Assembly (NCBI GenBank): GCA_036389795.1
Contig: DASVWD010000189.1
Span: 1 to 54,940, forward strand
Direction of reading: 5' to 3'
DNA length: 54,940 nt
From: Longimicrobium sp.
Lineage (GTDB): Bacteria; Gemmatimonadota; Gemmatimonadetes; Longimicrobiales; Longimicrobiaceae
The number at the start of each line of letters is the position of its first letter. The first letter of the stretch is position 1. A program made the translations under genes and the position numbers. Below the pieces are notes generated by a model. It searched no databases and was not told the DNA's origin. It was given only the letters and a program-made list of their open reading frames with translations. Below are positions 1 to 54,940 of the stretch, one piece after another.

Positions 1-1181
1 ACCGCGCGGACCCATGCCTCGGCCCCCGCCGGCCGCACCCGCTCCAGCGCCACCCCCAGCGGCACCGCCACCACGATCGCGCCCAGCAGCGAGGCGGCCA
101 CCAGGAAGAGGTGCCGCAGCGTGAGCCCGGCCAGCAGCGTCCGCCGCTCCCACAGGTATCCGCCCAGCGACCCGCCGCCTCCCCGCGCCGCCGGGCGCGC
201 GCCCGGAGCGGCCTCCCCCTCCAGCAGCCCCAGCTCGCGCAGCGCGTCGGCGGCCACCCGCGCCACGGGCTCGCCGTCCACCTCCACGCGGCGGTTCAGC
301 ACGCGCATCCGCCGCTCGTCGAGCCGTCCGCTGAGCCGCGACAGCTCCGCCACGCCGCGCGGCGAGTCGCGCCACATCCGCGGGCCCACGAGCGCGGCGG
401 CCTGGTAGGGCGGGAAGAAGCGGCGGTCGTCCTCCAGCACCACCAGGTCGTAGCGGGCGAGCAGGCCGTCGGTCGAGTAGCCGTCGACCACGTCCACGGC
501 GCCCTCGGCGAGCGCGCGGTACTTCACCGCCTGTACCAGCGAGCGCACCTCGCGCGGGCGCAGGCCGTACGCGCGCGTGAGCCCCGGCAGCCCGTCCGGC
601 CGCCCGATGAAGTCCGGCGTGAGCCCCGCCACCAGCCGGGGCGAGGCGCGCGCCAGGTCCGAGAGCGTGGCGAGCCGGTAGCGCCGCGCCGTCTCGCGCC
701 GCACGGCGATGGCGTAGGTGTTCTCGAAGCCGAGCGGAGGCAGCCAGTGCACCCCCCAGCGCGCCTCGAACTCGCGCGACACGATCCCGAAGACCGAATC
801 GGCATCGGGGATCGGCTGGCGGTCCAGGATCGCCAGCAGCCCGGTGCCCGTGTACTCGGGGTAGACGTCGATCGCCCCGGAGCGCAGCGCCGCGAACGCG
901 ATCTCCGTCGCCCCCAGCCCCAGCCGCCGCTCCACGGCGAGCCCGCGCGCCTCCAGGAGCTGCGCGAACATCTCCGCCAGCAGGTAGCTCTCCCCGAACG
1001 GCTTCGACGCCACGATCACCGGCCGCCCGCCCCCCGCCTGCCGCATCGGGCCCGCCTGCGCCGCCGTCCCGGAGACGACGAGGCAGTCGAGGAGCAGGAG
1101 GAGGAATCCGAACTGGAGCAGAAGCCTCAGCGGTGAGACTCGGCTCGATCTCCGGGCGGTTGAAACCGCGGCAACGACCAC
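1..1181 (-). CDS. Substrate-binding/permease fusion of an OpuC-type (ergothioneine/betaine-like) ABC importer, C-terminus off the left edge
   Basis: Reading leftwards, a hydrophobic signal segment (LLLQFGFLLLLLDCLVV) is followed by a periplasmic binding domain starting ASKPFGESYLLAEMFAQLL with the DVYPEYTGTGL motif typical of OpuAC/ProX-type proteins. After about 270 residues a permease begins (LTLRHLFLVAASLLGAIVVAVPLGVAL) and runs off the window. The family binds quaternary amines; with egtB-egtD-egtA next door, ergothioneine is the most attractive ligand, but that is inference. The known fused ergothioneine importers that I recall have the permease first, so binding-domain-first order is odd. 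GTG at 1181 is the only conventional in-frame start ahead of the signal segment, but it lies in a palindromic intergenic element; a CTG at 1130 is an alternative. Confidence 0.75.
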   Translation of the reverse strand, partial: MVVAAVSTARRSSRVSPLRLLLQFGFLLLLLDCLVVSGTAAQAGPMRQAGGGRPVIVASKPFGESYLLAEMFAQLLEARGLAVERRLGLGATEIAFAALRSGAIDVYPEYTGTGLLAILDRQPIPDADSVFGIVSREFEARWGVHWLPPLGFENTYAIAVRRETARRYRLATLSDLARASPRLVAGLTPDFIGRPDGLPGLTRAYGLRPREVRSLVQAVKYRALAEGAVDVVDGYSTDGLLARYDLVVLEDDRRFFPPYQAAALVGPRMWRDSPRGVAELSRLSGRLDERRMRVLNRRVEVDGEPVARVAADALRELGLLEGEAAPGARPAARGGGGSLGGYLWERRTLLAGLTLRHLFLVAASLLGAIVVAVPLGVALERVRPAGAEAWVRA

Positions 1182-1345
1182 ACGCAGTCCGCCTGCGCGG
1201 ACGAGCGGGCTGCGCCCGCGCGCTTCGCGCCTGGAGCCAGCCTGCCCGTGCCGGAGCCGGCCCCCGCGCTGGAGGAGTCCGCGAAGGCGGACTTTGCGCA
1301 GTTGTCGCCGCGGATTCATCCGCCCCCGGTCGGAAGCGGGACGAC
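1141..1345. repeat. Intergenic element with multiple palindromes
   Basis: It holds GCGGTTGAAACCGC, TCCGCCTGCGCGGA and GTCCGCGAAGGCGGACTTT as separate short hairpins. The last, with the following TTGTCGCCGCGG stretch, resembles the element near 50325-50360, so this looks like a REP-type repeat of the genome. It fills the gap between the two importer genes and overlaps the proposed GTG start of the fusion gene. Confidence 0.5.
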
Positions 1346-1374
1346 GGAAGACCCGAGAGGATGAACGGGCTTTC

Positions 1375-2136
1375 TCATCGCTGAGATTCCTCCCCTCTCA
1401 GCCTCGCCCGCGCCAGCAGGTCGCGCACGTACTCCGTCGCCGGCGCGGCGACGAGGGTGGCCGGCGCGGCCACCTGCTCGATGCGGCCGTTGCGGAGGAC
1501 GGCGATGCGGTCCGCCAGCAGCGCCGCCTCGTGCAGGTCGTGCGTGACGAAGAGGGCGGTGATGCCCAGCCGGCGCCGCAGCTCGCCGAACGCCTCCTGC
1601 AGCTCCGCGCGGGTGATGGCGTCCAGCGCCCCGAACGGCTCGTCGAGCAGCACGATGGACGGGCTCGCCGCCAGCGCCCGGGCGATGGCCACCCGCTGCC
1701 GCTGCCCGCCCGACAGCTCCCGCGGCCACCGCCCGCCGAACGCCTCCGCCGGCAGCCCCACCCACCCGAGCGCCTCCGCCGCCCGCCGCTCCGCCCGGCC
1801 GTCGCGCAGCAGCCAGGGGACGAGCGCCACGTTGCGCAGCACCGTCCAGTGCGGCAGCAGCCCCCCGTCCTGCGGCACGTAGCCCACGCGCCGCCGCAGT
1901 TCCACCGCGTCCACCGACCGCGCGTCCGCGCCGTCGACGCGTACGGCGCCCGCTTCGGGCTCGGTCATGCGGTTGAAGCAGCGCAGCAGCGTCGTCTTTC
2001 CCGACCCGCTCTCGCCCACCAGCGCCACGCACTCCCCCGCGCCGACCTGGAGCGACACGCCGTCCAGCGCCACGGCCGGGCCGTAGCGCTTCGTCACCCC
2101 TTCCGCGGCGAGGACGACGTCGCGCAATGCGCTCAC
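1375..2136 (-). CDS. ABC transporter ATP-binding protein, OpuCA/ProV-like
   Basis: 253 residues from GTG at 2136. It energises the importer encoded just downstream. Visible motifs are Walker A GESGSGKTT, signature LSGGQRQRVAIARAL, Walker B IVLLDEPFGALD and the H-loop VTHD, with GYVPQDGGLLPHWTVLRNVALVP in the Q-loop region as in the glycine betaine/proline ATPase family. It lacks the C-terminal CBS pair of full-length OpuCA/ProV and is short, like the EgtV-type ATPases. It is divergent from egtB with about 200 bases between starts, which fits coordinated control of ergothioneine transport and synthesis. Substrate is inferred from context only. Confidence 0.85.
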   Translation of the reverse strand: MSALRDVVLAAEGVTKRYGPAVALDGVSLQVGAGECVALVGESGSGKTTLLRCFNRMTEPEAGAVRVDGADARSVDAVELRRRVGYVPQDGGLLPHWTVLRNVALVPWLLRDGRAERRAAEALGWVGLPAEAFGGRWPRELSGGQRQRVAIARALAASPSIVLLDEPFGALDAITRAELQEAFGELRRRLGITALFVTHDLHEAALLADRIAVLRNGRIEQVAAPATLVAAPATEYVRDLLARARLRGEESQR

Positions 2137-2171
2137 GGGGAGGAGGGGTGGGGCGGGAACCGTCTGGTCAT
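2133..2171 (-). CDS. Possible 12-residue leader peptide before the importer ATPase
   Basis: ATG at 2171 has an AGGAG about 9 bases upstream and reads MTRRFPPHPSSP. Its TGA overlaps the GTG of the ATPase as GTGA, whereas that GTG has no obvious Shine-Dalgarno of its own. This arrangement could deliver ribosomes to the ATPase start by translational coupling. It is proline-rich and may be chance. Confidence 0.3.
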   Translation of the reverse strand: MTRRFPPHPSSP

Positions 2172-2340
2172 GGGATGGATTCTCCTGGTGCGCTTGCGCC
2201 GAATCCCCCGGCCCGGATCTTGTGACAAAGCCGGCACAGGGACGGCGCGACGTGCGCAAGCAGAGCGTGGCGCGGGGGAGCCCGCGCACGTAGCTTACAA
2301 CGCGCCCTTCCACGCTGACAACGCCCTCCCCGCCCGATCG

Positions 2341-3663
2341 ATGCCCGCGAGCAACGGAAGCACCCCCACGCCGCGCGAGATCGCGGCCCTGCTGCTGGAC
2401 GCCCGGGAGCGCACGCTGCTGCTGGTGGCGCCGGTGTCCGAGCCCGAGCTGCAGGCCCAGCACAGCAGGCTGATGAGCCCCATCGTGTGGGACCTGGGGC
2501 ACATCGCGCACTTCGAGGAGCTGTGGCTGCTGCGCAACCTGGAAGGGCCGGTGGAGTTCGGGGAGATGCCGGGGATGTTCAACCCCTTCGAGAACCCCCG
2601 CTCCACCCGCGGCGAGCTGCGCCTTCCCGGCCTGGCCGACAGCCTGGAGGTGATGGCCGAGGTGCGCCGGCGCGTGCTGGAGCGGCTGGAAGACGGCGGC
2701 GCCCCGGGCGAGGCCGGCCCGCTGCTCCGCGCCGGCTACGTCTACCGCATGGTGGCGCAGCACGAGTACCAGCACAACGAGACCATCCTCCAGGCGCTCC
2801 AGCTGAAGGAGGAGCCGCCCTACCGCGCCCCCCGCGCCATCCGCCCCCCCCGCGGCCGCCCCGTCCCCGCCGACGCCGACGGGATGGTGCGCTTCCCCGG
2901 CGGCCCTGTGGAGATCGGCACCGACGACCGCAGCGCGGCCTACGACAACGAGCGCCCGCGGCACCGCGTGGAGCTCGCGCCGTTCCGCATCGGCGCCTGG
3001 CCGGTCACCGGCGGCGAGTACATGCGCTTCATCGCCGACGGCGGCTACGAGCGCGCCGAGCTGTGGACCGAGGCCGGGTGGAAGTGGCGGCAGGAGGCGG
3101 ACCTCACGGCACCGCAGTTCTGGGAGAAGCGCGGCGAGGAGTGGCGGTCGCGCAGCATGGACCGGGAGACGCCGGTCGATCCCAACTGCCCCGTCTGCCA
3201 CGTCTGCTGGTACGAGGCCGACGCGTACGCCCGCTGGGCCGGCGGCCGCCTCCCCAGCGAGCAGGAGTGGGAGGCCGCCGCGTCGTGGGACCCGGCGACG
3301 CAGACGAAGCGCGCCTACCCCTGGGGCGACGAGCCGCCCACCGCGCTCGACGCCAACCTCGACCAGCTCTCCTTCGCCACGGCGCAGGTGGGCGCCTACC
3401 CGCGCAACCTCTCGCCGATCGGGTGCTACGGGATGATCGGCGACGTGTGGGAGTGGACGTCGAGCGACTTCGGCGGCTACCCCGGCTACGAGACCTTCCC
3501 GTACCGGGAGTACTCCGAGGTCTTCTTCGGCCCCGAGTACAAGGTGCTGCGCGGCGGGAGCTGGGCCACCCGGCCCGGCGCCGTCCGCAACACCTTCCGC
3601 AACTGGGACTACCCGATCCGCCGGCAGATCTTCAGCGGCTTCCGGATCGTGCGCGATGACTGA
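2341..3663 (+). CDS. egtB: EgtB, ergothioneine-forming sulfoxide synthase
   Basis: 440 residues. EgtB is a non-heme iron enzyme that couples hercynine to gamma-glutamylcysteine (or cysteine) through O2-dependent C-S bond formation. The N-terminal DinB-like domain shows the iron ligands: H54 in WDLGHIAHFEE and H141/H145 in HEYQHNET. The C-terminal half is a formylglycine-generating-enzyme-like domain ending GFRIVRDD, with DVWEWTSSDFGGYPGY and VLRGGSWATRP. ATG 2341 gives the normal family length; no strong ribosome binding site precedes it. The stop overlaps the egtD start by 8 bases, so the three egt genes form one operon. Confidence 0.93.
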   Translation: MPASNGSTPTPREIAALLLDARERTLLLVAPVSEPELQAQHSRLMSPIVWDLGHIAHFEELWLLRNLEGPVEFGEMPGMFNPFENPRSTRGELRLPGLADSLEVMAEVRRRVLERLEDGGAPGEAGPLLRAGYVYRMVAQHEYQHNETILQALQLKEEPPYRAPRAIRPPRGRPVPADADGMVRFPGGPVEIGTDDRSAAYDNERPRHRVELAPFRIGAWPVTGGEYMRFIADGGYERAELWTEAGWKWRQEADLTAPQFWEKRGEEWRSRSMDRETPVDPNCPVCHVCWYEADAYARWAGGRLPSEQEWEAAASWDPATQTKRAYPWGDEPPTALDANLDQLSFATAQVGAYPRNLSPIGCYGMIGDVWEWTSSDFGGYPGYETFPYREYSEVFFGPEYKVLRGGSWATRPGAVRNTFRNWDYPIRRQIFSGFRIVRDD

Positions 3664-4621
3664 CCCCGCCGCCTCCCTCCCGGCCGCCGCCGCCGACCCC
3701 GCGGTCCTGGCCGACCTGCGCGAGGGCCTGTCGCGCCCGCAGAAGGAGCTGCCGCCCAAGTACTTCTACGACGCGCGCGGCTCCGAGCTGTTCGAGGCGA
3801 TCACGCGGCTCCCCGAGTACTACCTGACCCGCACCGAGCGCGCGCTGCTGCTGCGCTGGATGCCGGAGTGGGTCGGCGAGCTCCGGCCGCGCGCCCTGGT
3901 GGAGCTCGGCGCCGGCAGCGCCGAGAAAACGCGCATCGTGCTGGACGCCATGCTGGGCGCCGTCGGCTTCGCGGCGTACGTCCCCGTCGACGTGAGCGCC
4001 GAGTTCCTCGACAGCGCCGCCGCGCGCCTCGCCGCCGAGTATCCCACCCTCGACGTCCTCCCGGTGGTGGCCGACATCACGGCGGAGTTCGAGTTCCCCG
4101 ACATCCTGCCGCGGCCCACGCTGCACGCCTTCCTGGGGAGCACCATCGGCAACTTCACCCCGGCCGAGGCGGTGGCGCTGCTCGGCCGCGTGCGCCGCCG
4201 CATGGCCGCGGGCGACGTGTTCCTGATGGGCGTGGACCTGCGCAAGGACCCGGCGGTGATCGAGGCCGCGTACAACGACGCCGCGGGGGTGACGGCGGAG
4301 TTCAACCGCAACATGCTGCGCGTGCTGAACGCCGCCGCGGGAACCGACTTCGATCCCGACGCCTTCGAGCACCGCGCCTTCTACGACCGCGGGCGTCACC
4401 GCATCGAGATGCACCTGGTCTCGCGCCGGCCGCAGACGGTCGACGTGCCGGGGCTGGGCCCGGTCCGGCTGTTCGCGGGGGAGACGATCCGCACCGAGAT
4501 CTCCTGCAAGCACGACCGCGCCAGCGTGGACGCCATGCTCGCCGGCGCGGGGATGAAAGTCCGCGCGTGGGAGACGGACGGCGCGGGCCTCTACGCGCTC
4601 CTCCTGGCCACCCCCGCCTGA
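3656..4621 (+). CDS. egtD: EgtD, L-histidine N-alpha-methyltransferase
   Basis: 321 residues, the normal size. It trimethylates histidine with S-adenosylmethionine to give hercynine, the EgtB substrate. Seen: PPKYFYDARGSELFEAI near the N-terminus, LVELGAGSAEKT as the AdoMet motif, FLGSTIGNF, the histidine-pocket segment YNDAAGVTAEFNRNML, and TEISCKHD near the C-terminus. It begins inside the end of egtB (ATGACTGA overlap), which points to translational coupling. Confidence 0.94.
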   Translation: MTDPAASLPAAAADPAVLADLREGLSRPQKELPPKYFYDARGSELFEAITRLPEYYLTRTERALLLRWMPEWVGELRPRALVELGAGSAEKTRIVLDAMLGAVGFAAYVPVDVSAEFLDSAAARLAAEYPTLDVLPVVADITAEFEFPDILPRPTLHAFLGSTIGNFTPAEAVALLGRVRRRMAAGDVFLMGVDLRKDPAVIEAAYNDAAGVTAEFNRNMLRVLNAAAGTDFDPDAFEHRAFYDRGRHRIEMHLVSRRPQTVDVPGLGPVRLFAGETIRTEISCKHDRASVDAMLAGAGMKVRAWETDGAGLYALLLATPA

Positions 4622-4629
4622 CCACCGCC

Positions 4630-5910
4630 GTGCCGCTCGACCCCGCCCTCCTGGCCGCGGACCTGCGCGACAACGCCTTCGGCTTCCGCCGCAGGACGGT
4701 GCGCCCGCCCGCCATCGGCGCCGAGGTGGAGCTGATCCCGGTGGACGCCGACACGCGCGCCCCGGTCCCCATCGTCTCCGACGGCGGGCCGTCGACGCTC
4801 GCGCTGCTCAGGCGCCTGGCCGGGCGCAACGGCTGGCGCGAGGAGCCCTCGCCGTACGGCGCGCCGCGCTTCGTGGTCCCCGACGGCGGCGTGCTCTCCT
4901 TCGAGCCGGGGGGGCAGATCGAGCTCTCCGCGCCGCCCTTCCACTCGGCGTCGGCCCTGCTCGCGAGCCTGCGCGTCACGGTGTACCCGCTGGTCCGCGA
5001 GGCGCTCGACCAGGGGATCGACCTGCTGAGCGTGGGCGTCGACCCGGTGAGCCCGGTCGAGGCCGTCCCGCTGCAGCTCCCCGGCGCGCGCTACGCCCGG
5101 CTGACGCGCTTCATGGAAGACCTGGGCACCGGCGGCGTGCGGATGATGCGGCAGACCGCGGCCTTCCAGTGCAACCTGGACTGGTGCGGCGACGCGCTGG
5201 CGCGCTGGCGCTTCCTGAACGCGCTGGCGCCGTACGCCACCGCCGTCTTCGCCAACTCGCCCGTGTACATGGGCGCCGACACCGGCGAGAAGAGCTTCCG
5301 CGCGCGCGTCTGGCGCGAGCTGGACGGCGGCCGCACCGGCATCTTCCCCTGCGGCGGCGATCCCGTCCGCGAATACCTGGACTTCGCGCTCGACGCGCCC
5401 GCCATCCTGCTGGGCGAGGCGGGCGAGTGGGAGCCGTTCCGCGACTGGAACGGGCGCGGCGCGGCGGCGCTGGACGACTGGCACGCGCACCTGACCACGC
5501 TCTTCCCCGACGTGCGCCCCAAGGGCTTCGTGGAGGTGCGTTCTCTCGACGCCGTGCCACCCGAGTGGTACGCGGCGCCGCTCGTCTTCCTGGGCGGCCT
5601 CACCTACCACGAGCCCACCTTCGCCGCCGCGCGCGAGCTCGCCGGAGATCCCGATCCCGCCCTCCTGGAGCGCGCCGGGCGGCTCGGCCTGCGCGACGAG
5701 CGGATCGCGTCCACCGCGCGCGGCCTGTTCGAGCTGGCGCTCGCGGGGGCCGAGGCGCTGGGCCCCGCCTTCCTCTGCCCCGCCGACCTGGAGGAGGCCC
5801 GCGCCTTCCTCGCCACCTACACCCGCCGCGCCCTCTCCCCGGCGGACGACGCGCTCCCCGCGTCCGCGTCCACGTCGGAGCCCGTAGAGCCCGCCCCCGC
5901 TGCCGTTTAG
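4630..5910 (+). CDS. egtA: EgtA-type glutamate-cysteine ligase
   Basis: 426 residues from GTG 4630, eight bases after the egtD stop. The family makes gamma-glutamylcysteine from glutamate, cysteine and ATP; in the mycobacterial-type pathway that dipeptide is the sulfur donor for EgtB. GAEVELIPVD near the N-terminus, FEPGGQIELS, FQCNLDW and the C-terminal EVRSLDAVPPEWYAAP are GCS2/EgtA features. No EgtC amidase or EgtE lyase is seen in the window, so the last steps are encoded elsewhere or EgtB uses cysteine. The C-terminal 20 residues are a low-complexity tail. Confidence 0.85.
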   Translation: MPLDPALLAADLRDNAFGFRRRTVRPPAIGAEVELIPVDADTRAPVPIVSDGGPSTLALLRRLAGRNGWREEPSPYGAPRFVVPDGGVLSFEPGGQIELSAPPFHSASALLASLRVTVYPLVREALDQGIDLLSVGVDPVSPVEAVPLQLPGARYARLTRFMEDLGTGGVRMMRQTAAFQCNLDWCGDALARWRFLNALAPYATAVFANSPVYMGADTGEKSFRARVWRELDGGRTGIFPCGGDPVREYLDFALDAPAILLGEAGEWEPFRDWNGRGAAALDDWHAHLTTLFPDVRPKGFVEVRSLDAVPPEWYAAPLVFLGGLTYHEPTFAAARELAGDPDPALLERAGRLGLRDERIASTARGLFELALAGAEALGPAFLCPADLEEARAFLATYTRRALSPADDALPASASTSEPVEPAPAAV

Positions 5911-6012
5911 CCCGTCACGCCTCCCATGGCGGTTTGGCCTCTTGCGCCGGGTGTCCACCACGTGCATTTTTCAGCCGTTTCGTGCCTTCCCATTCGTCTC
6001 GGCAGACAGGCC

Positions 6013-6469
6013 ATGGCGGATCTTGGTGAGAAGACCTTCGGAGAACTCCTAGTGGAAGCCGCCGAGGAGATGCTCGCAGTTCATCGCGGCGAGAAGCAAC
6101 CCGCGCGCGTCGATTACCTGCCGATCATCAATCGGCAGCACGACGTGGAGGCCGCCTCCGCACTACGACGCGGAACGGATCGCGAGGGTGCGCACGTCGA
6201 TGGGAGTCTCCCAGCCGATCTTTGCCAAGCTGCTGAACGTCAGCCTGAGCACTGTTAAGGCGTGGGAGAACGAGTACCGCGAGCCGGACGGAGCCACGAA
6301 GCGGCTGCTCGAGGTGGCGGAGAAGCATTCCGAAATCCTGCTTGCCTCGCTGGTGGGACATCAGGCTGATCCGCCATATCACATACCAGACCTGGAAAAC
6401 AGCGGGCCTCACGCAGAGTCAGCAGAGTTAGCAGAGAACTTCTCCGCTGACTCTGCTGACTCTGCGTGA
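6013..6469 (+). pseudogene. Frameshifted helix-turn-helix antitoxin-like gene
   Basis: The first frame reads MADLGEKTFGELLVEAAEEM and continues to about 6150. The second frame resumes with PPPHYDAERIARVRTSMGVS and the HTH segment VSQPIFAKLLNVSLSTVKAWENEYREP. Together they match the usual layout of NadS/HigA-like antitoxins, so an extra base near 6150 breaks the gene. An internal ATG at 6188 could still express the HTH half. The reading frame ends inside a palindromic repeat, which supplies the last residues (SADSADSA). No toxin gene is adjacent. Confidence 0.6.
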
Positions 6470-6470
6470 G
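6408..6470. repeat. Word-repeat palindrome, family A copy 1
   Basis: The left arm CTCACGCAGAGTCAGCAGAG is matched perfectly by its inverted copy at 6451-6470, with TTCTC near the centre. The same 20-mer occurs at 40903, with similar flanking sequence. It may act as a terminator without a T tract. Confidence 0.8.
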
Positions 6471-6503
6471 AAAGTCTTTGCCAGATTCAGCATCAGAGGC
6501 GGA

Positions 6504-6779
6504 ATGACGCGCGACATGCAGCACTACCTGCGGCTCCCATACACGACGCGTGTGGCGCCCGACCAGGGGACGCGCGGCGAGCGGCTGTTCCTGGCTTCCG
6601 TGGAAGAGCTACCGGGGTGCCAGTCTCACGGAGACACGCCGGAAGAGGCCCTGCTGAACCTGAAGGACGCGATGGAGCTGTACATCGGCTCCATGCTCGA
6701 AGATGGGATCGAGCCGCCGGAGCCACGGGGCGAACCGGTTTCCTGGGGCGTGAAAACTGATCGTCCCTCGGCCGCATAG
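6504..6779 (+). CDS. HicB-family antitoxin, orphan
   Basis: 91 residues. HicB proteins fold like partial RNase H and neutralise HicA mRNA interferases, often also repressing the operon. The diagnostic segment is LPGCQSHGDTPEEALLNLKDAMELYI, preceded by ERLFLASVEE. No HicA-like small basic dsRNA-binding ORF is found on either side, so this is a solitary antitoxin or a metabolic HicB-domain protein. ATG 6516 is an alternative start. A strong hairpin follows. Confidence 0.75.
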   Translation: MTRDMQHYLRLPYTTRVAPDQGTRGERLFLASVEELPGCQSHGDTPEEALLNLKDAMELYIGSMLEDGIEPPEPRGEPVSWGVKTDRPSAA

Positions 6780-6797
6780 ACCGATAATCCGCAGACA

Positions 6798-6833
6798 AGA
6801 GCGGGCCGCCCGGATCATCGGGTGGCCCGCTCT
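6798..6833. terminator. Bidirectional hairpin terminator
   Basis: Arms AGAGCGGGCCGCCCG and CGGGTGGCCCGCTCT pair almost perfectly around a 6-base loop. It lies between the convergent HicB gene and the secreted-protein gene that ends at 6879. Confidence 0.7.
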
Positions 6834-6878
6834 CATCTCGCCTTTCCGCCGCCCCGCGCGCGGCGTTCCGGGCCGGGA

Positions 6879-7772
6879 TCACCTCCCGAGCGGGGGCTCG
6901 TTACCGGGGAAGCATTGCGCGAAGCGTGCGGACGAGGAGGCGTCGCGCAGCCGGAGCGCGATCATGGCGCCGAGCAGGGCGGGTGAAAGGCCGACGCTAC
7001 TGCTGTAGTTAAAGCCGTGTGAATGGCACGTTCCCGCCTGCGGATGCACCACGGCCAAGGAGAGCCTGAAGTCGGCGCCGGCCCTCTGTTCGAACGACAC
7101 CTGGACGTGCGCGAGCCGTCCCAGGGCCGGCGTGCCCGGGTGCAGCGGCAGCGCCGTCAGCCTTTCTCCCGGGACGCTGAGGGCGTCTTCCGCGATCCGC
7201 TCCAGCTCCCTTTCCGTCAGGTCCGCGCGCGGCTCGCCGCTCCACCGGACCACGAAGGGGACCCGCACCGGGGGCCGGGTGTCCGCGAGGGAGGGAGGGA
7301 GGGCGATCCGGGCGCCGGGCTCGACGACCGTGACCGTGGAAGAGCCTTCCGACGCGCCGAACGGCGACTGCCTCCCCATCACGAAGGCCCCGTTGCGCAG
7401 CCCCGCCCGGTACTCTCCTGGCGGCGAGGTGACCACGAAGGCCCGCTCGGTCCAGAGCGAGTCCCCGGGCGCGACCCGGACGGGGTCCGCGCGGCAGTCC
7501 CGCTCGCCGCCCACGTCCGCGACCGCCAGCTCGCCCACGAAGCGGATCTCGCACGGGCGCACATCCACCGCGAGCGTGCTGTCGGAGAGGTTGATCAGGA
7601 CCGAGCGCACGCGCACGGTGTCGCCCGTGGCGAGCGGCGACGCGTACCCCGAGGTGAGCCGCGCGGCGAAGCGGGGGAGCAGGTCCAGGCCCTGGGCCGC
7701 CGCCGGGGCGGGCGCGCCGGACAGCCCCGCCAGGAGCGGGAAGAAGACGAGGGACCGCGGAAGGATGCGCAT
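6879..7772 (-). CDS. Secreted protein of unknown function
   Basis: 297 residues from MRILPRSLVF, chosen because a good signal peptide ending APAAAQ starts there; an upstream ATG at 7841 only adds charged residues. The mature part looks beta-rich (VRVRSVLINLSDSTLAVDVRPCEIRF, then APGDSLWTERAFVV), resembling a proteinase-inhibitor or BsuPI-like domain that carries an emphasis on DSLWTE-type strands. Two Cys pairs (RPCEI/ERDC and GTCHSH/AQCFPG) could be disulfides in the periplasm. No catalytic motif is recognised. It is monocistronic between two hairpin terminators. Confidence 0.65.
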   Translation of the reverse strand: MRILPRSLVFFPLLAGLSGAPAPAAAQGLDLLPRFAARLTSGYASPLATGDTVRVRSVLINLSDSTLAVDVRPCEIRFVGELAVADVGGERDCRADPVRVAPGDSLWTERAFVVTSPPGEYRAGLRNGAFVMGRQSPFGASEGSSTVTVVEPGARIALPPSLADTRPPVRVPFVVRWSGEPRADLTERELERIAEDALSVPGERLTALPLHPGTPALGRLAHVQVSFEQRAGADFRLSLAVVHPQAGTCHSHGFNYSSSVGLSPALLGAMIALRLRDASSSARFAQCFPGNEPPLGR

Positions 7773-7911
7773 GACCGCCCTCCGGCCGGGGAAAAAGTCT
7801 GGCTCGCGCCGATCCGGCGAGAGCGCCGGCTCCTGAGGCACGATGCTCCCCGGACCGCGCTCGCGTCAAGACATTTCGTACCGCGAGAACGGTCGGGCGG
7901 CGCGAACGGAA

Positions 7912-7940
7912 GCGGGCCGCCCGGCGGTCGGGCGGCCCGC
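7912..7940. terminator. Hairpin terminator after the peptide-import operon
   Basis: GCGGGCCGCCCG and CGGGCGGCCCGC form a perfect 12-bp stem with a 5-base loop, 26 bases past the stop of the minus-strand gene ending at 7966. Confidence 0.65.
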
Positions 7941-7965
7941 TCCCGGTCTCCGCCGGCCCGGCGGC

Positions 7966-9299
7966 TCAGGCCGGCGGAGGAGGAGGCGCGCTCCGCTCCG
8001 GCGGCGGCGGGCCGCCGGGCGAGGGAACCACCGGCAGCCCGTTCGGCCGGCCGCCGTCGCCGTGGTAGCCGGCGCCCAGCGGCACCTTGATGCACGCGGC
8101 GAAGTGGCCGCCGCCCTTGTCGGCCAGCGGGGGGACGATCTGCGCGCACTCGGCGTCCTTGAGCGGGTGCTGGCAGCGCGGGTGGAACGGGCACCCGCTC
8201 GGCGGGTTGGCCGGCGAGGGGACGTCGCCCTCCAGCACGATGCGCTGGCGCCGGGCCCGCGGGTCGGGGATCGGCACCGCCGAGAGCAGCGCCTGCGTGT
8301 ACGGCATCAGCGGGTTGCGGTACAGCTCCCGGCTGTCGGCCAACTCCACGATGCGGCCCAGGTACATCACCGCCACCCGGTCGGAGATGTGCTCCACCAC
8401 CGACAGGTCGTGCGCGATGAAGATGTAGGTGAGCCCGAACTCGTTCTGCAGGTCCTGCAGCAGGTTGATCACCTGCGCCTGCACCGACACGTCGAGCGCC
8501 GACACCGGCTCGTCGCACACGATCAGCTCGGGCTCCACCGCCAGCGCCCGCGCGATCCCCAGCCGCTGCCGCTGCCCGCCCGAGAACTCGTGCGGGTAGC
8601 GCACCGCGTGCTCGGGGCGCAGCCCCACCACCGAGAGGAGCTGGGCGATGCGGTCGGCCGCCTTCTGCCCGCGCGCCAGTTTGTGGATGGCCAGCACCTC
8701 GCGCAGCATGTCGCCCACCGTCATGCGCGGGTTGAGCGAGCTGAAAGGGTCCTGGAAGACGATCTGCGCCTTGCGGCGGAGCCGCCGGAGCTCGCCCCGG
8801 TCCATCTGGAAGATGTCGCGCCCGTCGAAGAGCGCCGCCCCCGCCGTGGGCTCGATCAGCTTCAGGATCGAGCGCCCCGCGGTGCTCTTGCCGCACCCCG
8901 ACTCGCCCACCAGCCCCAGCGTCTCGCCCCGGCGCAGGTGGAAGCTCACCCCGTCCACCGCCCGCACGTCGCCCACGTGGCGGTTGAAGAAGCCCTTGTG
9001 GATCGGGAAGTACTTCTTGAGCCCCTTCACCACCAGCAGCGCGTCTGGGGGCGGCTCCAGGTCGTCGGGCGTCTGGCCGCGCAGGTCGCTGTCGCCCTTG
9101 GCCGGGGGGAGCTCGCGCCGCTCCGGCGCCTCGCCCTTCCAGTCCACCGGTGCGTGCGAATGGTAGCCGCCGGCGCTCCGCTCGATCCCCTCGCCGACCA
9201 GCCCCGTGGCCGGCTCGCCCGGCCGCTCGCCGCCGCTGCGCTGCCCGTCGCCCGCGCCGCGGCCGCCCGCGGGGGTGCGCCCCTCCGGCGTGGACGCCA

Positions 9300-9300
<1 letters not shown>
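7966..9300 (-). CDS. Oligopeptide/dipeptide ABC transporter ATP-binding protein, DppF/OppF type
   Basis: 444 residues. It has Walker [25 protein letters not shown], signature [15 protein letters not shown], Walker [17 protein letters not shown] and H-loop IAHDLSVV, followed by the peptide-family C-terminal region with the Cys cluster [17 protein letters not shown] that binds an iron-sulfur cluster in some homologues. An unusual 85-residue hydrophilic N-terminal extension precedes the ATPase core, and the C-terminus is proline-rich. Its ATG overlaps the TGA of the DppD-type gene by one base, so the two ATPases are translated together and probably form a heterodimer. Confidence 0.9.
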
Positions 9301-10463
<1,163 letters not shown>

Positions 10464-10545
10464 GTTGATCTCGGTCAAATCAGCCCCCCGTTCCCGGCAA
10501 GCTTCCCATGTTCGGCCACCTCGTCCTTCCCGGACTGGACGACGA

Positions 10546-11160
10546 TCACGCGAGCCCCCACTGCTCACGGACCCACGCCTGCTTCGGCAGGGGCTCCGCC
10601 CAGAGCCACTCCACGGCGATCCCCATCCCGGGGAGCGCCTCGGAGCGCAGTACCGGCGGCTCGCCGAGCGGCACCGGGTCGTACGCCCCCCCCTCGCCGC
10701 CTCGCCGATACGCCTCAACCCTCTTCCGCTCCGGATCGATCAGCCAGTACTCCGCTACTCCGGCTTCCGCGTACTCGAAGAACTTCTCACCACGGTCGAG
10801 CCCCCGGCTCCCCGGACTGCTGATCTCGATCACCAAATCCGGCGGGCCGTCCACGAAGGTGCCGTGAAGACGGTCCATGTGCTCGCTGCGGAGAAAGAAC
10901 ACGTCCGGCTCGCGGGCCGCCCGTTCTCGAACCCGCACGGTGTACGGCGCCACGAAGACCTCACCCAGCTCGTGCGCCTCGGCCCAATCCTGAATGATCG
11001 ACGCCAGGAAGCGCGTGAGCCTGGACTGCGGCTTGTTCCCCGGACTCATGACGTAGACCTGCCCATCCACCCACTCCGCGTGCACCCCGTCATAGGCGTC
11101 CAGGAACTCTTCGAAGGTCAGCTCGGCCGGGGGGACGGCCGGGACGGACTGCGTCGCCAT
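10546..11160 (-). CDS. Uma2-family (DUF820) PD-(D/E)XK nuclease-like protein
   Basis: 204 residues. [27 protein letters not shown], the core EPDVFFL and [37 protein letters not shown] are the classic Uma2 layout, in which D, E and K residues form a restriction-fold active site. The biological role of this family is unresolved. It starts 3 bases after the DppC stop and sits in the middle of the peptide-import operon, so it must be co-transcribed with it. That placement suggests insertion of a mobile single gene, not a transport role. Confidence 0.88.
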
Positions 11161-11163
11161 GGC

Positions 11164-12381
11164 TCACGTCCTCAGGCGCGGGTCGAGCGCGTCGCGCAGG
11201 CCGTCGCCCAGCAGGTTGAAGGCGACCACGGTCAGCACGATGGCGATGCCGGGGAAGGTGGCGATCCACCAGGCGTTGATCAGCGCGTCGCGCCCGTCGC
11301 TCACCATGTTCCCCCAGCTGGGCGTGGGCGGCTGCACGCCGAGGCCCAGGAACGACAGCGACGCCTCGGTCAGGATCGTCTGCCCGATCCCCAGCGTGGC
11401 CGACACGATCACCGGCGCCATGGTGTTGGGGATGATGTGCCGGAAGATGATGCGCCCGTCCCCCATCCCCAGCGCCCGGGCCGCCTGGATGAACTCCCGT
11501 TCCCGCAGGCTGAGCACCTCCCCGCGCACCAGCCGCGCGGTGCCCATCCACCCGGTGAGGCCCAGCACCGTGACCACCAGGTAGATGTTGGGCTCGAAGA
11601 GCGCGATCACCACGATGAGCAGCACCAGGCGGGGGAAGGAGAGCATCATGTCGGTGAAGCGCATCAGCAGGCTGTCGACGATGCCGCCGAAGTACCCCGC
11701 GAAGGCGCCCACCAGGGTGCCCAGCGTGATGCTGATCCCCACCGCCACGAAGCCGATGGAGAGCGAGATGCGGGCCCCGTAGAGGACGCGCGAGAAGATG
11801 TCGCGCCCGAACTTGTCGGTGCCCATCAGGTGCTGGAGCGACGGCTCCAGGTAGCGGTTGAGGATGATGTTCCCCTGCTCGGCGGGGTCGTACGGCGCGA
11901 TGAGCGGGGTGACCAGCGTGACCACGTAGAGCAGGAGCATCACCGCGAGCCCCGCCATAGCCAGGCGGTTCTTGCGGAAGTGCCGGGCCGCGATCGACCA
12001 CTGCGAGTCGCCGTGCAGCCGCTTGGGCCGCTTCGCCCGCACCGTCAGGTCGTAGAGCGCCCACCCCCACACCACCAGGAGGAGGGCGGCCAGCGAGGCC
12101 ACGGCCACGTACATGTCGACGGGGACGCGGCGCAGCGCGCGCATCCCCACGATGCGGCTCCAGGAGAGGAAGAGGAGCCCCAGCAGGATCCCCCAGGAGA
12201 TGAGCAGCGTCATCCCCAGCCGCCACTCGCCGCGCAGCAGGTGGCCGAGCCCCGGCAGCAGCGCGGACGCAGCGTAGTGCGCCGGGGTGGTGGGGGCGCG
12301 GCCCTTGAGGCCGGCGGCGGGAGGAGCCGTCTGCTGGATCGGCTCGGGGGGCAGGGCTTCGACGTTCGGCGAGGCGCGCAT
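11164..12381 (-). CDS. Peptide ABC transporter permease, DppC type
   Basis: 405 residues, longer than the usual 280-300. The core permease starts near residue 120 (HFRKNRLAMAGLAVMLLLYVVTLVTPLIAPYDP) and has the HLMGTDKFGRDIFSRVLYGARISL signature and the EAA loop EFIQAARALGMGDGRIIFRHIIPN. The N-terminal extension holds two or three extra membrane segments (LLISWGILLGLLFLSW; AVASLAALLLVVWGWALYDL), unusual for DppC. It follows DppB with a 6-base gap. Confidence 0.92.
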   Translation of the reverse strand: MRASPNVEALPPEPIQQTAPPAAGLKGRAPTTPAHYAASALLPGLGHLLRGEWRLGMTLLISWGILLGLLFLSWSRIVGMRALRRVPVDMYVAVASLAALLLVVWGWALYDLTVRAKRPKRLHGDSQWSIAARHFRKNRLAMAGLAVMLLLYVVTLVTPLIAPYDPAEQGNIILNRYLEPSLQHLMGTDKFGRDIFSRVLYGARISLSIGFVAVGISITLGTLVGAFAGYFGGIVDSLLMRFTDMMLSFPRLVLLIVVIALFEPNIYLVVTVLGLTGWMGTARLVRGEVLSLREREFIQAARALGMGDGRIIFRHIIPNTMAPVIVSATLGIGQTILTEASLSFLGLGVQPPTPSWGNMVSDGRDALINAWWIATFPGIAIVLTVVAFNLLGDGLRDALDPRLRT

Positions 12382-12387
12382 CGGCGG

Positions 12388-13371
12388 CTACTCCGTGCGG
12401 ATGCGGGGGTCGACCACCGCGTAGAGGACGTCGGACAGGAGGTTGCCCGCCACCACGATCGCCGCGATCACGAAGCTGGTGGCCATCACCATCGGGTAGT
12501 CGCGCTGGAGGATGGCGTCCACGATGGCGCGGCCCATCCCCGGCCAGCCGAAGATCGTCTCCACCAGCACCGCGCCGGAGAGCAGGAACGGCAGGTAGAG
12601 CCCCAGCAGGGTGATGATGGGGATCAGCGCGTTCCTGAGCGCGTGCTTGAAGACCACCTTCCGCTCCGAGAGCCCCTTCGCCCGCGCGGTGCGGATGAAG
12701 TCCTGATGGATCACCTCCAGCATGCTCCCGCGCATGTAGCGCGCGACGCCGGCCGCCGAGCCGATCCCCAGCGCGATGGCCGGCAGCACCAGGTGCATGA
12801 CGCGGTCGCCGATCTTCTGCCCTGTCGACATGAACTCGTAGCCCACGCTGGTCATCCCGCTGGCGGGGAACTGCAGCGGCCAGCCGGACTGGTTCGCCTT
12901 GAGCGAGAAGAGCAGGATCAGCATCAGCGCGAACCAGAAGCTCGGCATCGAATAGAAGAAGAGCGCCACGAAGGTGAGCACGTTGTCGGCCAGCGAGTAC
13001 TGCCGCACCGCCTGCACGATCCCGATCAGCATCCCCACCGCGAAGATCACCACCAGCGAGATCAGCGTGAGCTGCACGGTGTTCCAGAGCACCTCGGGGA
13101 GGATCTCGCCGATCGGGCGCATCTGCCCGAAGGAGTAGCCGAAGTCGCCGCGCAGGAAGCTCCACAGCCACTTGAAGTACTGGATGTGCAGCGGCTGGTC
13201 GAGCCCCAGGTTGCGCCGCATCTGCTCGATCACCTGCGGGCTCACGTTGGGGCTCACGAAGCGCTGGACGGGGTCTCCCGGCGCCAGGTGGATGATGAAG
13301 AAGATGAGCGTGAGGATCCCCAGCAGGAGCGGGACCGCCCCCAGGATGCGCCGGGCCAGGTAGCCGATCAT
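12388..13371 (-). CDS. Peptide ABC transporter permease, DppB type
   Basis: 327 residues with six predicted membrane segments. The N-terminus (MIGYLARRILGAVPLLLGILTLIFFIIHLAPGDP) and the EAA loop FIRTARAKGLSERKVVFKHALRNALIP are typical of binding-protein-dependent permeases of the peptide/nickel class. The periplasmic loop after the first helix contains the usual NLGLDQPLHIQYFKWL. The ATG lies one base after the stop of the upstream binding-protein gene, so they are tightly coupled. Confidence 0.94.
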   Translation of the reverse strand: MIGYLARRILGAVPLLLGILTLIFFIIHLAPGDPVQRFVSPNVSPQVIEQMRRNLGLDQPLHIQYFKWLWSFLRGDFGYSFGQMRPIGEILPEVLWNTVQLTLISLVVIFAVGMLIGIVQAVRQYSLADNVLTFVALFFYSMPSFWFALMLILLFSLKANQSGWPLQFPASGMTSVGYEFMSTGQKIGDRVMHLVLPAIALGIGSAAGVARYMRGSMLEVIHQDFIRTARAKGLSERKVVFKHALRNALIPIITLLGLYLPFLLSGAVLVETIFGWPGMGRAIVDAILQRDYPMVMATSFVIAAIVVAGNLLSDVLYAVVDPRIRTE

Positions 13372-13372
13372 C

Positions 13373-15106
13373 TCACCTCCTCGCCGTGTCTGCCGGGGTG
13401 TCGGCCGGCGCTGCGCCGGCCGCGGGCCCGCGCTGCTCGGCGCGCGGGATCCACCACTCCCAGGTGTTCTGGTACGCGCCGAAGGTGTCGACGCGCACCC
13501 CCTTGAGCCGCGGGGCCAGCCCCACCACGATGTCGTAGTGGTAGAGCCAGGTGTAGGGCTGGTCCCGCACCACTTCCTCGGCCGCCCGCCGCCAGAGCGG
13601 GTTGGCCTCCCGCGCCGTGGGCGCCGCGCGCGCGGCCTCCATGAGCCGCGCCGCCGCGGTGTCGGCGTAGGAGACGATGTTGAACGGCGACCCCGGGGTG
13701 AAGAGCGCCGAGAGGTCGGGGCTCAGGTTCACCGCCCAGCTCCCCAGGAGCACCTCGAACTCCCTGTTGATCTGCCGCGTCTGGTAGGTGTTGAACTCGA
13801 GCTGCTGGAGCCTGAGGTCCACCCCCACCGCCCTCCACTGCCGCTGCAGCACCTGCGCGAAGTCGGCCCGCCGCTGGTTCCCCGTGTTGAAGAGCAGCGT
13901 GAAGCGGAGCCGCCTGCCGTCCTTCTCGCGGACGCTGTCGCCGTCCGCGTCGGTCCACCCCCGTCGCTCCAGGGTGCGCCGCGCGCCCTCGGGGTCGAAG
14001 GGGAGCGGCCGCATCGCCCGGGGGTCGTACAGGTCGCGGAAGATCGGCGGGTACGGCCCCGCCGCCGGCACCGCGAAGCCCTCCATCCCCAGCGCCCGCA
14101 CGGCGCCGGGGACGTCGACCGCCATCCCCAGCGCCCGCCGCACCTCGGGGTCGTCGAAGGGCGGCCCCCGGCGCGGGTTGTAGGCCAGGTACTCCCAGTA
14201 GCGCTTCTCGATCGGGGCGAAACGCAGGTTCGGTGCCCGACGCCTCAGGCCCGGGATGGCGTCGAAGGCGATCTGCTTCACCATGTCGACGTTCCCCGTC
14301 TGCAGCTCCACCAGGCGGGTGGTGGCGTCGGGGATCACCCGGATCACCAGGCGGTCCAGGTGCGGCCGCACGGGAAAGTGGGGATTCCTCTCCAGCACGA
14401 TCTGCTGGTCGGGAACCCACTGGCCGACGCGGAAGGGCCCGCTCACCACCAGCGTCTCGGGGCGGCTGAACGCCGGGTGCGTGGCGAGCCCCGCCGGCCC
14501 CGCGCCCTCGTACGCGTGCCTGGGCGCCACGGGGAAGCTGGAGACGAAGTGCATCTCCGGCGTGCGGCGGCGGAAGCGGAACAGCACCGTGGAGTCGTTC
14601 TCGGCCACGACCGAGTCGAGCGCCGCCAGGTCTTCCTGCCGGGGCGAGGCCGCGCGCTGGTCCTTCATCGCCCGGAACGTCCAGACCACGTCGTGCGCGG
14701 TGATCGGCTTCCCGTCGCTCCAGCGGAGCCCCGACTTCATCCGGTAGCGCAGCGCGGAGGAGTCCGGGTACTCCCTGGCGTACTCCCAGTGCCACGCCAG
14801 CGCCATCGGGCTCTCGATGGAGGTCAGGAACACCAGCCGCCCGTCCCGCCAGGCGCCCCGGGTGAGCCCCATGTACATGACGTCGACCAGGTCGCCGTCC
14901 ATCTCCGAGCGGTAGACCACCGGCATCGGGGCTTCCAGGTCGTGCAGCTCGGCGGTGACGGCGGTGCCCCCCGGCTCGGGCTGTCCGCCGCCCGGCGCGG
15001 CCCGGCGCGCGTCCTCCTTCTCCCCGGGAGGCTCCCCGCAGGCGGCCAGGAGCAGGAGGAGGACGGGGATCACCGCGAGCGGGGCACCGCGTCTGGCGTT
15101 CGGCAT
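13373..15106 (-). CDS. Peptide-binding lipoprotein (SBP_bac_5), first of three
   Basis: 577 residues from MPNARRGAP. A signal peptide ends in the lipobox LLAAC, so the protein is lipid-anchored. The body is a family 5 extracellular binding protein: LRYRMKSGLRWSDGKPITAHDVVWTF, SGPFRVGQW, and EVRRALGMAVD are hallmark segments. These proteins capture oligopeptides or related ligands for the DppBCDF channel. The C-terminus is Pro/Ala-rich. It follows the second binding-protein gene by 20 bases. Confidence 0.9.
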   Translation of the reverse strand: MPNARRGAPLAVIPVLLLLLAACGEPPGEKEDARRAAPGGGQPEPGGTAVTAELHDLEAPMPVVYRSEMDGDLVDVMYMGLTRGAWRDGRLVFLTSIESPMALAWHWEYAREYPDSSALRYRMKSGLRWSDGKPITAHDVVWTFRAMKDQRAASPRQEDLAALDSVVAENDSTVLFRFRRRTPEMHFVSSFPVAPRHAYEGAGPAGLATHPAFSRPETLVVSGPFRVGQWVPDQQIVLERNPHFPVRPHLDRLVIRVIPDATTRLVELQTGNVDMVKQIAFDAIPGLRRRAPNLRFAPIEKRYWEYLAYNPRRGPPFDDPEVRRALGMAVDVPGAVRALGMEGFAVPAAGPYPPIFRDLYDPRAMRPLPFDPEGARRTLERRGWTDADGDSVREKDGRRLRFTLLFNTGNQRRADFAQVLQRQWRAVGVDLRLQQLEFNTYQTRQINREFEVLLGSWAVNLSPDLSALFTPGSPFNIVSYADTAAARLMEAARAAPTAREANPLWRRAAEEVVRDQPYTWLYHYDIVVGLAPRLKGVRVDTFGAYQNTWEWWIPRAEQRGPAAGAAPADTPADTARR

Positions 15107-15126
15107 GGTCTTCCGGAAAGGGCCGC

Positions 15127-16791
15127 CTAGCGCGCGCCGCGCTGGCCGGGGGCCAGGTACCACCCGCGGGCCCCCACCCAGTCGCCGCGCGCGTCGGGGT
15201 GCACGTTGCGCAGCCGCTCGTGCACGCCCTCCAGGCGGCGGGTGAAGTACAGGAACGTGTACGGCTGGTCCGCCGCGATCTTGCGCTGGTACCGGGCCCA
15301 CACCGGCTTCGCGGCGCCCCGGTCGACGATCCTGGGCAGCGTGTCGAGGAGCGCCTCGGCCTCGGGGTCGCAGTAGCCGACCCACTGGTACGGGTCGTCG
15401 AGCTTCTTGCAGCTGAACAGGTCCGAGTCGTCGATGCGGAACTCGGTCACCCAGCCGATCACCACCGCGTCGAAGTCGCGCCGCTCCACGTCGTTGATGC
15501 GGTCGAGCAGCGTCCCCCACTCCAGCAGCTGGGGGCGGACGTCGACGCCCACCTGCTTGAGCTGGGCCTGCACCACCTCCATGATGTCCTGCCGCTCGCG
15601 GTTGCCCTGGTTGGTGATCATGGTGAAGCGGAACGGCCGGCCGTCCCTGTCCAGCACGCCGTCGTTGTTCGTGTCGCGCCACCCGGCCTCGGCCAGCAGG
15701 CGCCGCGCCCCGGCGGGGTCGTGCTTCAGGTCCGCCCCCGCCTGCGGGTCGTAGTTCCAGTAGAAGGGCGGCACCGTGCTGTTGGCCGGCTCGCCGTAGC
15801 CCATGCGCACGCCGCGGATGATGGCGTCGCGGTCGATGGCCATGGTGAGCGCGCGCCGCACCCGCACGTCCTTGAAGAACGGCCGCCGCTCGTTCCAGCC
15901 GATGATCAGGAAGGCGCGGTCGGGGAAGGAGAGGAGTCGCGCGCCGGGCGAGCTCTCGATCTGCTCGCCCTGGTCGGGGTTGGGGGCGATGTAGTAGTCG
16001 ATGCGCCCGGAGAGGAGCTCGGTGAGGAGCGTGGTGGGCTCGGGGATGGCTCGGTAGACCAGGCGGTCCACGTAGGGGCGCCCGCCCAGCTCCCTGGGCC
16101 AGCGGTCGTTGGCCTCGAAGACCCAGCGCTGGCCGGTGACGTGCTCCACGAACTTGAAGGGGCCGTTCCCCACCGGGCGCCGGGTGTTGAAGGGGTGGTT
16201 GCGCATCTCGGCCGGCCGGGTCCCCTCCAGCACGTGCCGGGGGACGGGGGAGAAGGAGCGCCAGGGGTCCAGGAACTCGGCGTGCGGCTCCATGCGGAAG
16301 CGGATGGTGAACGAGTCCACCACCGTGGCCTCGCCGTAGTGGGTCCAGAACGCCGTGTTGGGGAAGCCGGTGTCGGTGTCGCGCACCATGTTGTACGACC
16401 ACTTCACGTCGTAGGCGGTGGTCTTCACCCCGTCGTGCCAGTAGACGTCGTTGCGCAGGTGGAAGGTGAGCTCCGTGGTGTCGGCGTTCACCTCCCAGCT
16501 CCGCGCCAGCCAGGGGACCGGCTCCAGCTTCTCGTTGTAGGTGACCAGCGGCGCGAACAGCACGAACTGCTGCACCTGGTTGGCGGTGTGGTCGGTGGAG
16601 GTGAGCGGGTTGATGTCGGGGATCTCGCCGATGGCGCCCACCACCACGGTGCCGCCGAAGCGCTGCTGCTCGGGCACCTCCGGCTCGGCGGCGGCCTTCC
16701 CCGCCTCCCCCTTCTCCCTCCCTCCCCCGTCGCCGCCCCCGCAGGCGGCGAGGGCGACCAGCATCCACGCGGAAATCAGGGTCCGCTTCAT
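15127..16791 (-). CDS. Peptide-binding lipoprotein (SBP_bac_5), second of three
   Basis: 554 residues starting MKRTLISAWM, preferred over an ATG 24 bases upstream because it gives a compact lipoprotein signal (ALAAC). A Gly/Glu/Ala linker precedes the binding domain, which shows LRNDVYWHDGVKTTAYDVKWSY, NGPFKFVEHV and RVRRALTMAIDRDAII. It is similar in layout to its two neighbours, indicating tandem duplication and probably different ligand preference. The gene is followed closely by the first binding-protein gene. Confidence 0.9.
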   Translation of the reverse strand: MKRTLISAWMLVALAACGGGDGGGREKGEAGKAAAEPEVPEQQRFGGTVVVGAIGEIPDINPLTSTDHTANQVQQFVLFAPLVTYNEKLEPVPWLARSWEVNADTTELTFHLRNDVYWHDGVKTTAYDVKWSYNMVRDTDTGFPNTAFWTHYGEATVVDSFTIRFRMEPHAEFLDPWRSFSPVPRHVLEGTRPAEMRNHPFNTRRPVGNGPFKFVEHVTGQRWVFEANDRWPRELGGRPYVDRLVYRAIPEPTTLLTELLSGRIDYYIAPNPDQGEQIESSPGARLLSFPDRAFLIIGWNERRPFFKDVRVRRALTMAIDRDAIIRGVRMGYGEPANSTVPPFYWNYDPQAGADLKHDPAGARRLLAEAGWRDTNNDGVLDRDGRPFRFTMITNQGNRERQDIMEVVQAQLKQVGVDVRPQLLEWGTLLDRINDVERRDFDAVVIGWVTEFRIDDSDLFSCKKLDDPYQWVGYCDPEAEALLDTLPRIVDRGAAKPVWARYQRKIAADQPYTFLYFTRRLEGVHERLRNVHPDARGDWVGARGWYLAPGQRGAR

Positions 16792-16907
16792 CGGTAACGG
16801 CTCCGGGTGCGGCACTTCGGGACGAACGTCCGTACGACGGACGAGCCCCGCCGCTCGGCGGGGCCGCGTCGGTCTACCGGGCGCGCCCGCCCGATGTTCC
16901 GAACGCC

Positions 16908-17036
16908 GAGTGCTTTAGTCCTGAGTCCTTGGTGTTTTAGTCGTAACTTACAGGTCGTGGAGTGGTGGCTCCACACGCGCCCTGACCCGGCGACCAAGAC
17001 TAAGGACTAAGGACTAAGGACTAAGCACTAAGCACT
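16908..17036. repeat. Word-repeat palindrome, family C
   Basis: A left arm of GTGCTTTAGTCCTGAGTCCTT-type words (16908-16944) faces a right arm of four GACTAAG(G/C)A-type words (16993-17036) across about 48 bases. It separates the second and third binding-protein genes and abuts the stop of the third at 17038, so it could attenuate or terminate transcription inside the operon. Confidence 0.7.
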
Positions 17037-17037
17037 A

Positions 17038-18687
17038 TCACCGCCGACGGTCGGCCGGGATCCACCAGTCCCGGATGTTGACGATCTTGCTGCGGACGTC
17101 CGTCTCCACGTTCCTGAGCCGCTGCCCCACCCCGGCCAGGTCCTCGGTCCAGTACAGGAAGGTGAGCGGCTGGTCCTGCTGCAGGAGCCGCGAGAAGCGG
17201 TCCCAGACCTGCTTGGCCTGCGCGGCGTCGGTGGTCGTGAGGCCCTGCTGCATCAGCGCGTCCGCCTGTGGGTTGCAGTAGCCGGTGCGGTTGGCCGAGT
17301 TGGCGACGCGGGCCTGCGCGCAGGAGAAGATCGGGGTGGGGTCGACCTTGAAGGTGTCGAGGCTCCAGTTGGCGATCACCGCCTCGTAGTTGCGCGCCTT
17401 GTACTGCTGCAGCATCGACTGGAACTCCTGGGTGCGCACCTCCACGCCCACGCCCACGGCGGCGAGCTGCTGCTGGATGACGGTGGCCATGTCCTGGTGC
17501 AGCCGGTTGGCCGAGTTCACCAGCAGGACGAAGCGGAAGGGCTTGCCGCCCTTGTCCAGGACGCGGTCGCCGTTGGAGTCGGTCCACCCGGCCTGCTGCA
17601 GGAGCTGCCGGGCCTGGGCGGCGTCGAAGGGGAGCGCGCCGATGTCGGTGTACATCGGGCTCCACGACGGGATCACCCCGAAGGCGGGGACGGCGAAGCC
17701 CGGCAGGAGCGCGTCGATGATCTGCTTGCGGTCGATCGCCATGGTGAGCGCGCGGCGCACGGCGGGGTCGCGGAAGAGCTCGTGATTGCCGTTCCAGGCG
17801 ATGAAGGTGAACTCGCGCGACGGGTAGTGCCGGAGCTCCACCCCCTGCCCCTGCTGCTGGCGGATCTGCTGCGCCTGGTCGGGCTGCAGCGTGTAGCCCA
17901 CCATGTCGGCGGCGCCGGAGAAGAGCTCGGTGACCATGGTGGTGGCCTCGGGGACCACCCGGAAGACCACGCGGTCCAGGTTGGGGCGGCCGCCGAGCCC
18001 GGCGGGGAAGCTCGGGTTGGCGTCAAGGGTGAGCGACTGGTTGGGGCGCCACTCGGCGAACTTGAAGGGCCCGCTCCCCACCGGGTTGCGGTTGTAGGCG
18101 TGCTGCGCGAGCCCCGCGGGGGTCACGCCCTGCAGGAGGTGCTTCGGCAGCGGCGGCCACCAGAAGCCGTCGAGCGCCTGGGCGTGCGGGGCCACGAAGT
18201 CGAAGCGGATGGTGCGCGGGTCCACCACCGTGGCCGACTTCACCATGTTGAGGTACGCCGAGCCCAGCAGCGACCCCGAGGTGGTGTCCTTGGCCAGGTC
18301 GAAGGTGAACTTGACGTCCTCGGCGGTGACGGGCTGCCCGTCGTGCCAGCGGACGTCGGTGCGGAGCGTGAAGGTGACGCTGCTGTCGGAGAGCTGCCAG
18401 CTCTCGGCCAGCCAGGGCTTCGGGGCCAGCTTCTCATCGTACTGGATGAGAGGCGTGAACAGCATGTGCTTGATGACGTCGTCGGTGGCGAGGTGGGTGT
18501 TCACCACCGGGTTGAACGCCTGGAAGTCGGCCGACACGTCGATGACGGCCGTCCCCCCCGGCTGCGGCGGCCCCGCATCCTTCTCCTTCCCGCTGCCTCC
18601 GCGCTGGTCTCCGCCGCCCCCGCACGCCGCCGCCAGCAGGAGCGCGCCCGCGGCCAGCCACGCCTTCGCCCGTCTCGCTGCGCTCAT
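17038..18687 (-). CDS. Peptide-binding lipoprotein (SBP_bac_5), third and promoter-proximal copy
   Basis: 549 residues, starting MSAARRAKAWLAAGALLLAAAC with the lipobox LAAAC followed by a Gly-rich stretch. Family segments include LRTDVRWHDGQPVTAEDVKFTFDLAKD, GSGPFKFAEW and AVRRALTMAIDRKQIIDALL. As the first gene of the operon in the direction of transcription it is expected to be the most abundant, with the palindrome after it possibly lowering expression of the channel genes, a common ratio in ABC importers (inference). Confidence 0.9.
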   Translation of the reverse strand: MSAARRAKAWLAAGALLLAAACGGGGDQRGGSGKEKDAGPPQPGGTAVIDVSADFQAFNPVVNTHLATDDVIKHMLFTPLIQYDEKLAPKPWLAESWQLSDSSVTFTLRTDVRWHDGQPVTAEDVKFTFDLAKDTTSGSLLGSAYLNMVKSATVVDPRTIRFDFVAPHAQALDGFWWPPLPKHLLQGVTPAGLAQHAYNRNPVGSGPFKFAEWRPNQSLTLDANPSFPAGLGGRPNLDRVVFRVVPEATTMVTELFSGAADMVGYTLQPDQAQQIRQQQGQGVELRHYPSREFTFIAWNGNHELFRDPAVRRALTMAIDRKQIIDALLPGFAVPAFGVIPSWSPMYTDIGALPFDAAQARQLLQQAGWTDSNGDRVLDKGGKPFRFVLLVNSANRLHQDMATVIQQQLAAVGVGVEVRTQEFQSMLQQYKARNYEAVIANWSLDTFKVDPTPIFSCAQARVANSANRTGYCNPQADALMQQGLTTTDAAQAKQVWDRFSRLLQQDQPLTFLYWTEDLAGVGQRLRNVETDVRSKIVNIRDWWIPADRRR

Positions 18688-18751
18688 CCCTTCCCCCCCG
18701 TCCTCGTCCGGATCCCGCGGCGAGCCCCCCGGCCCGCCGTGCCAGGCGGCG

Positions 18752-19591
18752 TCACAGATGCCAGGTCCATGCCGGATCGGCGTAGCGCCCGGCGATCCGC
18801 CCCGCGCGCTCCGCCTCGGCCCCGGTGAGCCCGCCGGGAGAGAGCTCGATCCCCAGCGCCTCCTCCCACCCCGCGGCCAGCGCCGCGGTCAGCTCGTCCC
18901 ATCCCGGAGCGCGCCCCAGCAGCGCCGCCAGGCTCGCCGGCGCGCCGTCCGCCGGCGGCTCGCGCTCCGGGCCGCCGGCGTCCCGGTCCCCGGCGGCGAG
19001 GACGAAGGAGGCGAGCGCCGACTGGTCGTCTTCGATGGGGAGCGAGCCGTGCTGGAGCACCACGTCACCCAGGCGCCGCTGCGCGCTCCCCACCAGCTTG
19101 CGCCCGGCGGCCACCACTTCGCCCTCGACGGGGAGCGCGAAGCAGGGGGCGAGCGAGGGGCCGGGCGCGCGCGTCTGCGTGGCCGGCTGCAGCGCGGCGG
19201 GCGCGCCCAGGCGCGCGAGCCCCGCCACCAGCGCGCCGTTCATGGCGGCGTAGGCGGCGCGGGGACCGCCGGACCACGACGCGGGGAAAGCCGCCGCGTA
19301 GGTCAGCTCGCGGTGGTGCAGCACGGCGCGCCCGCCGGTGGGGCGGCGCACCACGTCGATCCCGCGCGCGGCGAGCGCCGCCAGGTCGTAGCGCCCGCGC
19401 GCCGGCTGGTGCCGTCCGAGGGAGAGGCAGGCCGGCCGCCAGCGGTAGAAGCGCAGCACGGGCGCGCCGCCCTCCGCGACCGACTCGGCGAGGGCCTCGT
19501 CCACGGCCATGTTCCACGCGCCCGGCGCCGGGGGCGTGTCGAGCAGGCGCCAGCACGGACGCCCGCGCGCCGCCTCGGTCGGGGGGTGCAT
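18752..19591 (-). CDS. lipM: LipM-type octanoyltransferase / lipoate-protein ligase family
   Basis: 279 residues. The BPL/LPL fold is shown by FYRWRPACLSLGRHQP, VVRRPTGGRAVLHHRELTYA, GRKLVGSAQRR with the substrate-binding Lys165, and VVLQHGSLP. Cys150 (APCFALPVEGEVVAAGRK) sits where LipM has its acyl-carrying cysteine, favouring transfer of octanoate from acyl-carrier protein over ATP-dependent lipoate ligation. The likely acceptor is the H protein encoded at 23115-23507. Upstream of the peptide-import operon by 64 bases on the same strand. A plain lipoate ligase is the alternative. Confidence 0.78.
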   Translation of the reverse strand: MHPPTEAARGRPCWRLLDTPPAPGAWNMAVDEALAESVAEGGAPVLRFYRWRPACLSLGRHQPARGRYDLAALAARGIDVVRRPTGGRAVLHHRELTYAAAFPASWSGGPRAAYAAMNGALVAGLARLGAPAALQPATQTRAPGPSLAPCFALPVEGEVVAAGRKLVGSAQRRLGDVVLQHGSLPIEDDQSALASFVLAAGDRDAGGPEREPPADGAPASLAALLGRAPGWDELTAALAAGWEEALGIELSPGGLTGAEAERAGRIAGRYADPAWTWHL

Positions 19592-19659
19592 GGGGCCCGA
19601 CGATAGGCGGCGCGCGGGGTGGAGTCAAGGCGGAGTCACCGGCTTCAGGGCCGGACGTG

Positions 19660-19692
19660 AAAACAAAGGAGCGGCAGGTCCGCTGCCGCTCC
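19660..19692 (-). terminator. Intrinsic terminator
   Basis: On the minus strand a GGAGCGGCAG/CTGCCGCTCC stem is followed by TTTGTTTT. It lies 31 bases past the stop of the secreted-protein gene ending at 19723. Confidence 0.8.
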
Positions 19693-19722
19693 ACGCTCGT
19701 CTCCACCCGTCCAGGCCGGTCG

Positions 19723-20136
19723 TCAGCCCGCTGCCCTCAGGAGGTCGGCCAGGGGGAAGCGGCGCAACTCCAGGTTGTAAGCCGGCGCGCCGCCCTCCCG
19801 GCCCAGCAGGTCGATCAGCCGGCGCGCGGCTTCGCTCGCGTACCAGCGCCGGAACTCGGCCTCGTCCTCGAAGACGAACTGCGCCACGAGCCGGGCCTCG
19901 GCGCGGTCCTCCGGCTTCTCCACCGAGAGGCTGGCCAGCCGCGGCTCGGCCGAGAGCCGCTCGAGGAGGGTCGCCGGCACCGCCGGTGCGCCGTCTCCGC
20001 GTACGATGGTGGAAAGGGTGTAGACGACCACCGTCCGCGTGACCGGCTGCGGCCGCTGCTGCGCCGCCCCCCGGGCCGGACCGGTGGCGGCGAGCAGAGC
20101 CGCGAGGAGCAGGGCGACACGCCAGAGAGATTTCAT
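19723..20136 (-). CDS. Small secreted protein of unknown function
   Basis: 137 residues from MKSLWRVALLLAALL, with a signal peptide ending ARGAAQ. The mature domain (VVVYTLSTIVRGDGAPAVPATLLERLSAEPRL, then FVFEDEAEFRRWYASEAARRLIDLL) looks like a small alpha/beta domain with a charged amphipathic helix; no family is recognised. It lies 29 bases after the Cys-rich lipoprotein gene and ends at a terminator, so the two probably form an operon. Confidence 0.65.
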   Translation of the reverse strand: MKSLWRVALLLAALLAATGPARGAAQQRPQPVTRTVVVYTLSTIVRGDGAPAVPATLLERLSAEPRLASLSVEKPEDRAEARLVAQFVFEDEAEFRRWYASEAARRLIDLLGREGGAPAYNLELRRFPLADLLRAAG

Positions 20137-20165
20137 GAGCCTGGGCTCCATGGTCGGTCCGGCGG

Positions 20166-20900
20166 TCAGCCGGGGACGTTCGGCTTGATCTGCTTGACCG
20201 TGCAGGTACAGACGCAGTAGACCTTGTCGCAGCAGGAGTAGTAGCCGTCGTCGCAGGTCACGGAGCAATTTCCTCCGCCCGGACAGTACGTCGAGCAGGA
20301 GGTCGAGCCCACCCCGCCCGACGTGCAGACCGTCTGGCTGAACAGGGGTGATGCGGCGTCCGCGGGCTGCCGGGAGCACCGGCCGAGCGCCTGTGCCGCG
20401 TCGGACGAGGCCGACACGGGCACCTGCCACTTCCCGGTCCGCCGGGCCAGCCCGTATCCCGTCCAGGTACGGCCGACCGCCACGTTCGAGCTCGCCAGCC
20501 GCCCTCCGGGACCGCCGACCTTCGAGCCGAGGAACAATCCGGCGACGTACGCGTTGCCCGACGCGGAAGTGACCACCAGGCCCGCCGGGTCCGCCACGAC
20601 TCGCGCGCGCTCGACGCGCGTGAATTCCGGAACCGACGTTGCGTAGCCGCGCTGGAGCACGAAGGCCACGTCCGCGTACCCATCGGCCGGGGCGCCGCGC
20701 TCTCCCCCATCGACCGCGACGACGATGTCGCTGCTTCCCGGCAGCGGGTACAGCACGACGGAGCCGTACAGGACCTCGGTGCCGGAACGCTGCGCTGCGC
20801 CGGCATCCAGGGATTGCGGCTCCACGGCAACGGGTGGGCCCATCTCCTGGCAGCCGGAAAGCACGGTTGCGCAAACCAGGATTGGAATGAGTCTTTTCAT
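20166..20900 (-). CDS. Lipoprotein with a cysteine-rich C-terminus, function unknown
   Basis: 244 residues. The signal MKRLIPILVCATVLSGCQE has lipobox LSGC. Residues 40-160 form a beta-rich domain (VLYGSVVLYPLPGSSDIVVAVDGG...). The last 60 residues are cysteine-dense (STSCSTYCPGGGNCSVTC, DDGYYSCCDKVYCVCTCTVK), suggesting several disulfides or a metal-binding tail outside the cytoplasm. No homologue is recognised. It is preceded by the best sigma70-type promoter found in the window. Confidence 0.7.
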   Translation of the reverse strand: MKRLIPILVCATVLSGCQEMGPPVAVEPQSLDAGAAQRSGTEVLYGSVVLYPLPGSSDIVVAVDGGERGAPADGYADVAFVLQRGYATSVPEFTRVERARVVADPAGLVVTSASGNAYVAGLFLGSKVGGPGGRLASSNVAVGRTWTGYGLARRTGKWQVPVSASSDAAQALGRCSRQPADAASPLFSQTVCTSGGVGSTSCSTYCPGGGNCSVTCDDGYYSCCDKVYCVCTCTVKQIKPNVPG

Positions 20901-20942
20901 GGAACGAGCGGAGCAGAGTTGTCAAGGGAAGCTTATGTTCAC

Positions 20943-20971
20943 AGTGTACGACAACTCACGTTTCATGTCAA
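20943..20971 (-). promoter_or_regulatory. Sigma70-type promoter for the Cys-rich lipoprotein
   Basis: On the minus strand TTGACA (20971-20966), a 17-base spacer and TACACT (20948-20943) lie about 45 bases before the ATG at 20900, within the most AT-rich stretch nearby. Confidence 0.75.
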
Positions 20972-20993
20972 CAATTTTGAACCGAATCAGGAG

Positions 20994-22214
20994 CTATTCG
21001 CCGGCCTCCGGTTTCCGAAGCGGGTAGACGCGTACTTCCTCAATCCCCGTATCCGGTGCCTGCCGGACTCCGAGAACGTAGTCCGCTCCGACCTCCAGCA
21101 CCCGGAATCCTGCAGGGACTTCCACCGTGCCCAGCCACACGCCGTCCGGGTCGAAGACGCTCCAGCGGAACCGCGGATCGTCGTCCGCTTTCGTCTCGAG
21201 CACCCACAGGCTGCCTTCCGCGTCCACCAGCATCCGTCCGTGCGCCGGCTTGCGGTCGGGGAAGGGTATGCTGGCCAGGACTCGCTCCAGGCGCGCGCGA
21301 TCCGGTCCCGAGACTCCCTCCAGCATCTGCTCGCGATACTCCCGCACATCCTCGTCCGTCACGGCGACCGGCTCCTGCCGCTTCCGGAACACGGCCTCCA
21401 GTCTCCCGTCCGGCCGGAACCGGCGGACCTCGAACGCATCGGCGGCCGAATAGTAGAACGCGTCGCCGCCGACCGCCGTCTGTGGAGCGGGCGCGAACGG
21501 GCGAGCGTACGCAGAGACCCCGGGCCCGTCCTTCACGTAATAAGCCTCTCCGTCGAAGAACGACCCCAGCTTCCGGACCGGCGAGCCGTCCAGCGCGGCG
21601 CGCGCATAGGTCGCCTCCCGCCGGTCGAGGCCCTCGCGGGTGTCCGGAGAGAGCTCGGCGCCCGCCTTCACCAGCACGCTCCCGTCGGCGAAGCGCCCGA
21701 GCAGCAGGGTGGCGCCGGGCCGGCCCTCCACGACGGGAAGCGGAAGCGTGGCCGCAACGCGTCCGTCCGGAGCGAAGACGGTGAACCGCCGCTGGATGGC
21801 GTCGTACGCGATCAGCGTGTCTCCACCGGCCGCCCACAGCCGGTCCAGCCCCTCGAACTCCCCGGGCCCGCTCCCCCGACGGCCGAGCGTGGCGGCGTGC
21901 TCCCCGGCGGCGGCGTAGATGCGGATCTCGCCCGTCCCGCCGTTCGCCACGGCGATGCGCCCGCCACTGAGCCGGACCGCCGCCTTCACGTTGTCGAGCA
22001 GGTACTCCGGGGGGCCGTCCTCCACGCCGATCACCACGGAGGGGGTGTCCGCCACCCGCCAGGCGGAGGCGCTGTCCCAGGCGGGCGCGGCGCTCTCGAC
22101 GATGCGGACGTCCGCGCTGTCGCGGACGACGGACGAGCCTCGCGCGTCGACGCCACGGTCGCAGGCGGCCGGGACGAGGCAGGCGATCAGCAGGCCTGGG
22201 ATCTTGAGTCGCAT
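20994..22214 (-). CDS. Six-bladed beta-propeller lipoprotein
   Basis: 406 residues, lipobox PAAC after MRLKIPGLLIACLV. Repeating strand patterns (GRIAVANGGTGEIRIYAAAGEHAATLGRRGSGPGEFEGL; DTLIAYDAIQRRFTVFAPDGRVAATL; GSLWVLETKADDDPRFRWSVFDPDGVW) are those of NHL/6-bladed propellers that are abundant in Gemmatimonadota. GxGPGEF is the usual blade-connecting motif. Ligand and partner are unknown. A perfect hairpin lies before it, ending the upstream gene. Confidence 0.75.
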   Translation of the reverse strand: MRLKIPGLLIACLVPAACDRGVDARGSSVVRDSADVRIVESAAPAWDSASAWRVADTPSVVIGVEDGPPEYLLDNVKAAVRLSGGRIAVANGGTGEIRIYAAAGEHAATLGRRGSGPGEFEGLDRLWAAGGDTLIAYDAIQRRFTVFAPDGRVAATLPLPVVEGRPGATLLLGRFADGSVLVKAGAELSPDTREGLDRREATYARAALDGSPVRKLGSFFDGEAYYVKDGPGVSAYARPFAPAPQTAVGGDAFYYSAADAFEVRRFRPDGRLEAVFRKRQEPVAVTDEDVREYREQMLEGVSGPDRARLERVLASIPFPDRKPAHGRMLVDAEGSLWVLETKADDDPRFRWSVFDPDGVWLGTVEVPAGFRVLEVGADYVLGVRQAPDTGIEEVRVYPLRKPEAGE

Positions 22215-22275
22215 GGAGGACGAGGGGAAACTGGAGCGTTTTTCGGCACGAAAGCCGCGCCCATGGAGCCACGGA

Positions 22276-22304
22276 GAAGGGCCGCGCTCACGACGCGGCC
22301 CTTC
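22276..22304 (-). terminator. Hairpin terminator after the UPF0173 gene
   Basis: GAAGGGCCGCG and CGCGGCCCTTC make a perfect 11-bp stem around a 7-base loop, ten bases past the minus-strand stop at 22314. Confidence 0.7.
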
Positions 22305-22313
22305 CGTGTGGAA

Positions 22314-23003
22314 TCACACCGTCAGCGTGCCTCCGGGCTGGAGCACCTCGACGCGGGCGCGGTCGCCGACGAGCTGGCGGAAACCGTCGGTGCTCTGCTC
22401 GATGAGGGGGAAGGTGTCGTAGTGCATCGGCACCACCACCTCGGGCTGGATCATCTCCACGGCGCGGGCGGCGTCTTCGGGGCCCATGGTGAAATTGTCG
22501 CCGATGGGGAGGATCGCCACGTCCACCGAGCCGCGCAGGAGCTGCATGTCCATGATCAGCGCGGTGTCGCCGGCGTGGTAGATCCGCTGGCCGGTGTTCA
22601 GGCTGATCAGGAACCCGGAGGGGTCGGTGGTGAAGGTGCCGTCCTTGTCGCCGTCCACGCTGCCGGTGTGGAGCGCCGGCGTCAGCTTCACGCGCCCGAA
22701 GTCGAAGAGGTGCGCCCCGCCGATGTTCATCCCGTGCCCGTTCTTGGCCCCCTGGCTCTGGCAGAACGACACCAGCTCGAAGGTGGAGACGACCGTGGCG
22801 TCGGTCTGCTTGGCCAGCTTCACGCAGTCGGCGAAGTGGTCGAAGTGCCCGTGCGACACCAGGATGTAGTCGAGCTTCCCGACGTCCTTCACCTTGATGT
22901 CGGACTTCGGGTTCTCGTCCAGCCAGGGGTCGATGATGATGCGCGTCCCCTCGTCGGTCTCGAGGGTGAAGCAGGAGTGCCCGTGCCAGGTGAGCGTCGC
23001 CAT
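22314..23003 (-). CDS. UPF0173 metal-dependent hydrolase (metallo-beta-lactamase fold)
   Basis: 229 residues, the standard length. The metal-binding motif HGHFDH (H51, H53, D55, H56) is preceded by WHGHSCF, and further ligands appear in ALHTGS and HAGDTALIMDM, with PMHYDTFP near the C-terminus. This is the widespread UPF0173/UlaG-like family of cytosolic hydrolases with unknown natural substrate. A word-repeat palindrome separates it from gcvH upstream. Confidence 0.9.
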   Translation of the reverse strand: MATLTWHGHSCFTLETDEGTRIIIDPWLDENPKSDIKVKDVGKLDYILVSHGHFDHFADCVKLAKQTDATVVSTFELVSFCQSQGAKNGHGMNIGGAHLFDFGRVKLTPALHTGSVDGDKDGTFTTDPSGFLISLNTGQRIYHAGDTALIMDMQLLRGSVDVAILPIGDNFTMGPEDAARAVEMIQPEVVVPMHYDTFPLIEQSTDGFRQLVGDRARVEVLQPGGTLTV

Positions 23004-23028
23004 CGGTTTGGTCTCCGGGTCAGGGACG

Positions 23029-23109
23029 GAAGTGCGAAAGTGCGAAAGTGCGAGCGTGCGAGAGTGCCGTTCTACTTTCGCACTTTCGCACTTCGCACTC
23101 TCGCACTGC
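23029..23109. repeat. Word-repeat palindrome, family B copy 1
   Basis: Left arm words GTGCGAAAGTGCGAAAGTGC, centre GTTCTAC, right arm words TTTCGCACTTTCGCACTTCG. It lies between gcvH and the UPF0173 gene and ends 6 bases from the gcvH stop. Confidence 0.8.
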
Positions 23110-23114
23110 TGTTC

Positions 23115-23507
23115 TCAGGCGTCGCCGATGAGCTGCTTGTACGCGGCGGCGTCGAGCAGCGAGTCGACCTGGGAGGGGTCGGAGGCGCGCAGCTTGATCA
23201 TCCACCCCTCGCCGTAGGGGTCGCTGTTGACCAGCGCGGGGTTGGCGTCGAGCGCGCCGTTGGCCTCCACCACCTCGCCCGTGACCGGCGCGTACAGGTC
23301 GGAGACGGCCTTCACCGCCTCGATGGTGCCGAAGGAGGCCATCTGATCGAACGTCTGCCCGGCCTGCGGCAGCTCCACGAACACCACGTCGCCCAGCTCG
23401 CCCTGGGCGTAGTCGGTGATCCCCACCAGGTAGACGCCCTCCTGGTCGGTCTTCTTCAGGTACTCGTGCTGCTGCGTGTAGCGCAGGTCGTCCGGGACGT
23501 TGGCCAT
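23115..23507 (-). CDS. gcvH: Glycine cleavage system H protein
   Basis: 130 residues. The lipoyl-carrier protein shuttles the aminomethyl intermediate between P, T and L proteins. The lipoylated lysine is K66 in TIEAVKAVSDLYAPV; the N-terminal VPDDLRYTQQHEYLK and GITDYAQGELGDVVFVELP are diagnostic. A GGAGG precedes the ATG. gcvT and gcvP are not in the window. The LipM-type enzyme 3.5 kb away may modify it. Confidence 0.96.
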   Translation of the reverse strand: MANVPDDLRYTQQHEYLKKTDQEGVYLVGITDYAQGELGDVVFVELPQAGQTFDQMASFGTIEAVKAVSDLYAPVTGEVVEANGALDANPALVNSDPYGEGWMIKLRASDPSQVDSLLDAAAYKQLIGDA

Positions 23508-23574
23508 GGGTCCTCCACGCGGATTCCGGTCCAGAAGTCGGGGAGGGTCAGAATACGCGCCGGGCAGGCGGACG

Positions 23575-23748
23575 GAAAGTGCGAAGTGCGAAGTGCGGGG
23601 TGCGAAGTGCGCGGGACGAAAGAGAAGCGCCGGGACCCGGCGAGGGCCCCGGCGCCGCGGCGGCGCGGGAGAGGGTTACGCGAAGCTGCGAGAGCGCGGT
23701 TCTACTTAGCACTTAGCACTTCGCACTTCGCACCTCGCACTTCGCACC
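23575..23748. repeat. Word-repeat palindrome, family B copy 2, with GC-rich insert
   Basis: GAAAGTGCGAAGTGCGAAG words at 23575-23610 face AGCACTTCGCACTTCGCACC words at 23705-23748. The interior is a GC-rich stretch followed by GGTTCTAC, the centre shared with copy 1. It abuts the stop of the outer-membrane protein gene. Confidence 0.75.
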
Positions 23749-23753
23749 GGGGT

Positions 23754-24425
23754 TCAGCGGATCGGGATGCGCAGGCCGAACGTGAGCGGCCACTCGGTCT
23801 GGCCGTAGCTCGTGAAGCGGGTCGACTCCAGCTTGAACTCGCCGGTGTAGATCCCGCTCTCCACGTACAGGCCGTAGCGCCCGACGTCCCACTCCAGCCC
23901 CGCCCCCAGGTGGAAGACGGGCGCCGTGTAGTCCCGCGCGAACGGGTCGTCGCCGGCGGCGCCGAGCTCCTCCTGGTCGAAGTCGTAGTGCTTGACCCCG
24001 CCGCCCGCCACCAGGTACGGGCGGACGTCCAGCACCCGCGGGGCGCGCACCACCGCGTCAAGCGTCAGCAGCGTGACGGAGGTGCGGCTGCGCGTGGTGA
24101 AGTCCTCGTCGTCGGGCCGCAGCACGGGGCGCGAGTGGAGCACGCTCCCCCGCAGGTCGATGAACCGCACCGGGGTACGGAGCTCGGCGGCCAGCCCCAG
24201 CACCGGCGCGCGGGTGAGCGTCGCGTAGTTGCCCTGCGCATGCTGCCCCAGGACCGTGAAGCCGCTGCTGCCGAGGCTCGGCAGCAGGTGGATCGATGCC
24301 CTGCGTGCCCCCGGCGTGGTGTCGGGCGGCTCCTGCGCGGCCGCCGCCCCCGCGAGCGCGAGGAGGGCGAGGGCGAGGGCGAGGGCGAGGGCGGCGGGCA
24401 TCGCACGAACGAAGGTTTTCTGCAT
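23754..24425 (-). CDS. Predicted outer-membrane beta-barrel protein
   Basis: 223 residues from MQKTFVRAMPAALALALALA, with a signal peptide ending AAAAQE. A GGAAGGGAGA lies upstream of the ATG. The mature part has alternating strands (RTSVTLLTLDAVVRAP; RPYLVAGGGVKHYDF; GLEWDVGRYGLYVESGIY) and ends in the C-terminal strand WPLTFGLRIPIR, as expected for an eight-stranded OmpA/OmpW-like barrel recognised by the BAM complex. Function unknown. Confidence 0.75.
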   Translation of the reverse strand: MQKTFVRAMPAALALALALALLALAGAAAAQEPPDTTPGARRASIHLLPSLGSSGFTVLGQHAQGNYATLTRAPVLGLAAELRTPVRFIDLRGSVLHSRPVLRPDDEDFTTRSRTSVTLLTLDAVVRAPRVLDVRPYLVAGGGVKHYDFDQEELGAAGDDPFARDYTAPVFHLGAGLEWDVGRYGLYVESGIYTGEFKLESTRFTSYGQTEWPLTFGLRIPIR

Positions 24426-24828
24426 AGAGGTCTCCCTTCCGAAGGGTGACTGCCGGCCCGTGCCGGACGGCGCGGGCCGCCGCGCTGCCGCGGCGCAACA
24501 CACCCTGCGGGAAGCGCCGGGGTTCCCCGCGAAGGACAAAATGGGACCGGGCGTGTCGCCCCCACACGGCGTTCGTCCCACGACGCGGACGCTTTGCAGC
24601 CGCCGCCTGCGTGCTCGTCCCCTGCCCGCGCATCTCGTCCCATCATCGTCTCCGGGTGTTTTCCGCCGATGCAGATTCGAGCGTGGGGCCGTGCGCGCAG
24701 CGAGCGCCGACCGCGAGCGCCGGTGACGAGCGCCGATTAGCGAGCGCCTGAAGACGCTCGCTGGAACTACGGGAAGCCCTTCGGGCTGATCGGCGCGACC
24801 TCCGGCACCGGCAGCGAATCTCGTCTGC
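24426..24828. other. Non-coding gap with short direct repeats
   Basis: No convincing gene. At about 24699-24763 the words GCGAGCGCC/GACGAGCGCC recur four times, ending in an inverted copy GACGCTCGC. An AAGCCCTTCGGGCT hairpin follows. No clear promoter for the exporter operon downstream could be picked out. Confidence 0.4.
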
Positions 24829-24867
24829 TCCACTTTCGCACTCTCGCACTTCGCACTTTCGCACTTC
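24829..24867. repeat. Half of a family B palindrome directly before the exporter operon
   Basis: Only the CACTTTCGCACTCTCGCACT right-arm words are present. They end one base before the hlyD-type ATG at 24869, leaving no room for a Shine-Dalgarno sequence. Confidence 0.7.
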
Positions 24868-24868
24868 C

Positions 24869-26032
24869 ATGGCCGTTCCGTTTTCACGCACGACGCGGGC
24901 GCTGCGCGCGGATGGGGCGCGGCGCTCCATCGCGCTTCAAGTAGCCGGCGTGCTGCTGCTGGCGGCGTGGGCCGCGTGGCTGGCGGCGGCGCGGCTCACG
25001 CTCTACGAGACCTCGGCGGGGGCGCGGGTGGAGGCCGGGCGCGCGGTGCACCCGGTGGACGCGGCGGCCGGCGGACGCGTGGTGGCCGCGCCGGGGCTCA
25101 GGCTGGGCGCGGCGGTGCGCGCGGGCGAGGTGCTGGTGGTGCTGGACGCCGGCGCGGAGCGGATCGAGCTGGAGCGCGAGCGCGCCCGCCTGGCCTCGCT
25201 CGCGGCGCAGCGCTCGGCGCTCGTGGCGCGGCTGGGCGACGAGGGCGGCGCGCTCGCCCGCTCCCGCGAGGCGCTCGCCGCCGCGGCGCGCGAGGGGGCG
25301 GCGCGGGTGCGCGACGCGGAGGTCGGCGAGCGGCTGGCCAGGAGCGAGGAGCAGCGCGCGGCCGCCCTGCACGCCGCGGGCACCCTCGCCGACGCGGAGC
25401 TGCAGCGCGCGCGGGCGGCGGGCGACCGGGCCGCCTCCGCCGTCGACGCGGCGCGCTCCACGGCGGCGCTGGAGGAGGCGCGCGGGCGGCAGGCGGTGGC
25501 CGAGGCCGAGGCGCGGCTGAACGCGCTCCGCGGCGAGATCGCCGCGGCCGAGGCCGAGGCCGCGCGGCTGCGGGCGGCGGAGCGGCGGTGGACGCTGGAG
25601 GTGGAGCGGAAGACGATCCGCGCGCCCGTGGACGGGCGGCTCGCGCGCGTCGAGCCCCTGCGCCCCGGCGGCGTGCTGGCGGCGGGCGCGCGCGTGGCGG
25701 AGGTGGTGCCGGACGGGCGGCTGCGCATCGTGGCGGAGCTGCCGGTGCGCGCGACGGGGCGGGTGCGCGCGGGGCAGACAGCGCGGCTCAGGCTGGCCGG
25801 CTTCGAGCCCACGCGCTACGGGAGCGTCCTCGCCCGCGTGGCGCGGGTGGGGACGGAGCCGCGCGGCGGCCGGGTGCGCGTGGAGTGCGAGGTGGTCGAC
25901 GCGCCTCCGGCCATCCCCCTCCAGCACGGGCTGGCGGGGACGCTGGAGATCGCGGTGGCGCGGGTGACGCCGGCGGCGCTCTTCGCGGGCAGGGTCGCCC
26001 GGGCGCTGCGCGGGGAGGAGGAGGCGCGGTGA
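24869..26032 (+). CDS. HlyD-family periplasmic adaptor of a peptide exporter
   Basis: 387 residues: a short basic N-terminus, one membrane helix at about 20-42 (IALQVAGVLLLAAWAAWLAAARL), a lipoyl-like half-motif (RVVAAPGLRLGAAVRAGEVLVVLD), a long Ala/Glu/Arg coiled coil at 95-240, the second half (KTIRAPVDGRLARVEPLRPGGVLAAGARVAEV) and a beta-barrel. This is the adaptor of type I-like secretion, linking the inner-membrane ABC transporter to the outer membrane. Its TGA overlaps the GTG of the C39 transporter by 4 bases. The layout resembles the secretion protein of NHLM-type bacteriocin exporters. Confidence 0.88.
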   Translation: MAVPFSRTTRALRADGARRSIALQVAGVLLLAAWAAWLAAARLTLYETSAGARVEAGRAVHPVDAAAGGRVVAAPGLRLGAAVRAGEVLVVLDAGAERIELERERARLASLAAQRSALVARLGDEGGALARSREALAAAAREGAARVRDAEVGERLARSEEQRAAALHAAGTLADAELQRARAAGDRAASAVDAARSTAALEEARGRQAVAEAEARLNALRGEIAAAEAEAARLRAAERRWTLEVERKTIRAPVDGRLARVEPLRPGGVLAAGARVAEVVPDGRLRIVAELPVRATGRVRAGQTARLRLAGFEPTRYGSVLARVARVGTEPRGGRVRVECEVVDAPPAIPLQHGLAGTLEIAVARVTPAALFAGRVARALRGEEEAR

Positions 26033-28812
26033 GGCTGCCGTCGGTTGACCGCCCGCGCCGGCTGCTGGCGCCGGAGGTGATCCAGAGCTCGGCGCTGGAC
26101 TGCGGGCCGGCGGCGCTGGCCGCGCTGGCGGCGGGCTTCGGCATCCCCGCCGGCTACGGCCGCCTGCGCGAGGCCTGCCAGACGGACGTCGACGGTACGT
26201 CGATCGACTCGGTCGAAGTCGTGGCCCGCCAGCTCGGGATCGACGCGGAGCAGGTGATGCTCCCGGCCGACCACCTCCTCCTCCCCGAGGCGAACGCGCT
26301 CCCCGCCATCGTCGTCGTCCGCAACCCCGGGGGGACCACGCACTTCGTCGTCGCCTGGCGGGCGCACGGGCGGGTGGTGCAGGTGATGGACCCCGCGGTG
26401 GGCCGGCGCTTCCACTCCCGCGCGAAGTTCGTCTCCGACCTCTACATCCACGCGCTCCCCGTCCCCGCCGCCGCCTGGAAGGAGTGGGCGCGCGGCGACG
26501 AGTGCACCGCCGCGCTCCGGGCCCGCCTGGCGCGCCTGGGGTTGCGGCGCGAGGCGGAGTCGCTCCTCGCCGAGGCCGCCGGCGGTCCGTGCTGGCGCGG
26601 GATGGCGACGCTGGACGCGGCGGTGCGGCTCACGGCGTCGCTCGCGGCGGGGGGCGCGCTCGCACGGGGGGCGCAGGCGGGGCGGGCGCTGCGCACGCTG
26701 GTGGACGACGCGCTGGCGCTACCGGAGGGGGAGGAGACGGAGGTCGTCCCCGCCGCCTACTGGATGGTGCGCCCCCACCCGCCGGGTCAGGACGGCGAGG
26801 AGCGGCTGCTGCTGCGCGGCGCCGTGCTCGTCCGCGCCAGGAGGCTCGTCGACCGGGAGAAGGCGGCCGCCTCGGGCGCCGAGCTGCCGGAGCCGTCGCG
26901 CGAGGTGCGGGCGGCGCTCGAGGAGCCGCGGACCAGCCCGGGACGGCGGCTCCTCGGCTTCCTGCGCGAGGACGGCGCGCTCGCCCCGGCGGTGCTCGCC
27001 GCGGCGCTGGCGGCGTCCGCGCTCGGCGTCGTGCTGGAGGCGCTCGTCTTCCGCGGGCTGCTGGACGCCGGGCGCGAGCTGGGGACGCCGCTGGCGCGCG
27101 GGGCGGTGTTCGCGGCGGCGGTCTTCCTCTCCCTCGTCCTCCTGCTGCTGGACTGGAGCGGCGCCCAGGGGCTCCGGCGCGCGGGGCGGCACCTGGAGGC
27201 GCGGCTGCGGGTGGCGTTCCTGGCGAAGCTGCCGCGCCTGGGCGACCGCTACTTCCACAGCCGCCTCACCAGCGACATGGCCGAGCGCGGGCACGCCGTC
27301 CACGCCCTCCGCTCGCTCCCCGACCTGGCCGGGCGCATCGTCCGCACGGCGTGCGAGCTGGCGCTCACCACGGGGGCGATCGTCTGGCTGGACCCGCGCA
27401 GCGCCGTCCCCGCTCTCATTGGTGTCCTCATCGCGCTCGCCGTCCCCTTCGCGCTGCACGGCTTCGTGGCCGAGCGCGACCTGCGCGTGCGCAGCCACCT
27501 GGGGGCGCTCAGCCGCTTCTACCTGGACGCGCTGCTGGGGCTCACGCCGGTGCGGGCGCACGGCGCCGAGCGCGCCGTCCGCCGCGAGCACGAGATGCTG
27601 GTGACGGAGTGGGCGCGCGCCAGCCTGGGCCTCTTCCGCGCGCTGGCCGCCGCGGGGGCCGTCACCGCGGCGGCGGGCTTCGGCGCGGCGGCGTGGATCG
27701 TCCTGGCGCACGCGGCGCGCGAGGGGGCCTCGGCGGAGCTGCTCCTGCTGGCGTACTGGGCGCTCTCCATCCCCGTCCTGGGCCAGGCGCTGGGCCTGCT
27801 GGCGCGCCAGTACCCGATGTACCGCAACGTCGCGCACCGGCTGTTCGAGCCGATCGATGCTCCTGAGGAGAAGTGCGTGAGTGCGGAAGTGCGTGAGTGC
27901 GTTAGTGCGAAAGTGCGAGAGTGCGAAAGTGCGAAAGTGGGGGATGGCGATGCGCCTCGGCCCACCGTGCCGTTGCGCACTCACGCACTCACGCACTCAC
28001 GCACTGGGGTTGAAGTTGAAATGCGCGGGGTGCGGGTCGAGGCGGCGGGGACCATCATCCTGCACGACGTCGATCTCACGATCCCGGCGGGGAGCCACGT
28101 GGCCATTGTCGGGGCGAGCGGGGCGGGGAAGTCGAGCCTGGTGGGGCTGCTGCTCGGGTGGCACCGGCCGGCGCGCGGCGTCGTCATCGTCGACGGCGAG
28201 GAGCTCGACGCGGAGACGCTGGCGCGGCTCAGGGCGGAGACGGCGTGGGTGGACCCGGCGGTGCGGCTCTGGAACCGGCCGCTGGCGGAGAACCTCCGCT
28301 ACGGCGCGCCGGCGGGGTCGCTGCACCGCGTGGGCGCCGCCGTGGACGCGGCGGACCTGCGCGGCGTGGTCCAGCGCCTCCCGGCCGGGCTGCAGACGCC
28401 GCTCGGCGAGGGCGGCGGGCTCGTCTCCGGCGGCGAGGGGCAGCGGGTGCGCTTCGCCCGCGCGCTGCTGCGCCGGGACGCCCGCCTGGCGATCCTGGAC
28501 GAGCCGTTCCGCGGGCTGGACCGCGAGCGGCGGCGCGCGCTGCTGGCCCGGGCGCGCCGGGCCTGGCGCGGCGCCACCCTCCTCTGCGTCACCCACGACG
28601 TGGGCGAGACGGCGCGCTTCGACCGCGTGCTGGTGATGGAGGACGGGCGGGTGGTGGAGGACGGCGCCCCCGCCGACCTGGCCGCGCTCCCCTGCTCGCG
28701 CTACCGCGGGCTGCTCGACGCCGACGCCGAGGTGCGCGAACGGCTCTGGTCCGCCGCGCGCTGGCGCCGCCTGGTGCTGGCGGACGGCACGCTGCGCGAG
28801 GAGGACCGGTGA
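26029..28812 (+). CDS. C39 peptidase-containing ABC exporter
   Basis: 927 residues from GTG 26029. The N-terminal C39 protease has a complete catalytic set: C25 in SSALDCGPAALA, H105 in GGTTHFVVAW and D121 in QVMDPAVG. Such domains cut leader peptides after Gly-Gly, Gly-Ala or similar. A roughly 190-residue spacer follows, then the six-helix membrane domain (about 330-610), then an ATPase with Walker A GASGAGKSS, signature LVSGGEGQRVRFARAL, Walker B LAILDEPFRGLD and H-loop VTHD. Residues 615-660, between the membrane and ATPase domains, are encoded by an inserted palindromic repeat. The natural substrates are probably the short peptides encoded from 31153 onwards. Confidence 0.92.
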   Translation: MRLPSVDRPRRLLAPEVIQSSALDCGPAALAALAAGFGIPAGYGRLREACQTDVDGTSIDSVEVVARQLGIDAEQVMLPADHLLLPEANALPAIVVVRNPGGTTHFVVAWRAHGRVVQVMDPAVGRRFHSRAKFVSDLYIHALPVPAAAWKEWARGDECTAALRARLARLGLRREAESLLAEAAGGPCWRGMATLDAAVRLTASLAAGGALARGAQAGRALRTLVDDALALPEGEETEVVPAAYWMVRPHPPGQDGEERLLLRGAVLVRARRLVDREKAAASGAELPEPSREVRAALEEPRTSPGRRLLGFLREDGALAPAVLAAALAASALGVVLEALVFRGLLDAGRELGTPLARGAVFAAAVFLSLVLLLLDWSGAQGLRRAGRHLEARLRVAFLAKLPRLGDRYFHSRLTSDMAERGHAVHALRSLPDLAGRIVRTACELALTTGAIVWLDPRSAVPALIGVLIALAVPFALHGFVAERDLRVRSHLGALSRFYLDALLGLTPVRAHGAERAVRREHEMLVTEWARASLGLFRALAAAGAVTAAAGFGAAAWIVLAHAAREGASAELLLLAYWALSIPVLGQALGLLARQYPMYRNVAHRLFEPIDAPEEKCVSAEVRECVSAKVRECESAKVGDGDAPRPTVPLRTHALTHSRTGVEVEMRGVRVEAAGTIILHDVDLTIPAGSHVAIVGASGAGKSSLVGLLLGWHRPARGVVIVDGEELDAETLARLRAETAWVDPAVRLWNRPLAENLRYGAPAGSLHRVGAAVDAADLRGVVQRLPAGLQTPLGEGGGLVSGGEGQRVRFARALLRRDARLAILDEPFRGLDRERRRALLARARRAWRGATLLCVTHDVGETARFDRVLVMEDGRVVEDGAPADLAALPCSRYRGLLDADAEVRERLWSAARWRRLVLADGTLREEDR
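27871..28006. repeat. Family B palindrome inside the C39 transporter gene
   Basis: GAAGTGCGTGAGTGC-type words on the left and CACGCACTCACGCACTCACG on the right flank a short centre, the same architecture as the intergenic copies. The reading frame runs straight through it, adding about 45 residues (KCVSAEVRECVSAKVREC on the left arm, RTHALTHSRT on the right). Confidence 0.85.
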
Positions 28813-30944
28813 GCGCCGCCGCGCGTCTGGCCTGGGAGCCCGCCGCGCTCGCCGAGGCGCTGCCGCTCCTCCTGCGCGGCGCCGGGCTCGCCGCGGACGC
28901 GCCCGCCACGCTCCCCCCGCCGCCCGCAGCCGGCGCCTCCGCGCACGAGGTGGAGCGCTGGCTCTCCGCCGCCGTCGAGCCGCTGGGGCTGGAGGCGGAG
29001 CCGGTGGACAGCGCCTACGCCGAGGTGGAGGGGATGCTCGCCGGCTGCGCGCCCGCCCTCCTGCACGTCCCGTCGGGGGAGGGGGAGCGCTACCTCGCCG
29101 TCGCCCGCGGCGGGCAGCGGGAGGTGCGCGTGCTCGCCCCCACGCGGCGCGTCGAAGCGCTCCCCGTCGCGGAGCTGCGGGCGGCGGTGTGCGGGCCGAT
29201 CGAGCGGCCGCTGGCGGAGGGAGTCGACCGGGTGCTGGCGCGCGCGGGCGTCCCCGCGCGGCGGCGGGAGCGGGCGCGGGCGGCGCTGCTGGCGGAGCGG
29301 CTGGGCGCGCGGCGGGTGGGCGGCTGCTGGCTGCTGCGCCCGCGGCCCGGCGCTCCGCTGGCGCGGCAGGCGGCGGAGGGCGGGCTCGGAGGGCTGCTGG
29401 CGCGGCTGGTGGCGGCGCACGCGGCGGAGTACGCGCTCTGGCTCGCCGCCTGGGCGCTGATCGGCGCGGGGGCGCTGTCGGGGCGCATCGACCGCGGCTG
29501 GCTGGCCGGGTGGGTGCTGGTGCTGGCGGCGGCGGTGCCGCTGCGGGCGCTCTCCACCTGGTGGCAGGGGCTCCTGTCGGCGCGCGCGGGCGTGCTGTTG
29601 AAGCGGCGCCTGCTGGACGGCGCGCTCCGGCTGCGGCCGGACGAGATCCGCCACCAGGGCGCGGGCCAGCTCCTGGGGCGCGTGGTGGAGTCGGAGGCGG
29701 TGGAGGCGCTGGCGCTCTCCGGCGGCTTCGCGGCGGTGCTGGGCGCCATCGAGCTGGCGGCGGCGCTCTTCGTCCTGGCGGCGGGCGCGGGCGGGTGGCC
29801 GCACGCGCTGCTGCTCCTGGCCTGGCTGGGCGTGGTGGGCGCGCTGGCGTGGCGCTACCACCGCGTGCGCAGGCGGTGGACGGGGGCGCGGCTGGAGATG
29901 ACGCACGACCTGGTGGAGCGGATGGTGGGCTACCGCACCCGGCTGGCGCAGGAGGAGCCGGAGCGCTGGCACGATGCCGAGGAGGAGCAGCTCGACCGCT
30001 ACCTGGACCGCTCGGCGCGGATGGACGGCGCCGCCGCGCGGCTCTCCTCGCTCGCCGGGCGCGGGTGGCTGGCGGTGGGGCTGCTGGGGCTGGCGCCGGC
30101 GTTCGCGCGCGGGGGCGGCGGCGCGGCGGAGATCGCGGTGGCGCTCGGCGGCGTGCTGCTGGCCTGGCAGTCGCTCGCCCGCCTGGCCCCGGCGCTGGCG
30201 CAGCTCCCCGATGCGGCCATCGCCTGGGAGCGCGTGGGCGAGCTGTTCCGCGCCGCCGCGCGCACGGAGCCGGTGGGCGCCTGGGAGGCGCGGGCCATGC
30301 CCGGCGCATCGTCGTCTCACGAAGACGAGGCGGCGCCGGTGCTGGAGGCGGCGGGGCTCGGCTTCCGGCACGGCGGGCGGGGGGCGCCGGTGTTCGAGGA
30401 GGTGGCGGTGCGCGTCGTGCGCGGGGACCGCGTGCTGCTGGAGGGCCCGTCGGGCGCCGGGAAGTCGACGCTGGCCTCGCTGCTCGCCGGGCTGCGCGAG
30501 CCGGAAGCGGGGTCGCTGCTGCTGGGCGGGCTCGACCGCTGGACGGTGGGCGCGGCCGAGTGGCGCCGCCGGGTGGCCGCCGCGCCGCAGTTCCACGAGA
30601 ACCACGTCCTCACCGAGACCTTCGCCTTCAACCTGCTGATGGGCCGCGGCTGGCCGCCCTCGCCCGACGACCTGGAGGCGGCGGAGGAGCTCTGCCGCGC
30701 GCTGGGCCTGGGCGAGCTGCTGGACCGCATGCCCGCGGGGCTCATGCAGATGGTGGGCGACGGCGGATGGCAGCTCTCGCACGGGGAGAAGAGCCGCCTC
30801 TTCCTGGCCCGCGCGCTCCTGCAGGGCGGCGACGTGGTGGTGCTCGACGAGAGCTTCGCCGCGCTCGACCCCGGGAACCTCGCCCGCTGCCTGCGCGTGG
30901 CCGTCGAGCGCGCGCCGTCGCTGCTGGTCATCGCCCACCCGTAA
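28809..30944 (+). CDS. Second exporter ABC transporter with a degenerate C39-like domain
   Basis: 711 residues from GTG 28809, overlapping the previous stop by 4 bases. The first 170 residues look like a C39 domain that has lost catalysis: APALLHVPSGEGERYLAVARG stands where the His strand should be and VRVLAPTRRVE replaces the Asp motif. A membrane domain (about 195-470) and an ATPase follow: Walker A GPSGAGKST, an off-consensus signature LSHGEKSRLFLARAL, and Walker B VVVLDESFAALD. The protein ends right after the H-loop (LLVIAHP), shorter than usual. It probably pairs with the C39 transporter, as the two ABC proteins of NHLM-type loci do. Confidence 0.85.
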   Translation: MSAAARLAWEPAALAEALPLLLRGAGLAADAPATLPPPPAAGASAHEVERWLSAAVEPLGLEAEPVDSAYAEVEGMLAGCAPALLHVPSGEGERYLAVARGGQREVRVLAPTRRVEALPVAELRAAVCGPIERPLAEGVDRVLARAGVPARRRERARAALLAERLGARRVGGCWLLRPRPGAPLARQAAEGGLGGLLARLVAAHAAEYALWLAAWALIGAGALSGRIDRGWLAGWVLVLAAAVPLRALSTWWQGLLSARAGVLLKRRLLDGALRLRPDEIRHQGAGQLLGRVVESEAVEALALSGGFAAVLGAIELAAALFVLAAGAGGWPHALLLLAWLGVVGALAWRYHRVRRRWTGARLEMTHDLVERMVGYRTRLAQEEPERWHDAEEEQLDRYLDRSARMDGAAARLSSLAGRGWLAVGLLGLAPAFARGGGGAAEIAVALGGVLLAWQSLARLAPALAQLPDAAIAWERVGELFRAAARTEPVGAWEARAMPGASSSHEDEAAPVLEAAGLGFRHGGRGAPVFEEVAVRVVRGDRVLLEGPSGAGKSTLASLLAGLREPEAGSLLLGGLDRWTVGAAEWRRRVAAAPQFHENHVLTETFAFNLLMGRGWPPSPDDLEAAEELCRALGLGELLDRMPAGLMQMVGDGGWQLSHGEKSRLFLARALLQGGDVVVLDESFAALDPGNLARCLRVAVERAPSLLVIAHP

Positions 30945-31152
30945 CCATTCGTCGCGACAGCGCTTGGGCCGCCTGTCGGATCGTCCCGCATCTCCCCGCC
31001 ACGTCCCTCCTTACGGCGCTTCGGACCATCGCCGTTCATCCCCCGCTTCCGCCTGGCGATCTTTCCTCTGGCGGCGCGCACCTCCGCGCGCCGCGGGCTT
31101 CGTCCACCGGAGCCTGAGACCACCACGCCGCACTCCAGGAAGGGAGGCTCCG

Positions 31153-31212
31153 ATGCACGCACGGACCAGCCTCCGCGCCGGCTCCCGCGGCACCATGGAC
31201 CCGAACGGCTGA
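31153..31212 (+). CDS. Array peptide 1
   Basis: Encodes MHARTSLRAGSRGTMDPNG (19 residues). GGAAGGGAGG lies upstream of the ATG. Residues 11-13 are S-R-G where most copies have x-G-x, and M replaces the hydrophobic I15. Confidence 0.7.
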   Translation: MHARTSLRAGSRGTMDPNG

Positions 31213-31224
31213 AAGAGGATCACG

Positions 31225-31290
31225 ATGAAGACGTCCACGACGCTCAGGGCCGGCTTCGGGCCCCGCATCGACGGCAACGGCGCACCCTGA
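31225..31290 (+). CDS. Array peptide 2
   Basis: Encodes MKTSTTLRAGFGPRIDGNG followed by the tail AP. Preceded by AAGAGGA. G17 replaces the usual proline. Confidence 0.72.
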   Translation: MKTSTTLRAGFGPRIDGNGAP

Positions 31291-31303
31291 AGAGGAGACC
31301 ATC

Positions 31304-31378
31304 ATGCACACGCGGACGAGCGTCCTCGCCGGCAGTCGCGGCGGGATGACCCGAACGGCTGAAAGGCGGCCGCGATGA
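31304..31378 (+). pseudogene. Array peptide 3, frameshifted copy
   Basis: Starts MHTRTSVLAGSRGGM, then one base is missing from the ATGGACCCGAACGGCTGA ending, so translation continues as TRTAERRPR and stops in the ATGA of the next copy. A preceding AGAGGAGA is intact. Confidence 0.65.
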
Positions 31379-31440
31379 AGACGAACACGACGGTCAGGGC
31401 CGGGGCCGGGATGGACATCGACGGCAACGGCGCGCCCTGA
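31375..31440 (+). CDS. Array peptide 4
   Basis: Encodes MKTNTTVRAGAGMDIDGNG plus tail AP. Its ATG overlaps the shifted stop of copy 3. Very close to copy 2 in sequence, suggesting a recent duplication. Confidence 0.7.
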   Translation: MKTNTTVRAGAGMDIDGNGAP

Positions 31441-31465
31441 CGACTTCCGCACCGGGAGGTGGACG

Positions 31466-31531
31466 ATGGACACACGGACGGGAATCCGGGCGGGCGAGGG
31501 CTGGCTGATCGACCCCAACGGCAAACCCTGA
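31466..31531 (+). CDS. Array peptide 5
   Basis: Encodes MDTRTGIRAGEGWLIDPNG plus tail KP. GGGAGG sits 7 bases before the ATG. Confidence 0.72.
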   Translation: MDTRTGIRAGEGWLIDPNGKP

Positions 31532-31545
31532 CGGGGAGACGACCC

Positions 31546-31611
31546 ATGCGCGCAGCTACCGGCACGCGCGCGGGCGAAGGGCCCGGGATCGATCCCCACG
31601 GCGACCCCTGA
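31546..31611 (+). CDS. Array peptide 6
   Basis: Encodes MRAATGTRAGEGPGIDPHG plus tail DP. GGGGAG lies upstream. T7 replaces the usual branched hydrophobic residue. Confidence 0.7.
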   Translation: MRAATGTRAGEGPGIDPHGDP

Positions 31612-31642
31612 CCCGCCTGGCGCGGGAGAAGGAGAACGAGCG

Positions 31643-31708
31643 ATGGACACCACGACGAGCATCCGCGCCGGCGAAGGGGTCCTGATCGACCCCAACGGCA
31701 AACCCTGA
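31643..31708 (+). CDS. Array peptide 7
   Basis: Encodes MDTTTSIRAGEGVLIDPNG plus tail KP, nearly identical to copy 5. GAGAAGGAGAACGAG precedes the ATG. Confidence 0.73.
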   Translation: MDTTTSIRAGEGVLIDPNGKP

Positions 31709-31722
31709 ACAGCGAGGCGACC

Positions 31723-31809
31723 ATGCACGCCGCCACAGGCCTTCGCGCGGGCGAGGGATCGCAGATGGACCCAACGGCTGATCCACCGCGCTTCGGGAGG
31801 ACGAGATGA
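31723..31809 (+). pseudogene. Array peptide 8, frameshifted copy
   Basis: Starts MHAATGLRAGEGSQMDP, but CCCAACGGC has lost one C, so the frame reads on as TADPPRFGRTR to a TGA inside the ATGA of copy 9. The normal end would have been DPNG. Confidence 0.65.
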
Positions 31810-31865
31810 ACACCGCCACCGGCATCCACGCCGGCAAAGGGGTCCTGATCGACCCTAACGGCTGA
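31806..31865 (+). CDS. Array peptide 9
   Basis: Encodes MNTATGIHAGKGVLIDPNG. H8 replaces arginine. The Shine-Dalgarno GGGAGGACGAG lies within the shifted end of copy 8. Confidence 0.7.
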   Translation: MNTATGIHAGKGVLIDPNG

Positions 31866-31887
31866 GTCCCCAGGACAGAGGCGAACC

Positions 31888-31953
31888 ATGAGCACGCACA
31901 CACACGTCCGCGCCGGCGAGGGGTCGATGATCAACCCCAACGGCGCCCCCTAG
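31888..31953 (+). CDS. Array peptide 10
   Basis: Encodes MSTHTHVRAGEGSMINPNG plus tail AP, ending in TAG. The only copy with N in place of D16. Confidence 0.7.
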   Translation: MSTHTHVRAGEGSMINPNGAP

Positions 31954-32016
31954 CCCGCCGCGGCTTCGGAGATCCCTTCGACGCCCGTAGCCGCTCGGGC
32001 AAGAGAGGAGAGCGAG

Positions 32017-32076
32017 ATGAGCACCACGACGAGCATCCGCGCGGGACTCGGTCCCTGCATCGACCCCGACGGTTGA
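32017..32076 (+). CDS. Array peptide 11
   Basis: Encodes MSTTTSIRAGLGPCIDPDG. AGAGAGGAGAGCGAG precedes the ATG. It carries a cysteine at position 14, next to the conserved I15-D16. Confidence 0.72.
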   Translation: MSTTTSIRAGLGPCIDPDG

Positions 32077-32108
32077 AGCGCCTTCCACTTCGACCAGGAG
32101 AAACAGCC

Positions 32109-32174
32109 ATGCGGACGAGCACCCACGTGAGGGCCGGCACCGGCGTTCGCATCGATCCCAACGGCGCACCCTGA
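32109..32174 (+). CDS. Array peptide 12
   Basis: Encodes MRTSTHVRAGTGVRIDPNG plus tail AP. CAGGAGAAA lies upstream. Confidence 0.72.
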   Translation: MRTSTHVRAGTGVRIDPNGAP

Positions 32175-32195
32175 CGCACACCAGGCGAGGCAGCG

Positions 32196-32261
32196 ATGAA
32201 CACCCCCACCGGACTGCACGCGGGGCAGGGGTTCGGCGTCGATCCGAACGGCGCACCCTGA
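32196..32261 (+). CDS. Array peptide 13
   Basis: Encodes MNTPTGLHAGQGFGVDPNG plus tail AP. The upstream region CAGGCGAGGCAGCG is shared with copy 14. Confidence 0.7.
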   Translation: MNTPTGLHAGQGFGVDPNGAP

Positions 32262-32284
32262 CGCACACAGCTGACGAGGCAGCG

Positions 32285-32344
32285 ATGAAAACGACCACCA
32301 GCCTTCAGGCGGGGAAGGGTCTCGGCGCCGATCCGAACGGCTGA
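32285..32344 (+). CDS. Array peptide 14
   Basis: Encodes MKTTTSLQAGKGLGADPNG. Q8 and A15 are unusual substitutions in otherwise conserved positions. Confidence 0.7.
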   Translation: MKTTTSLQAGKGLGADPNG

Positions 32345-32374
32345 GCGCCTCCCCTCACGACGAGGGAAAACGAG

Positions 32375-32434
32375 ATGAACACCACCACCGCCATCCACGC
32401 GGGGCGAGGCTTCGGCATCGACCCGAACGGCTGA
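32375..32434 (+). CDS. Array peptide 15, last of array 1a
   Basis: Encodes MNTTTAIHAGRGFGIDPNG. GAGGGAAAACGAG precedes the ATG. A terminator begins 16 bases after its stop. Confidence 0.72.
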   Translation: MNTTTAIHAGRGFGIDPNG

Positions 32435-32449
32435 TCGACGACGCAGCCG

Positions 32450-32482
32450 ACCGCGGCGCCCACCCGGGCGCCGCGGTTTTTC
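32450..32482 (+). terminator. Intrinsic terminator closing array 1a
   Basis: ACCGCGGCGCCC and GGGCGCCGCGGT form a perfect 12-bp stem with a 4-base loop, followed by TTTTTCG. Confidence 0.9.
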
Positions 32483-32719
32483 GTACGTTCTTCACGCCGC
32501 TTTCCATCTCCCTCCAGGCGCGCCGAACGCAATTCAGTGAATGCCCGGGTCGGTCCACCCCGGCCCGCGCCACCTCGTCACACGCGACGCGGAACCTGGT
32601 GTCCACGCATGCAGATTGATGGGCGAAGCAGGCGGAAGCCCTCGCCTGCTCCGCCGGGCCGGGCGCCCCGCCGGCAGCGGACCGGACCGGCAACCCACTT
32701 CAACCACATGGAGCCATCC

Positions 32720-32779
32720 ATGAACGTGACTACCCAGGTACGCGCGGCCGCAAAGGCCATTTGGGACGAGAACGGCTGA
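32720..32779 (+). CDS. Array peptide 16, divergent solitary copy
   Basis: Encodes MNVTTQVRAAAKAIWDENG. It keeps the T-rich start, hydrophobic-R-A at 7-9, D16, N18 and G19, but has A10 instead of G10, K12 and E17. An in-frame ATG at 32708 adds MEPS. It stands alone between two terminators. Confidence 0.65.
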   Translation: MNVTTQVRAAAKAIWDENG

Positions 32780-32790
32780 TCCACGCCGTA

Positions 32791-32826
32791 GGCCGCGGTG
32801 CCCGACCGGGCGCCGTGGCCTTTTTT
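32791..32826 (+). terminator. Intrinsic terminator after peptide 16
   Basis: GGCCGCGGTGCCC pairs with GGGCGCCGTGGCC (two G-T pairs) around GACC, then TTTTTT at 32821-32826. Confidence 0.9.
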
Positions 32827-33005
32827 GCCCACGCACATCCTTCCCCGGCTACCTCTCCGGTCGTCCCCCCGCCGTTACCGCTTGTCTCCTCCCTGTTTGC
32901 GCCCGTACCGCGGTCCTGCCCGGCATGCCCGCCCCGCGTCTATCCATACTGTGCCGCCCGTCGTTCCGATGGGCGGCGGAATCACAGTCCGAACGGAGGT
33001 GGAGC

Positions 33006-33065
33006 GTGAGACTGCAGACCGCCACCAGGGCCGGCGACGGCACCGGCATCGACCCGCACGGCTGA
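33006..33065 (+). CDS. Array peptide 17 (GTG start)
   Basis: From GTG it encodes MRLQTATRAGDGTGIDPHG. ACGGAGGTGGAGC gives a strong ribosome binding site. Confidence 0.7.
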   Translation: MRLQTATRAGDGTGIDPHG

Positions 33066-33086
33066 GCCGATTCGAAGGAGGCTGAG

Positions 33087-33146
33087 ATGAAGATCCTGAG
33101 CACCATCAGCGCCGGCGACGGAGCCGGCCTCGACCCGCACGGCTGA
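33087..33146 (+). CDS. Array peptide 18
   Basis: Encodes MKILSTISAGDGAGLDPHG. GAAGGAGGCTGAG precedes the ATG. S8 replaces arginine. Confidence 0.7.
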   Translation: MKILSTISAGDGAGLDPHG

Positions 33147-33177
33147 GCCGGCGCGGACCACCGGAAGGGAGGGCACG

Positions 33178-33243
33178 ATGCAGATCCGCAGCGCGCTGAA
33201 GGCCGGCGAAGGCGCCGGTCTCGACCCGCACGGCAGCCACTAG
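33178..33243 (+). CDS. Array peptide 19
   Basis: Encodes MQIRSALKAGEGAGLDPHG plus tail SH, stop TAG. GGAAGGGAGGGCACG lies upstream. Confidence 0.7.
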   Translation: MQIRSALKAGEGAGLDPHGSH

Positions 33244-33299
33244 CGCGGCTTCGCGCCACCGTGGCTGACCGATCGAGCTCAGCTCGAACGGAGGAAATC

Positions 33300-33359
33300 A
33301 TGGACGTCGACAGCGGCATCCGGGCCGGTGAGGGAACCGGCATCGACCCGCACGGCTGA
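33300..33359 (+). CDS. Array peptide 20
   Basis: Encodes MDVDSGIRAGEGTGIDPHG. ACGGAGGAAATC precedes the ATG. Confidence 0.72.
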   Translation: MDVDSGIRAGEGTGIDPHG

Positions 33360-33487
33360 CCCGGCATATCAGGAGGACGCGATCATCCAGGCGGTGCTCT
33401 CCCGCACCCTCGACCCGCGTCCGGCTTCACCGGCGGCCCGTGCCCGGCCGCCGCGGGACCGGACCAGCCTCCGGAAAGGAGCGACCG

Positions 33488-33547
33488 ATGCGCGTCCAGA
33501 CCACAGTCGCGGCCGGCGTCGGCTGCGGCATCGACCCCAACGGCTGA
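33488..33547 (+). CDS. Array peptide 21
   Basis: Encodes MRVQTTVAAGVGCGIDPNG, with a cysteine at position 13 and A8 in place of arginine. GGAAAGGAGCGACCG lies upstream. Confidence 0.7.
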   Translation: MRVQTTVAAGVGCGIDPNG

Positions 33548-33610
33548 TCCCGACCCGCCGGCGGCGCACCTCCGCGCCGCCGGCACCCGCCACCCTCTCG
33601 TCAGGCGATG

Positions 33611-33670
33611 ATGAAGACCAGCACGCAGCTCCGGGCCGGCATGGGCCCACGCATCGACGACAACGGCTGA
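33611..33670 (+). CDS. Array peptide 22
   Basis: Encodes MKTSTQLRAGMGPRIDDNG; an ATG at 33608 would add one Met. No strong Shine-Dalgarno sequence. D17 replaces proline. Confidence 0.65.
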   Translation: MKTSTQLRAGMGPRIDDNG

Positions 33671-33734
33671 GCCGACCCCGCTGGCCGCGCACTCCACGCC
33701 GCCGGCCATCCATCCACCCAGCTCGTCGACCACG

Positions 33735-33794
33735 ATGAAGACCAGCACCCAGCTCCGCGCGGGCGCAGGCCCCCGCATGGACGACAACGGCTGA
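33735..33794 (+). CDS. Array peptide 23, last of array 1b
   Basis: Encodes MKTSTQLRAGAGPRMDDNG, differing from copy 22 at only two residues, with the surrounding 124-base unit also similar; a recent tandem duplication. Confidence 0.67.
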   Translation: MKTSTQLRAGAGPRMDDNG

Positions 33795-33801
33795 ACGCCG
33801 C

Positions 33802-33838
33802 GGGCCGGCGCGAGAACACGCGCCGGCCCACGCTCTTT
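33802..33838 (+). terminator. Hairpin terminator closing array 1b
   Basis: GGGCCGGCGCG and CGCGCCGGCCC pair perfectly around AGAACA; CTCTTTC follows. It also faces the convergent serine hydrolase gene ending at 33862. Confidence 0.75.
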
Positions 33839-33861
33839 CGAGGGCCGACCCCACCACAGGC

Positions 33862-35700
33862 TCAGTCCCGGATGGCCGGGATGATCTCCCCGCCCACGAT
33901 GTCCGGCCCCCAGCGGCCCCACACTCCGCCCTGCCGGTAGTTGCCGCCGGTGAACACCACGGCGAGGTCGAGCTCGGGGACCACGAGAAGGATCTGGCCG
34001 CCGTTGCCGGTCGCCGCGTAGGCGAAGTAGCGGCGGCCGCGATACGAAAGCGGGTTGGCGTGCCAGGCGAGCGCGTCCTGGCCGTGCCCGTAGAAGTTGC
34101 CGAAGCTCTCGGCGCTGAGCCCGGTGGTCTCTTCGTTGATCTCCACCCGTGGCGTGGTCGAGCGCCGGATCCACGCGGCGTCCACGATCCGCCGCCCGCG
34201 CCAGACGCCGCCGTCGAGATACGCCTGTCCCACCTTGAGCAGGTCGCGCGGCCGCAGGAAGGCGCCGCCGCCGAGGTAGCCCTCGCCGTTCGGCGCCAGG
34301 TTCCAGTGGTAGCGGCCGAACTGGAGCGGCCGCGCCACCTCCCGGTCGAACAGCTCGGGAAGCCAGGTGCCGGTCGCCACGGCGAGCGCCCCGCCCGCCA
34401 GGTTGATGTTGGCCGAGCAGTACGCGTAGCGCCACCCGGGGTCGTGCGCCAGCGGCAGGTCCAGCGTGTACCTCCACCAGTCCGGCTGCCCCTCCTGGCT
34501 CCACAGCGTCCCTTCGTTCCCCGGCGAGTCGGGATCGTTGTCGTCGCAGGCGAGCCCCGCCGTGTGCGTCAGCAGGTGGGCGAGGGTGATCCGGTCCTTG
34601 CGCGGGTCCGGGTTCGCGAAGGGGCCCCGCGGGCGGAAGAGGTCGTAGACGCGCGTCTCGGGCGAGATGCGGGCGCCGCGCATCGTCGCGGCCCCGAGCA
34701 GGACCGAGGCGAAGGTCTTCCCGGCGGACCTCACGTCGTGCGGCGTCTCGCGGCCGTGGCCGAAGAAGTACTCCTCCAGCACCAGCCTGCCGCGGCGGGC
34801 CACCAGGAGCGAGTGGATCAGCACCGGGGGGCGGGCGGCGGGGTCGGAAGCGGCGATCCGCTGCACCAGCCGGGCGAGCGCCGCCTCGTCGAGGCCCACC
34901 TCGCCGGCCGGCGCCGTCTCCCAGCCGTCCTCCGTGGCCGGCGGACGGCGGTAGACGTAGGGAGGTTCCTCCGGCGGTCGCGGGAAGAACGCGGCGGCCT
35001 CGGCGGGCGTGCGCCGCGTGAGCTCGAGGGTGCGGCCGAGGTCGGGCCAGGCGATGCGCAGCCGGTCCGGCGAGCGGAGGAAGGCCGCCGCGTGGCTGAT
35101 CTCGCCGCCCTCGTAGCGTACGACGAAGCGGACGGAGTCGCGGCCCTGCGTCACCTGGAACTGCGAGGCGCCGCCGTTCGAGTTGAGCTCCGGGTTGCGG
35201 AAGGCGCCCACCAGCCCCTCCCCCTGCCGGAAGACCTTCAGGTAGAGGGTGAAGCGGTCGTCGAGCGGCACCACCATGCCGCGCCAGGCGTCCGGGCCGG
35301 CGCGGTTCAGCACCAGCGGGGTCGCGAACGGCTGTCCCGAGCCGCCCGGGTTCCGCCGCTCCTCGGTCTCGCCCGACGGCTGCAGCCAGAAGCCGGAGAT
35401 GGTGCGCCCATCCTCCGCGAGCCTGCCGCGGAAGCCGCCGCGGCCGCCCGGCAGGGAGAAGCGGATCTCACCGGGCCGGGCCGGGAAGTCGTGCTCGGCC
35501 CCGGCGAGGGAGGCGTGCCAGCGGCCGCCCTGCCGGCGGAGGGTGAGCTCGCCGCGGAGCGCGGGGCCGAAGTGCGTCTCGCTCGCCCACAGCCCGACCA
35601 GGGAGTCCGGATCGGCCGGAGCCTGCGCGGGCGCGGGGCGGACGGCGCCCAGCACGAGCACGGGCGCCAGGAGAAGCGGGGCGAGCGGGCCTGCCGTCAT
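33862..35700 (-). CDS. Exported serine hydrolase of the class C beta-lactamase family
   Basis: 612 residues with a signal peptide ending PAPAQA. Residues 30-235 form a beta-rich N-terminal domain (GLWASETHFGPALRGELTLRRQGG...). The penicillin-binding/NylB-like domain follows: the nucleophile motif S325-A-G-K328 (HDVRSAGKTF), YCSAN at 427-431, and the glycine-rich GNGGQ near the C-terminus in place of KTG. Family members are esterases, D-peptidases or amidases in the periplasm. It is last of a four-gene minus-strand operon set between the two peptide arrays. A role in processing or degrading the exported peptides is possible but unsupported. Confidence 0.85.
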   Translation of the reverse strand: MTAGPLAPLLLAPVLVLGAVRPAPAQAPADPDSLVGLWASETHFGPALRGELTLRRQGGRWHASLAGAEHDFPARPGEIRFSLPGGRGGFRGRLAEDGRTISGFWLQPSGETEERRNPGGSGQPFATPLVLNRAGPDAWRGMVVPLDDRFTLYLKVFRQGEGLVGAFRNPELNSNGGASQFQVTQGRDSVRFVVRYEGGEISHAAAFLRSPDRLRIAWPDLGRTLELTRRTPAEAAAFFPRPPEEPPYVYRRPPATEDGWETAPAGEVGLDEAALARLVQRIAASDPAARPPVLIHSLLVARRGRLVLEEYFFGHGRETPHDVRSAGKTFASVLLGAATMRGARISPETRVYDLFRPRGPFANPDPRKDRITLAHLLTHTAGLACDDNDPDSPGNEGTLWSQEGQPDWWRYTLDLPLAHDPGWRYAYCSANINLAGGALAVATGTWLPELFDREVARPLQFGRYHWNLAPNGEGYLGGGAFLRPRDLLKVGQAYLDGGVWRGRRIVDAAWIRRSTTPRVEINEETTGLSAESFGNFYGHGQDALAWHANPLSYRGRRYFAYAATGNGGQILLVVPELDLAVVFTGGNYRQGGVWGRWGPDIVGGEIIPAIRD

Positions 35701-35871
35701 CGGTCCTCCGCGAGGTGAGGGGTCGAACCGGGCGGCCGGGCCGGGAAGCCGTGCTCGGCTTCCGCGGTGACGGCGTCGCCGCGGCTGCGCACGGGGCGGG
35801 CGTTGCGGCGGGTGGAGCCGCGGCGACCGAAGTCCGCCTGCGTGGCTCCCGGTGTGCCGGACGCGCCGCCC

Positions 35872-37659
35872 TCAACGCGATGCCCGCACGGCCGGCAGGA
35901 TGTTGGGAATGAGCTCGCCCCCGAGGTAGCGCCAGCCGCGGCTGGAGTAGCTTCCGCCGTTGGTCGCGACCACCAGCTCGAGCTCCGGGAACACCATGAC
36001 GATCTGGCCGCCGGCGCCGAGCGCGGCGAACCCCTGCACCGTGCCGTTCCGATAAGGCTTCTCTTCACGCCACCAGGCGAGCCCGTACCCGCGCTCGCCG
36101 ATCCGGTACAGGGGCGAAGTCGCGCGGGCGACGAACTCGCGGCCGAGAATCCTGCGGCCGCGCCAGGTGCCGCCGTCGAGCATGAGCTGTCCGAACTTCA
36201 TGAAATCGCGCGTGAAGAAGGCCATGCCGCCGCCGCCGTAGGGGTTGCGGGCGCGGTCCAGCGTCCAGGCGTAATGGCCGATGTCCAGCGGGGCCGCGAC
36301 CAGGCGGTCGAACAGGTAGAACGGCGACTCCCCCGCCGCGCGGCCCGCGACGCCCAGCGCCAGGTTGGGATTGATGCTGCAGTAAACGGCCTTCTCGCCG
36401 GGCGCCGTGGCCATCGGCAGCTTCAGCGTGAACGCGTAGAAGTCGGGCTCCTCCGTCTGCTGCCACATGCCGTCTTCCCTGCCCGGAGCGGCCTCGTCGT
36501 TGTCGTCGCAGAAGTAGCCGGACGACATCGTCAGCAGGTGCTCGAGCGTCATCGCGCGCTTGCGCGGCTCCAGGCCGGGCGGGAACGCACCGCCGTTCAT
36601 GGCCTGGTAGACGGGCGTGGACAGCCGGAGCGGCGCGCCCGCGAGCATCGCCGCGCCGACGATGGTGGCGGTCACGCTCTTCGAGCCCGAGCGCTCGTTG
36701 TGCAGCTTGCCGCGGTGCTCGCCGTGGAAGTACTCCTCGAGCACCAGCCTGCCGCCGCGCGCGATCAGCAGGCTGTGGACCTGCGGCGCGTTGATCGAAT
36801 CCATCGACATGTCGGCGAGCTGCTGGACCAGGCGCTCGACGGCCGCGCGGTCGATCCCGACTTCGTCCACGCTCGCGGTCGCCCAGCCGTCGTCCAGGGC
36901 GGGCGGCACGCGGTAGACGTAGCGGGCCGGGCGCCTGCCGCGCGGATAGAAGGCGCTCTGGTCGTCGTCGTCGCGGCGGAAGTCGTAGCTCCCGCCGCGG
37001 TAGGGGAAGTCGAGCGTGATCACCTGCCGCGCGGAGTCGAACGACCCGGCGACCAGCACGGTGTCACGGGTCTGCGCGCCGCGTCTCCCGACGAGCTCGA
37101 TCGCGTTTCCGGTACGGACCAGGCCCCTGACGCCGAGCAGCGCGCCGTAGTCGCGCTCGATGTTGCGCAGCAGCGCGGCCAGCGAGCCGTCCGGCCGCCT
37201 GCTCACCAGGAGGTAGAAGGTCTGCTCGTCGTCCAGCGGCACCACCTGCCCGGACCACCGGTTCCGTCCTTTCGGCAGCAACGTCACGGGCGTGGCGGCG
37301 CCCAGCGACCCCCCTCCGATCGCGCCCGGGAACCAGAAGCCGCGGATCGCACCTCCGGCCCGCGGCCTGCCGCGGAAGGCTCCCTCCCGGTTCGGCAGCT
37401 CGAACGACAGCTCGCCGTCGTTCACGCGCACGGGAACGGTGAACCCCATCATGTCGGCGGTGTAGCCCGCGCCGGTGCGCTCCACGATCAGCGGGCCCCG
37501 GGCATCGGGACCGAAGCGCCGCTTCGCCTTCCACAGGCCGACCAGGTCGGACGCCGGGTCGCCGGCCTGCGCCCGCAGCTCCGCGGCCGGCGCCGCGCAG
37601 GCCGCGAGGAGCGCGGCCGCGGCCGCGTAGAATCGTGCGCGCGAGATCATGATCCTCAT
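35872..37659 (-). CDS. Second serine hydrolase, paralogue of the one downstream
   Basis: 595 residues. The N-terminus carries LLAACAAP, a plausible lipobox (alternative start at Met4). The same two-domain plan is seen: a beta domain with GLWKAKRRFGPDARGPLIVERTG and VVPLDDEQTFYLLVSRR, then S324-G-S-K327 (ERSGSKSVTA), YCSIN, and GAGGQIVMVFPELELVV. It shares both domains and the gene order with its neighbour, so the pair is a tandem duplication. Anchoring differs (lipoprotein versus soluble). Confidence 0.85.
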   Translation of the reverse strand: MRIMISRARFYAAAAALLAACAAPAAELRAQAGDPASDLVGLWKAKRRFGPDARGPLIVERTGAGYTADMMGFTVPVRVNDGELSFELPNREGAFRGRPRAGGAIRGFWFPGAIGGGSLGAATPVTLLPKGRNRWSGQVVPLDDEQTFYLLVSRRPDGSLAALLRNIERDYGALLGVRGLVRTGNAIELVGRRGAQTRDTVLVAGSFDSARQVITLDFPYRGGSYDFRRDDDDQSAFYPRGRRPARYVYRVPPALDDGWATASVDEVGIDRAAVERLVQQLADMSMDSINAPQVHSLLIARGGRLVLEEYFHGEHRGKLHNERSGSKSVTATIVGAAMLAGAPLRLSTPVYQAMNGGAFPPGLEPRKRAMTLEHLLTMSSGYFCDDNDEAAPGREDGMWQQTEEPDFYAFTLKLPMATAPGEKAVYCSINPNLALGVAGRAAGESPFYLFDRLVAAPLDIGHYAWTLDRARNPYGGGGMAFFTRDFMKFGQLMLDGGTWRGRRILGREFVARATSPLYRIGERGYGLAWWREEKPYRNGTVQGFAALGAGGQIVMVFPELELVVATNGGSYSSRGWRYLGGELIPNILPAVRASR

Positions 37660-37725
37660 CGATCCTCCGGTGAGGTGAGTCGGTAGGGTTGGACTTCCCG
37701 CGGGACTCCGGACCCGGCCTGCGGC

Positions 37726-40359
37726 CTACTCGACGGTGATCGCCTCCACCGGGTTCACGCGGGCCGCGCGGCGGGCGGGGAGCCAGCACGCGAGCAGGGC
37801 CACGGAGAACAGGAGCGCCGTCACCGCCGCCACCGTGGGCGGGTCCGCGGCGCCCACCTCGAAGAGCACGCCCTTCAGCACCCGCGCGGCCGGCACCGCC
37901 ACGGCCACCCCGAGCGCCACCCCCAGCAGCGCGCGGCGCATCCCCCGCCCCACCACCAGCCCCACCACGGCGGCCGGCGTGGCGCCCAGCGCCATCCGCA
38001 CCCCGATCTCCTGCCGCTGCTGCGCCACCGTGTACGACATCACCCCGAAGATGCCGATGGCGGCCAGCAGCACGGCGGCCGCGGCGAAGGCGCCCAGGAG
38101 CCGCGTCCACCGGCGCGGCCCGGTCATCGAGTCGTAGAGGCGCTCCTCCATCGTCGCCATCCCCTCCAGCGGCAGGTCGGGGTCCAGCGAGCGGATGCGC
38201 GCCCGCACCCCCGCCGCCACCTCTCCGGGGTCGCGCGCCGTCCGCACCACCAGGTTCATCGCCGTACGGGTGTCCTGCAGGAAGGGGAGGTACATCGCCT
38301 CGCCGCCCCCCTGCAGCCCGTAGTACTTCACGTCGCCCACCACCCCGACCACCGTCCGGGGCGGGCACTCGCTGCAGCCGCCCGAGCGCAGCCGCCGTCC
38401 CACCGCCCGCTCGCCCGGGTAGTAGCGCCGGGCCCAGGCGCGGCTCACCACCACCACCGGCGGCGCGTCGCCGTCGTCGCGGGCGTCGAACAGGCGGCCC
38501 TCCAGGAGCGGCACGCCCAGCGCGCGGAACAGCTCCGGCGTGGCCGGAGAGTAGGGCGCCACGGGCTGGCTGCCGTCGTCGCGCGGGCGGTCCAGCAGCT
38601 CGAAGTTGTTCTCGTCGCCGGGGTCGTCGGGCGGGAGCGAGAGCGTCAGCCCGGCCTCCGCCACGCCGGGGACGCCGCGCACGCGCCGGAGCGCCTCGTC
38701 CCAGAAGCGCTGCACCGCCAGCGAGTCGGGGTAGCGCGTATCGGGGAGCGAGACGCGCACGGCGAGCAGCCGCTCCGGGTCGAAGCCGGGGTCCACGCGC
38801 TGCAGCCGCACGAAGCTGTGCAGCAGGAGCCCCGCGCCCATCAGCAGCGGCAGCGCCAGCGCGAACTCCGCCACCACCAGCCCGCCCTGGAACCAGCGCG
38901 TCTTCCGCTCCGCCGACGCGTGGCGCCCGGCGCCGCGGAAGCTCGACGCCAGGTCGCGCGAGAGGGTGAAGACCAGCGGATACGCCCCCACCAGCACCGC
39001 GCTCCCCAGCGCCGCCAGGGCGGCGAACGCCACCGTGCGCAGGTCCAGCCGCGCCTCCGCGATCCGCGGCAGCCCCGGCATCAGCCGCGCCAGCGCCCGC
39101 ACGCCGCCGTACGCCACCAGGAGGCCCGCCGCCCCGCCCAGCGCCGCCAGCACCAGGCTCTCCACCGCCAGCAGCCGCGCCAGCCGGCCCCGCCCCGCCC
39201 CCAGCGCCGAGCGCAGCGCGATCTCCCTGCGGCGCCCCGACGCCCGCACCAGCACCAGGTTGGCCACGTTGGCCACGCCGATCAGGAGCACCAGGACCAC
39301 GGCCCCCGAGAACACCGCGAGCGGGCGCCGCGCCCGGCCCACGATCGTCTCGCGCAGGGGCACCGGCGTCAGGCGGGAGGAGCGGTCCTGGTAGCTCGAG
39401 GCCCACAGGGGGAAGATGCGCTCGCTGATCCCCGCCAGGTCGCGCGCCGCCGCCTCGGGCGCCACCCCGTCCCTGAGCCTCGCGAACCCGCGCAGGAGGA
39501 AGGGTCCGCGGCGCGGCGGCGGCTCGACCGTCAGGACCGGCCACACGTCGGCGCGGAACCCCGCCAGGTCGCGGACCCCGGGGGGCAGGACGCCCACCAC
39601 GGTGTGGCTGGTCCCGTCCAGCACGATCTCGCGCCCGACGGCGCCGGCGCCGCGGCCGAAGCGGTGCTCCGCGAACGCGTGGGTGACCACGGCCACGGGC
39701 GGCGCGCCGGGGCGGTCCTCCCCCGCGCCGAAGTCCCGCCCCTCGGCGACGCTCACCCCCAGCGTCCGGAGGAGCCCCGCCGTCACCCGGCTCGCCTGCA
39801 CCCACTCCGGCTCGCCGCCGCCCGTGAGCGCCGCCTCGCCCGGGACGGTCAGCGCCGCCACCGACACGAAGCTGCGCTGCTGCTCCACGACGGCCAGGTA
39901 CTCCGCCATCGAGATCCCCCAGAGGCTCTGGGGCCCGCTCCCCTGGTAGATGCGCACCAGCCGGTCGGCGCGCGGGTAGGGGAGCGGCCGCAGCAGGGCG
40001 ATGTCCACCGCGGCGAACATGGCCGAGGTGGCGCCGATCCCCAGCGCCAGCGTGGCCACGGCCACCACCGCGAAGCCGGGGGAGCGGCGCAGCGCGCGCA
40101 CCGCGTAGCGCGCGTCGGCCCAGGCGTCTTCCAGCCACCCCACGCGGCGCCCGTCGCGCAGCGCCTCGCGGGTCCCCTCCACGCCCCCGAAGTCGAGGCG
40201 CGCCCGCCGCGCCGCCTCGTCGGGCGCCATCCCGGCGCTCAGGTTCTTCTGGGTCTCCATCTCCAGGTGGAAGCGCAGCTCCTCGTCCATCTCCGCGTCG
40301 CGCTCCTCCCGCCGGAGCAGCGAGCGGAGCCTCGCCGCCAGCCCGCGCAGGCGTCCCAT
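37726..40359 (-). CDS. ADOP-type (MacB/FtsX) ABC transporter permease
   Basis: 877 residues from MGRLRGLAARL. The N-terminal prefix (EMDEELRFHLEMETQKNLSAGMAPDEAARRARLDFGG) is the signature of acidobacterial duplicated orphan permeases. Two MacB periplasmic core plus FtsX membrane units follow: helix 1 at SPGFAVVAVATLALGIGATSAMF, further helices at VVLVLLIGVANVANLVLVRASGRRREIALRSALGA and, near the end, FGVMSYTVAQQRQEIGVRMALGA. No cognate ATPase is encoded nearby. Related proteins move lipids, peptides or antibiotics across the envelope. Its PadR regulator is just upstream. Confidence 0.92.
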   Translation of the reverse strand: MGRLRGLAARLRSLLRREERDAEMDEELRFHLEMETQKNLSAGMAPDEAARRARLDFGGVEGTREALRDGRRVGWLEDAWADARYAVRALRRSPGFAVVAVATLALGIGATSAMFAAVDIALLRPLPYPRADRLVRIYQGSGPQSLWGISMAEYLAVVEQQRSFVSVAALTVPGEAALTGGGEPEWVQASRVTAGLLRTLGVSVAEGRDFGAGEDRPGAPPVAVVTHAFAEHRFGRGAGAVGREIVLDGTSHTVVGVLPPGVRDLAGFRADVWPVLTVEPPPRRGPFLLRGFARLRDGVAPEAAARDLAGISERIFPLWASSYQDRSSRLTPVPLRETIVGRARRPLAVFSGAVVLVLLIGVANVANLVLVRASGRRREIALRSALGAGRGRLARLLAVESLVLAALGGAAGLLVAYGGVRALARLMPGLPRIAEARLDLRTVAFAALAALGSAVLVGAYPLVFTLSRDLASSFRGAGRHASAERKTRWFQGGLVVAEFALALPLLMGAGLLLHSFVRLQRVDPGFDPERLLAVRVSLPDTRYPDSLAVQRFWDEALRRVRGVPGVAEAGLTLSLPPDDPGDENNFELLDRPRDDGSQPVAPYSPATPELFRALGVPLLEGRLFDARDDGDAPPVVVVSRAWARRYYPGERAVGRRLRSGGCSECPPRTVVGVVGDVKYYGLQGGGEAMYLPFLQDTRTAMNLVVRTARDPGEVAAGVRARIRSLDPDLPLEGMATMEERLYDSMTGPRRWTRLLGAFAAAAVLLAAIGIFGVMSYTVAQQRQEIGVRMALGATPAAVVGLVVGRGMRRALLGVALGVAVAVPAARVLKGVLFEVGAADPPTVAAVTALLFSVALLACWLPARRAARVNPVEAITVE

Positions 40360-40421
40360 GGGTGGTCTCCGGGTCTTTCGTGTGTGTCCTGGCACTCAGC
40401 ACTTCGAACCGACGTTTCGAC

Positions 40422-40757
40422 CTACGCCGTCCCGAGGATCGACTCCACCGCGCCCACGTAGCGGCGCCAGCTCTCCGTCTCCTCGCCCAGCGCCCGGCGG
40501 CCGGCCGGGGTGAGCGCGTAGTAGCGGGCCCGGCGGTTGTTCTCGCTCGCGCGCCACTCGCTCTCGATCCACCCGCGGTGCTCCAGCCGCTGCAGCGCGG
40601 GGTAGAGCGAGCCCTGGTTCACGTCCAGCACCCCCTGCGAGAGCTGCTGGATGCGCTGGCTGATCCCCCACCCATGCATCGCCTGCAGCGCCAGCGTCTT
40701 CAGGATCAGCAGGTCCAGGGTGCCGCGGAGCACATCCGACGGCGGCGGCTGGGTCAT
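40422..40757 (-). CDS. PadR-family transcriptional regulator
   Basis: 111 residues. LRGTLDLLILKTLALQAMHGWGISQRIQQLSQGVLDVNQGSLYPALQRLEHRGWIESEW is the classic winged-helix domain, ending with a short dimerisation helix. PadR genes of this type precede ADOP permeases very often and repress their own operon in response to a ligand. It heads the minus-strand operon with the permease and the two hydrolases. Confidence 0.93.
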   Translation of the reverse strand: MTQPPPSDVLRGTLDLLILKTLALQAMHGWGISQRIQQLSQGVLDVNQGSLYPALQRLEHRGWIESEWRASENNRRARYYALTPAGRRALGEETESWRRYVGAVESILGTA

Positions 40758-41155
40758 GTGCGGCTCCGGCTGCGGGGGCTTTCCTGTCGAAACACAACAG
40801 GAGAGTGCGTCCGTTCCTGTCGGAAGTCAAGAGGAACGATTCGAGGGGGACCTGTGGAGGCGAGGAAGGTTGGCTGATCCCTAATCCGGAAAACGGCAGG
40901 GCCTCACGCAGAGTCAGCAGAGAAACCTCTTCAGTCGACTCTGCTGACTCTGCTGCTCTGCGTGAGACATTCGGCTCAGATCTGACTCCAGACCGAATCT
41001 CAGCGATTCAGGATCACATCTCGTCCCTCTCCAGCACCGCCCCGGCACGCGCCAGGGGAACTCGTACCGCCGCTGACGAATCCGCCCCGCCTCGCTCGTT
41101 CTACTCATGAGCCCCGGCACCCCGCCGGGGCGGCGCCACCCCGGAGGAGAGGACG
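40758..41155. other. Intergenic region between the PadR operon and peptide array 2
   Basis: This divergent region must hold promoters for both directions, but no convincing -35/-10 pair stands out. It contains a family A palindrome (40903-40966) followed by a CAGATCTGACTCCAGACCGAATCTC stretch and then sequence with no recognisable gene. The last 15 bases (GGAGGAGAGGACG) are the ribosome binding site of array peptide 24. Confidence 0.4.
40903..40966. repeat. Word-repeat palindrome, family A copy 2
   Basis: The left arm is the same CTCACGCAGAGTCAGCAGAG as at 6408, and the upstream flank (GGAAAACGGCAGGG versus GGAAAACAGCGGG) is also shared. The right arm has an extra TGCTCTG word. Confidence 0.8.
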
Positions 41156-41221
41156 ATGAAGATCCGCAGCGGCGTACCGGCCGGGGACGGGAACGGCTTC
41201 GATCCCCACGGCGGCCGGTGA
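41156..41221 (+). CDS. Array peptide 24
   Basis: Encodes MKIRSGVPAGDGNGFDPHG plus tail GR. GGAGGAGAGGACG precedes the ATG. P8 replaces arginine. Confidence 0.7.
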   Translation: MKIRSGVPAGDGNGFDPHGGR

Positions 41222-41251
41222 CCACACCAGCAGCGACGAGGGAGAGGGACG

Positions 41252-41362
41252 ATGAAGACGACCACGCATGTGCGCTCCGGGGAGGGACCCGCCCTGTGTC
41301 CCCTCGGCAACCGCGGCTCCGGCTCCAACTCCGGACCGGGCGGCGGAAGCGGAAGCGGGTGA
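41252..41362 (+). CDS. Array peptide 25, cysteine type with Gly/Ser tail
   Basis: Encodes MKTTTHVRSGEGPALCPLG and a 17-residue tail NRGSGSNSGPGGGSGSG (36 residues total). C16 replaces D16. S9 replaces A9. Confidence 0.72.
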   Translation: MKTTTHVRSGEGPALCPLGNRGSGSNSGPGGGSGSG

Positions 41363-41392
41363 GCCCCCGGACGCAGATCGAAAGGAGCGGCG

Positions 41393-41458
41393 ATGAAGAC
41401 CAGCAGCGGCGTTCTGGCCGGCGATGGGAACGGCCTCGATCCCCACGGCGGTCGGTGA
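41393..41458 (+). CDS. Array peptide 26
   Basis: Encodes MKTSSGVLAGDGNGLDPHG plus tail GR, a close relative of copy 24 although copy 25 lies between them. AAAGGAGCGGCG precedes the ATG. Confidence 0.72.
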   Translation: MKTSSGVLAGDGNGLDPHGGR

Positions 41459-41514
41459 CCACGCGAGGCGCCGCCCGGCATGGTGCCGCGGCGGCCGAAC
41501 CCGGGAGACGGACG

Positions 41515-41580
41515 ATGACGACGACGACGCACGTGCGCGCGGGGGGACGCGGCGGCTGGGACCCCAACGGCGATGCATGA
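41515..41580 (+). CDS. Array peptide 27
   Basis: Encodes MTTTTHVRAGGRGGWDPNG plus tail DA. W15 and the G-R-G-G run at 11-14 are unusual. Confidence 0.7.
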   Translation: MTTTTHVRAGGRGGWDPNGDA

Positions 41581-41602
41581 CACCTTTGCACCGGACGTGA
41601 AG

Positions 41603-41677
41603 ATGAAGACGGCCACCAGCATCCGCGCGGGCGAGGGCAACGGGCTCGATCCGCACGGCAACCCCATCGGCGGGTGA
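41603..41677 (+). CDS. Array peptide 28
   Basis: Encodes MKTATSIRAGEGNGLDPHG plus tail NPIGG. A GTG six bases upstream (41597) is in frame and could add MK. Confidence 0.7.
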   Translation: MKTATSIRAGEGNGLDPHGNPIGG

Positions 41678-41697
41678 ATCCACCCGGGAAGGCATAG

Positions 41698-41772
41698 ATG
41701 AAGACCACGACGAGCATCCGCGCCGGCGAGGGGAACGGGTTCGACCCGCACGGCACCCCGATCGGCGGGTGA
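41698..41772 (+). CDS. Array peptide 29
   Basis: Encodes MKTTTSIRAGEGNGFDPHG plus tail TPIGG; closest to the consensus of all copies. GGAAGGCATAG precedes the ATG. Confidence 0.75.
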   Translation: MKTTTSIRAGEGNGFDPHGTPIGG

Positions 41773-41791
41773 GAGCTTCGAGGAACCACGG

Positions 41792-41866
41792 ATGAAGACC
41801 GGCACCAGCATCCGCGCGGGCGAAGGCAGCGGCCTCGACCCGCACGGCAACCCCATCAGCGGGTGA
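41792..41866 (+). CDS. Array peptide 30
   Basis: Encodes MKTGTSIRAGEGSGLDPHG plus tail NPISG. CGAGGAACCACGG lies upstream. Confidence 0.73.
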   Translation: MKTGTSIRAGEGSGLDPHGNPISG

Positions 41867-41886
41867 ATCCACCCGAGGAGGCATAG

Positions 41887-41946
41887 ATGAAGACCGCGAC
41901 GAGCATCCGCGCGGGAGACGGCTCCCACATCGATCCCAACGGCTGA
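41887..41946 (+). CDS. Array peptide 31, last of array 2a
   Basis: Encodes MKTATSIRAGDGSHIDPNG with no tail. GAGGAGGCATAG precedes the ATG. A GC-rich region with several small hairpins follows. Confidence 0.72.
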   Translation: MKTATSIRAGDGSHIDPNG

Positions 41947-42146
41947 ACGCCGGGAGGGGCGGCGGGCGCGGGGCGCGGCCCGGCCCCGCGGCCGGTCCGC
42001 GCCCCGTCGTCCGGTCCCCGCCGGGCGCGCCTCGGCCCGGCGAACCGCGCCTCGCACCGCACGCGTCCTGCTGCTCGCCGACCTGCGCTATCCTGCATCC
42101 GTCCCGCGCACGCGGCGCGGGGCGCCACCCTCACGCGAGGTGCGCG

Positions 42147-42257
42147 ATGACCACCACGACCAGTGTTCGCGCCGGCGAGGGCTCCGGCATCTGCCCCAAC
42201 GGCAACCCCGGCCCCGGCAGCGGCTCGGGCTCCAGCTCGGGGCCCGGCGGCGGCTGA
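42147..42257 (+). CDS. Array peptide 32, cysteine type with Gly/Ser tail
   Basis: Encodes MTTTTSVRAGEGSGICPNG and the tail NPGPGSGSGSSSGPGGG (36 residues in all). Confidence 0.73.
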   Translation: MTTTTSVRAGEGSGICPNGNPGPGSGSGSSSGPGGG

Positions 42258-42293
42258 GCCGGCGCTTCACCGTTCCAGATCGAGAGGAAATCG

Positions 42294-42389
42294 ATGCGAG
42301 TCACCACCACCATCCGCGCCGGAGAAGGTCCCGCCATCTGCCCCAGCGGCAGCGGAGGGTCCGGCGGCAGCTCCGGGAAAGGCGGGTGA
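42294..42389 (+). CDS. Array peptide 33, cysteine type with Gly/Ser tail
   Basis: Encodes MRVTTTIRAGEGPAICPSG and the tail SGGSGGSSGKGG (31 residues). GAGAGGAAATCG precedes the ATG. Confidence 0.73.
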   Translation: MRVTTTIRAGEGPAICPSGSGGSGGSSGKGG

Positions 42390-42426
42390 CGACCCGCCGC
42401 ACACCACGACAGGCGAGGACGAAGAC

Positions 42427-42528
42427 ATGCGAATCACCACCACGGTCCGCGCGGGCGAAGGCTCCGGCCTCTGCCCCAACGGCAACTCCGGCTCGGGGAG
42501 CTCCAACTCCGGCTCGGGGAGCGGATAA
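42427..42528 (+). CDS. Array peptide 34, cysteine type with Gly/Ser tail
   Basis: Encodes MRITTTVRAGEGSGLCPNG and the tail NSGSGSSNSGSGSG (33 residues); the only copy ending in TAA. Confidence 0.73.
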   Translation: MRITTTVRAGEGSGLCPNGNSGSGSSNSGSGSG

Positions 42529-42555
42529 CCGTAATCAGAAGAGGAAGTTAGACGG

Positions 42556-42621
42556 ATGAAGACCGACAGCGGCGTGCGTGCCGGAGAGGGGTCGATCATG
42601 GACCCCGACGGGCGCGCCTGA
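42556..42621 (+). CDS. Array peptide 35
   Basis: Encodes MKTDSGVRAGEGSIMDPDG plus tail RA. AGAAGAGGAAGTTAGACGG precedes the ATG. Confidence 0.72.
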   Translation: MKTDSGVRAGEGSIMDPDGRA

Positions 42622-42642
42622 CCATCAGCCCAGGAGGGACGG

Positions 42643-42708
42643 ATGAACACCACCACGAGCGTGCGCGCCGGGGCCGGCTCCACCGTCGACCCGGACGGCC
42701 ACGCCTGA
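42643..42708 (+). CDS. Array peptide 36
   Basis: Encodes MNTTTSVRAGAGSTVDPDG plus tail HA. CAGGAGGGACGG precedes the ATG. Confidence 0.73.
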   Translation: MNTTTSVRAGAGSTVDPDGHA

Positions 42709-42727
42709 TCGAACGCGGAGTCACATC

Positions 42728-42790
42728 ATGCGGACCACTGCTCACGTCCGCGCCGGCGAGGGTGTCGTCATCGACCCGAACGGCGGGTGA
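42728..42790 (+). CDS. Array peptide 37, last of array 2b
   Basis: Encodes MRTTAHVRAGEGVVIDPNG plus a single extra G. Only a weak ribosome binding site (GGAGTCACATC). Confidence 0.7.
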   Translation: MRTTAHVRAGEGVVIDPNGG

Positions 42791-43406
42791 CAGATCCAGC
42801 CGGGGGCGGGCGTCGCGGCGCCCACCCCGGCCACGGCGGCAGGTCCTGTGAAGAGGAGGGTGTGGATGGCGGCTGATTCGTTCGCGGCAGGATGCGCGGA
42901 AGCGGCGCCGGAGCCGGCCGGCCTGACTCCCGCTCGAAAGTGCGGCGGGCTCAACCCCGCCAGCGGGCTCCGGGCGAACGGGGCTCGACAACGCTGACCG
43001 GCATTGTATGGGAGGCCGCACGGCCGTCCCTGGCGCCGCCCCGCGCGGGGCGGCAGGAGCGTGGAAAGGACGAGTGCCCGTCCCGTCGAGGCGGCGTTCG
43101 CGGATGGCGCCGCGGCACGTGGGCGGCGGCCTCGTCCGGTGCTCGACCTGGCCCCGCCAGGACCACACATCGCAGCCGAACGCGCGAGCGGAAGCTTTCG
43201 CGCGGCATGGGCCCGGCCGGACTTCTCGCGTGGAACCGATGCCGTCCGGCCGGGCCTCCTCTCCCCCCGAAGAATTCACCCGTCCCCGCCCCGCTCGCCC
43301 CGGCCCTTCCCGGCGGGGCTCGTCCCCCGGCCCCGGCGCGGGCCCTCGCATCCGCTTACACTGGGACCCGCAGGACCGTCACGGAAACCCTTCCCTGGAG
43401 CGGACG
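42791..43406. other. Gap between array 2b and the last peptide gene
   Basis: No long gene is supported. There is a possible 43-residue ORF at 42866 and, near the right end, TACACT at 43357-43362 as a possible -10 element about 45 bases before the ATG at 43407, without a good -35. The long open frames here on both strands are GC-driven and lack ribosome binding sites or family features. Confidence 0.4.
42866..42997 (+). CDS. Possible small protein of unknown function
   Basis: 43 residues starting MAADSFAAGCAEAAPEPAGL. A strong AAGAGGAGGG lies 6-15 bases upstream, which is the only positive sign. It does not resemble the array peptides and has two cysteines. Could be chance. Confidence 0.25.
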   Translation: MAADSFAAGCAEAAPEPAGLTPARKCGGLNPASGLRANGARQR

Positions 43407-43538
43407 ATGAGACTCTCCACGCAAGTGCGCGCCGGCGGGCGCCAAGATCGACGGCAACGGCTGAGCGCCGTCCCCACCCTCACACCGGACGATGACAGTG
43501 AAGACGGCGCGCGCATCGACGACAACGGCGCACCCTGA
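43407..43538 (+). pseudogene. Array peptide 38, frameshifted and fused to a relic copy
   Basis: Starts MRLSTQVRAGGR, then the frame is shifted relative to an intact AAG-ATC-GAC-GGC-AAC-GGC-TGA (KIDGNG) ending. The shifted frame runs on through a second unit with its own ATG (43492), which has lost its middle, and ends in ARIDDNGAP. The result is a 43-residue chimeric frame made of two decayed copies. Confidence 0.6.
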
Positions 43539-43558
43539 CGCACGCGGCCGTACGACGA

Positions 43559-43590
43559 GCGGGGCGCCCGGCACGATCCGGGCGCCCCGC
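43559..43590. terminator. Bidirectional hairpin terminator
   Basis: GCGGGGCGCCCGG and CCGGGCGCCCCGC pair perfectly around CACGAT, with outer GACGA/CGTC able to extend the stem. It ends array 2 and faces the convergent gene at 43750. Confidence 0.8.
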
Positions 43591-43627
43591 CGTCGTCTTC
43601 ATGTCGACCCGCAACTTCGACTGTTCA

Positions 43628-43690
43628 GATGTCATCCCGAGGGGAGCGGTAGCGGCCCGAGGGATCTGCTCGACGGTTCTGGTGGATGGC
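43628..43690. repeat. REP-like intergenic sequence
   Basis: TGTCATCCCGAGGGGAGCGG and CGAGGGATCTGCTC form the pattern TGTCATCC..GAGGG..AGGGATCTGCTC that recurs between genes in many environmental bacterial genomes. That recurrence is recalled, not checked. Confidence 0.4.
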
Positions 43691-43749
43691 GAGCCGAGCA
43701 GATGCCTGTCGCCACCTTCCGATCACCCGCAGCTCATCCGGACCCGCCG

Positions 43750-44640
43750 TCAGAAGCGCAGGTTCAGGTTCACCCCCGCACCGCGGGTGGAGGCCAGGGG
43801 AGTGGCGCTGAGCGTCAGGTCGCGGCCGGGCGCCAGGCGGATCTCGCGGCGGAGGGCCGTGTCCGCGCCGTTCCTGCCCGTCAGCGTCTGCAGCCCGAGC
43901 GCGGCGGCCACGGAGCCGATCCCGAAGTTGAACGCCACGTAGGGGATGCCGGCGTCGCCGTGCGCCCCGGCCATCCCCAGCCCCACGCTGGCCAGCCCCG
44001 TCGCCACGGCCAGCGCGCCCCGCCCCACGCCCCGCGAGCCCGGGAGGTTGAGCGCGATCATGGCGCCGTTCACCACGCCCGAGGCCGCCGTGGCGATCTC
44101 GTAGTCGTGGTTTTCCTCCTCCGGCTCCGGGCAGGGAGTGGCGAAGCCGCAGGCGTACTCGGGCTGCACGCGCGCCGCCTCCTCCAGGGTGAGCCCGTTC
44201 TCCTCCAGCCAGGCCACGAGCTCCGCATCGCCGGCCAGCTCGCGGACGCGGGCGTTGTTGCGGGTGGCGGCCACGCGGCGGACCAGGTCCCCGCGCCCCG
44301 ACGCGGCGATCAGGTACGCCATGGCGCAGGGCGTCCCGTGCCGGTCGACGAAGTAGGGGACGCGCCGGCCGGGGAAGTCGTGGTTGTGCGGGAAGCGCCC
44401 CGCGTCGCGGTACCGCTGCAGCCGCTCGACCGCGCGCGCCCGCGCAGCCCGCTGCGCGGGGGTGAGGGCGGAGACGTCGCGCGCGCGCAGCCGGGCCAGC
44501 GCGCCGTCCAGGTGCGCCTGGACGCGCGCCGCCTCGGAGGCCGCGCGCGTCGGCGGGCCGGCGTGCACCGCGCGCGCCCAGGCCAGCACGGCCAGGGCCG
44601 CGCCGACGGCGAGGAGCTGGCGGACGAAGGTACGCGGCAT
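43750..44640 (-). CDS. Secreted protein of unknown function
   Basis: 296 residues with a signal peptide ending AVHAGP. The central part (RYRDAGRFPHNHDFPGRRVPYFVDRHGTPCAMAYLIAASG..LVRRVAATRNNARVRELAGD..LVAWLEENGLTLEEAARVQPEYA) is a domain I have seen in exported proteins of Bacteroidota and Gemmatimonadota without assigned function; the conserved HNxDF and GTPCAM could be catalytic or metal ligands. The C-terminal 120 residues contain glycine-rich hydrophobic segments, possibly membrane helices or barrel strands. Convergent with peptide array 2. Confidence 0.65.
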   Translation of the reverse strand: MPRTFVRQLLAVGAALAVLAWARAVHAGPPTRAASEAARVQAHLDGALARLRARDVSALTPAQRAARARAVERLQRYRDAGRFPHNHDFPGRRVPYFVDRHGTPCAMAYLIAASGRGDLVRRVAATRNNARVRELAGDAELVAWLEENGLTLEEAARVQPEYACGFATPCPEPEEENHDYEIATAASGVVNGAMIALNLPGSRGVGRGALAVATGLASVGLGMAGAHGDAGIPYVAFNFGIGSVAAALGLQTLTGRNGADTALRREIRLAPGRDLTLSATPLASTRGAGVNLNLRF

Positions 44641-44772
44641 GGCAGTCCTCCTGTCACGTGGTGGTCGATCGAACCGCTCACGAACAGGAAGGAGAATGCC
44701 CGCCCTCGCGCGGATGTGACAGGTGGAGCCGCTCCGACGTGCGCAATCCGCGGGCGCCGTCCGGCGCGCCGG

Positions 44773-45150
44773 CTACCCGGCCGGGTCGAGGTCGCCCACC
44801 CACGCGGGCGGGGGGACGCCGCTCTCGCGGTACGCCTCGGAGAGGGTGCCCAGCAGCTTGGCCGCCGTCTGGTCGCGCAGCGCCTCGGGGAGGTCGTTCA
44901 CCAGCACGGCCAGCGAGGCGCGCGCGGTGTCGGCCGTGACGCCGGGGCGGCGGGCGGCCCACCCCACGTACCAGGCGTTCAGCTTGCGCAGGGTGGCGGG
45001 GTACGGGCTGCGGCCGCCGATGAAGTGGCTGAGCCCCATGGCGCTCAACCCCACCTCGCGCGCCACCGCCCGCAGCGAGACGGCCTCCACCGCGAGCCGT
45101 GCCGCCTCGCGGATGGCCTCGATGGGCGCACTGCGCTCAGGCGATGCCAT
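44773..45150 (-). CDS. Small helix-turn-helix protein
   Basis: 125 residues. SLRAVAREVGLSAMGLSHFIGGRSPYPATLRKLNAWY is a helix-turn-helix of the Cro/C1 or resolvase-like type, in the first half of the protein; the second half is helical (TAKLLGTLSEAYRE). Likely a DNA-binding regulator of unknown target. It has its own promoter (45189-45217) and reads away from the large secreted-protein gene. Confidence 0.6.
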   Translation of the reverse strand: MASPERSAPIEAIREAARLAVEAVSLRAVAREVGLSAMGLSHFIGGRSPYPATLRKLNAWYVGWAARRPGVTADTARASLAVLVNDLPEALRDQTAAKLLGTLSEAYRESGVPPPAWVGDLDPAG

Positions 45151-45500
45151 GCGGCCTCACCCGGCAGACGGCCCGCGGCCGTCTAAACTGTATAAATTGG
45201 TTTGTCTTACACTGGAAAGAACTAGCCCGCATTCGCGCGTTCCACAAGGGGTCTGTTCAGAGTCCCTTCGTACACTTCGTAATCGTGTGCGGCGTTGACA
45301 CGGCCGGTCGGGGACGCTGCAGCGGGGAAGACGAGCCGGATCGCGCGAGACGCGGCCCGTGGACCCGCCTCCGCGCGCCTCCTGTCCGGCGGGAGCCGGG
45401 TCGTTCGTCTATATTCCACCGCGGTGCCCGATGCCGCTGGCGCGCGGGATGCGGCGGCTGGCGGCGGAGCGTCCTTCCACGCCTTCCCCGGAGCCTGCCG
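45151..45500. other. Divergent intergenic region, partly AT-rich
   Basis: The stretch 45183-45225 is notably AT-rich for this genome and contains the minus-strand promoter. On the plus strand TATATT at 45410-45415 is a possible -10 for the gene at 45501, and TTGACA at 45295-45300 a possible isolated -35. No gene is seen. Confidence 0.45.
45189..45217 (-). promoter_or_regulatory. Candidate promoter of the small HTH gene
   Basis: Minus strand TTCCAG (45217-45212), 17-base spacer, TATACA (45194-45189), 39 bases before the ATG at 45150. The -10 is good, the -35 weak. Confidence 0.5.
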
Positions 45501-47279
45501 ATGCGACCCGCCCTGGCCCGAGTCCTCGCCGCCGCCGCGTGGACGGTGCTCGCCGCCGGGGAGGGCGCGGCGCAGGGGCGGGCGTCGCCGGTGAGCGCGG
45601 TGCGCGAGCAGCGGGCCGACTCGGCGCGGGCGCTGCGCGGCGCGCGCCAGGCGCAGGCGCGCTTCGAGTCGCTGCGCTTCCGGAACCTGCCGTGGACCGA
45701 CGACTCGGGCGGCGGCGGCCGCCACTGCGACGAGATCATCGGGCGCTTCTGCGTCTGGCACGACGAGGAGGAGGACGACTGGACCCCGCCGCCCGAGAAG
45801 GAGGCGGTGCGGAGCGGGCGCGCGGAGCTGGTCGCGCGGCTGGACGAGGCGGCCGCCCGCATCCCGGGCGACGGGTGGGTGGCGGGCCAGCGCGTGCGCT
45901 ACCTGGTGCAGGCGGGGCGCGCGTCCGACGCCGCGCGGGCGGCGCGCGAGTGCCGCGCCGCCCGCTGGTGGTGCCGGGCGCTGGAGGGGTACGCGCTGCA
46001 CGCGGCCGGCGAGTACGGCCGCGCCGACAGCGCCTTCACGGCGGCCCTGGAGGCGATGCCCGAGGCCGAGCGGCGCGAGTGGACCGACTTCGGCCCCGTG
46101 CTCCCCGACGGCGACGCGCGGGACCTGCGCCGGATGGACCCCGCCGCGCGCGCCGCCGCGGTGCGGCGCCTGTGGTGGCTGGCCGACCCGCTCTGGACGC
46201 TCCCCGGCAACGACCGCAAGACCGAGCACTTCTCGCGGCTGATGGTCGACCGCTTCCAGGACCGCGCGCGCGAGGTCGACGGCATCCCCTGGGGCGACGA
46301 CCTGCGCGAGATCTACCTGCGCTTCGGCGAGCCGGTCGGGTGGGAGCGGATCCGCACCCCGCACATGACCGCCGGCCGGCCGCAGGTGGTCATCCACCAC
46401 GCCCCGCACGGCAGCGAGTTCTTCCCGCGCCTGGAGCAGGTGCGCCAGCCCGCCGGCGCCCGCGTCGACGACTGGCTGGACGACGACCCCCGCCGGACCC
46501 GGACGGCCTACCTGCCGCGCGCGGTCCGCTCGCTGGACGGCCTCCCGCACCAGGCGGCCGTCTTCCGCCGCGGCGACAGCGTGCTGGTGGTGGCCGCCTT
46601 CGAGATGGAGCACGACAGCCTCCCGCCCGCCCCGGAGCTCGAGGCCGGGCTGGTGCTGCAGCGCGACGAGGCGGCCGAGCCGCGCATCGCGCGGACGCGG
46701 GTCTCCGGACGGCGCGGCGTGGTGCGCCTGGGGGCGCCGCAGGAGGAGGCCATGCTGAGCCTGGAGGCGCTGGAGCGCACCAGCCGCCGGGCCGCGCGCG
46801 CCCGCTACGGCGTGGACCTGCGCCGGCCGGCGGCGCCGGGGCTCGCCCTCTCCGACGTGCTGCTGCTGGCCGACTCCGCCGCGCGCCCCGCCTCGCTGGA
46901 CGAGGCCGCGCCGCTGGCGCGCGGCACCACGCGCTTCGCGCCCGGCGAGCGGCTGGGGCTCTTCTGGGAGGTGTACGGGCTGGACCCGCGCGCCGACACC
47001 CTCACGCTCGCGGTGGCGCTCTCGCGGCGCGGGGTGGGGGGGCTGCGCCGCACGGCCGAGCGGCTGGGGCTGGCGCGCGCGGCCACGCCGGTGCGGATGC
47101 GCTGGTCCGAGGAGGTCGAGGCCGGCGCCGTGCTGCCCCGCTCGCTCGCCATCGCGCTCCCCGACGTCCCCGACGGCGACTACGTGATCGAGGTCTCCGT
47201 GCGCACCCGCGCCGGCGCCACCGCCTCCGCCACGCGCGAGATCAGGGTGGAGAGGGAGAAGGCGCAGAGGAAACCGTAA
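45501..47279 (+). CDS. Secreted protein with a GWxTD-like region, function unknown
   Basis: 592 residues with a signal peptide ending GEGAAQ. Residues 70-190 are helical and TPR-like (VRYLVQAGRASDAARAARECRAARWWCRALEGYALHAAGEYGRADSAFTAALEAMPE). The middle segment DRFQDRAREVDGIPWGDDLREIYLRFGEPVGWERI resembles the GWxTD domain common in Gemmatimonadota and Acidobacteriota (a tryptophan/Gly-Asp motif followed by a YxxxGxP strand). The C-terminal third is beta-rich and ends with an Ig-like DGDYVIEVSVRTRAGATASATREIRVE. ATG 45501 was chosen for the signal peptide. Confidence 0.65.
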   Translation: MRPALARVLAAAAWTVLAAGEGAAQGRASPVSAVREQRADSARALRGARQAQARFESLRFRNLPWTDDSGGGGRHCDEIIGRFCVWHDEEEDDWTPPPEKEAVRSGRAELVARLDEAAARIPGDGWVAGQRVRYLVQAGRASDAARAARECRAARWWCRALEGYALHAAGEYGRADSAFTAALEAMPEAERREWTDFGPVLPDGDARDLRRMDPAARAAAVRRLWWLADPLWTLPGNDRKTEHFSRLMVDRFQDRAREVDGIPWGDDLREIYLRFGEPVGWERIRTPHMTAGRPQVVIHHAPHGSEFFPRLEQVRQPAGARVDDWLDDDPRRTRTAYLPRAVRSLDGLPHQAAVFRRGDSVLVVAAFEMEHDSLPPAPELEAGLVLQRDEAAEPRIARTRVSGRRGVVRLGAPQEEAMLSLEALERTSRRAARARYGVDLRRPAAPGLALSDVLLLADSAARPASLDEAAPLARGTTRFAPGERLGLFWEVYGLDPRADTLTLAVALSRRGVGGLRRTAERLGLARAATPVRMRWSEEVEAGAVLPRSLAIALPDVPDGDYVIEVSVRTRAGATASATREIRVEREKAQRKP

Positions 47280-47518
47280 TGGATTCTCGTGCTTCGGAAC
47301 CCGGCGATGACCGCGCCCTGGACGAGCGGCTGCGCGCGGGAGGGGTGCGGCTGGCGACGCGCTCGCTGGACCGCCCGCGCGTGGTGGTCAAGCCCCGCCC
47401 CGCCTGGCTCGCCCGCCTGCTCACCCTGTTGAGGGCGCGCGCCTGGAATGCCGGGCGCCTTTCTCAAGCGCAATCCAGATCCATAACTGAATGTCTCAAA
47501 CGGAGGAAGCGGAGTTAA
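47279..47518 (+). CDS. Possible small protein translated from an overlapping start
   Basis: 79 residues. The ATG overlaps the upstream TAA as TAATG, the arrangement of a coupled gene. MDSRASEPGDDRALDERLRA is hydrophilic, followed by a basic segment (VVVKPRPAWLARLLTLLRAR). The last residues run into a family A palindrome. No family recognised; could be chance. Confidence 0.3.
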   Translation: MDSRASEPGDDRALDERLRAGGVRLATRSLDRPRVVVKPRPAWLARLLTLLRARAWNAGRLSQAQSRSITECLKRRKRS

Positions 47519-47565
47519 CGGAGAACTGCGGGGGTTCTCTGTTGACTCCGTTGACTCCGTGTGAG
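47495..47565. repeat. Word-repeat palindrome, family A copy 3
   Basis: CTCAAACGGAGGAAGCGGAG words on the left, centre GGGGTTCTCTG, and GTTGACTCCGTTGACTCCGT on the right, then GTGTGAGGCCTTTTCG. It lies between convergent genes. Confidence 0.75.
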
Positions 47566-47625
47566 GCCTTTTCGCCGTTCGTGGAGGATCAGAATCCATC
47601 CAGAACGATCCCTGGAAATTTGGTG

Positions 47626-48309
47626 TCAGGCGGTCGCCTCGCGCTGCGCCGCCGCCACCCGCCCGCTCCCGCCGTTCTCCAGCCAGCCGAGCAGATCCTC
47701 CATCCCGAAGCGCCAGTTCTCCTCCAGCAGCGGGACGGCCGTCTCCAGGTCGCCGTCCTCCACGGCGCGGGCGATCTGCTCGTGCTGGCCGGTGGAGACG
47801 GGGACGTGCGCGGCGTTCTGCATGTAGGCGTACTCGTAGCGCCGGATCACCGCCTTGAGCCCGGCGATCATCTCCAGCAGGCGCTCGTTGCCGCACCCCT
47901 CCAGCAGCGCGCGGTGCCACTCCACGTCCAGGTCGATCCTCCGCTCGGGGTCGGCGGCGGCGCCGGCCATCTCGGCGTTGATGCGGCCCAGCTCGGCCAG
48001 GCGGGCGCGCGGCGGCGGGGGCGAGGTGCGCAGCGCCAGGATCTCCAGCGTCCACAGGATCGGGTACACCTCGCGCACCTCGCGCGCCGAGAGCGGCTTC
48101 ACGAAGAAGCCGCGCCCCACGTCCACCTCCAGGAACCCCTCGCGCTCCAGCCTCAGCAGCGCCTCGCGGATCGGGGTGCGGCTCACCCCCAGCTCGCCGG
48201 CCAGCACCGAGTCGCTGAGCCGGCTCCCCGGCGCCAGCTCCTCGCGCAGGATGCGGCCGATGATGGCGTGATGGACCTGCTCGCGCAGGGGAACGCGGGT
48301 GATGGCCAT
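47626..48309 (-). CDS. GntR-family (FadR subfamily) transcriptional regulator
   Basis: 227 residues. The N-terminal winged helix is PLREQVHHAIIGRILREELAPGSRLSDSVLAGELGVSRTPIREALLRLEREGFLEV. The C-terminal all-helical FCD domain contains the metal/ligand-binding residues DVEWHRALLEGCGN and TGQHEQIARAVEDGD. FCD regulators usually sense small carboxylic acids. It is divergent from the PhyH-like dioxygenase gene (311 bases apart), its most likely target. Confidence 0.88.
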   Translation of the reverse strand: MAITRVPLREQVHHAIIGRILREELAPGSRLSDSVLAGELGVSRTPIREALLRLEREGFLEVDVGRGFFVKPLSAREVREVYPILWTLEILALRTSPPPPRARLAELGRINAEMAGAAADPERRIDLDVEWHRALLEGCGNERLLEMIAGLKAVIRRYEYAYMQNAAHVPVSTGQHEQIARAVEDGDLETAVPLLEENWRFGMEDLLGWLENGGSGRVAAAQREATA

Positions 48310-48620
48310 GGTCGGGGGCTCCGATGGTCGTAAGCCGTCCCCCGCGCGGCGAAGGTGCGCCGCGGGCGGAGAGACGGCGTCGTTGCGGTGGCGGTCGTGC
48401 GGACAAAATCGGCCGCCTGCCGCCGCTTGGCAACCGAAGCGTCCGGGTCCGGGGGGCGGGCGGCGGCGCGTGACGGCGGCGGCGCGCGCCCGTAGATTGT
48501 GGGAAACGCATCGCGGAACAGATTGGGCTCTCACAGAGGGCACGGTGGGACACAGAGGACACCAGCAAGCCAGCAGTTCTCCGTGGCCTCTGTGTCCTCC
48601 GTAATAAAATCATTCGCCGA
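48310..48620. other. Divergent gap between the GntR regulator and the dioxygenase
   Basis: It carries a family A palindrome (48528-48603) immediately before the dioxygenase start. No operator palindrome of the GntR type (TGGTNNNACCA-like) could be picked out. No gene is seen. Confidence 0.4.
48528..48603. repeat. Word-repeat palindrome, family A copy 4
   Basis: Left words CTCTCACAGAGGGCACGG and GGGACACAGAGGAC, centre CAGTTCTCC, right words GGCCTCTGTGTCCTCCGT. The upstream flank GAACAGATTGGG is shared with the copy at 49399. Confidence 0.7.
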
Positions 48621-49349
48621 ATGGACCACATGACGACGATCACCACGGAAGACTGGCTGGAGACCCTCGAAGCCGACGGGTACGCCATGGTCCCGTACGT
48701 CCTCTCCCGGGGCGAGATCGGGGAGCTGCTGGCGGCGCTGGAGCGCGCCGAGGGCGGGGGCGTGCGGCGGCGCGAGAGCGTCTACGCCATCCGCGGCCTG
48801 CTGGAGGCGGTCCCCGAGGTGCGGGCCCTGGCGCGCTCGGCGGCGGTGCGCGCGCTGGTGGAGCCGGTGCTGGGGCCGGGGTGCTTCGCGGTGCGCGGGA
48901 TCCTCTTCGACAAGACGCCCGACGCGAACTGGAAGGCGCCCTACCACCAGGACCTCACCATCGCCGTGCGCGAGCGGCGCGAGGTGGCGGGCTTCGGGCC
49001 GTGGTCCGAGAAGGCGGGCGTGCCGCACGTGCAGCCGCCCGCCGAGGTGCTGGAGCGGATGCTCACCGTGCGCCTGCACCTGGACGACTGCGGCCCGGGG
49101 AACGGCCCCGTGCAGGTGGTCCCCGGCTCGCACCGCGCCGGCCGCCTGAGCGCGGAGCAGGCGCGGCACTGGCGGAAGGGGCGCGGCGCCGTCTTCGCCT
49201 GCTTCGACGCGGGCGGCGCCCTGCTGATGCGCCCGCTCCTCCTGCACGCCTCCTCCCCCGCCATCCTCCCCGCCCACCGCCGCGTCGTGCACCTGGAGTT
49301 CGCCGTCGACGACCTCCCCGGCGGCCTGGAGTGGCACGGCCGCTGGTAG
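48621..49349 (+). CDS. PhyH-family Fe(II)/2-oxoglutarate-dependent dioxygenase
   Basis: 242 residues. The iron triad is H109-x-D111 (YHQDLTI) and H209 (LLLHASSPA), with R220 in place for 2-oxoglutarate. VPGSHRAGRLS is the usual conserved turn. The family hydroxylates diverse small molecules; the substrate is unknown. MTTITTEDW at 48630 is an alternative start. The neighbouring GntR regulator may control it. Confidence 0.88.
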   Translation: MDHMTTITTEDWLETLEADGYAMVPYVLSRGEIGELLAALERAEGGGVRRRESVYAIRGLLEAVPEVRALARSAAVRALVEPVLGPGCFAVRGILFDKTPDANWKAPYHQDLTIAVRERREVAGFGPWSEKAGVPHVQPPAEVLERMLTVRLHLDDCGPGNGPVQVVPGSHRAGRLSAEQARHWRKGRGAVFACFDAGGALLMRPLLLHASSPAILPAHRRVVHLEFAVDDLPGGLEWHGRW

Positions 49350-49398
49350 ACTGATATCGCGTCCCCGAGCATTGCTCTGGTTCCGAACAGATTGGGAT

Positions 49399-49461
49399 CA
49401 CACGGAGAAACAGAGAAACAGAGGTACTTCGGTTCTCTGTTCCTCCGCTTCTCTGTGTGAG
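49399..49461. repeat. Word-repeat palindrome, family A copy 5
   Basis: Left words CACACGGAGAAACAGAGAAA, centre CGGTTCTCTG, right words CCTCCGCTTCTCTGTGTGAG. Preceded by GAACAGATTGGG, as in copy 4. Sits between convergent genes. Confidence 0.75.
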
Positions 49462-49499
49462 ACCCTTTCAGAGCCGGTATCGAAACGACGTCCCGACGC

Positions 49500-50117
49500 C
49501 TACCGCGGCTTGCGGACGAAGTGGTCGGTGAGGGCGGCGGCCGTGGTCGAGAGCGCCACGCTCCCCAGGAACAGCGGCTCGTTGTCGGAGGGGTTGCCGA
49601 TCACCATCGGCAGGGCGCCGGCGGAGGCCGCGAGCAGGGTGTAGAGGAAGTCGCCCTTGCTGGCGCGCCTGAGCCCGCCGAAGTGCGCCCCCGCGGCCGA
49701 GCCCACCGCCATCAGCAGGCCGGAGAGCCCCCACTCCGAGTTGTCGGGCCCCGTCTCGCACGACGACGACTCGTCCTGGCACCCCAGCAGCACCAGCCCG
49801 CCGCCGTAGCCCACCAGCGACCCGCCGACGCTCCCGAGCACGGCCAGCGGCACCGAGTAGAAGAGGTGGCTCTTCGGCAGCGCCCCCTGGAGCGCCGGGT
49901 CTTCGCCCCAGGTCTCGGCGAGGAGAACGACCCCGGCGCCTTCGACGGTTCCCTGCCCGTCGGAGAGAAGCGCGGGCGCCCAGGCGAGGGCCGGGGCCTG
50001 GCGCGGGAGGGCGGGCGCCGCGAGCGGGCCGGCGGCGGACGCGCCCGTCTGGGCGGCGCCGCGCGCGGGGAGCGCGGCCAGCGCGACGAGCAGGGCGGCG
50101 GCGAGGCGTGTGCTCAT
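49500..50117 (-). CDS. Exported membrane protein of unknown function
   Basis: 205 residues from MSTRLAAALLVALAALPARGAAQ, a clear signal peptide. The rest has several glycine-rich hydrophobic stretches (FYSVPLAVLGSVGGSLVGYGGGLVLLGC; GLSGLLMAVGSAAGAHFGGL; LYTLLAASAGALPMVIG) separated by a polar loop containing two cysteines (GCQDESSSCE). Outer-membrane or loosely helical membrane association is possible; the family is not recognised. Confidence 0.6.
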   Translation of the reverse strand: MSTRLAAALLVALAALPARGAAQTGASAAGPLAAPALPRQAPALAWAPALLSDGQGTVEGAGVVLLAETWGEDPALQGALPKSHLFYSVPLAVLGSVGGSLVGYGGGLVLLGCQDESSSCETGPDNSEWGLSGLLMAVGSAAGAHFGGLRRASKGDFLYTLLAASAGALPMVIGNPSDNEPLFLGSVALSTTAAALTDHFVRKPR

Positions 50118-50324
50118 GTGGGTACGCGGGTGAGGGGGGACGCGTCGCACGGTGGCGCGCGGTGCGATGGGAGCGCGAGGGTCGGGCGGGCGCGGCGGGT
50201 GGAGAGAGCGACGCATGATACGATGTCCAACCGCGCGGGTTCCACGGCGCCGCGTGAGAACGTCCGGACGCGGCGTGAACGGACCTACGCTGCTCGCGCG
50301 GAAACCCGCCCCCACGCCGCCCGA

Positions 50325-50360
50325 GCCCGCGCAGGCGGGCTTTTCGCCGTCGTCGCCGCG
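50325..50360. repeat. Hairpin element related to the one at 1141-1345
   Basis: GCCCGCGCAGGCGGGCTTTT is a short hairpin with a T run, followed by CGCCGTCGTCGCCGCGG. The order hairpin - TTT - GTCGCCGCGG matches the element near 1290-1315, so both look like the same genomic repeat. Confidence 0.5.
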
Positions 50361-50401
50361 GGCTCACCGCCCCTCCCCCGCCGAGCCCCGGCGATCCGGC
50401 G

Positions 50402-51214
50402 TCAGAACCCCCGCGCCTTCCAGTAGACGGCGATCAGGACGAGCCCGACGACGATCCGGTACCAGGCGAAGGGGCGGAAGCTGTTGCGCGACACGTAGCG
50501 CAGCAGCGCGTGGATCACCAGCAGCGCCGAGACGAACGCCACCGCGAAGCCCACGCCGAAGACGGGGATGTCCGCCGGCGTCATCACGTCGGCGATGTCG
50601 CCCACCTTGATCAGCGAGGCGCCGAACATGGCCGGGATGGCCAGGAAGAACGAGAACTCCGTGGCCGCCGTGCGCGAGAGCCCCAGCGCCAGCCCGCCCA
50701 TGATGGTGGCCCCCGAGCGCGAGATCCCCGGCCAGAGGATCGCCAGCACCTGGAAGAGCCCCACCCCCAGCGCCAGCTTCCACGGGATCGCGTCCACGTC
50801 GCCCACTTTGTCGTGCCGGACGAAGCGCTCCACCAGCAAAATGCCGATCCCCCCCGCCACCAGCGCCGCCGCCACCAGGAACGGCTTCGACATGTGCGTC
50901 TCGACCCACTTCTCCGTCGGCAGCCCCACCACCACCGAGGGGATCGTCGCGATCACCAGGTTCAGCACGAGCCGCTTCGACTCGGGCGAGCGCCAGTTCC
51001 TCAGCACGTCCAGGAATTTCTTCCGGTACATCCACACCACGGCCAGGATGGCGCCCAGCTGGATGAAGATGACGAAGGCGAACTCCTTGTGCCCCTCGAA
51101 GTCGAGCCAGTCCGAGAAGAGGATCAGGTGGCCCGTGGACGAGACGGGGATGAACTCGGTGATCCCCTCCACCAGCCCCAGCACCACCACCTTGAATAGC
51201 GCCACCAGTTCCAC
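50402..51214 (-). CDS. uppP: Undecaprenyl-diphosphatase (UppP/BacA)
   Basis: 270 residues with eight predicted membrane helices. The enzyme dephosphorylates undecaprenyl pyrophosphate to recycle the lipid carrier for cell-wall synthesis and gives bacitracin resistance. The two active-site motifs are complete: EGITEFIPVSSTGHL near the N-terminus and PGISRSGATI in the middle. ATG 51214 gives the full-length protein. Confidence 0.95.
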   Translation of the reverse strand: MELVALFKVVVLGLVEGITEFIPVSSTGHLILFSDWLDFEGHKEFAFVIFIQLGAILAVVWMYRKKFLDVLRNWRSPESKRLVLNLVIATIPSVVVGLPTEKWVETHMSKPFLVAAALVAGGIGILLVERFVRHDKVGDVDAIPWKLALGVGLFQVLAILWPGISRSGATIMGGLALGLSRTAATEFSFFLAIPAMFGASLIKVGDIADVMTPADIPVFGVGFAVAFVSALLVIHALLRYVSRNSFRPFAWYRIVVGLVLIAVYWKARGF

Positions 51215-51250
51215 GTCGGCCGTCCGATCCGTTCACGAGCGAAAGAAAAG

Positions 51251-52711
51251 TCACCCCGGCGCCGCGGCCGGTCTCGATCCGCGCAGCGCGGCGCCCGCCG
51301 TGCCGACGCCCACGGTGAGCGCCGAGCCGAGCAGGCTGAACCAGAGCGTGTCCACGAGCTTCGGGATCGCCCCGAACTGCTGCGCGGCCCAGAGCGAGGC
51401 CATGGCGGCGATGGCAACCCCCATGCCCGCCAGGGCGTCGCGCGTCCCGGCGCGCTTCGAGACCAGCCCCAGCAGGAAGCCGCCCAGCAGCCCCCCGTAG
51501 GTGAAGCTGGCGATCTGCAGCGCCACGATCACCAGCGGCGTCCCCGGCCTCACCAGCTGGAAGGCGAGGGAGACCAGGATCAGGATCACCCCCCAGAACA
51601 GGGTGAATCGCTTCCCCACCTTCAGCAGGTGCTCCTCGCCGGTCCGGCCGGTGAGCGGCGCGTAGATGTCGTGCACCGACACGGCCGCCAGCGCGTTCAG
51701 CGAGCTCGACATGGCCGCCGCCAGGATCGCCGCCACCACGAGGCCGGAGACGCCCGGCGGCAGCTCGCGCACGGCGAAGGTGGGGAAGACGGCGTCGGGG
51801 CTGTCCCACGCCGCGCCGCGGTAGAACACCCACAGCGCCGCGCCGATCACCAGGAAGAGCGCGAACTGCAGCAGCACGATCACCCCCGACCCCACCAGCG
51901 CCCGCCGCGCGTCTTTCAGGCTGGGCGAGGCGAGCAGCCGCTGCACGATCAGGTGGTCGGCCCCGTGCGAGGCCATGGTGAGGAAGGCCCCGCCCAGCAG
52001 CCCCGTCAGCAGCCACTTCGGGTCCGCGAAGCCGCCGGAGAGGTGGACGACGTCCAGCTTCCCCGCCGCGCCCGCCCTGTCCACGATCCCCGCCCACCCG
52101 CCGGGGACGCGGTCGATCAGCACCCAGAGCACGGCGATGCCGCCCACGATGTAGATGAACATCTGCGCCACGTCCACCCACACCACGGCGCGCAGGCCCC
52201 CGTAGTAGCTGTAGACCAGGGTGAAGACGCCGATGGCCAGGATCGACTGCCAGGTGGGGAGCCCCGTGATGACGGCCAGCGGGATGGCGGTGGCGTAGAT
52301 GCGCACCGCGTCGGCCAGCGTGCGCGTCACCAGGAAGACGAGCGACGCCAGCCGCCGCACCGGCAACCCGAAGCGCCGCTCCAGGAGCGCGTACGCCGTG
52401 ACCAGCTCGCCCTGGAAGTAGCGCGGGAGGAGGAAGACGGAGATCGCGATGCGGCCGATCAGGTAGCCGGCCGCGAGCTGCAGCATCCACAGCCCGCCCC
52501 CGTACGCCGTGGCCGGGACGGAGATCACGGTGAGCGCGCTGGTCTCGGTGGCCACGATGGAGAAGCACGCCGCCCACCAGGGCACCGCGTGGTCGGCCAG
52601 GAAGTAGTCCGAGGCGTCCTTCTGCCGCCGCCCCAGCAGGCTCCCCAGCGCCGCCACGGCGCCGACGTAGGCGAGGACGACCGCCAGGTTGGCGAGGGAG
52701 AAGGAGGTCAA
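51251..52711 (-). CDS. Sodium:solute symporter (SSS family)
   Basis: 486 residues, about 13 membrane helices. DYFLADHAVPWWAACFSIVATETSALTVISVPATAYGG in the first two helices, RRFGLPVRRLASLVFL and the segment ILAAAMSSSLNALAAVSVHDIY (sodium site) are SSS signatures. Substrate unknown; members carry sugars, amino acids, sialic acid or other organic acids. It is encoded 36 bases upstream of uppP on the same strand and divergent from the sigma54-type activator. Confidence 0.9.
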   Translation of the reverse strand: MTSFSLANLAVVLAYVGAVAALGSLLGRRQKDASDYFLADHAVPWWAACFSIVATETSALTVISVPATAYGGGLWMLQLAAGYLIGRIAISVFLLPRYFQGELVTAYALLERRFGLPVRRLASLVFLVTRTLADAVRIYATAIPLAVITGLPTWQSILAIGVFTLVYSYYGGLRAVVWVDVAQMFIYIVGGIAVLWVLIDRVPGGWAGIVDRAGAAGKLDVVHLSGGFADPKWLLTGLLGGAFLTMASHGADHLIVQRLLASPSLKDARRALVGSGVIVLLQFALFLVIGAALWVFYRGAAWDSPDAVFPTFAVRELPPGVSGLVVAAILAAAMSSSLNALAAVSVHDIYAPLTGRTGEEHLLKVGKRFTLFWGVILILVSLAFQLVRPGTPLVIVALQIASFTYGGLLGGFLLGLVSKRAGTRDALAGMGVAIAAMASLWAAQQFGAIPKLVDTLWFSLLGSALTVGVGTAGAALRGSRPAAAPG

Positions 52712-52966
52712 CGCGCGCTTCGTCGGAGTGGGTCGCGTGAAGCCGCGGAAAGAGAGCGGCGAAGGCGCGGGTGCGCAACCGCCTCTACGCCGGGCCGGGA
52801 GCGGGATGCGCCGTCTGCACGTTTGTGGACATGTTTAGCTCCTGGCGCCAATCCCGCAAGACGTCTCCCGGACCAGCGAGGTTGTGCGATCCCGCAGGCG
52901 CGACTACCTTGTGCCGGACATGCTCTTCCCCTCTTTCGGCAAAACCCCCGAAGTCCGGGAGGTCCC

Positions 52967-53986
52967 GTGCCGCCACGAGCGCCGCAGGTCCCAGATGGAG
53001 ACCTTTGGGGCCATCGCAGTGAAACATCTGGCGAGATCGAGCTCCTTCCACCCGAAGCCCGCGCCTTCGCGCAGCTCGCCGCCGCCTCGCCCGATGCGGT
53101 GCTCCTGCACGGCGAGACCGGGGCGGGAAAAACGTACCTGGCGCGGCTGATCCACCGGCTGGGGCCCTCCCCGGAGCGCCCCTTCGTGCACGTCAACTGC
53201 GCGTCGATTCCCGAGAGCCTGTTCGAGCGCGAGATGTTCGGGCACGTGCGGGGCGCGTTCACCGACGCCCGCGAATCGCGCCCGGGGCTGGTGGAGGCGG
53301 CCGAGGGCGGGACGCTGTTCCTGGACGAGATCGGCGAGCTTCCCGCCGCCGCGCAGCCCAAGCTGCTGCAGGTGCTGGAGGAGGGCGCGGTGCGCCGGCT
53401 CGGGGCCACCCACGCGCAGCGGGCGCACTTCCGCCTGATCGCGGCCACCAACCGCGACCTGGGCGAGATGCTGCGCCAGCGCGCCTTCCGCGAAGACCTG
53501 TACTACCGCTGCGCCGTGCTGGAGTACCGCGTCCCCGCGCTGCGCGAGCGCAGGGGCGAGGTTCCCGCGTTGCTCGAGTACTTCCTGGCCCGCAACGCCC
53601 CCCCGGGCGCCGGGCGCCCGGAGATCACCCCCGCGGCCCTCGCCCTTCTCTCCGCCTACCCCTGGCCCGGCAACCTGCGCGAGCTGGACAACTGCATCCG
53701 GCGGGTGCTGGCGTACGCCCGCGGCGGTCCCGTGGAGGTGCGCCACCTCCCCGAGCGCTTCCACGCCCCGGAGAGCGTCGCCGCGGCCGCGGAGCGGGGG
53801 GCGCCGCGGAGCGCGTCCGCGTACGTGGCGCCCGACGACCCCGACCAGGAGGTCCGGATGATCGAGGAGGCGCTCCGCGCGGAAGGCGGCAACCGCACGC
53901 GCGCGGCGCGCCGCCTGGGGATGTCGCGCGCCACCCTCTGGATCAAGCTGCAGCGCCACGCCCCCCGCCTGGCCGCCCCCGCGTAG
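52967..53986 (+). CDS. Sigma54-interacting transcriptional activator without a sensor domain
   Basis: 339 residues from GTG 52967, which has GGGAGG 4 bases upstream. The AAA+ core includes Walker A GETGAGKT (49-56), the sigma54 contact loop GAFTDA (96-101, the canonical form being GAFTGA), and Walker B GTLFLDEIGELP. A Fis-type helix-turn-helix ends the protein (NRTRAARRLGMSRATLWIKLQRH). Only about 30 residues precede the core, so activity may be set by a partner or by expression level, as in PspF. Target genes are unknown; the small secreted proteins just downstream are candidates. Confidence 0.87.
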   Translation: MPPRAPQVPDGDLWGHRSETSGEIELLPPEARAFAQLAAASPDAVLLHGETGAGKTYLARLIHRLGPSPERPFVHVNCASIPESLFEREMFGHVRGAFTDARESRPGLVEAAEGGTLFLDEIGELPAAAQPKLLQVLEEGAVRRLGATHAQRAHFRLIAATNRDLGEMLRQRAFREDLYYRCAVLEYRVPALRERRGEVPALLEYFLARNAPPGAGRPEITPAALALLSAYPWPGNLRELDNCIRRVLAYARGGPVEVRHLPERFHAPESVAAAAERGAPRSASAYVAPDDPDQEVRMIEEALRAEGGNRTRAARRLGMSRATLWIKLQRHAPRLAAPA

Positions 53987-54092
53987 GCCGGCGGGCCGGC
54001 TCCGCCCCCTGCCGCCCCACGGCACCCGGACCCGTCCCGGCGCCGGCTTCCGCCGTGCTCCCCGCGTCCCCCTCCGCCTGCCTCCACGGGTG

Positions 54093-54106
54093 GGCGTCTA
54101 GACGCC
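54093..54106. promoter_or_regulatory. Perfect 14-bp palindrome, possible operator
   Basis: GGCGTCTAGACGCC, followed by further GTCTA words (CCTAGAGGGTGTCTAAAC). It sits 107 bases after the sigma54 activator and 174 bases before the small secreted-protein gene. Function unknown. Confidence 0.35.
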
Positions 54107-54279
54107 TAGAGGGTGTCTAAACCCCCCGCTCCCGCCCCGCCGCCCCCCTTCCACCGGCATCGTAGCTGGTTGGGCTGCAACGGGTTGCGCCTCCCGCCAC
54201 CGCGGGCTTGGGTCTTGCCCGTGCGGCCCGGCGAGGCGCGCCGGGTCCGCCCTCTACCCTCCCCCGGAAGGAGCATCCC

Positions 54280-54507
54280 ATGACCAAGCGACTCCCATTC
54301 TTCCTGCTGGTCGCCATCGCGGCGGCGGGCGCCGGCTTCGGCGCGAACCTGGCCGCCCCCGCGGCGCTGCGGGCCACGGATGCCATCGCAGCCCCGCAGT
54401 ACGGCAACGTCTACACCGACCCCGACGGTGTCCCCAAGCAGATCTGCATCTGCCGCGACAACGCCACCGAGTGCGACCCGTGCCGGACGCTGACCTCGGC
54501 CGAGTGA
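54280..54507 (+). CDS. Small secreted four-cysteine protein
   Basis: 75 residues. GGAAGGAG precedes the ATG by 7 bases. The N-terminal 30 residues (MTKRLPFFLLVAIAAAGAGF...) are a signal peptide or membrane anchor. The mature part carries C56-x-C58 and C65-x-x-C68 (QICICRDNATECDPC), suggesting two disulfides or a bound metal. Family not recognised. The next gene has the same plan. Confidence 0.65.
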   Translation: MTKRLPFFLLVAIAAAGAGFGANLAAPAALRATDAIAAPQYGNVYTDPDGVPKQICICRDNATECDPCRTLTSAE

Positions 54508-54605
54508 GCGCAACCACGCCCGCTCGGGGCGCACGACGCGTGTGAACGGCGCACCCGGCGCGTCCCGCGTCGCCCAACGCGAACCCGTCCGCCGAGGCAG
54601 GACCC

Positions 54606-54830
54606 ATGACCACCCACACCCGGCTGTTCGCGGCGGCCGCCCTGGCGGCCGCCGGCACCGGCGGCGCGGCGCCGGCGCTGCTCCCCGCGTCGATCGGGGA
54701 GGGCGCCGGGCCGCAGCCGGTCCTGTACGGATCGCTGGATCAGAGTGAAGATGGCGAGCGGCCCTGCATCCTCTGCGCGGGGAAGGCGTGCGCGCCCTGC
54801 TACCACCTTCAGCCGGAGACCAGCCCGTGA
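54606..54830 (+). CDS. Second small secreted four-cysteine protein
   Basis: 74 residues: signal-like start (MTTHTRLFAAAALAAAGTGG), then YGSLDQSEDGERP and two CxxC motifs, C54-x-x-C57 and C62-x-x-C65 (CILCAGKACAPC). It shares length, layout and the tyrosine-glycine motif (YGN/YGS) with its neighbour, so they are probably diverged duplicates. A GCAGGACCC weakly serves as ribosome binding site. The stop overlaps the next start. Confidence 0.6.
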   Translation: MTTHTRLFAAAALAAAGTGGAAPALLPASIGEGAGPQPVLYGSLDQSEDGERPCILCAGKACAPCYHLQPETSP

Positions 54831-54940
54831 CGCCGTCCCGCTTCCCCCCACGCCCCCCGCGGGGGGACCTGCGGCCCGGGCTGGCCCGGGCGCTCCTGGC
54901 GGGGGTGCTGGCCGCGCTCCCCGCGGCGTGCGGCCGCCCC
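54827..54940 (+). CDS. Start of an exported protein, cut by the right edge
   Basis: GTG at 54827 overlaps the preceding TGA (GTGA). The first 38 residues read as a signal sequence (RPGLARALLAGVLAALPAACG) with a lipobox-like PAAC. Likely a lipoprotein co-expressed with the two small cysteine proteins; the mature part lies outside. Confidence 0.5.
   Translation, partial: MTPSRFPPRPPRGDLRPGLARALLAGVLAALPAACGRP

Follow-up and report, generated by a model that had tools for sequence, protein, structure and literature searches.

The mini-peptides that carry a cysteine at residue 16 (C16) together with a long Gly/Ser tail form a genuine and inherited subtype within a larger family of 19-residue peptides. 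The family is encoded in arrays in the window, i.e., the whole stretch of 54,940 nucleotides from Longimicrobium sp. analysed here. With a probability of about 0.6, the peptides are precursors with an ultra-short leader for a dedicated exporter of the C39-peptidase type, the C16/tail copies being one ancestral subfamily of its cargo and signalling being the most likely role.

Peptide arrays and the linkage of C16 to the tail

The window contains two arrays of the family, and four C16 copies are located in the second:

31153..33794, plus strand: first array, 22 listed copies of 19-28 aa, D16 or N16, no long Gly/Ser tails
41156..42790, plus strand: second array, 14 copies (ten D16, four C16)
41252-41362, plus strand: C16 copy with a 17-residue tail, ORF MKTTTHVRSGEGPALCPLG plus 17 residues; ortholog-like partner in G008 (L064, 18470)
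42147-42257, plus strand: C16 copy with a 17-residue tail, ORF MTTTTSVRAGEGSGICPNG plus 17 residues
42294-42389, plus strand: C16 copy with a 12-residue tail, ORF MRVTTTIRAGEGPAICPSG plus 12 residues
42427-42528, plus strand: C16 copy with a 14-residue tail, ORF MRITTTVRAGEGSGLCPNG plus 14 residues

The four C16 copies at 41252, 42147, 42294 and 42427 with their Gly/Ser tails of 12-17 residues, reported in a preliminary description of this DNA, are real, and the tail range of 0-5 residues given there for D16 copies was borne out by the remaining ten copies of the array at 41156-42790. The array at 31153-33794 lay outside that finding; its regular copies have D16 or N16 and tails of 0-2 residues. 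A survey of homologous arrays, as proposed in the same description, was performed on 127 regular members taken from the window, two more contigs of the same genome and a genome of the same genus (G008); all 127 differ in sequence. The correlation holds in G008 too. Across both genomes, the tails of the eight C16 copies are 9, 10, 12, 14, 14, 15, 17 and 17 residues long, compared to 0-6 residues for D16 (n = 114) and N16 (n = 5), and neither a C16 copy without a tail nor a D16 copy with a long Gly/Ser tail was present among the 127. The p-value of this association (Fisher, 7e-13) treats related copies as independent and was not taken as support for independent origins.

The C16 copies resemble each other more than random sets do even when column 16 and the tails are left out of the comparison (p < 0.001). 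The pair E11-G12 occurs in all eight, compared to 29 of the 119 remaining copies, and the copy at 41252 forms an ortholog-like pair with MNTTTRVRAGEGPSLCPLG of G008. Because of these shared residues and the pair across genomes, the C16 counts overstate independence, and the linkage probably has a single origin, retained in both lineages, rather than eight separate ones. Serine in the tails is encoded by TCN (25 codons) and AGC (13 codons) and glycine by four codons. Such mixed codon usage argues for selection on amino-acid composition and not for simple slippage, which suggests that the tails are constrained in composition but not in exact sequence.

A Shine-Dalgarno-like sequence was found ahead of 20 of the 22 starts in the first array, in which two listed copies seem to be frameshifted, and ahead of 13 of the 14 starts in the second. 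For the four main arrays together, 117 of 127 listed starts are preceded by such a sequence, compared to 25 of the 77 remaining ATGs of these stretches, and this enrichment makes the peptide ORFs credible genes. Searches of Pfam and NCBIfam returned no family for the peptides; the 19-residue family is apparently large and undescribed. Further arrays of the same genome were found at L031 288-2870 (G000:C242) and L032 13367-13753 (G000:C277), and a singleton at L065 99 (minus strand, G000:C275). Since some of the further arrays are located at contig ends, the copy count of the genome is a lower bound. Three copies (31304-31378, 31723-31809 and 43407-43538) seem to have been frameshifted or to have decayed, either ahead of the DPNG motif or inside it, and the longer end of copy 31723, which is not of the Gly/Ser type, results from the apparent frameshift. 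Readings of DPNG/CPNG as an RTX or calcium loop and as a lipobox were dropped due to missing repeat spacing and a missing hydrophobic signal. A single match of the C16 pattern in IMG/VR was rejected as a chance match, not being a family ORF.

The exporter and the probable ten-residue leader

A trio of exporter genes is located upstream of the first array:

24869..26032, plus strand: HlyD-type membrane fusion protein of 387 aa (Pfam HlyD_3, 53 bits, above cut-off)
26011..28812 (start approximate), plus strand: ABC transporter with N-terminal C39 peptidase (PF03412, 67 bits; ABC_tran)
28794..30944 (start approximate), plus strand: second ABC transporter of the trio (ABC_tran)

The first array starts about 210 bp past the trio, and the layout in G008 is the same. 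There, the HlyD homologue in the same place is 70% identical and the second ABC protein 68%; homologues of the latter in most trios of Acidobacteriota show 40-57% identity. The nearest solved structures to which the C39 domain could be aligned are PCAT1 and ComA, and the catalytic residues Q25, C31, H111 and D127 are intact in all 11 related exporters aligned. In family-level searches, the C39 clade of this exporter was sharply separated (E ≤ 1e-53, next best matches ≥ 7e-17). The clade is rare, being detected in 13 of 791 sampled genomes from two phyla (3 of 395 and 10 of 396), and is encoded by every genome with clear family peptides (the window genome G000, G008, G401, G798 and G769). Fourteen control genomes lacking the exporter gave one weak, partial peptide match only; the single matches in G056 and G417 are partial and weak and were treated as chance. 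Several exporter genomes contain no recognised family peptide, which counts against the peptides being exporter cargo. On balance, judged by gene neighbourhood and co-occurrence, the HlyD / C39-peptidase-ABC / ABC exporter appears to carry the peptides as its cargo.

Residue 9 is A in 125 of the 127 copies, and residue 10 is G (113), A (13) or E (1). At four other exporter loci, all of Acidobacteriota, peptides encoded upstream of HlyD have only their first ten residues (MKVxTxVKAG) in common with the family, their cores being unrelated:

Upstream of HlyD: leader-sharing peptide MKVETDVKAG-GAIWVGDGRGNHNETIVG
Upstream of HlyD: leader-sharing peptide MKVKTKVKAG-LAPTCGCGARGKGDHKPSYLGRHTR
Upstream of HlyD: two copies of a leader-sharing peptide, KINTNVKAG-GV[VL]ISD
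L167 12918, minus strand, upstream of HlyD: ORF of 93 aa with four VRTGVKAG-GPxLQHNK repeats

The ORF at L167, with its four leader-core repeats, looks as if one precursor yielded several peptides. Neither Pfam nor NCBIfam contains a family for these other KAG-leader peptides, a literature search for KAG-type leader strings returned nothing, and the fourfold-repeat protein gave no match in a plasmid tblastn search.

Since a common ten-residue head precedes unrelated bodies next to a C39 exporter, residues 1-10 look like a leader. Hence, we propose that M-x-[VT]-x-T-x-[VIL]-[RK]-A-G acts as an ultra-short leader and that the C39 domain would cut after A9-G10 while exporting, releasing a core of at least 9 residues. 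The core would comprise a variable segment (residues 11-15) and an x-P-x-G turn (residues 16-19); in the C16 subfamily, Cys would take the place of Asp at the turn-capping position and the core would be extended by the composition-conserved Gly/Ser tail. With a cut after AG, C16 would be core position 6 and the entire tail would be part of the released peptide. A hydrophobic signal stretch is not visible in the sequences. In the window's genus, about 60-70 distinct precursors per genome are found with one exporter, and the arrays would represent a natural variant library for the reading of an ultra-short leader by a C39 domain.

The system resembles known substrates of peptidase-containing exporters (PCAT1, ComA, CvaB/class II microcins) in the C39-ABC plus HlyD exporter with intact catalytic residues and, concerning the double-glycine leader, in a short N-terminal leader with a hydrophobic residue at -4 and small residues at -2/-1. 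In contrast to double-glycine substrates, the leader ends with AG or AA instead of GG, GA or GS, is 10 instead of 15-18 residues long and has a conserved T5; the precursors have just 19 residues and tens of copies per genome, and the trio includes a second ABC protein. The deviating motif and leader length count against the proposed reading. The gene order of HlyD, C39-ABC and second ABC is that of NHLM/NHLP bacteriocin export (TIGR03794/03796/03797). Among the NCBIfam models, TIGR03796 matches the C39-ABC protein best, yet the scores for the three models (39, 180 and 87 bits) are all far below the cut-offs (156, 853 and 709). Unlike NHLM/NHLP substrates, the peptides have no Nif11 or nitrile-hydratase-like leader, and no RiPP enzyme was seen nearby.

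The beta-lactamase-fold, ADOP permease and PadR genes at 33862-40757 were set aside: they belong to ordinary families and lie on the other strand, and the array in G008 directly follows the exporter without them. Between the two arrays, 33862-37659 (minus strand) encodes two adjacent beta-lactamase-fold serine hydrolases.

Acidobacteriota relatives and neighbouring TPR proteins

A pattern scan of named genomes gave one match, MRVSTYVRAGSGPVIDPEG, in the Acidobacteriota MAG OFTM223. The phylum of the window, Gemmatimonadota, appears to differ from that of OFTM223, as the two phylum samples have no listed genomes in common. In this genome and two relatives, the family occurs as dispersed single copies (18 in all, 19-20 aa), and all three genomes encode an exporter of the same clade. 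Neither C16 nor a tail was found in any of the 18 peptides, residue 16 being D, I or V. Sixteen of the 18 are located ≤ 130 bp from a gene for a TPR or TPR-homologous protein, compared to none of four control loci (chance-match loci of the same genome). Most of these neighbours have 335-492 aa and TPR matches; exceptions are an open frame of 705 aa at L125 and a split one at L130, and the neighbours at L124 and L171 were recognised mainly via homology to other TPR neighbours. Two also carry AraC-type DNA-binding domains. Orthologous peptide-TPR pairs stay together at 61-78% identity.

The model of one TPR protein is confident (pLDDT 91) and can be superposed on Rap with a Z of about 21 and on NprR with a Z of about 19. 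It also matches many other peptide-binding TPR proteins, APPBP2 and LGN among them, thus the fold is not diagnostic. Taken together, gene adjacency and the model suggest that the Acidobacteriota TPR proteins beside the peptides are peptide receptors. Intercellular signalling is the most likely role of the peptides, given that their Acidobacteriota counterparts pair with TPR proteins that have the size of receptors and, in some cases, fused AraC-type domains. With the Acidobacteriota TPR proteins as queries, no match was found at the window arrays, which counts against signalling there and makes it an extrapolation for these arrays.

RRNPP systems are characterised by a propeptide of 10-100 aa, an adjacent TPR receptor of 250-500 aa and export by Sec/PptAB (PMC10075063). 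The Acidobacteriota peptides agree with this in propeptide size, TPR neighbour and adjacency: as for Rap-Phr, NprR-NprX and Rgg-SHP of Firmicutes, a small peptide gene is found directly beside a TPR protein gene, and the modelled superhelix resembles Rap and NprR. They differ in belonging to Gram-negative phyla, in a C39 exporter as the probable route instead of Sec or PptAB, with no Sec-like signal visible, in the AraC-type domain of some TPR proteins and in the missing TPR gene at the window arrays. HetC, a PCAT of Nostoc and thus of a Gram-negative lineage, was proposed to export short regulatory peptides (PMC10986499); in contrast to the system described here, its substrate is unidentified and neither a peptide array nor a TPR pairing has been described.

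If the reading is true, Gram-negative phyla from which hardly any peptide communication has been described would possess a system of secretion and receptors on a par with RRNPP signalling, its precursors being so short that gene finders may overlook them. Tentatively, we extend this to a new secretion class of at least two Gram-negative phyla, which would be defined by a 10-residue xTx[VIL][RK]AG leader and its own exporter, with TPR signalling in Acidobacteriota and, in the window's genus, amplification to about 60-70 variant peptides per genome, of which the C16/tail subclass would have a chemically distinct output; we would not yet rely on this wider proposal.

Two small protein families recur beside the peptide-TPR pairs of Acidobacteriota, one at L128 7297-7818, L130 1704-2051, L132 691-1224 and L173 1805-2254, the other at L125 8555-9154, L126 1747-2340 and L127 5477-6118. 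The function of both is unassigned.

Possible roles of the cysteine and the tail

Segments of the form x-P-x-G favour a type I turn, which can be capped by D, N or Cys alike. C16 may therefore merely preserve the turn and be structurally conservative. The preliminary description had proposed two functional subtypes, of which the existence of two subtypes is supported by the linkage in an independent genome and the functional difference stays a hypothesis. It had read C16 as a site of disulfide-linked dimerisation or of a different thiol modification, the tail serving as a flexible spacer. Each of the eight C16 peptides contains exactly one Cys, hence only intermolecular disulfides or modification of the Cys are possible, and secreted peptides generally meet an oxidising environment; both would suit this reading. 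However, Cys is also present at residues 11-15 of 19 D16 peptides, none with a long tail, so a thiol needs no tail; furthermore, the array neighbours that were examined include no modification enzyme. The tail as a "linker" is doubtful, since it is C-terminal and nothing follows it. We regard the thiol explanation as unlikely. A founder effect, in which a slippage-born Gly/Ser tail arose in a C16 copy and both traits were inherited without functional coupling, seems similarly improbable: it agrees with C16 copies being one subfamily with common E11-G12 and lying close together in each genome, and with tails of low complexity and unequal length, but both traits are kept in all eight copies despite diverged leader and core positions, and the use of TCN and AGC for Ser and of four codons for Gly indicates that composition is conserved and not a DNA repeat.

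The C16/tail peptides might also be miniature antibacterials similar to class IIb microcins, whose Gly/Ser C-terminus bears a group for hijacking a receptor, for instance a siderophore. Class IIb microcins are exported by a PCAT with a membrane fusion protein and require the Gly/Ser-rich C-terminus for siderophore attachment (PMC10233263); the C16 subtype, and only this subtype, matches them in both exporter type and tail composition. Against this, the motif is AG and not GG/GA, the leader has 10 and not 15-18 residues, the cores are much shorter, neither a siderophore-linking nor an immunity gene was seen beside the arrays, and most family members are tailless, which makes such a function distinctly unlikely. 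The data support a distinct subtype and choose no role among dimerisation, thiol modification and a microcin-like tail. If the preferred reading of an exported cargo subfamily is true, the C16/tail subtype would offer a natural way of testing how core chemistry alters receptor choice or fate.

Apart from the C16 copies, a group of D16 copies in the window and L064 carries Cys at residues 13-14 without a long tail (for example YSACIDPNG, DGACIDPMG and GPCIDPDG) and is, judged by its sequences, possibly a third subtype.
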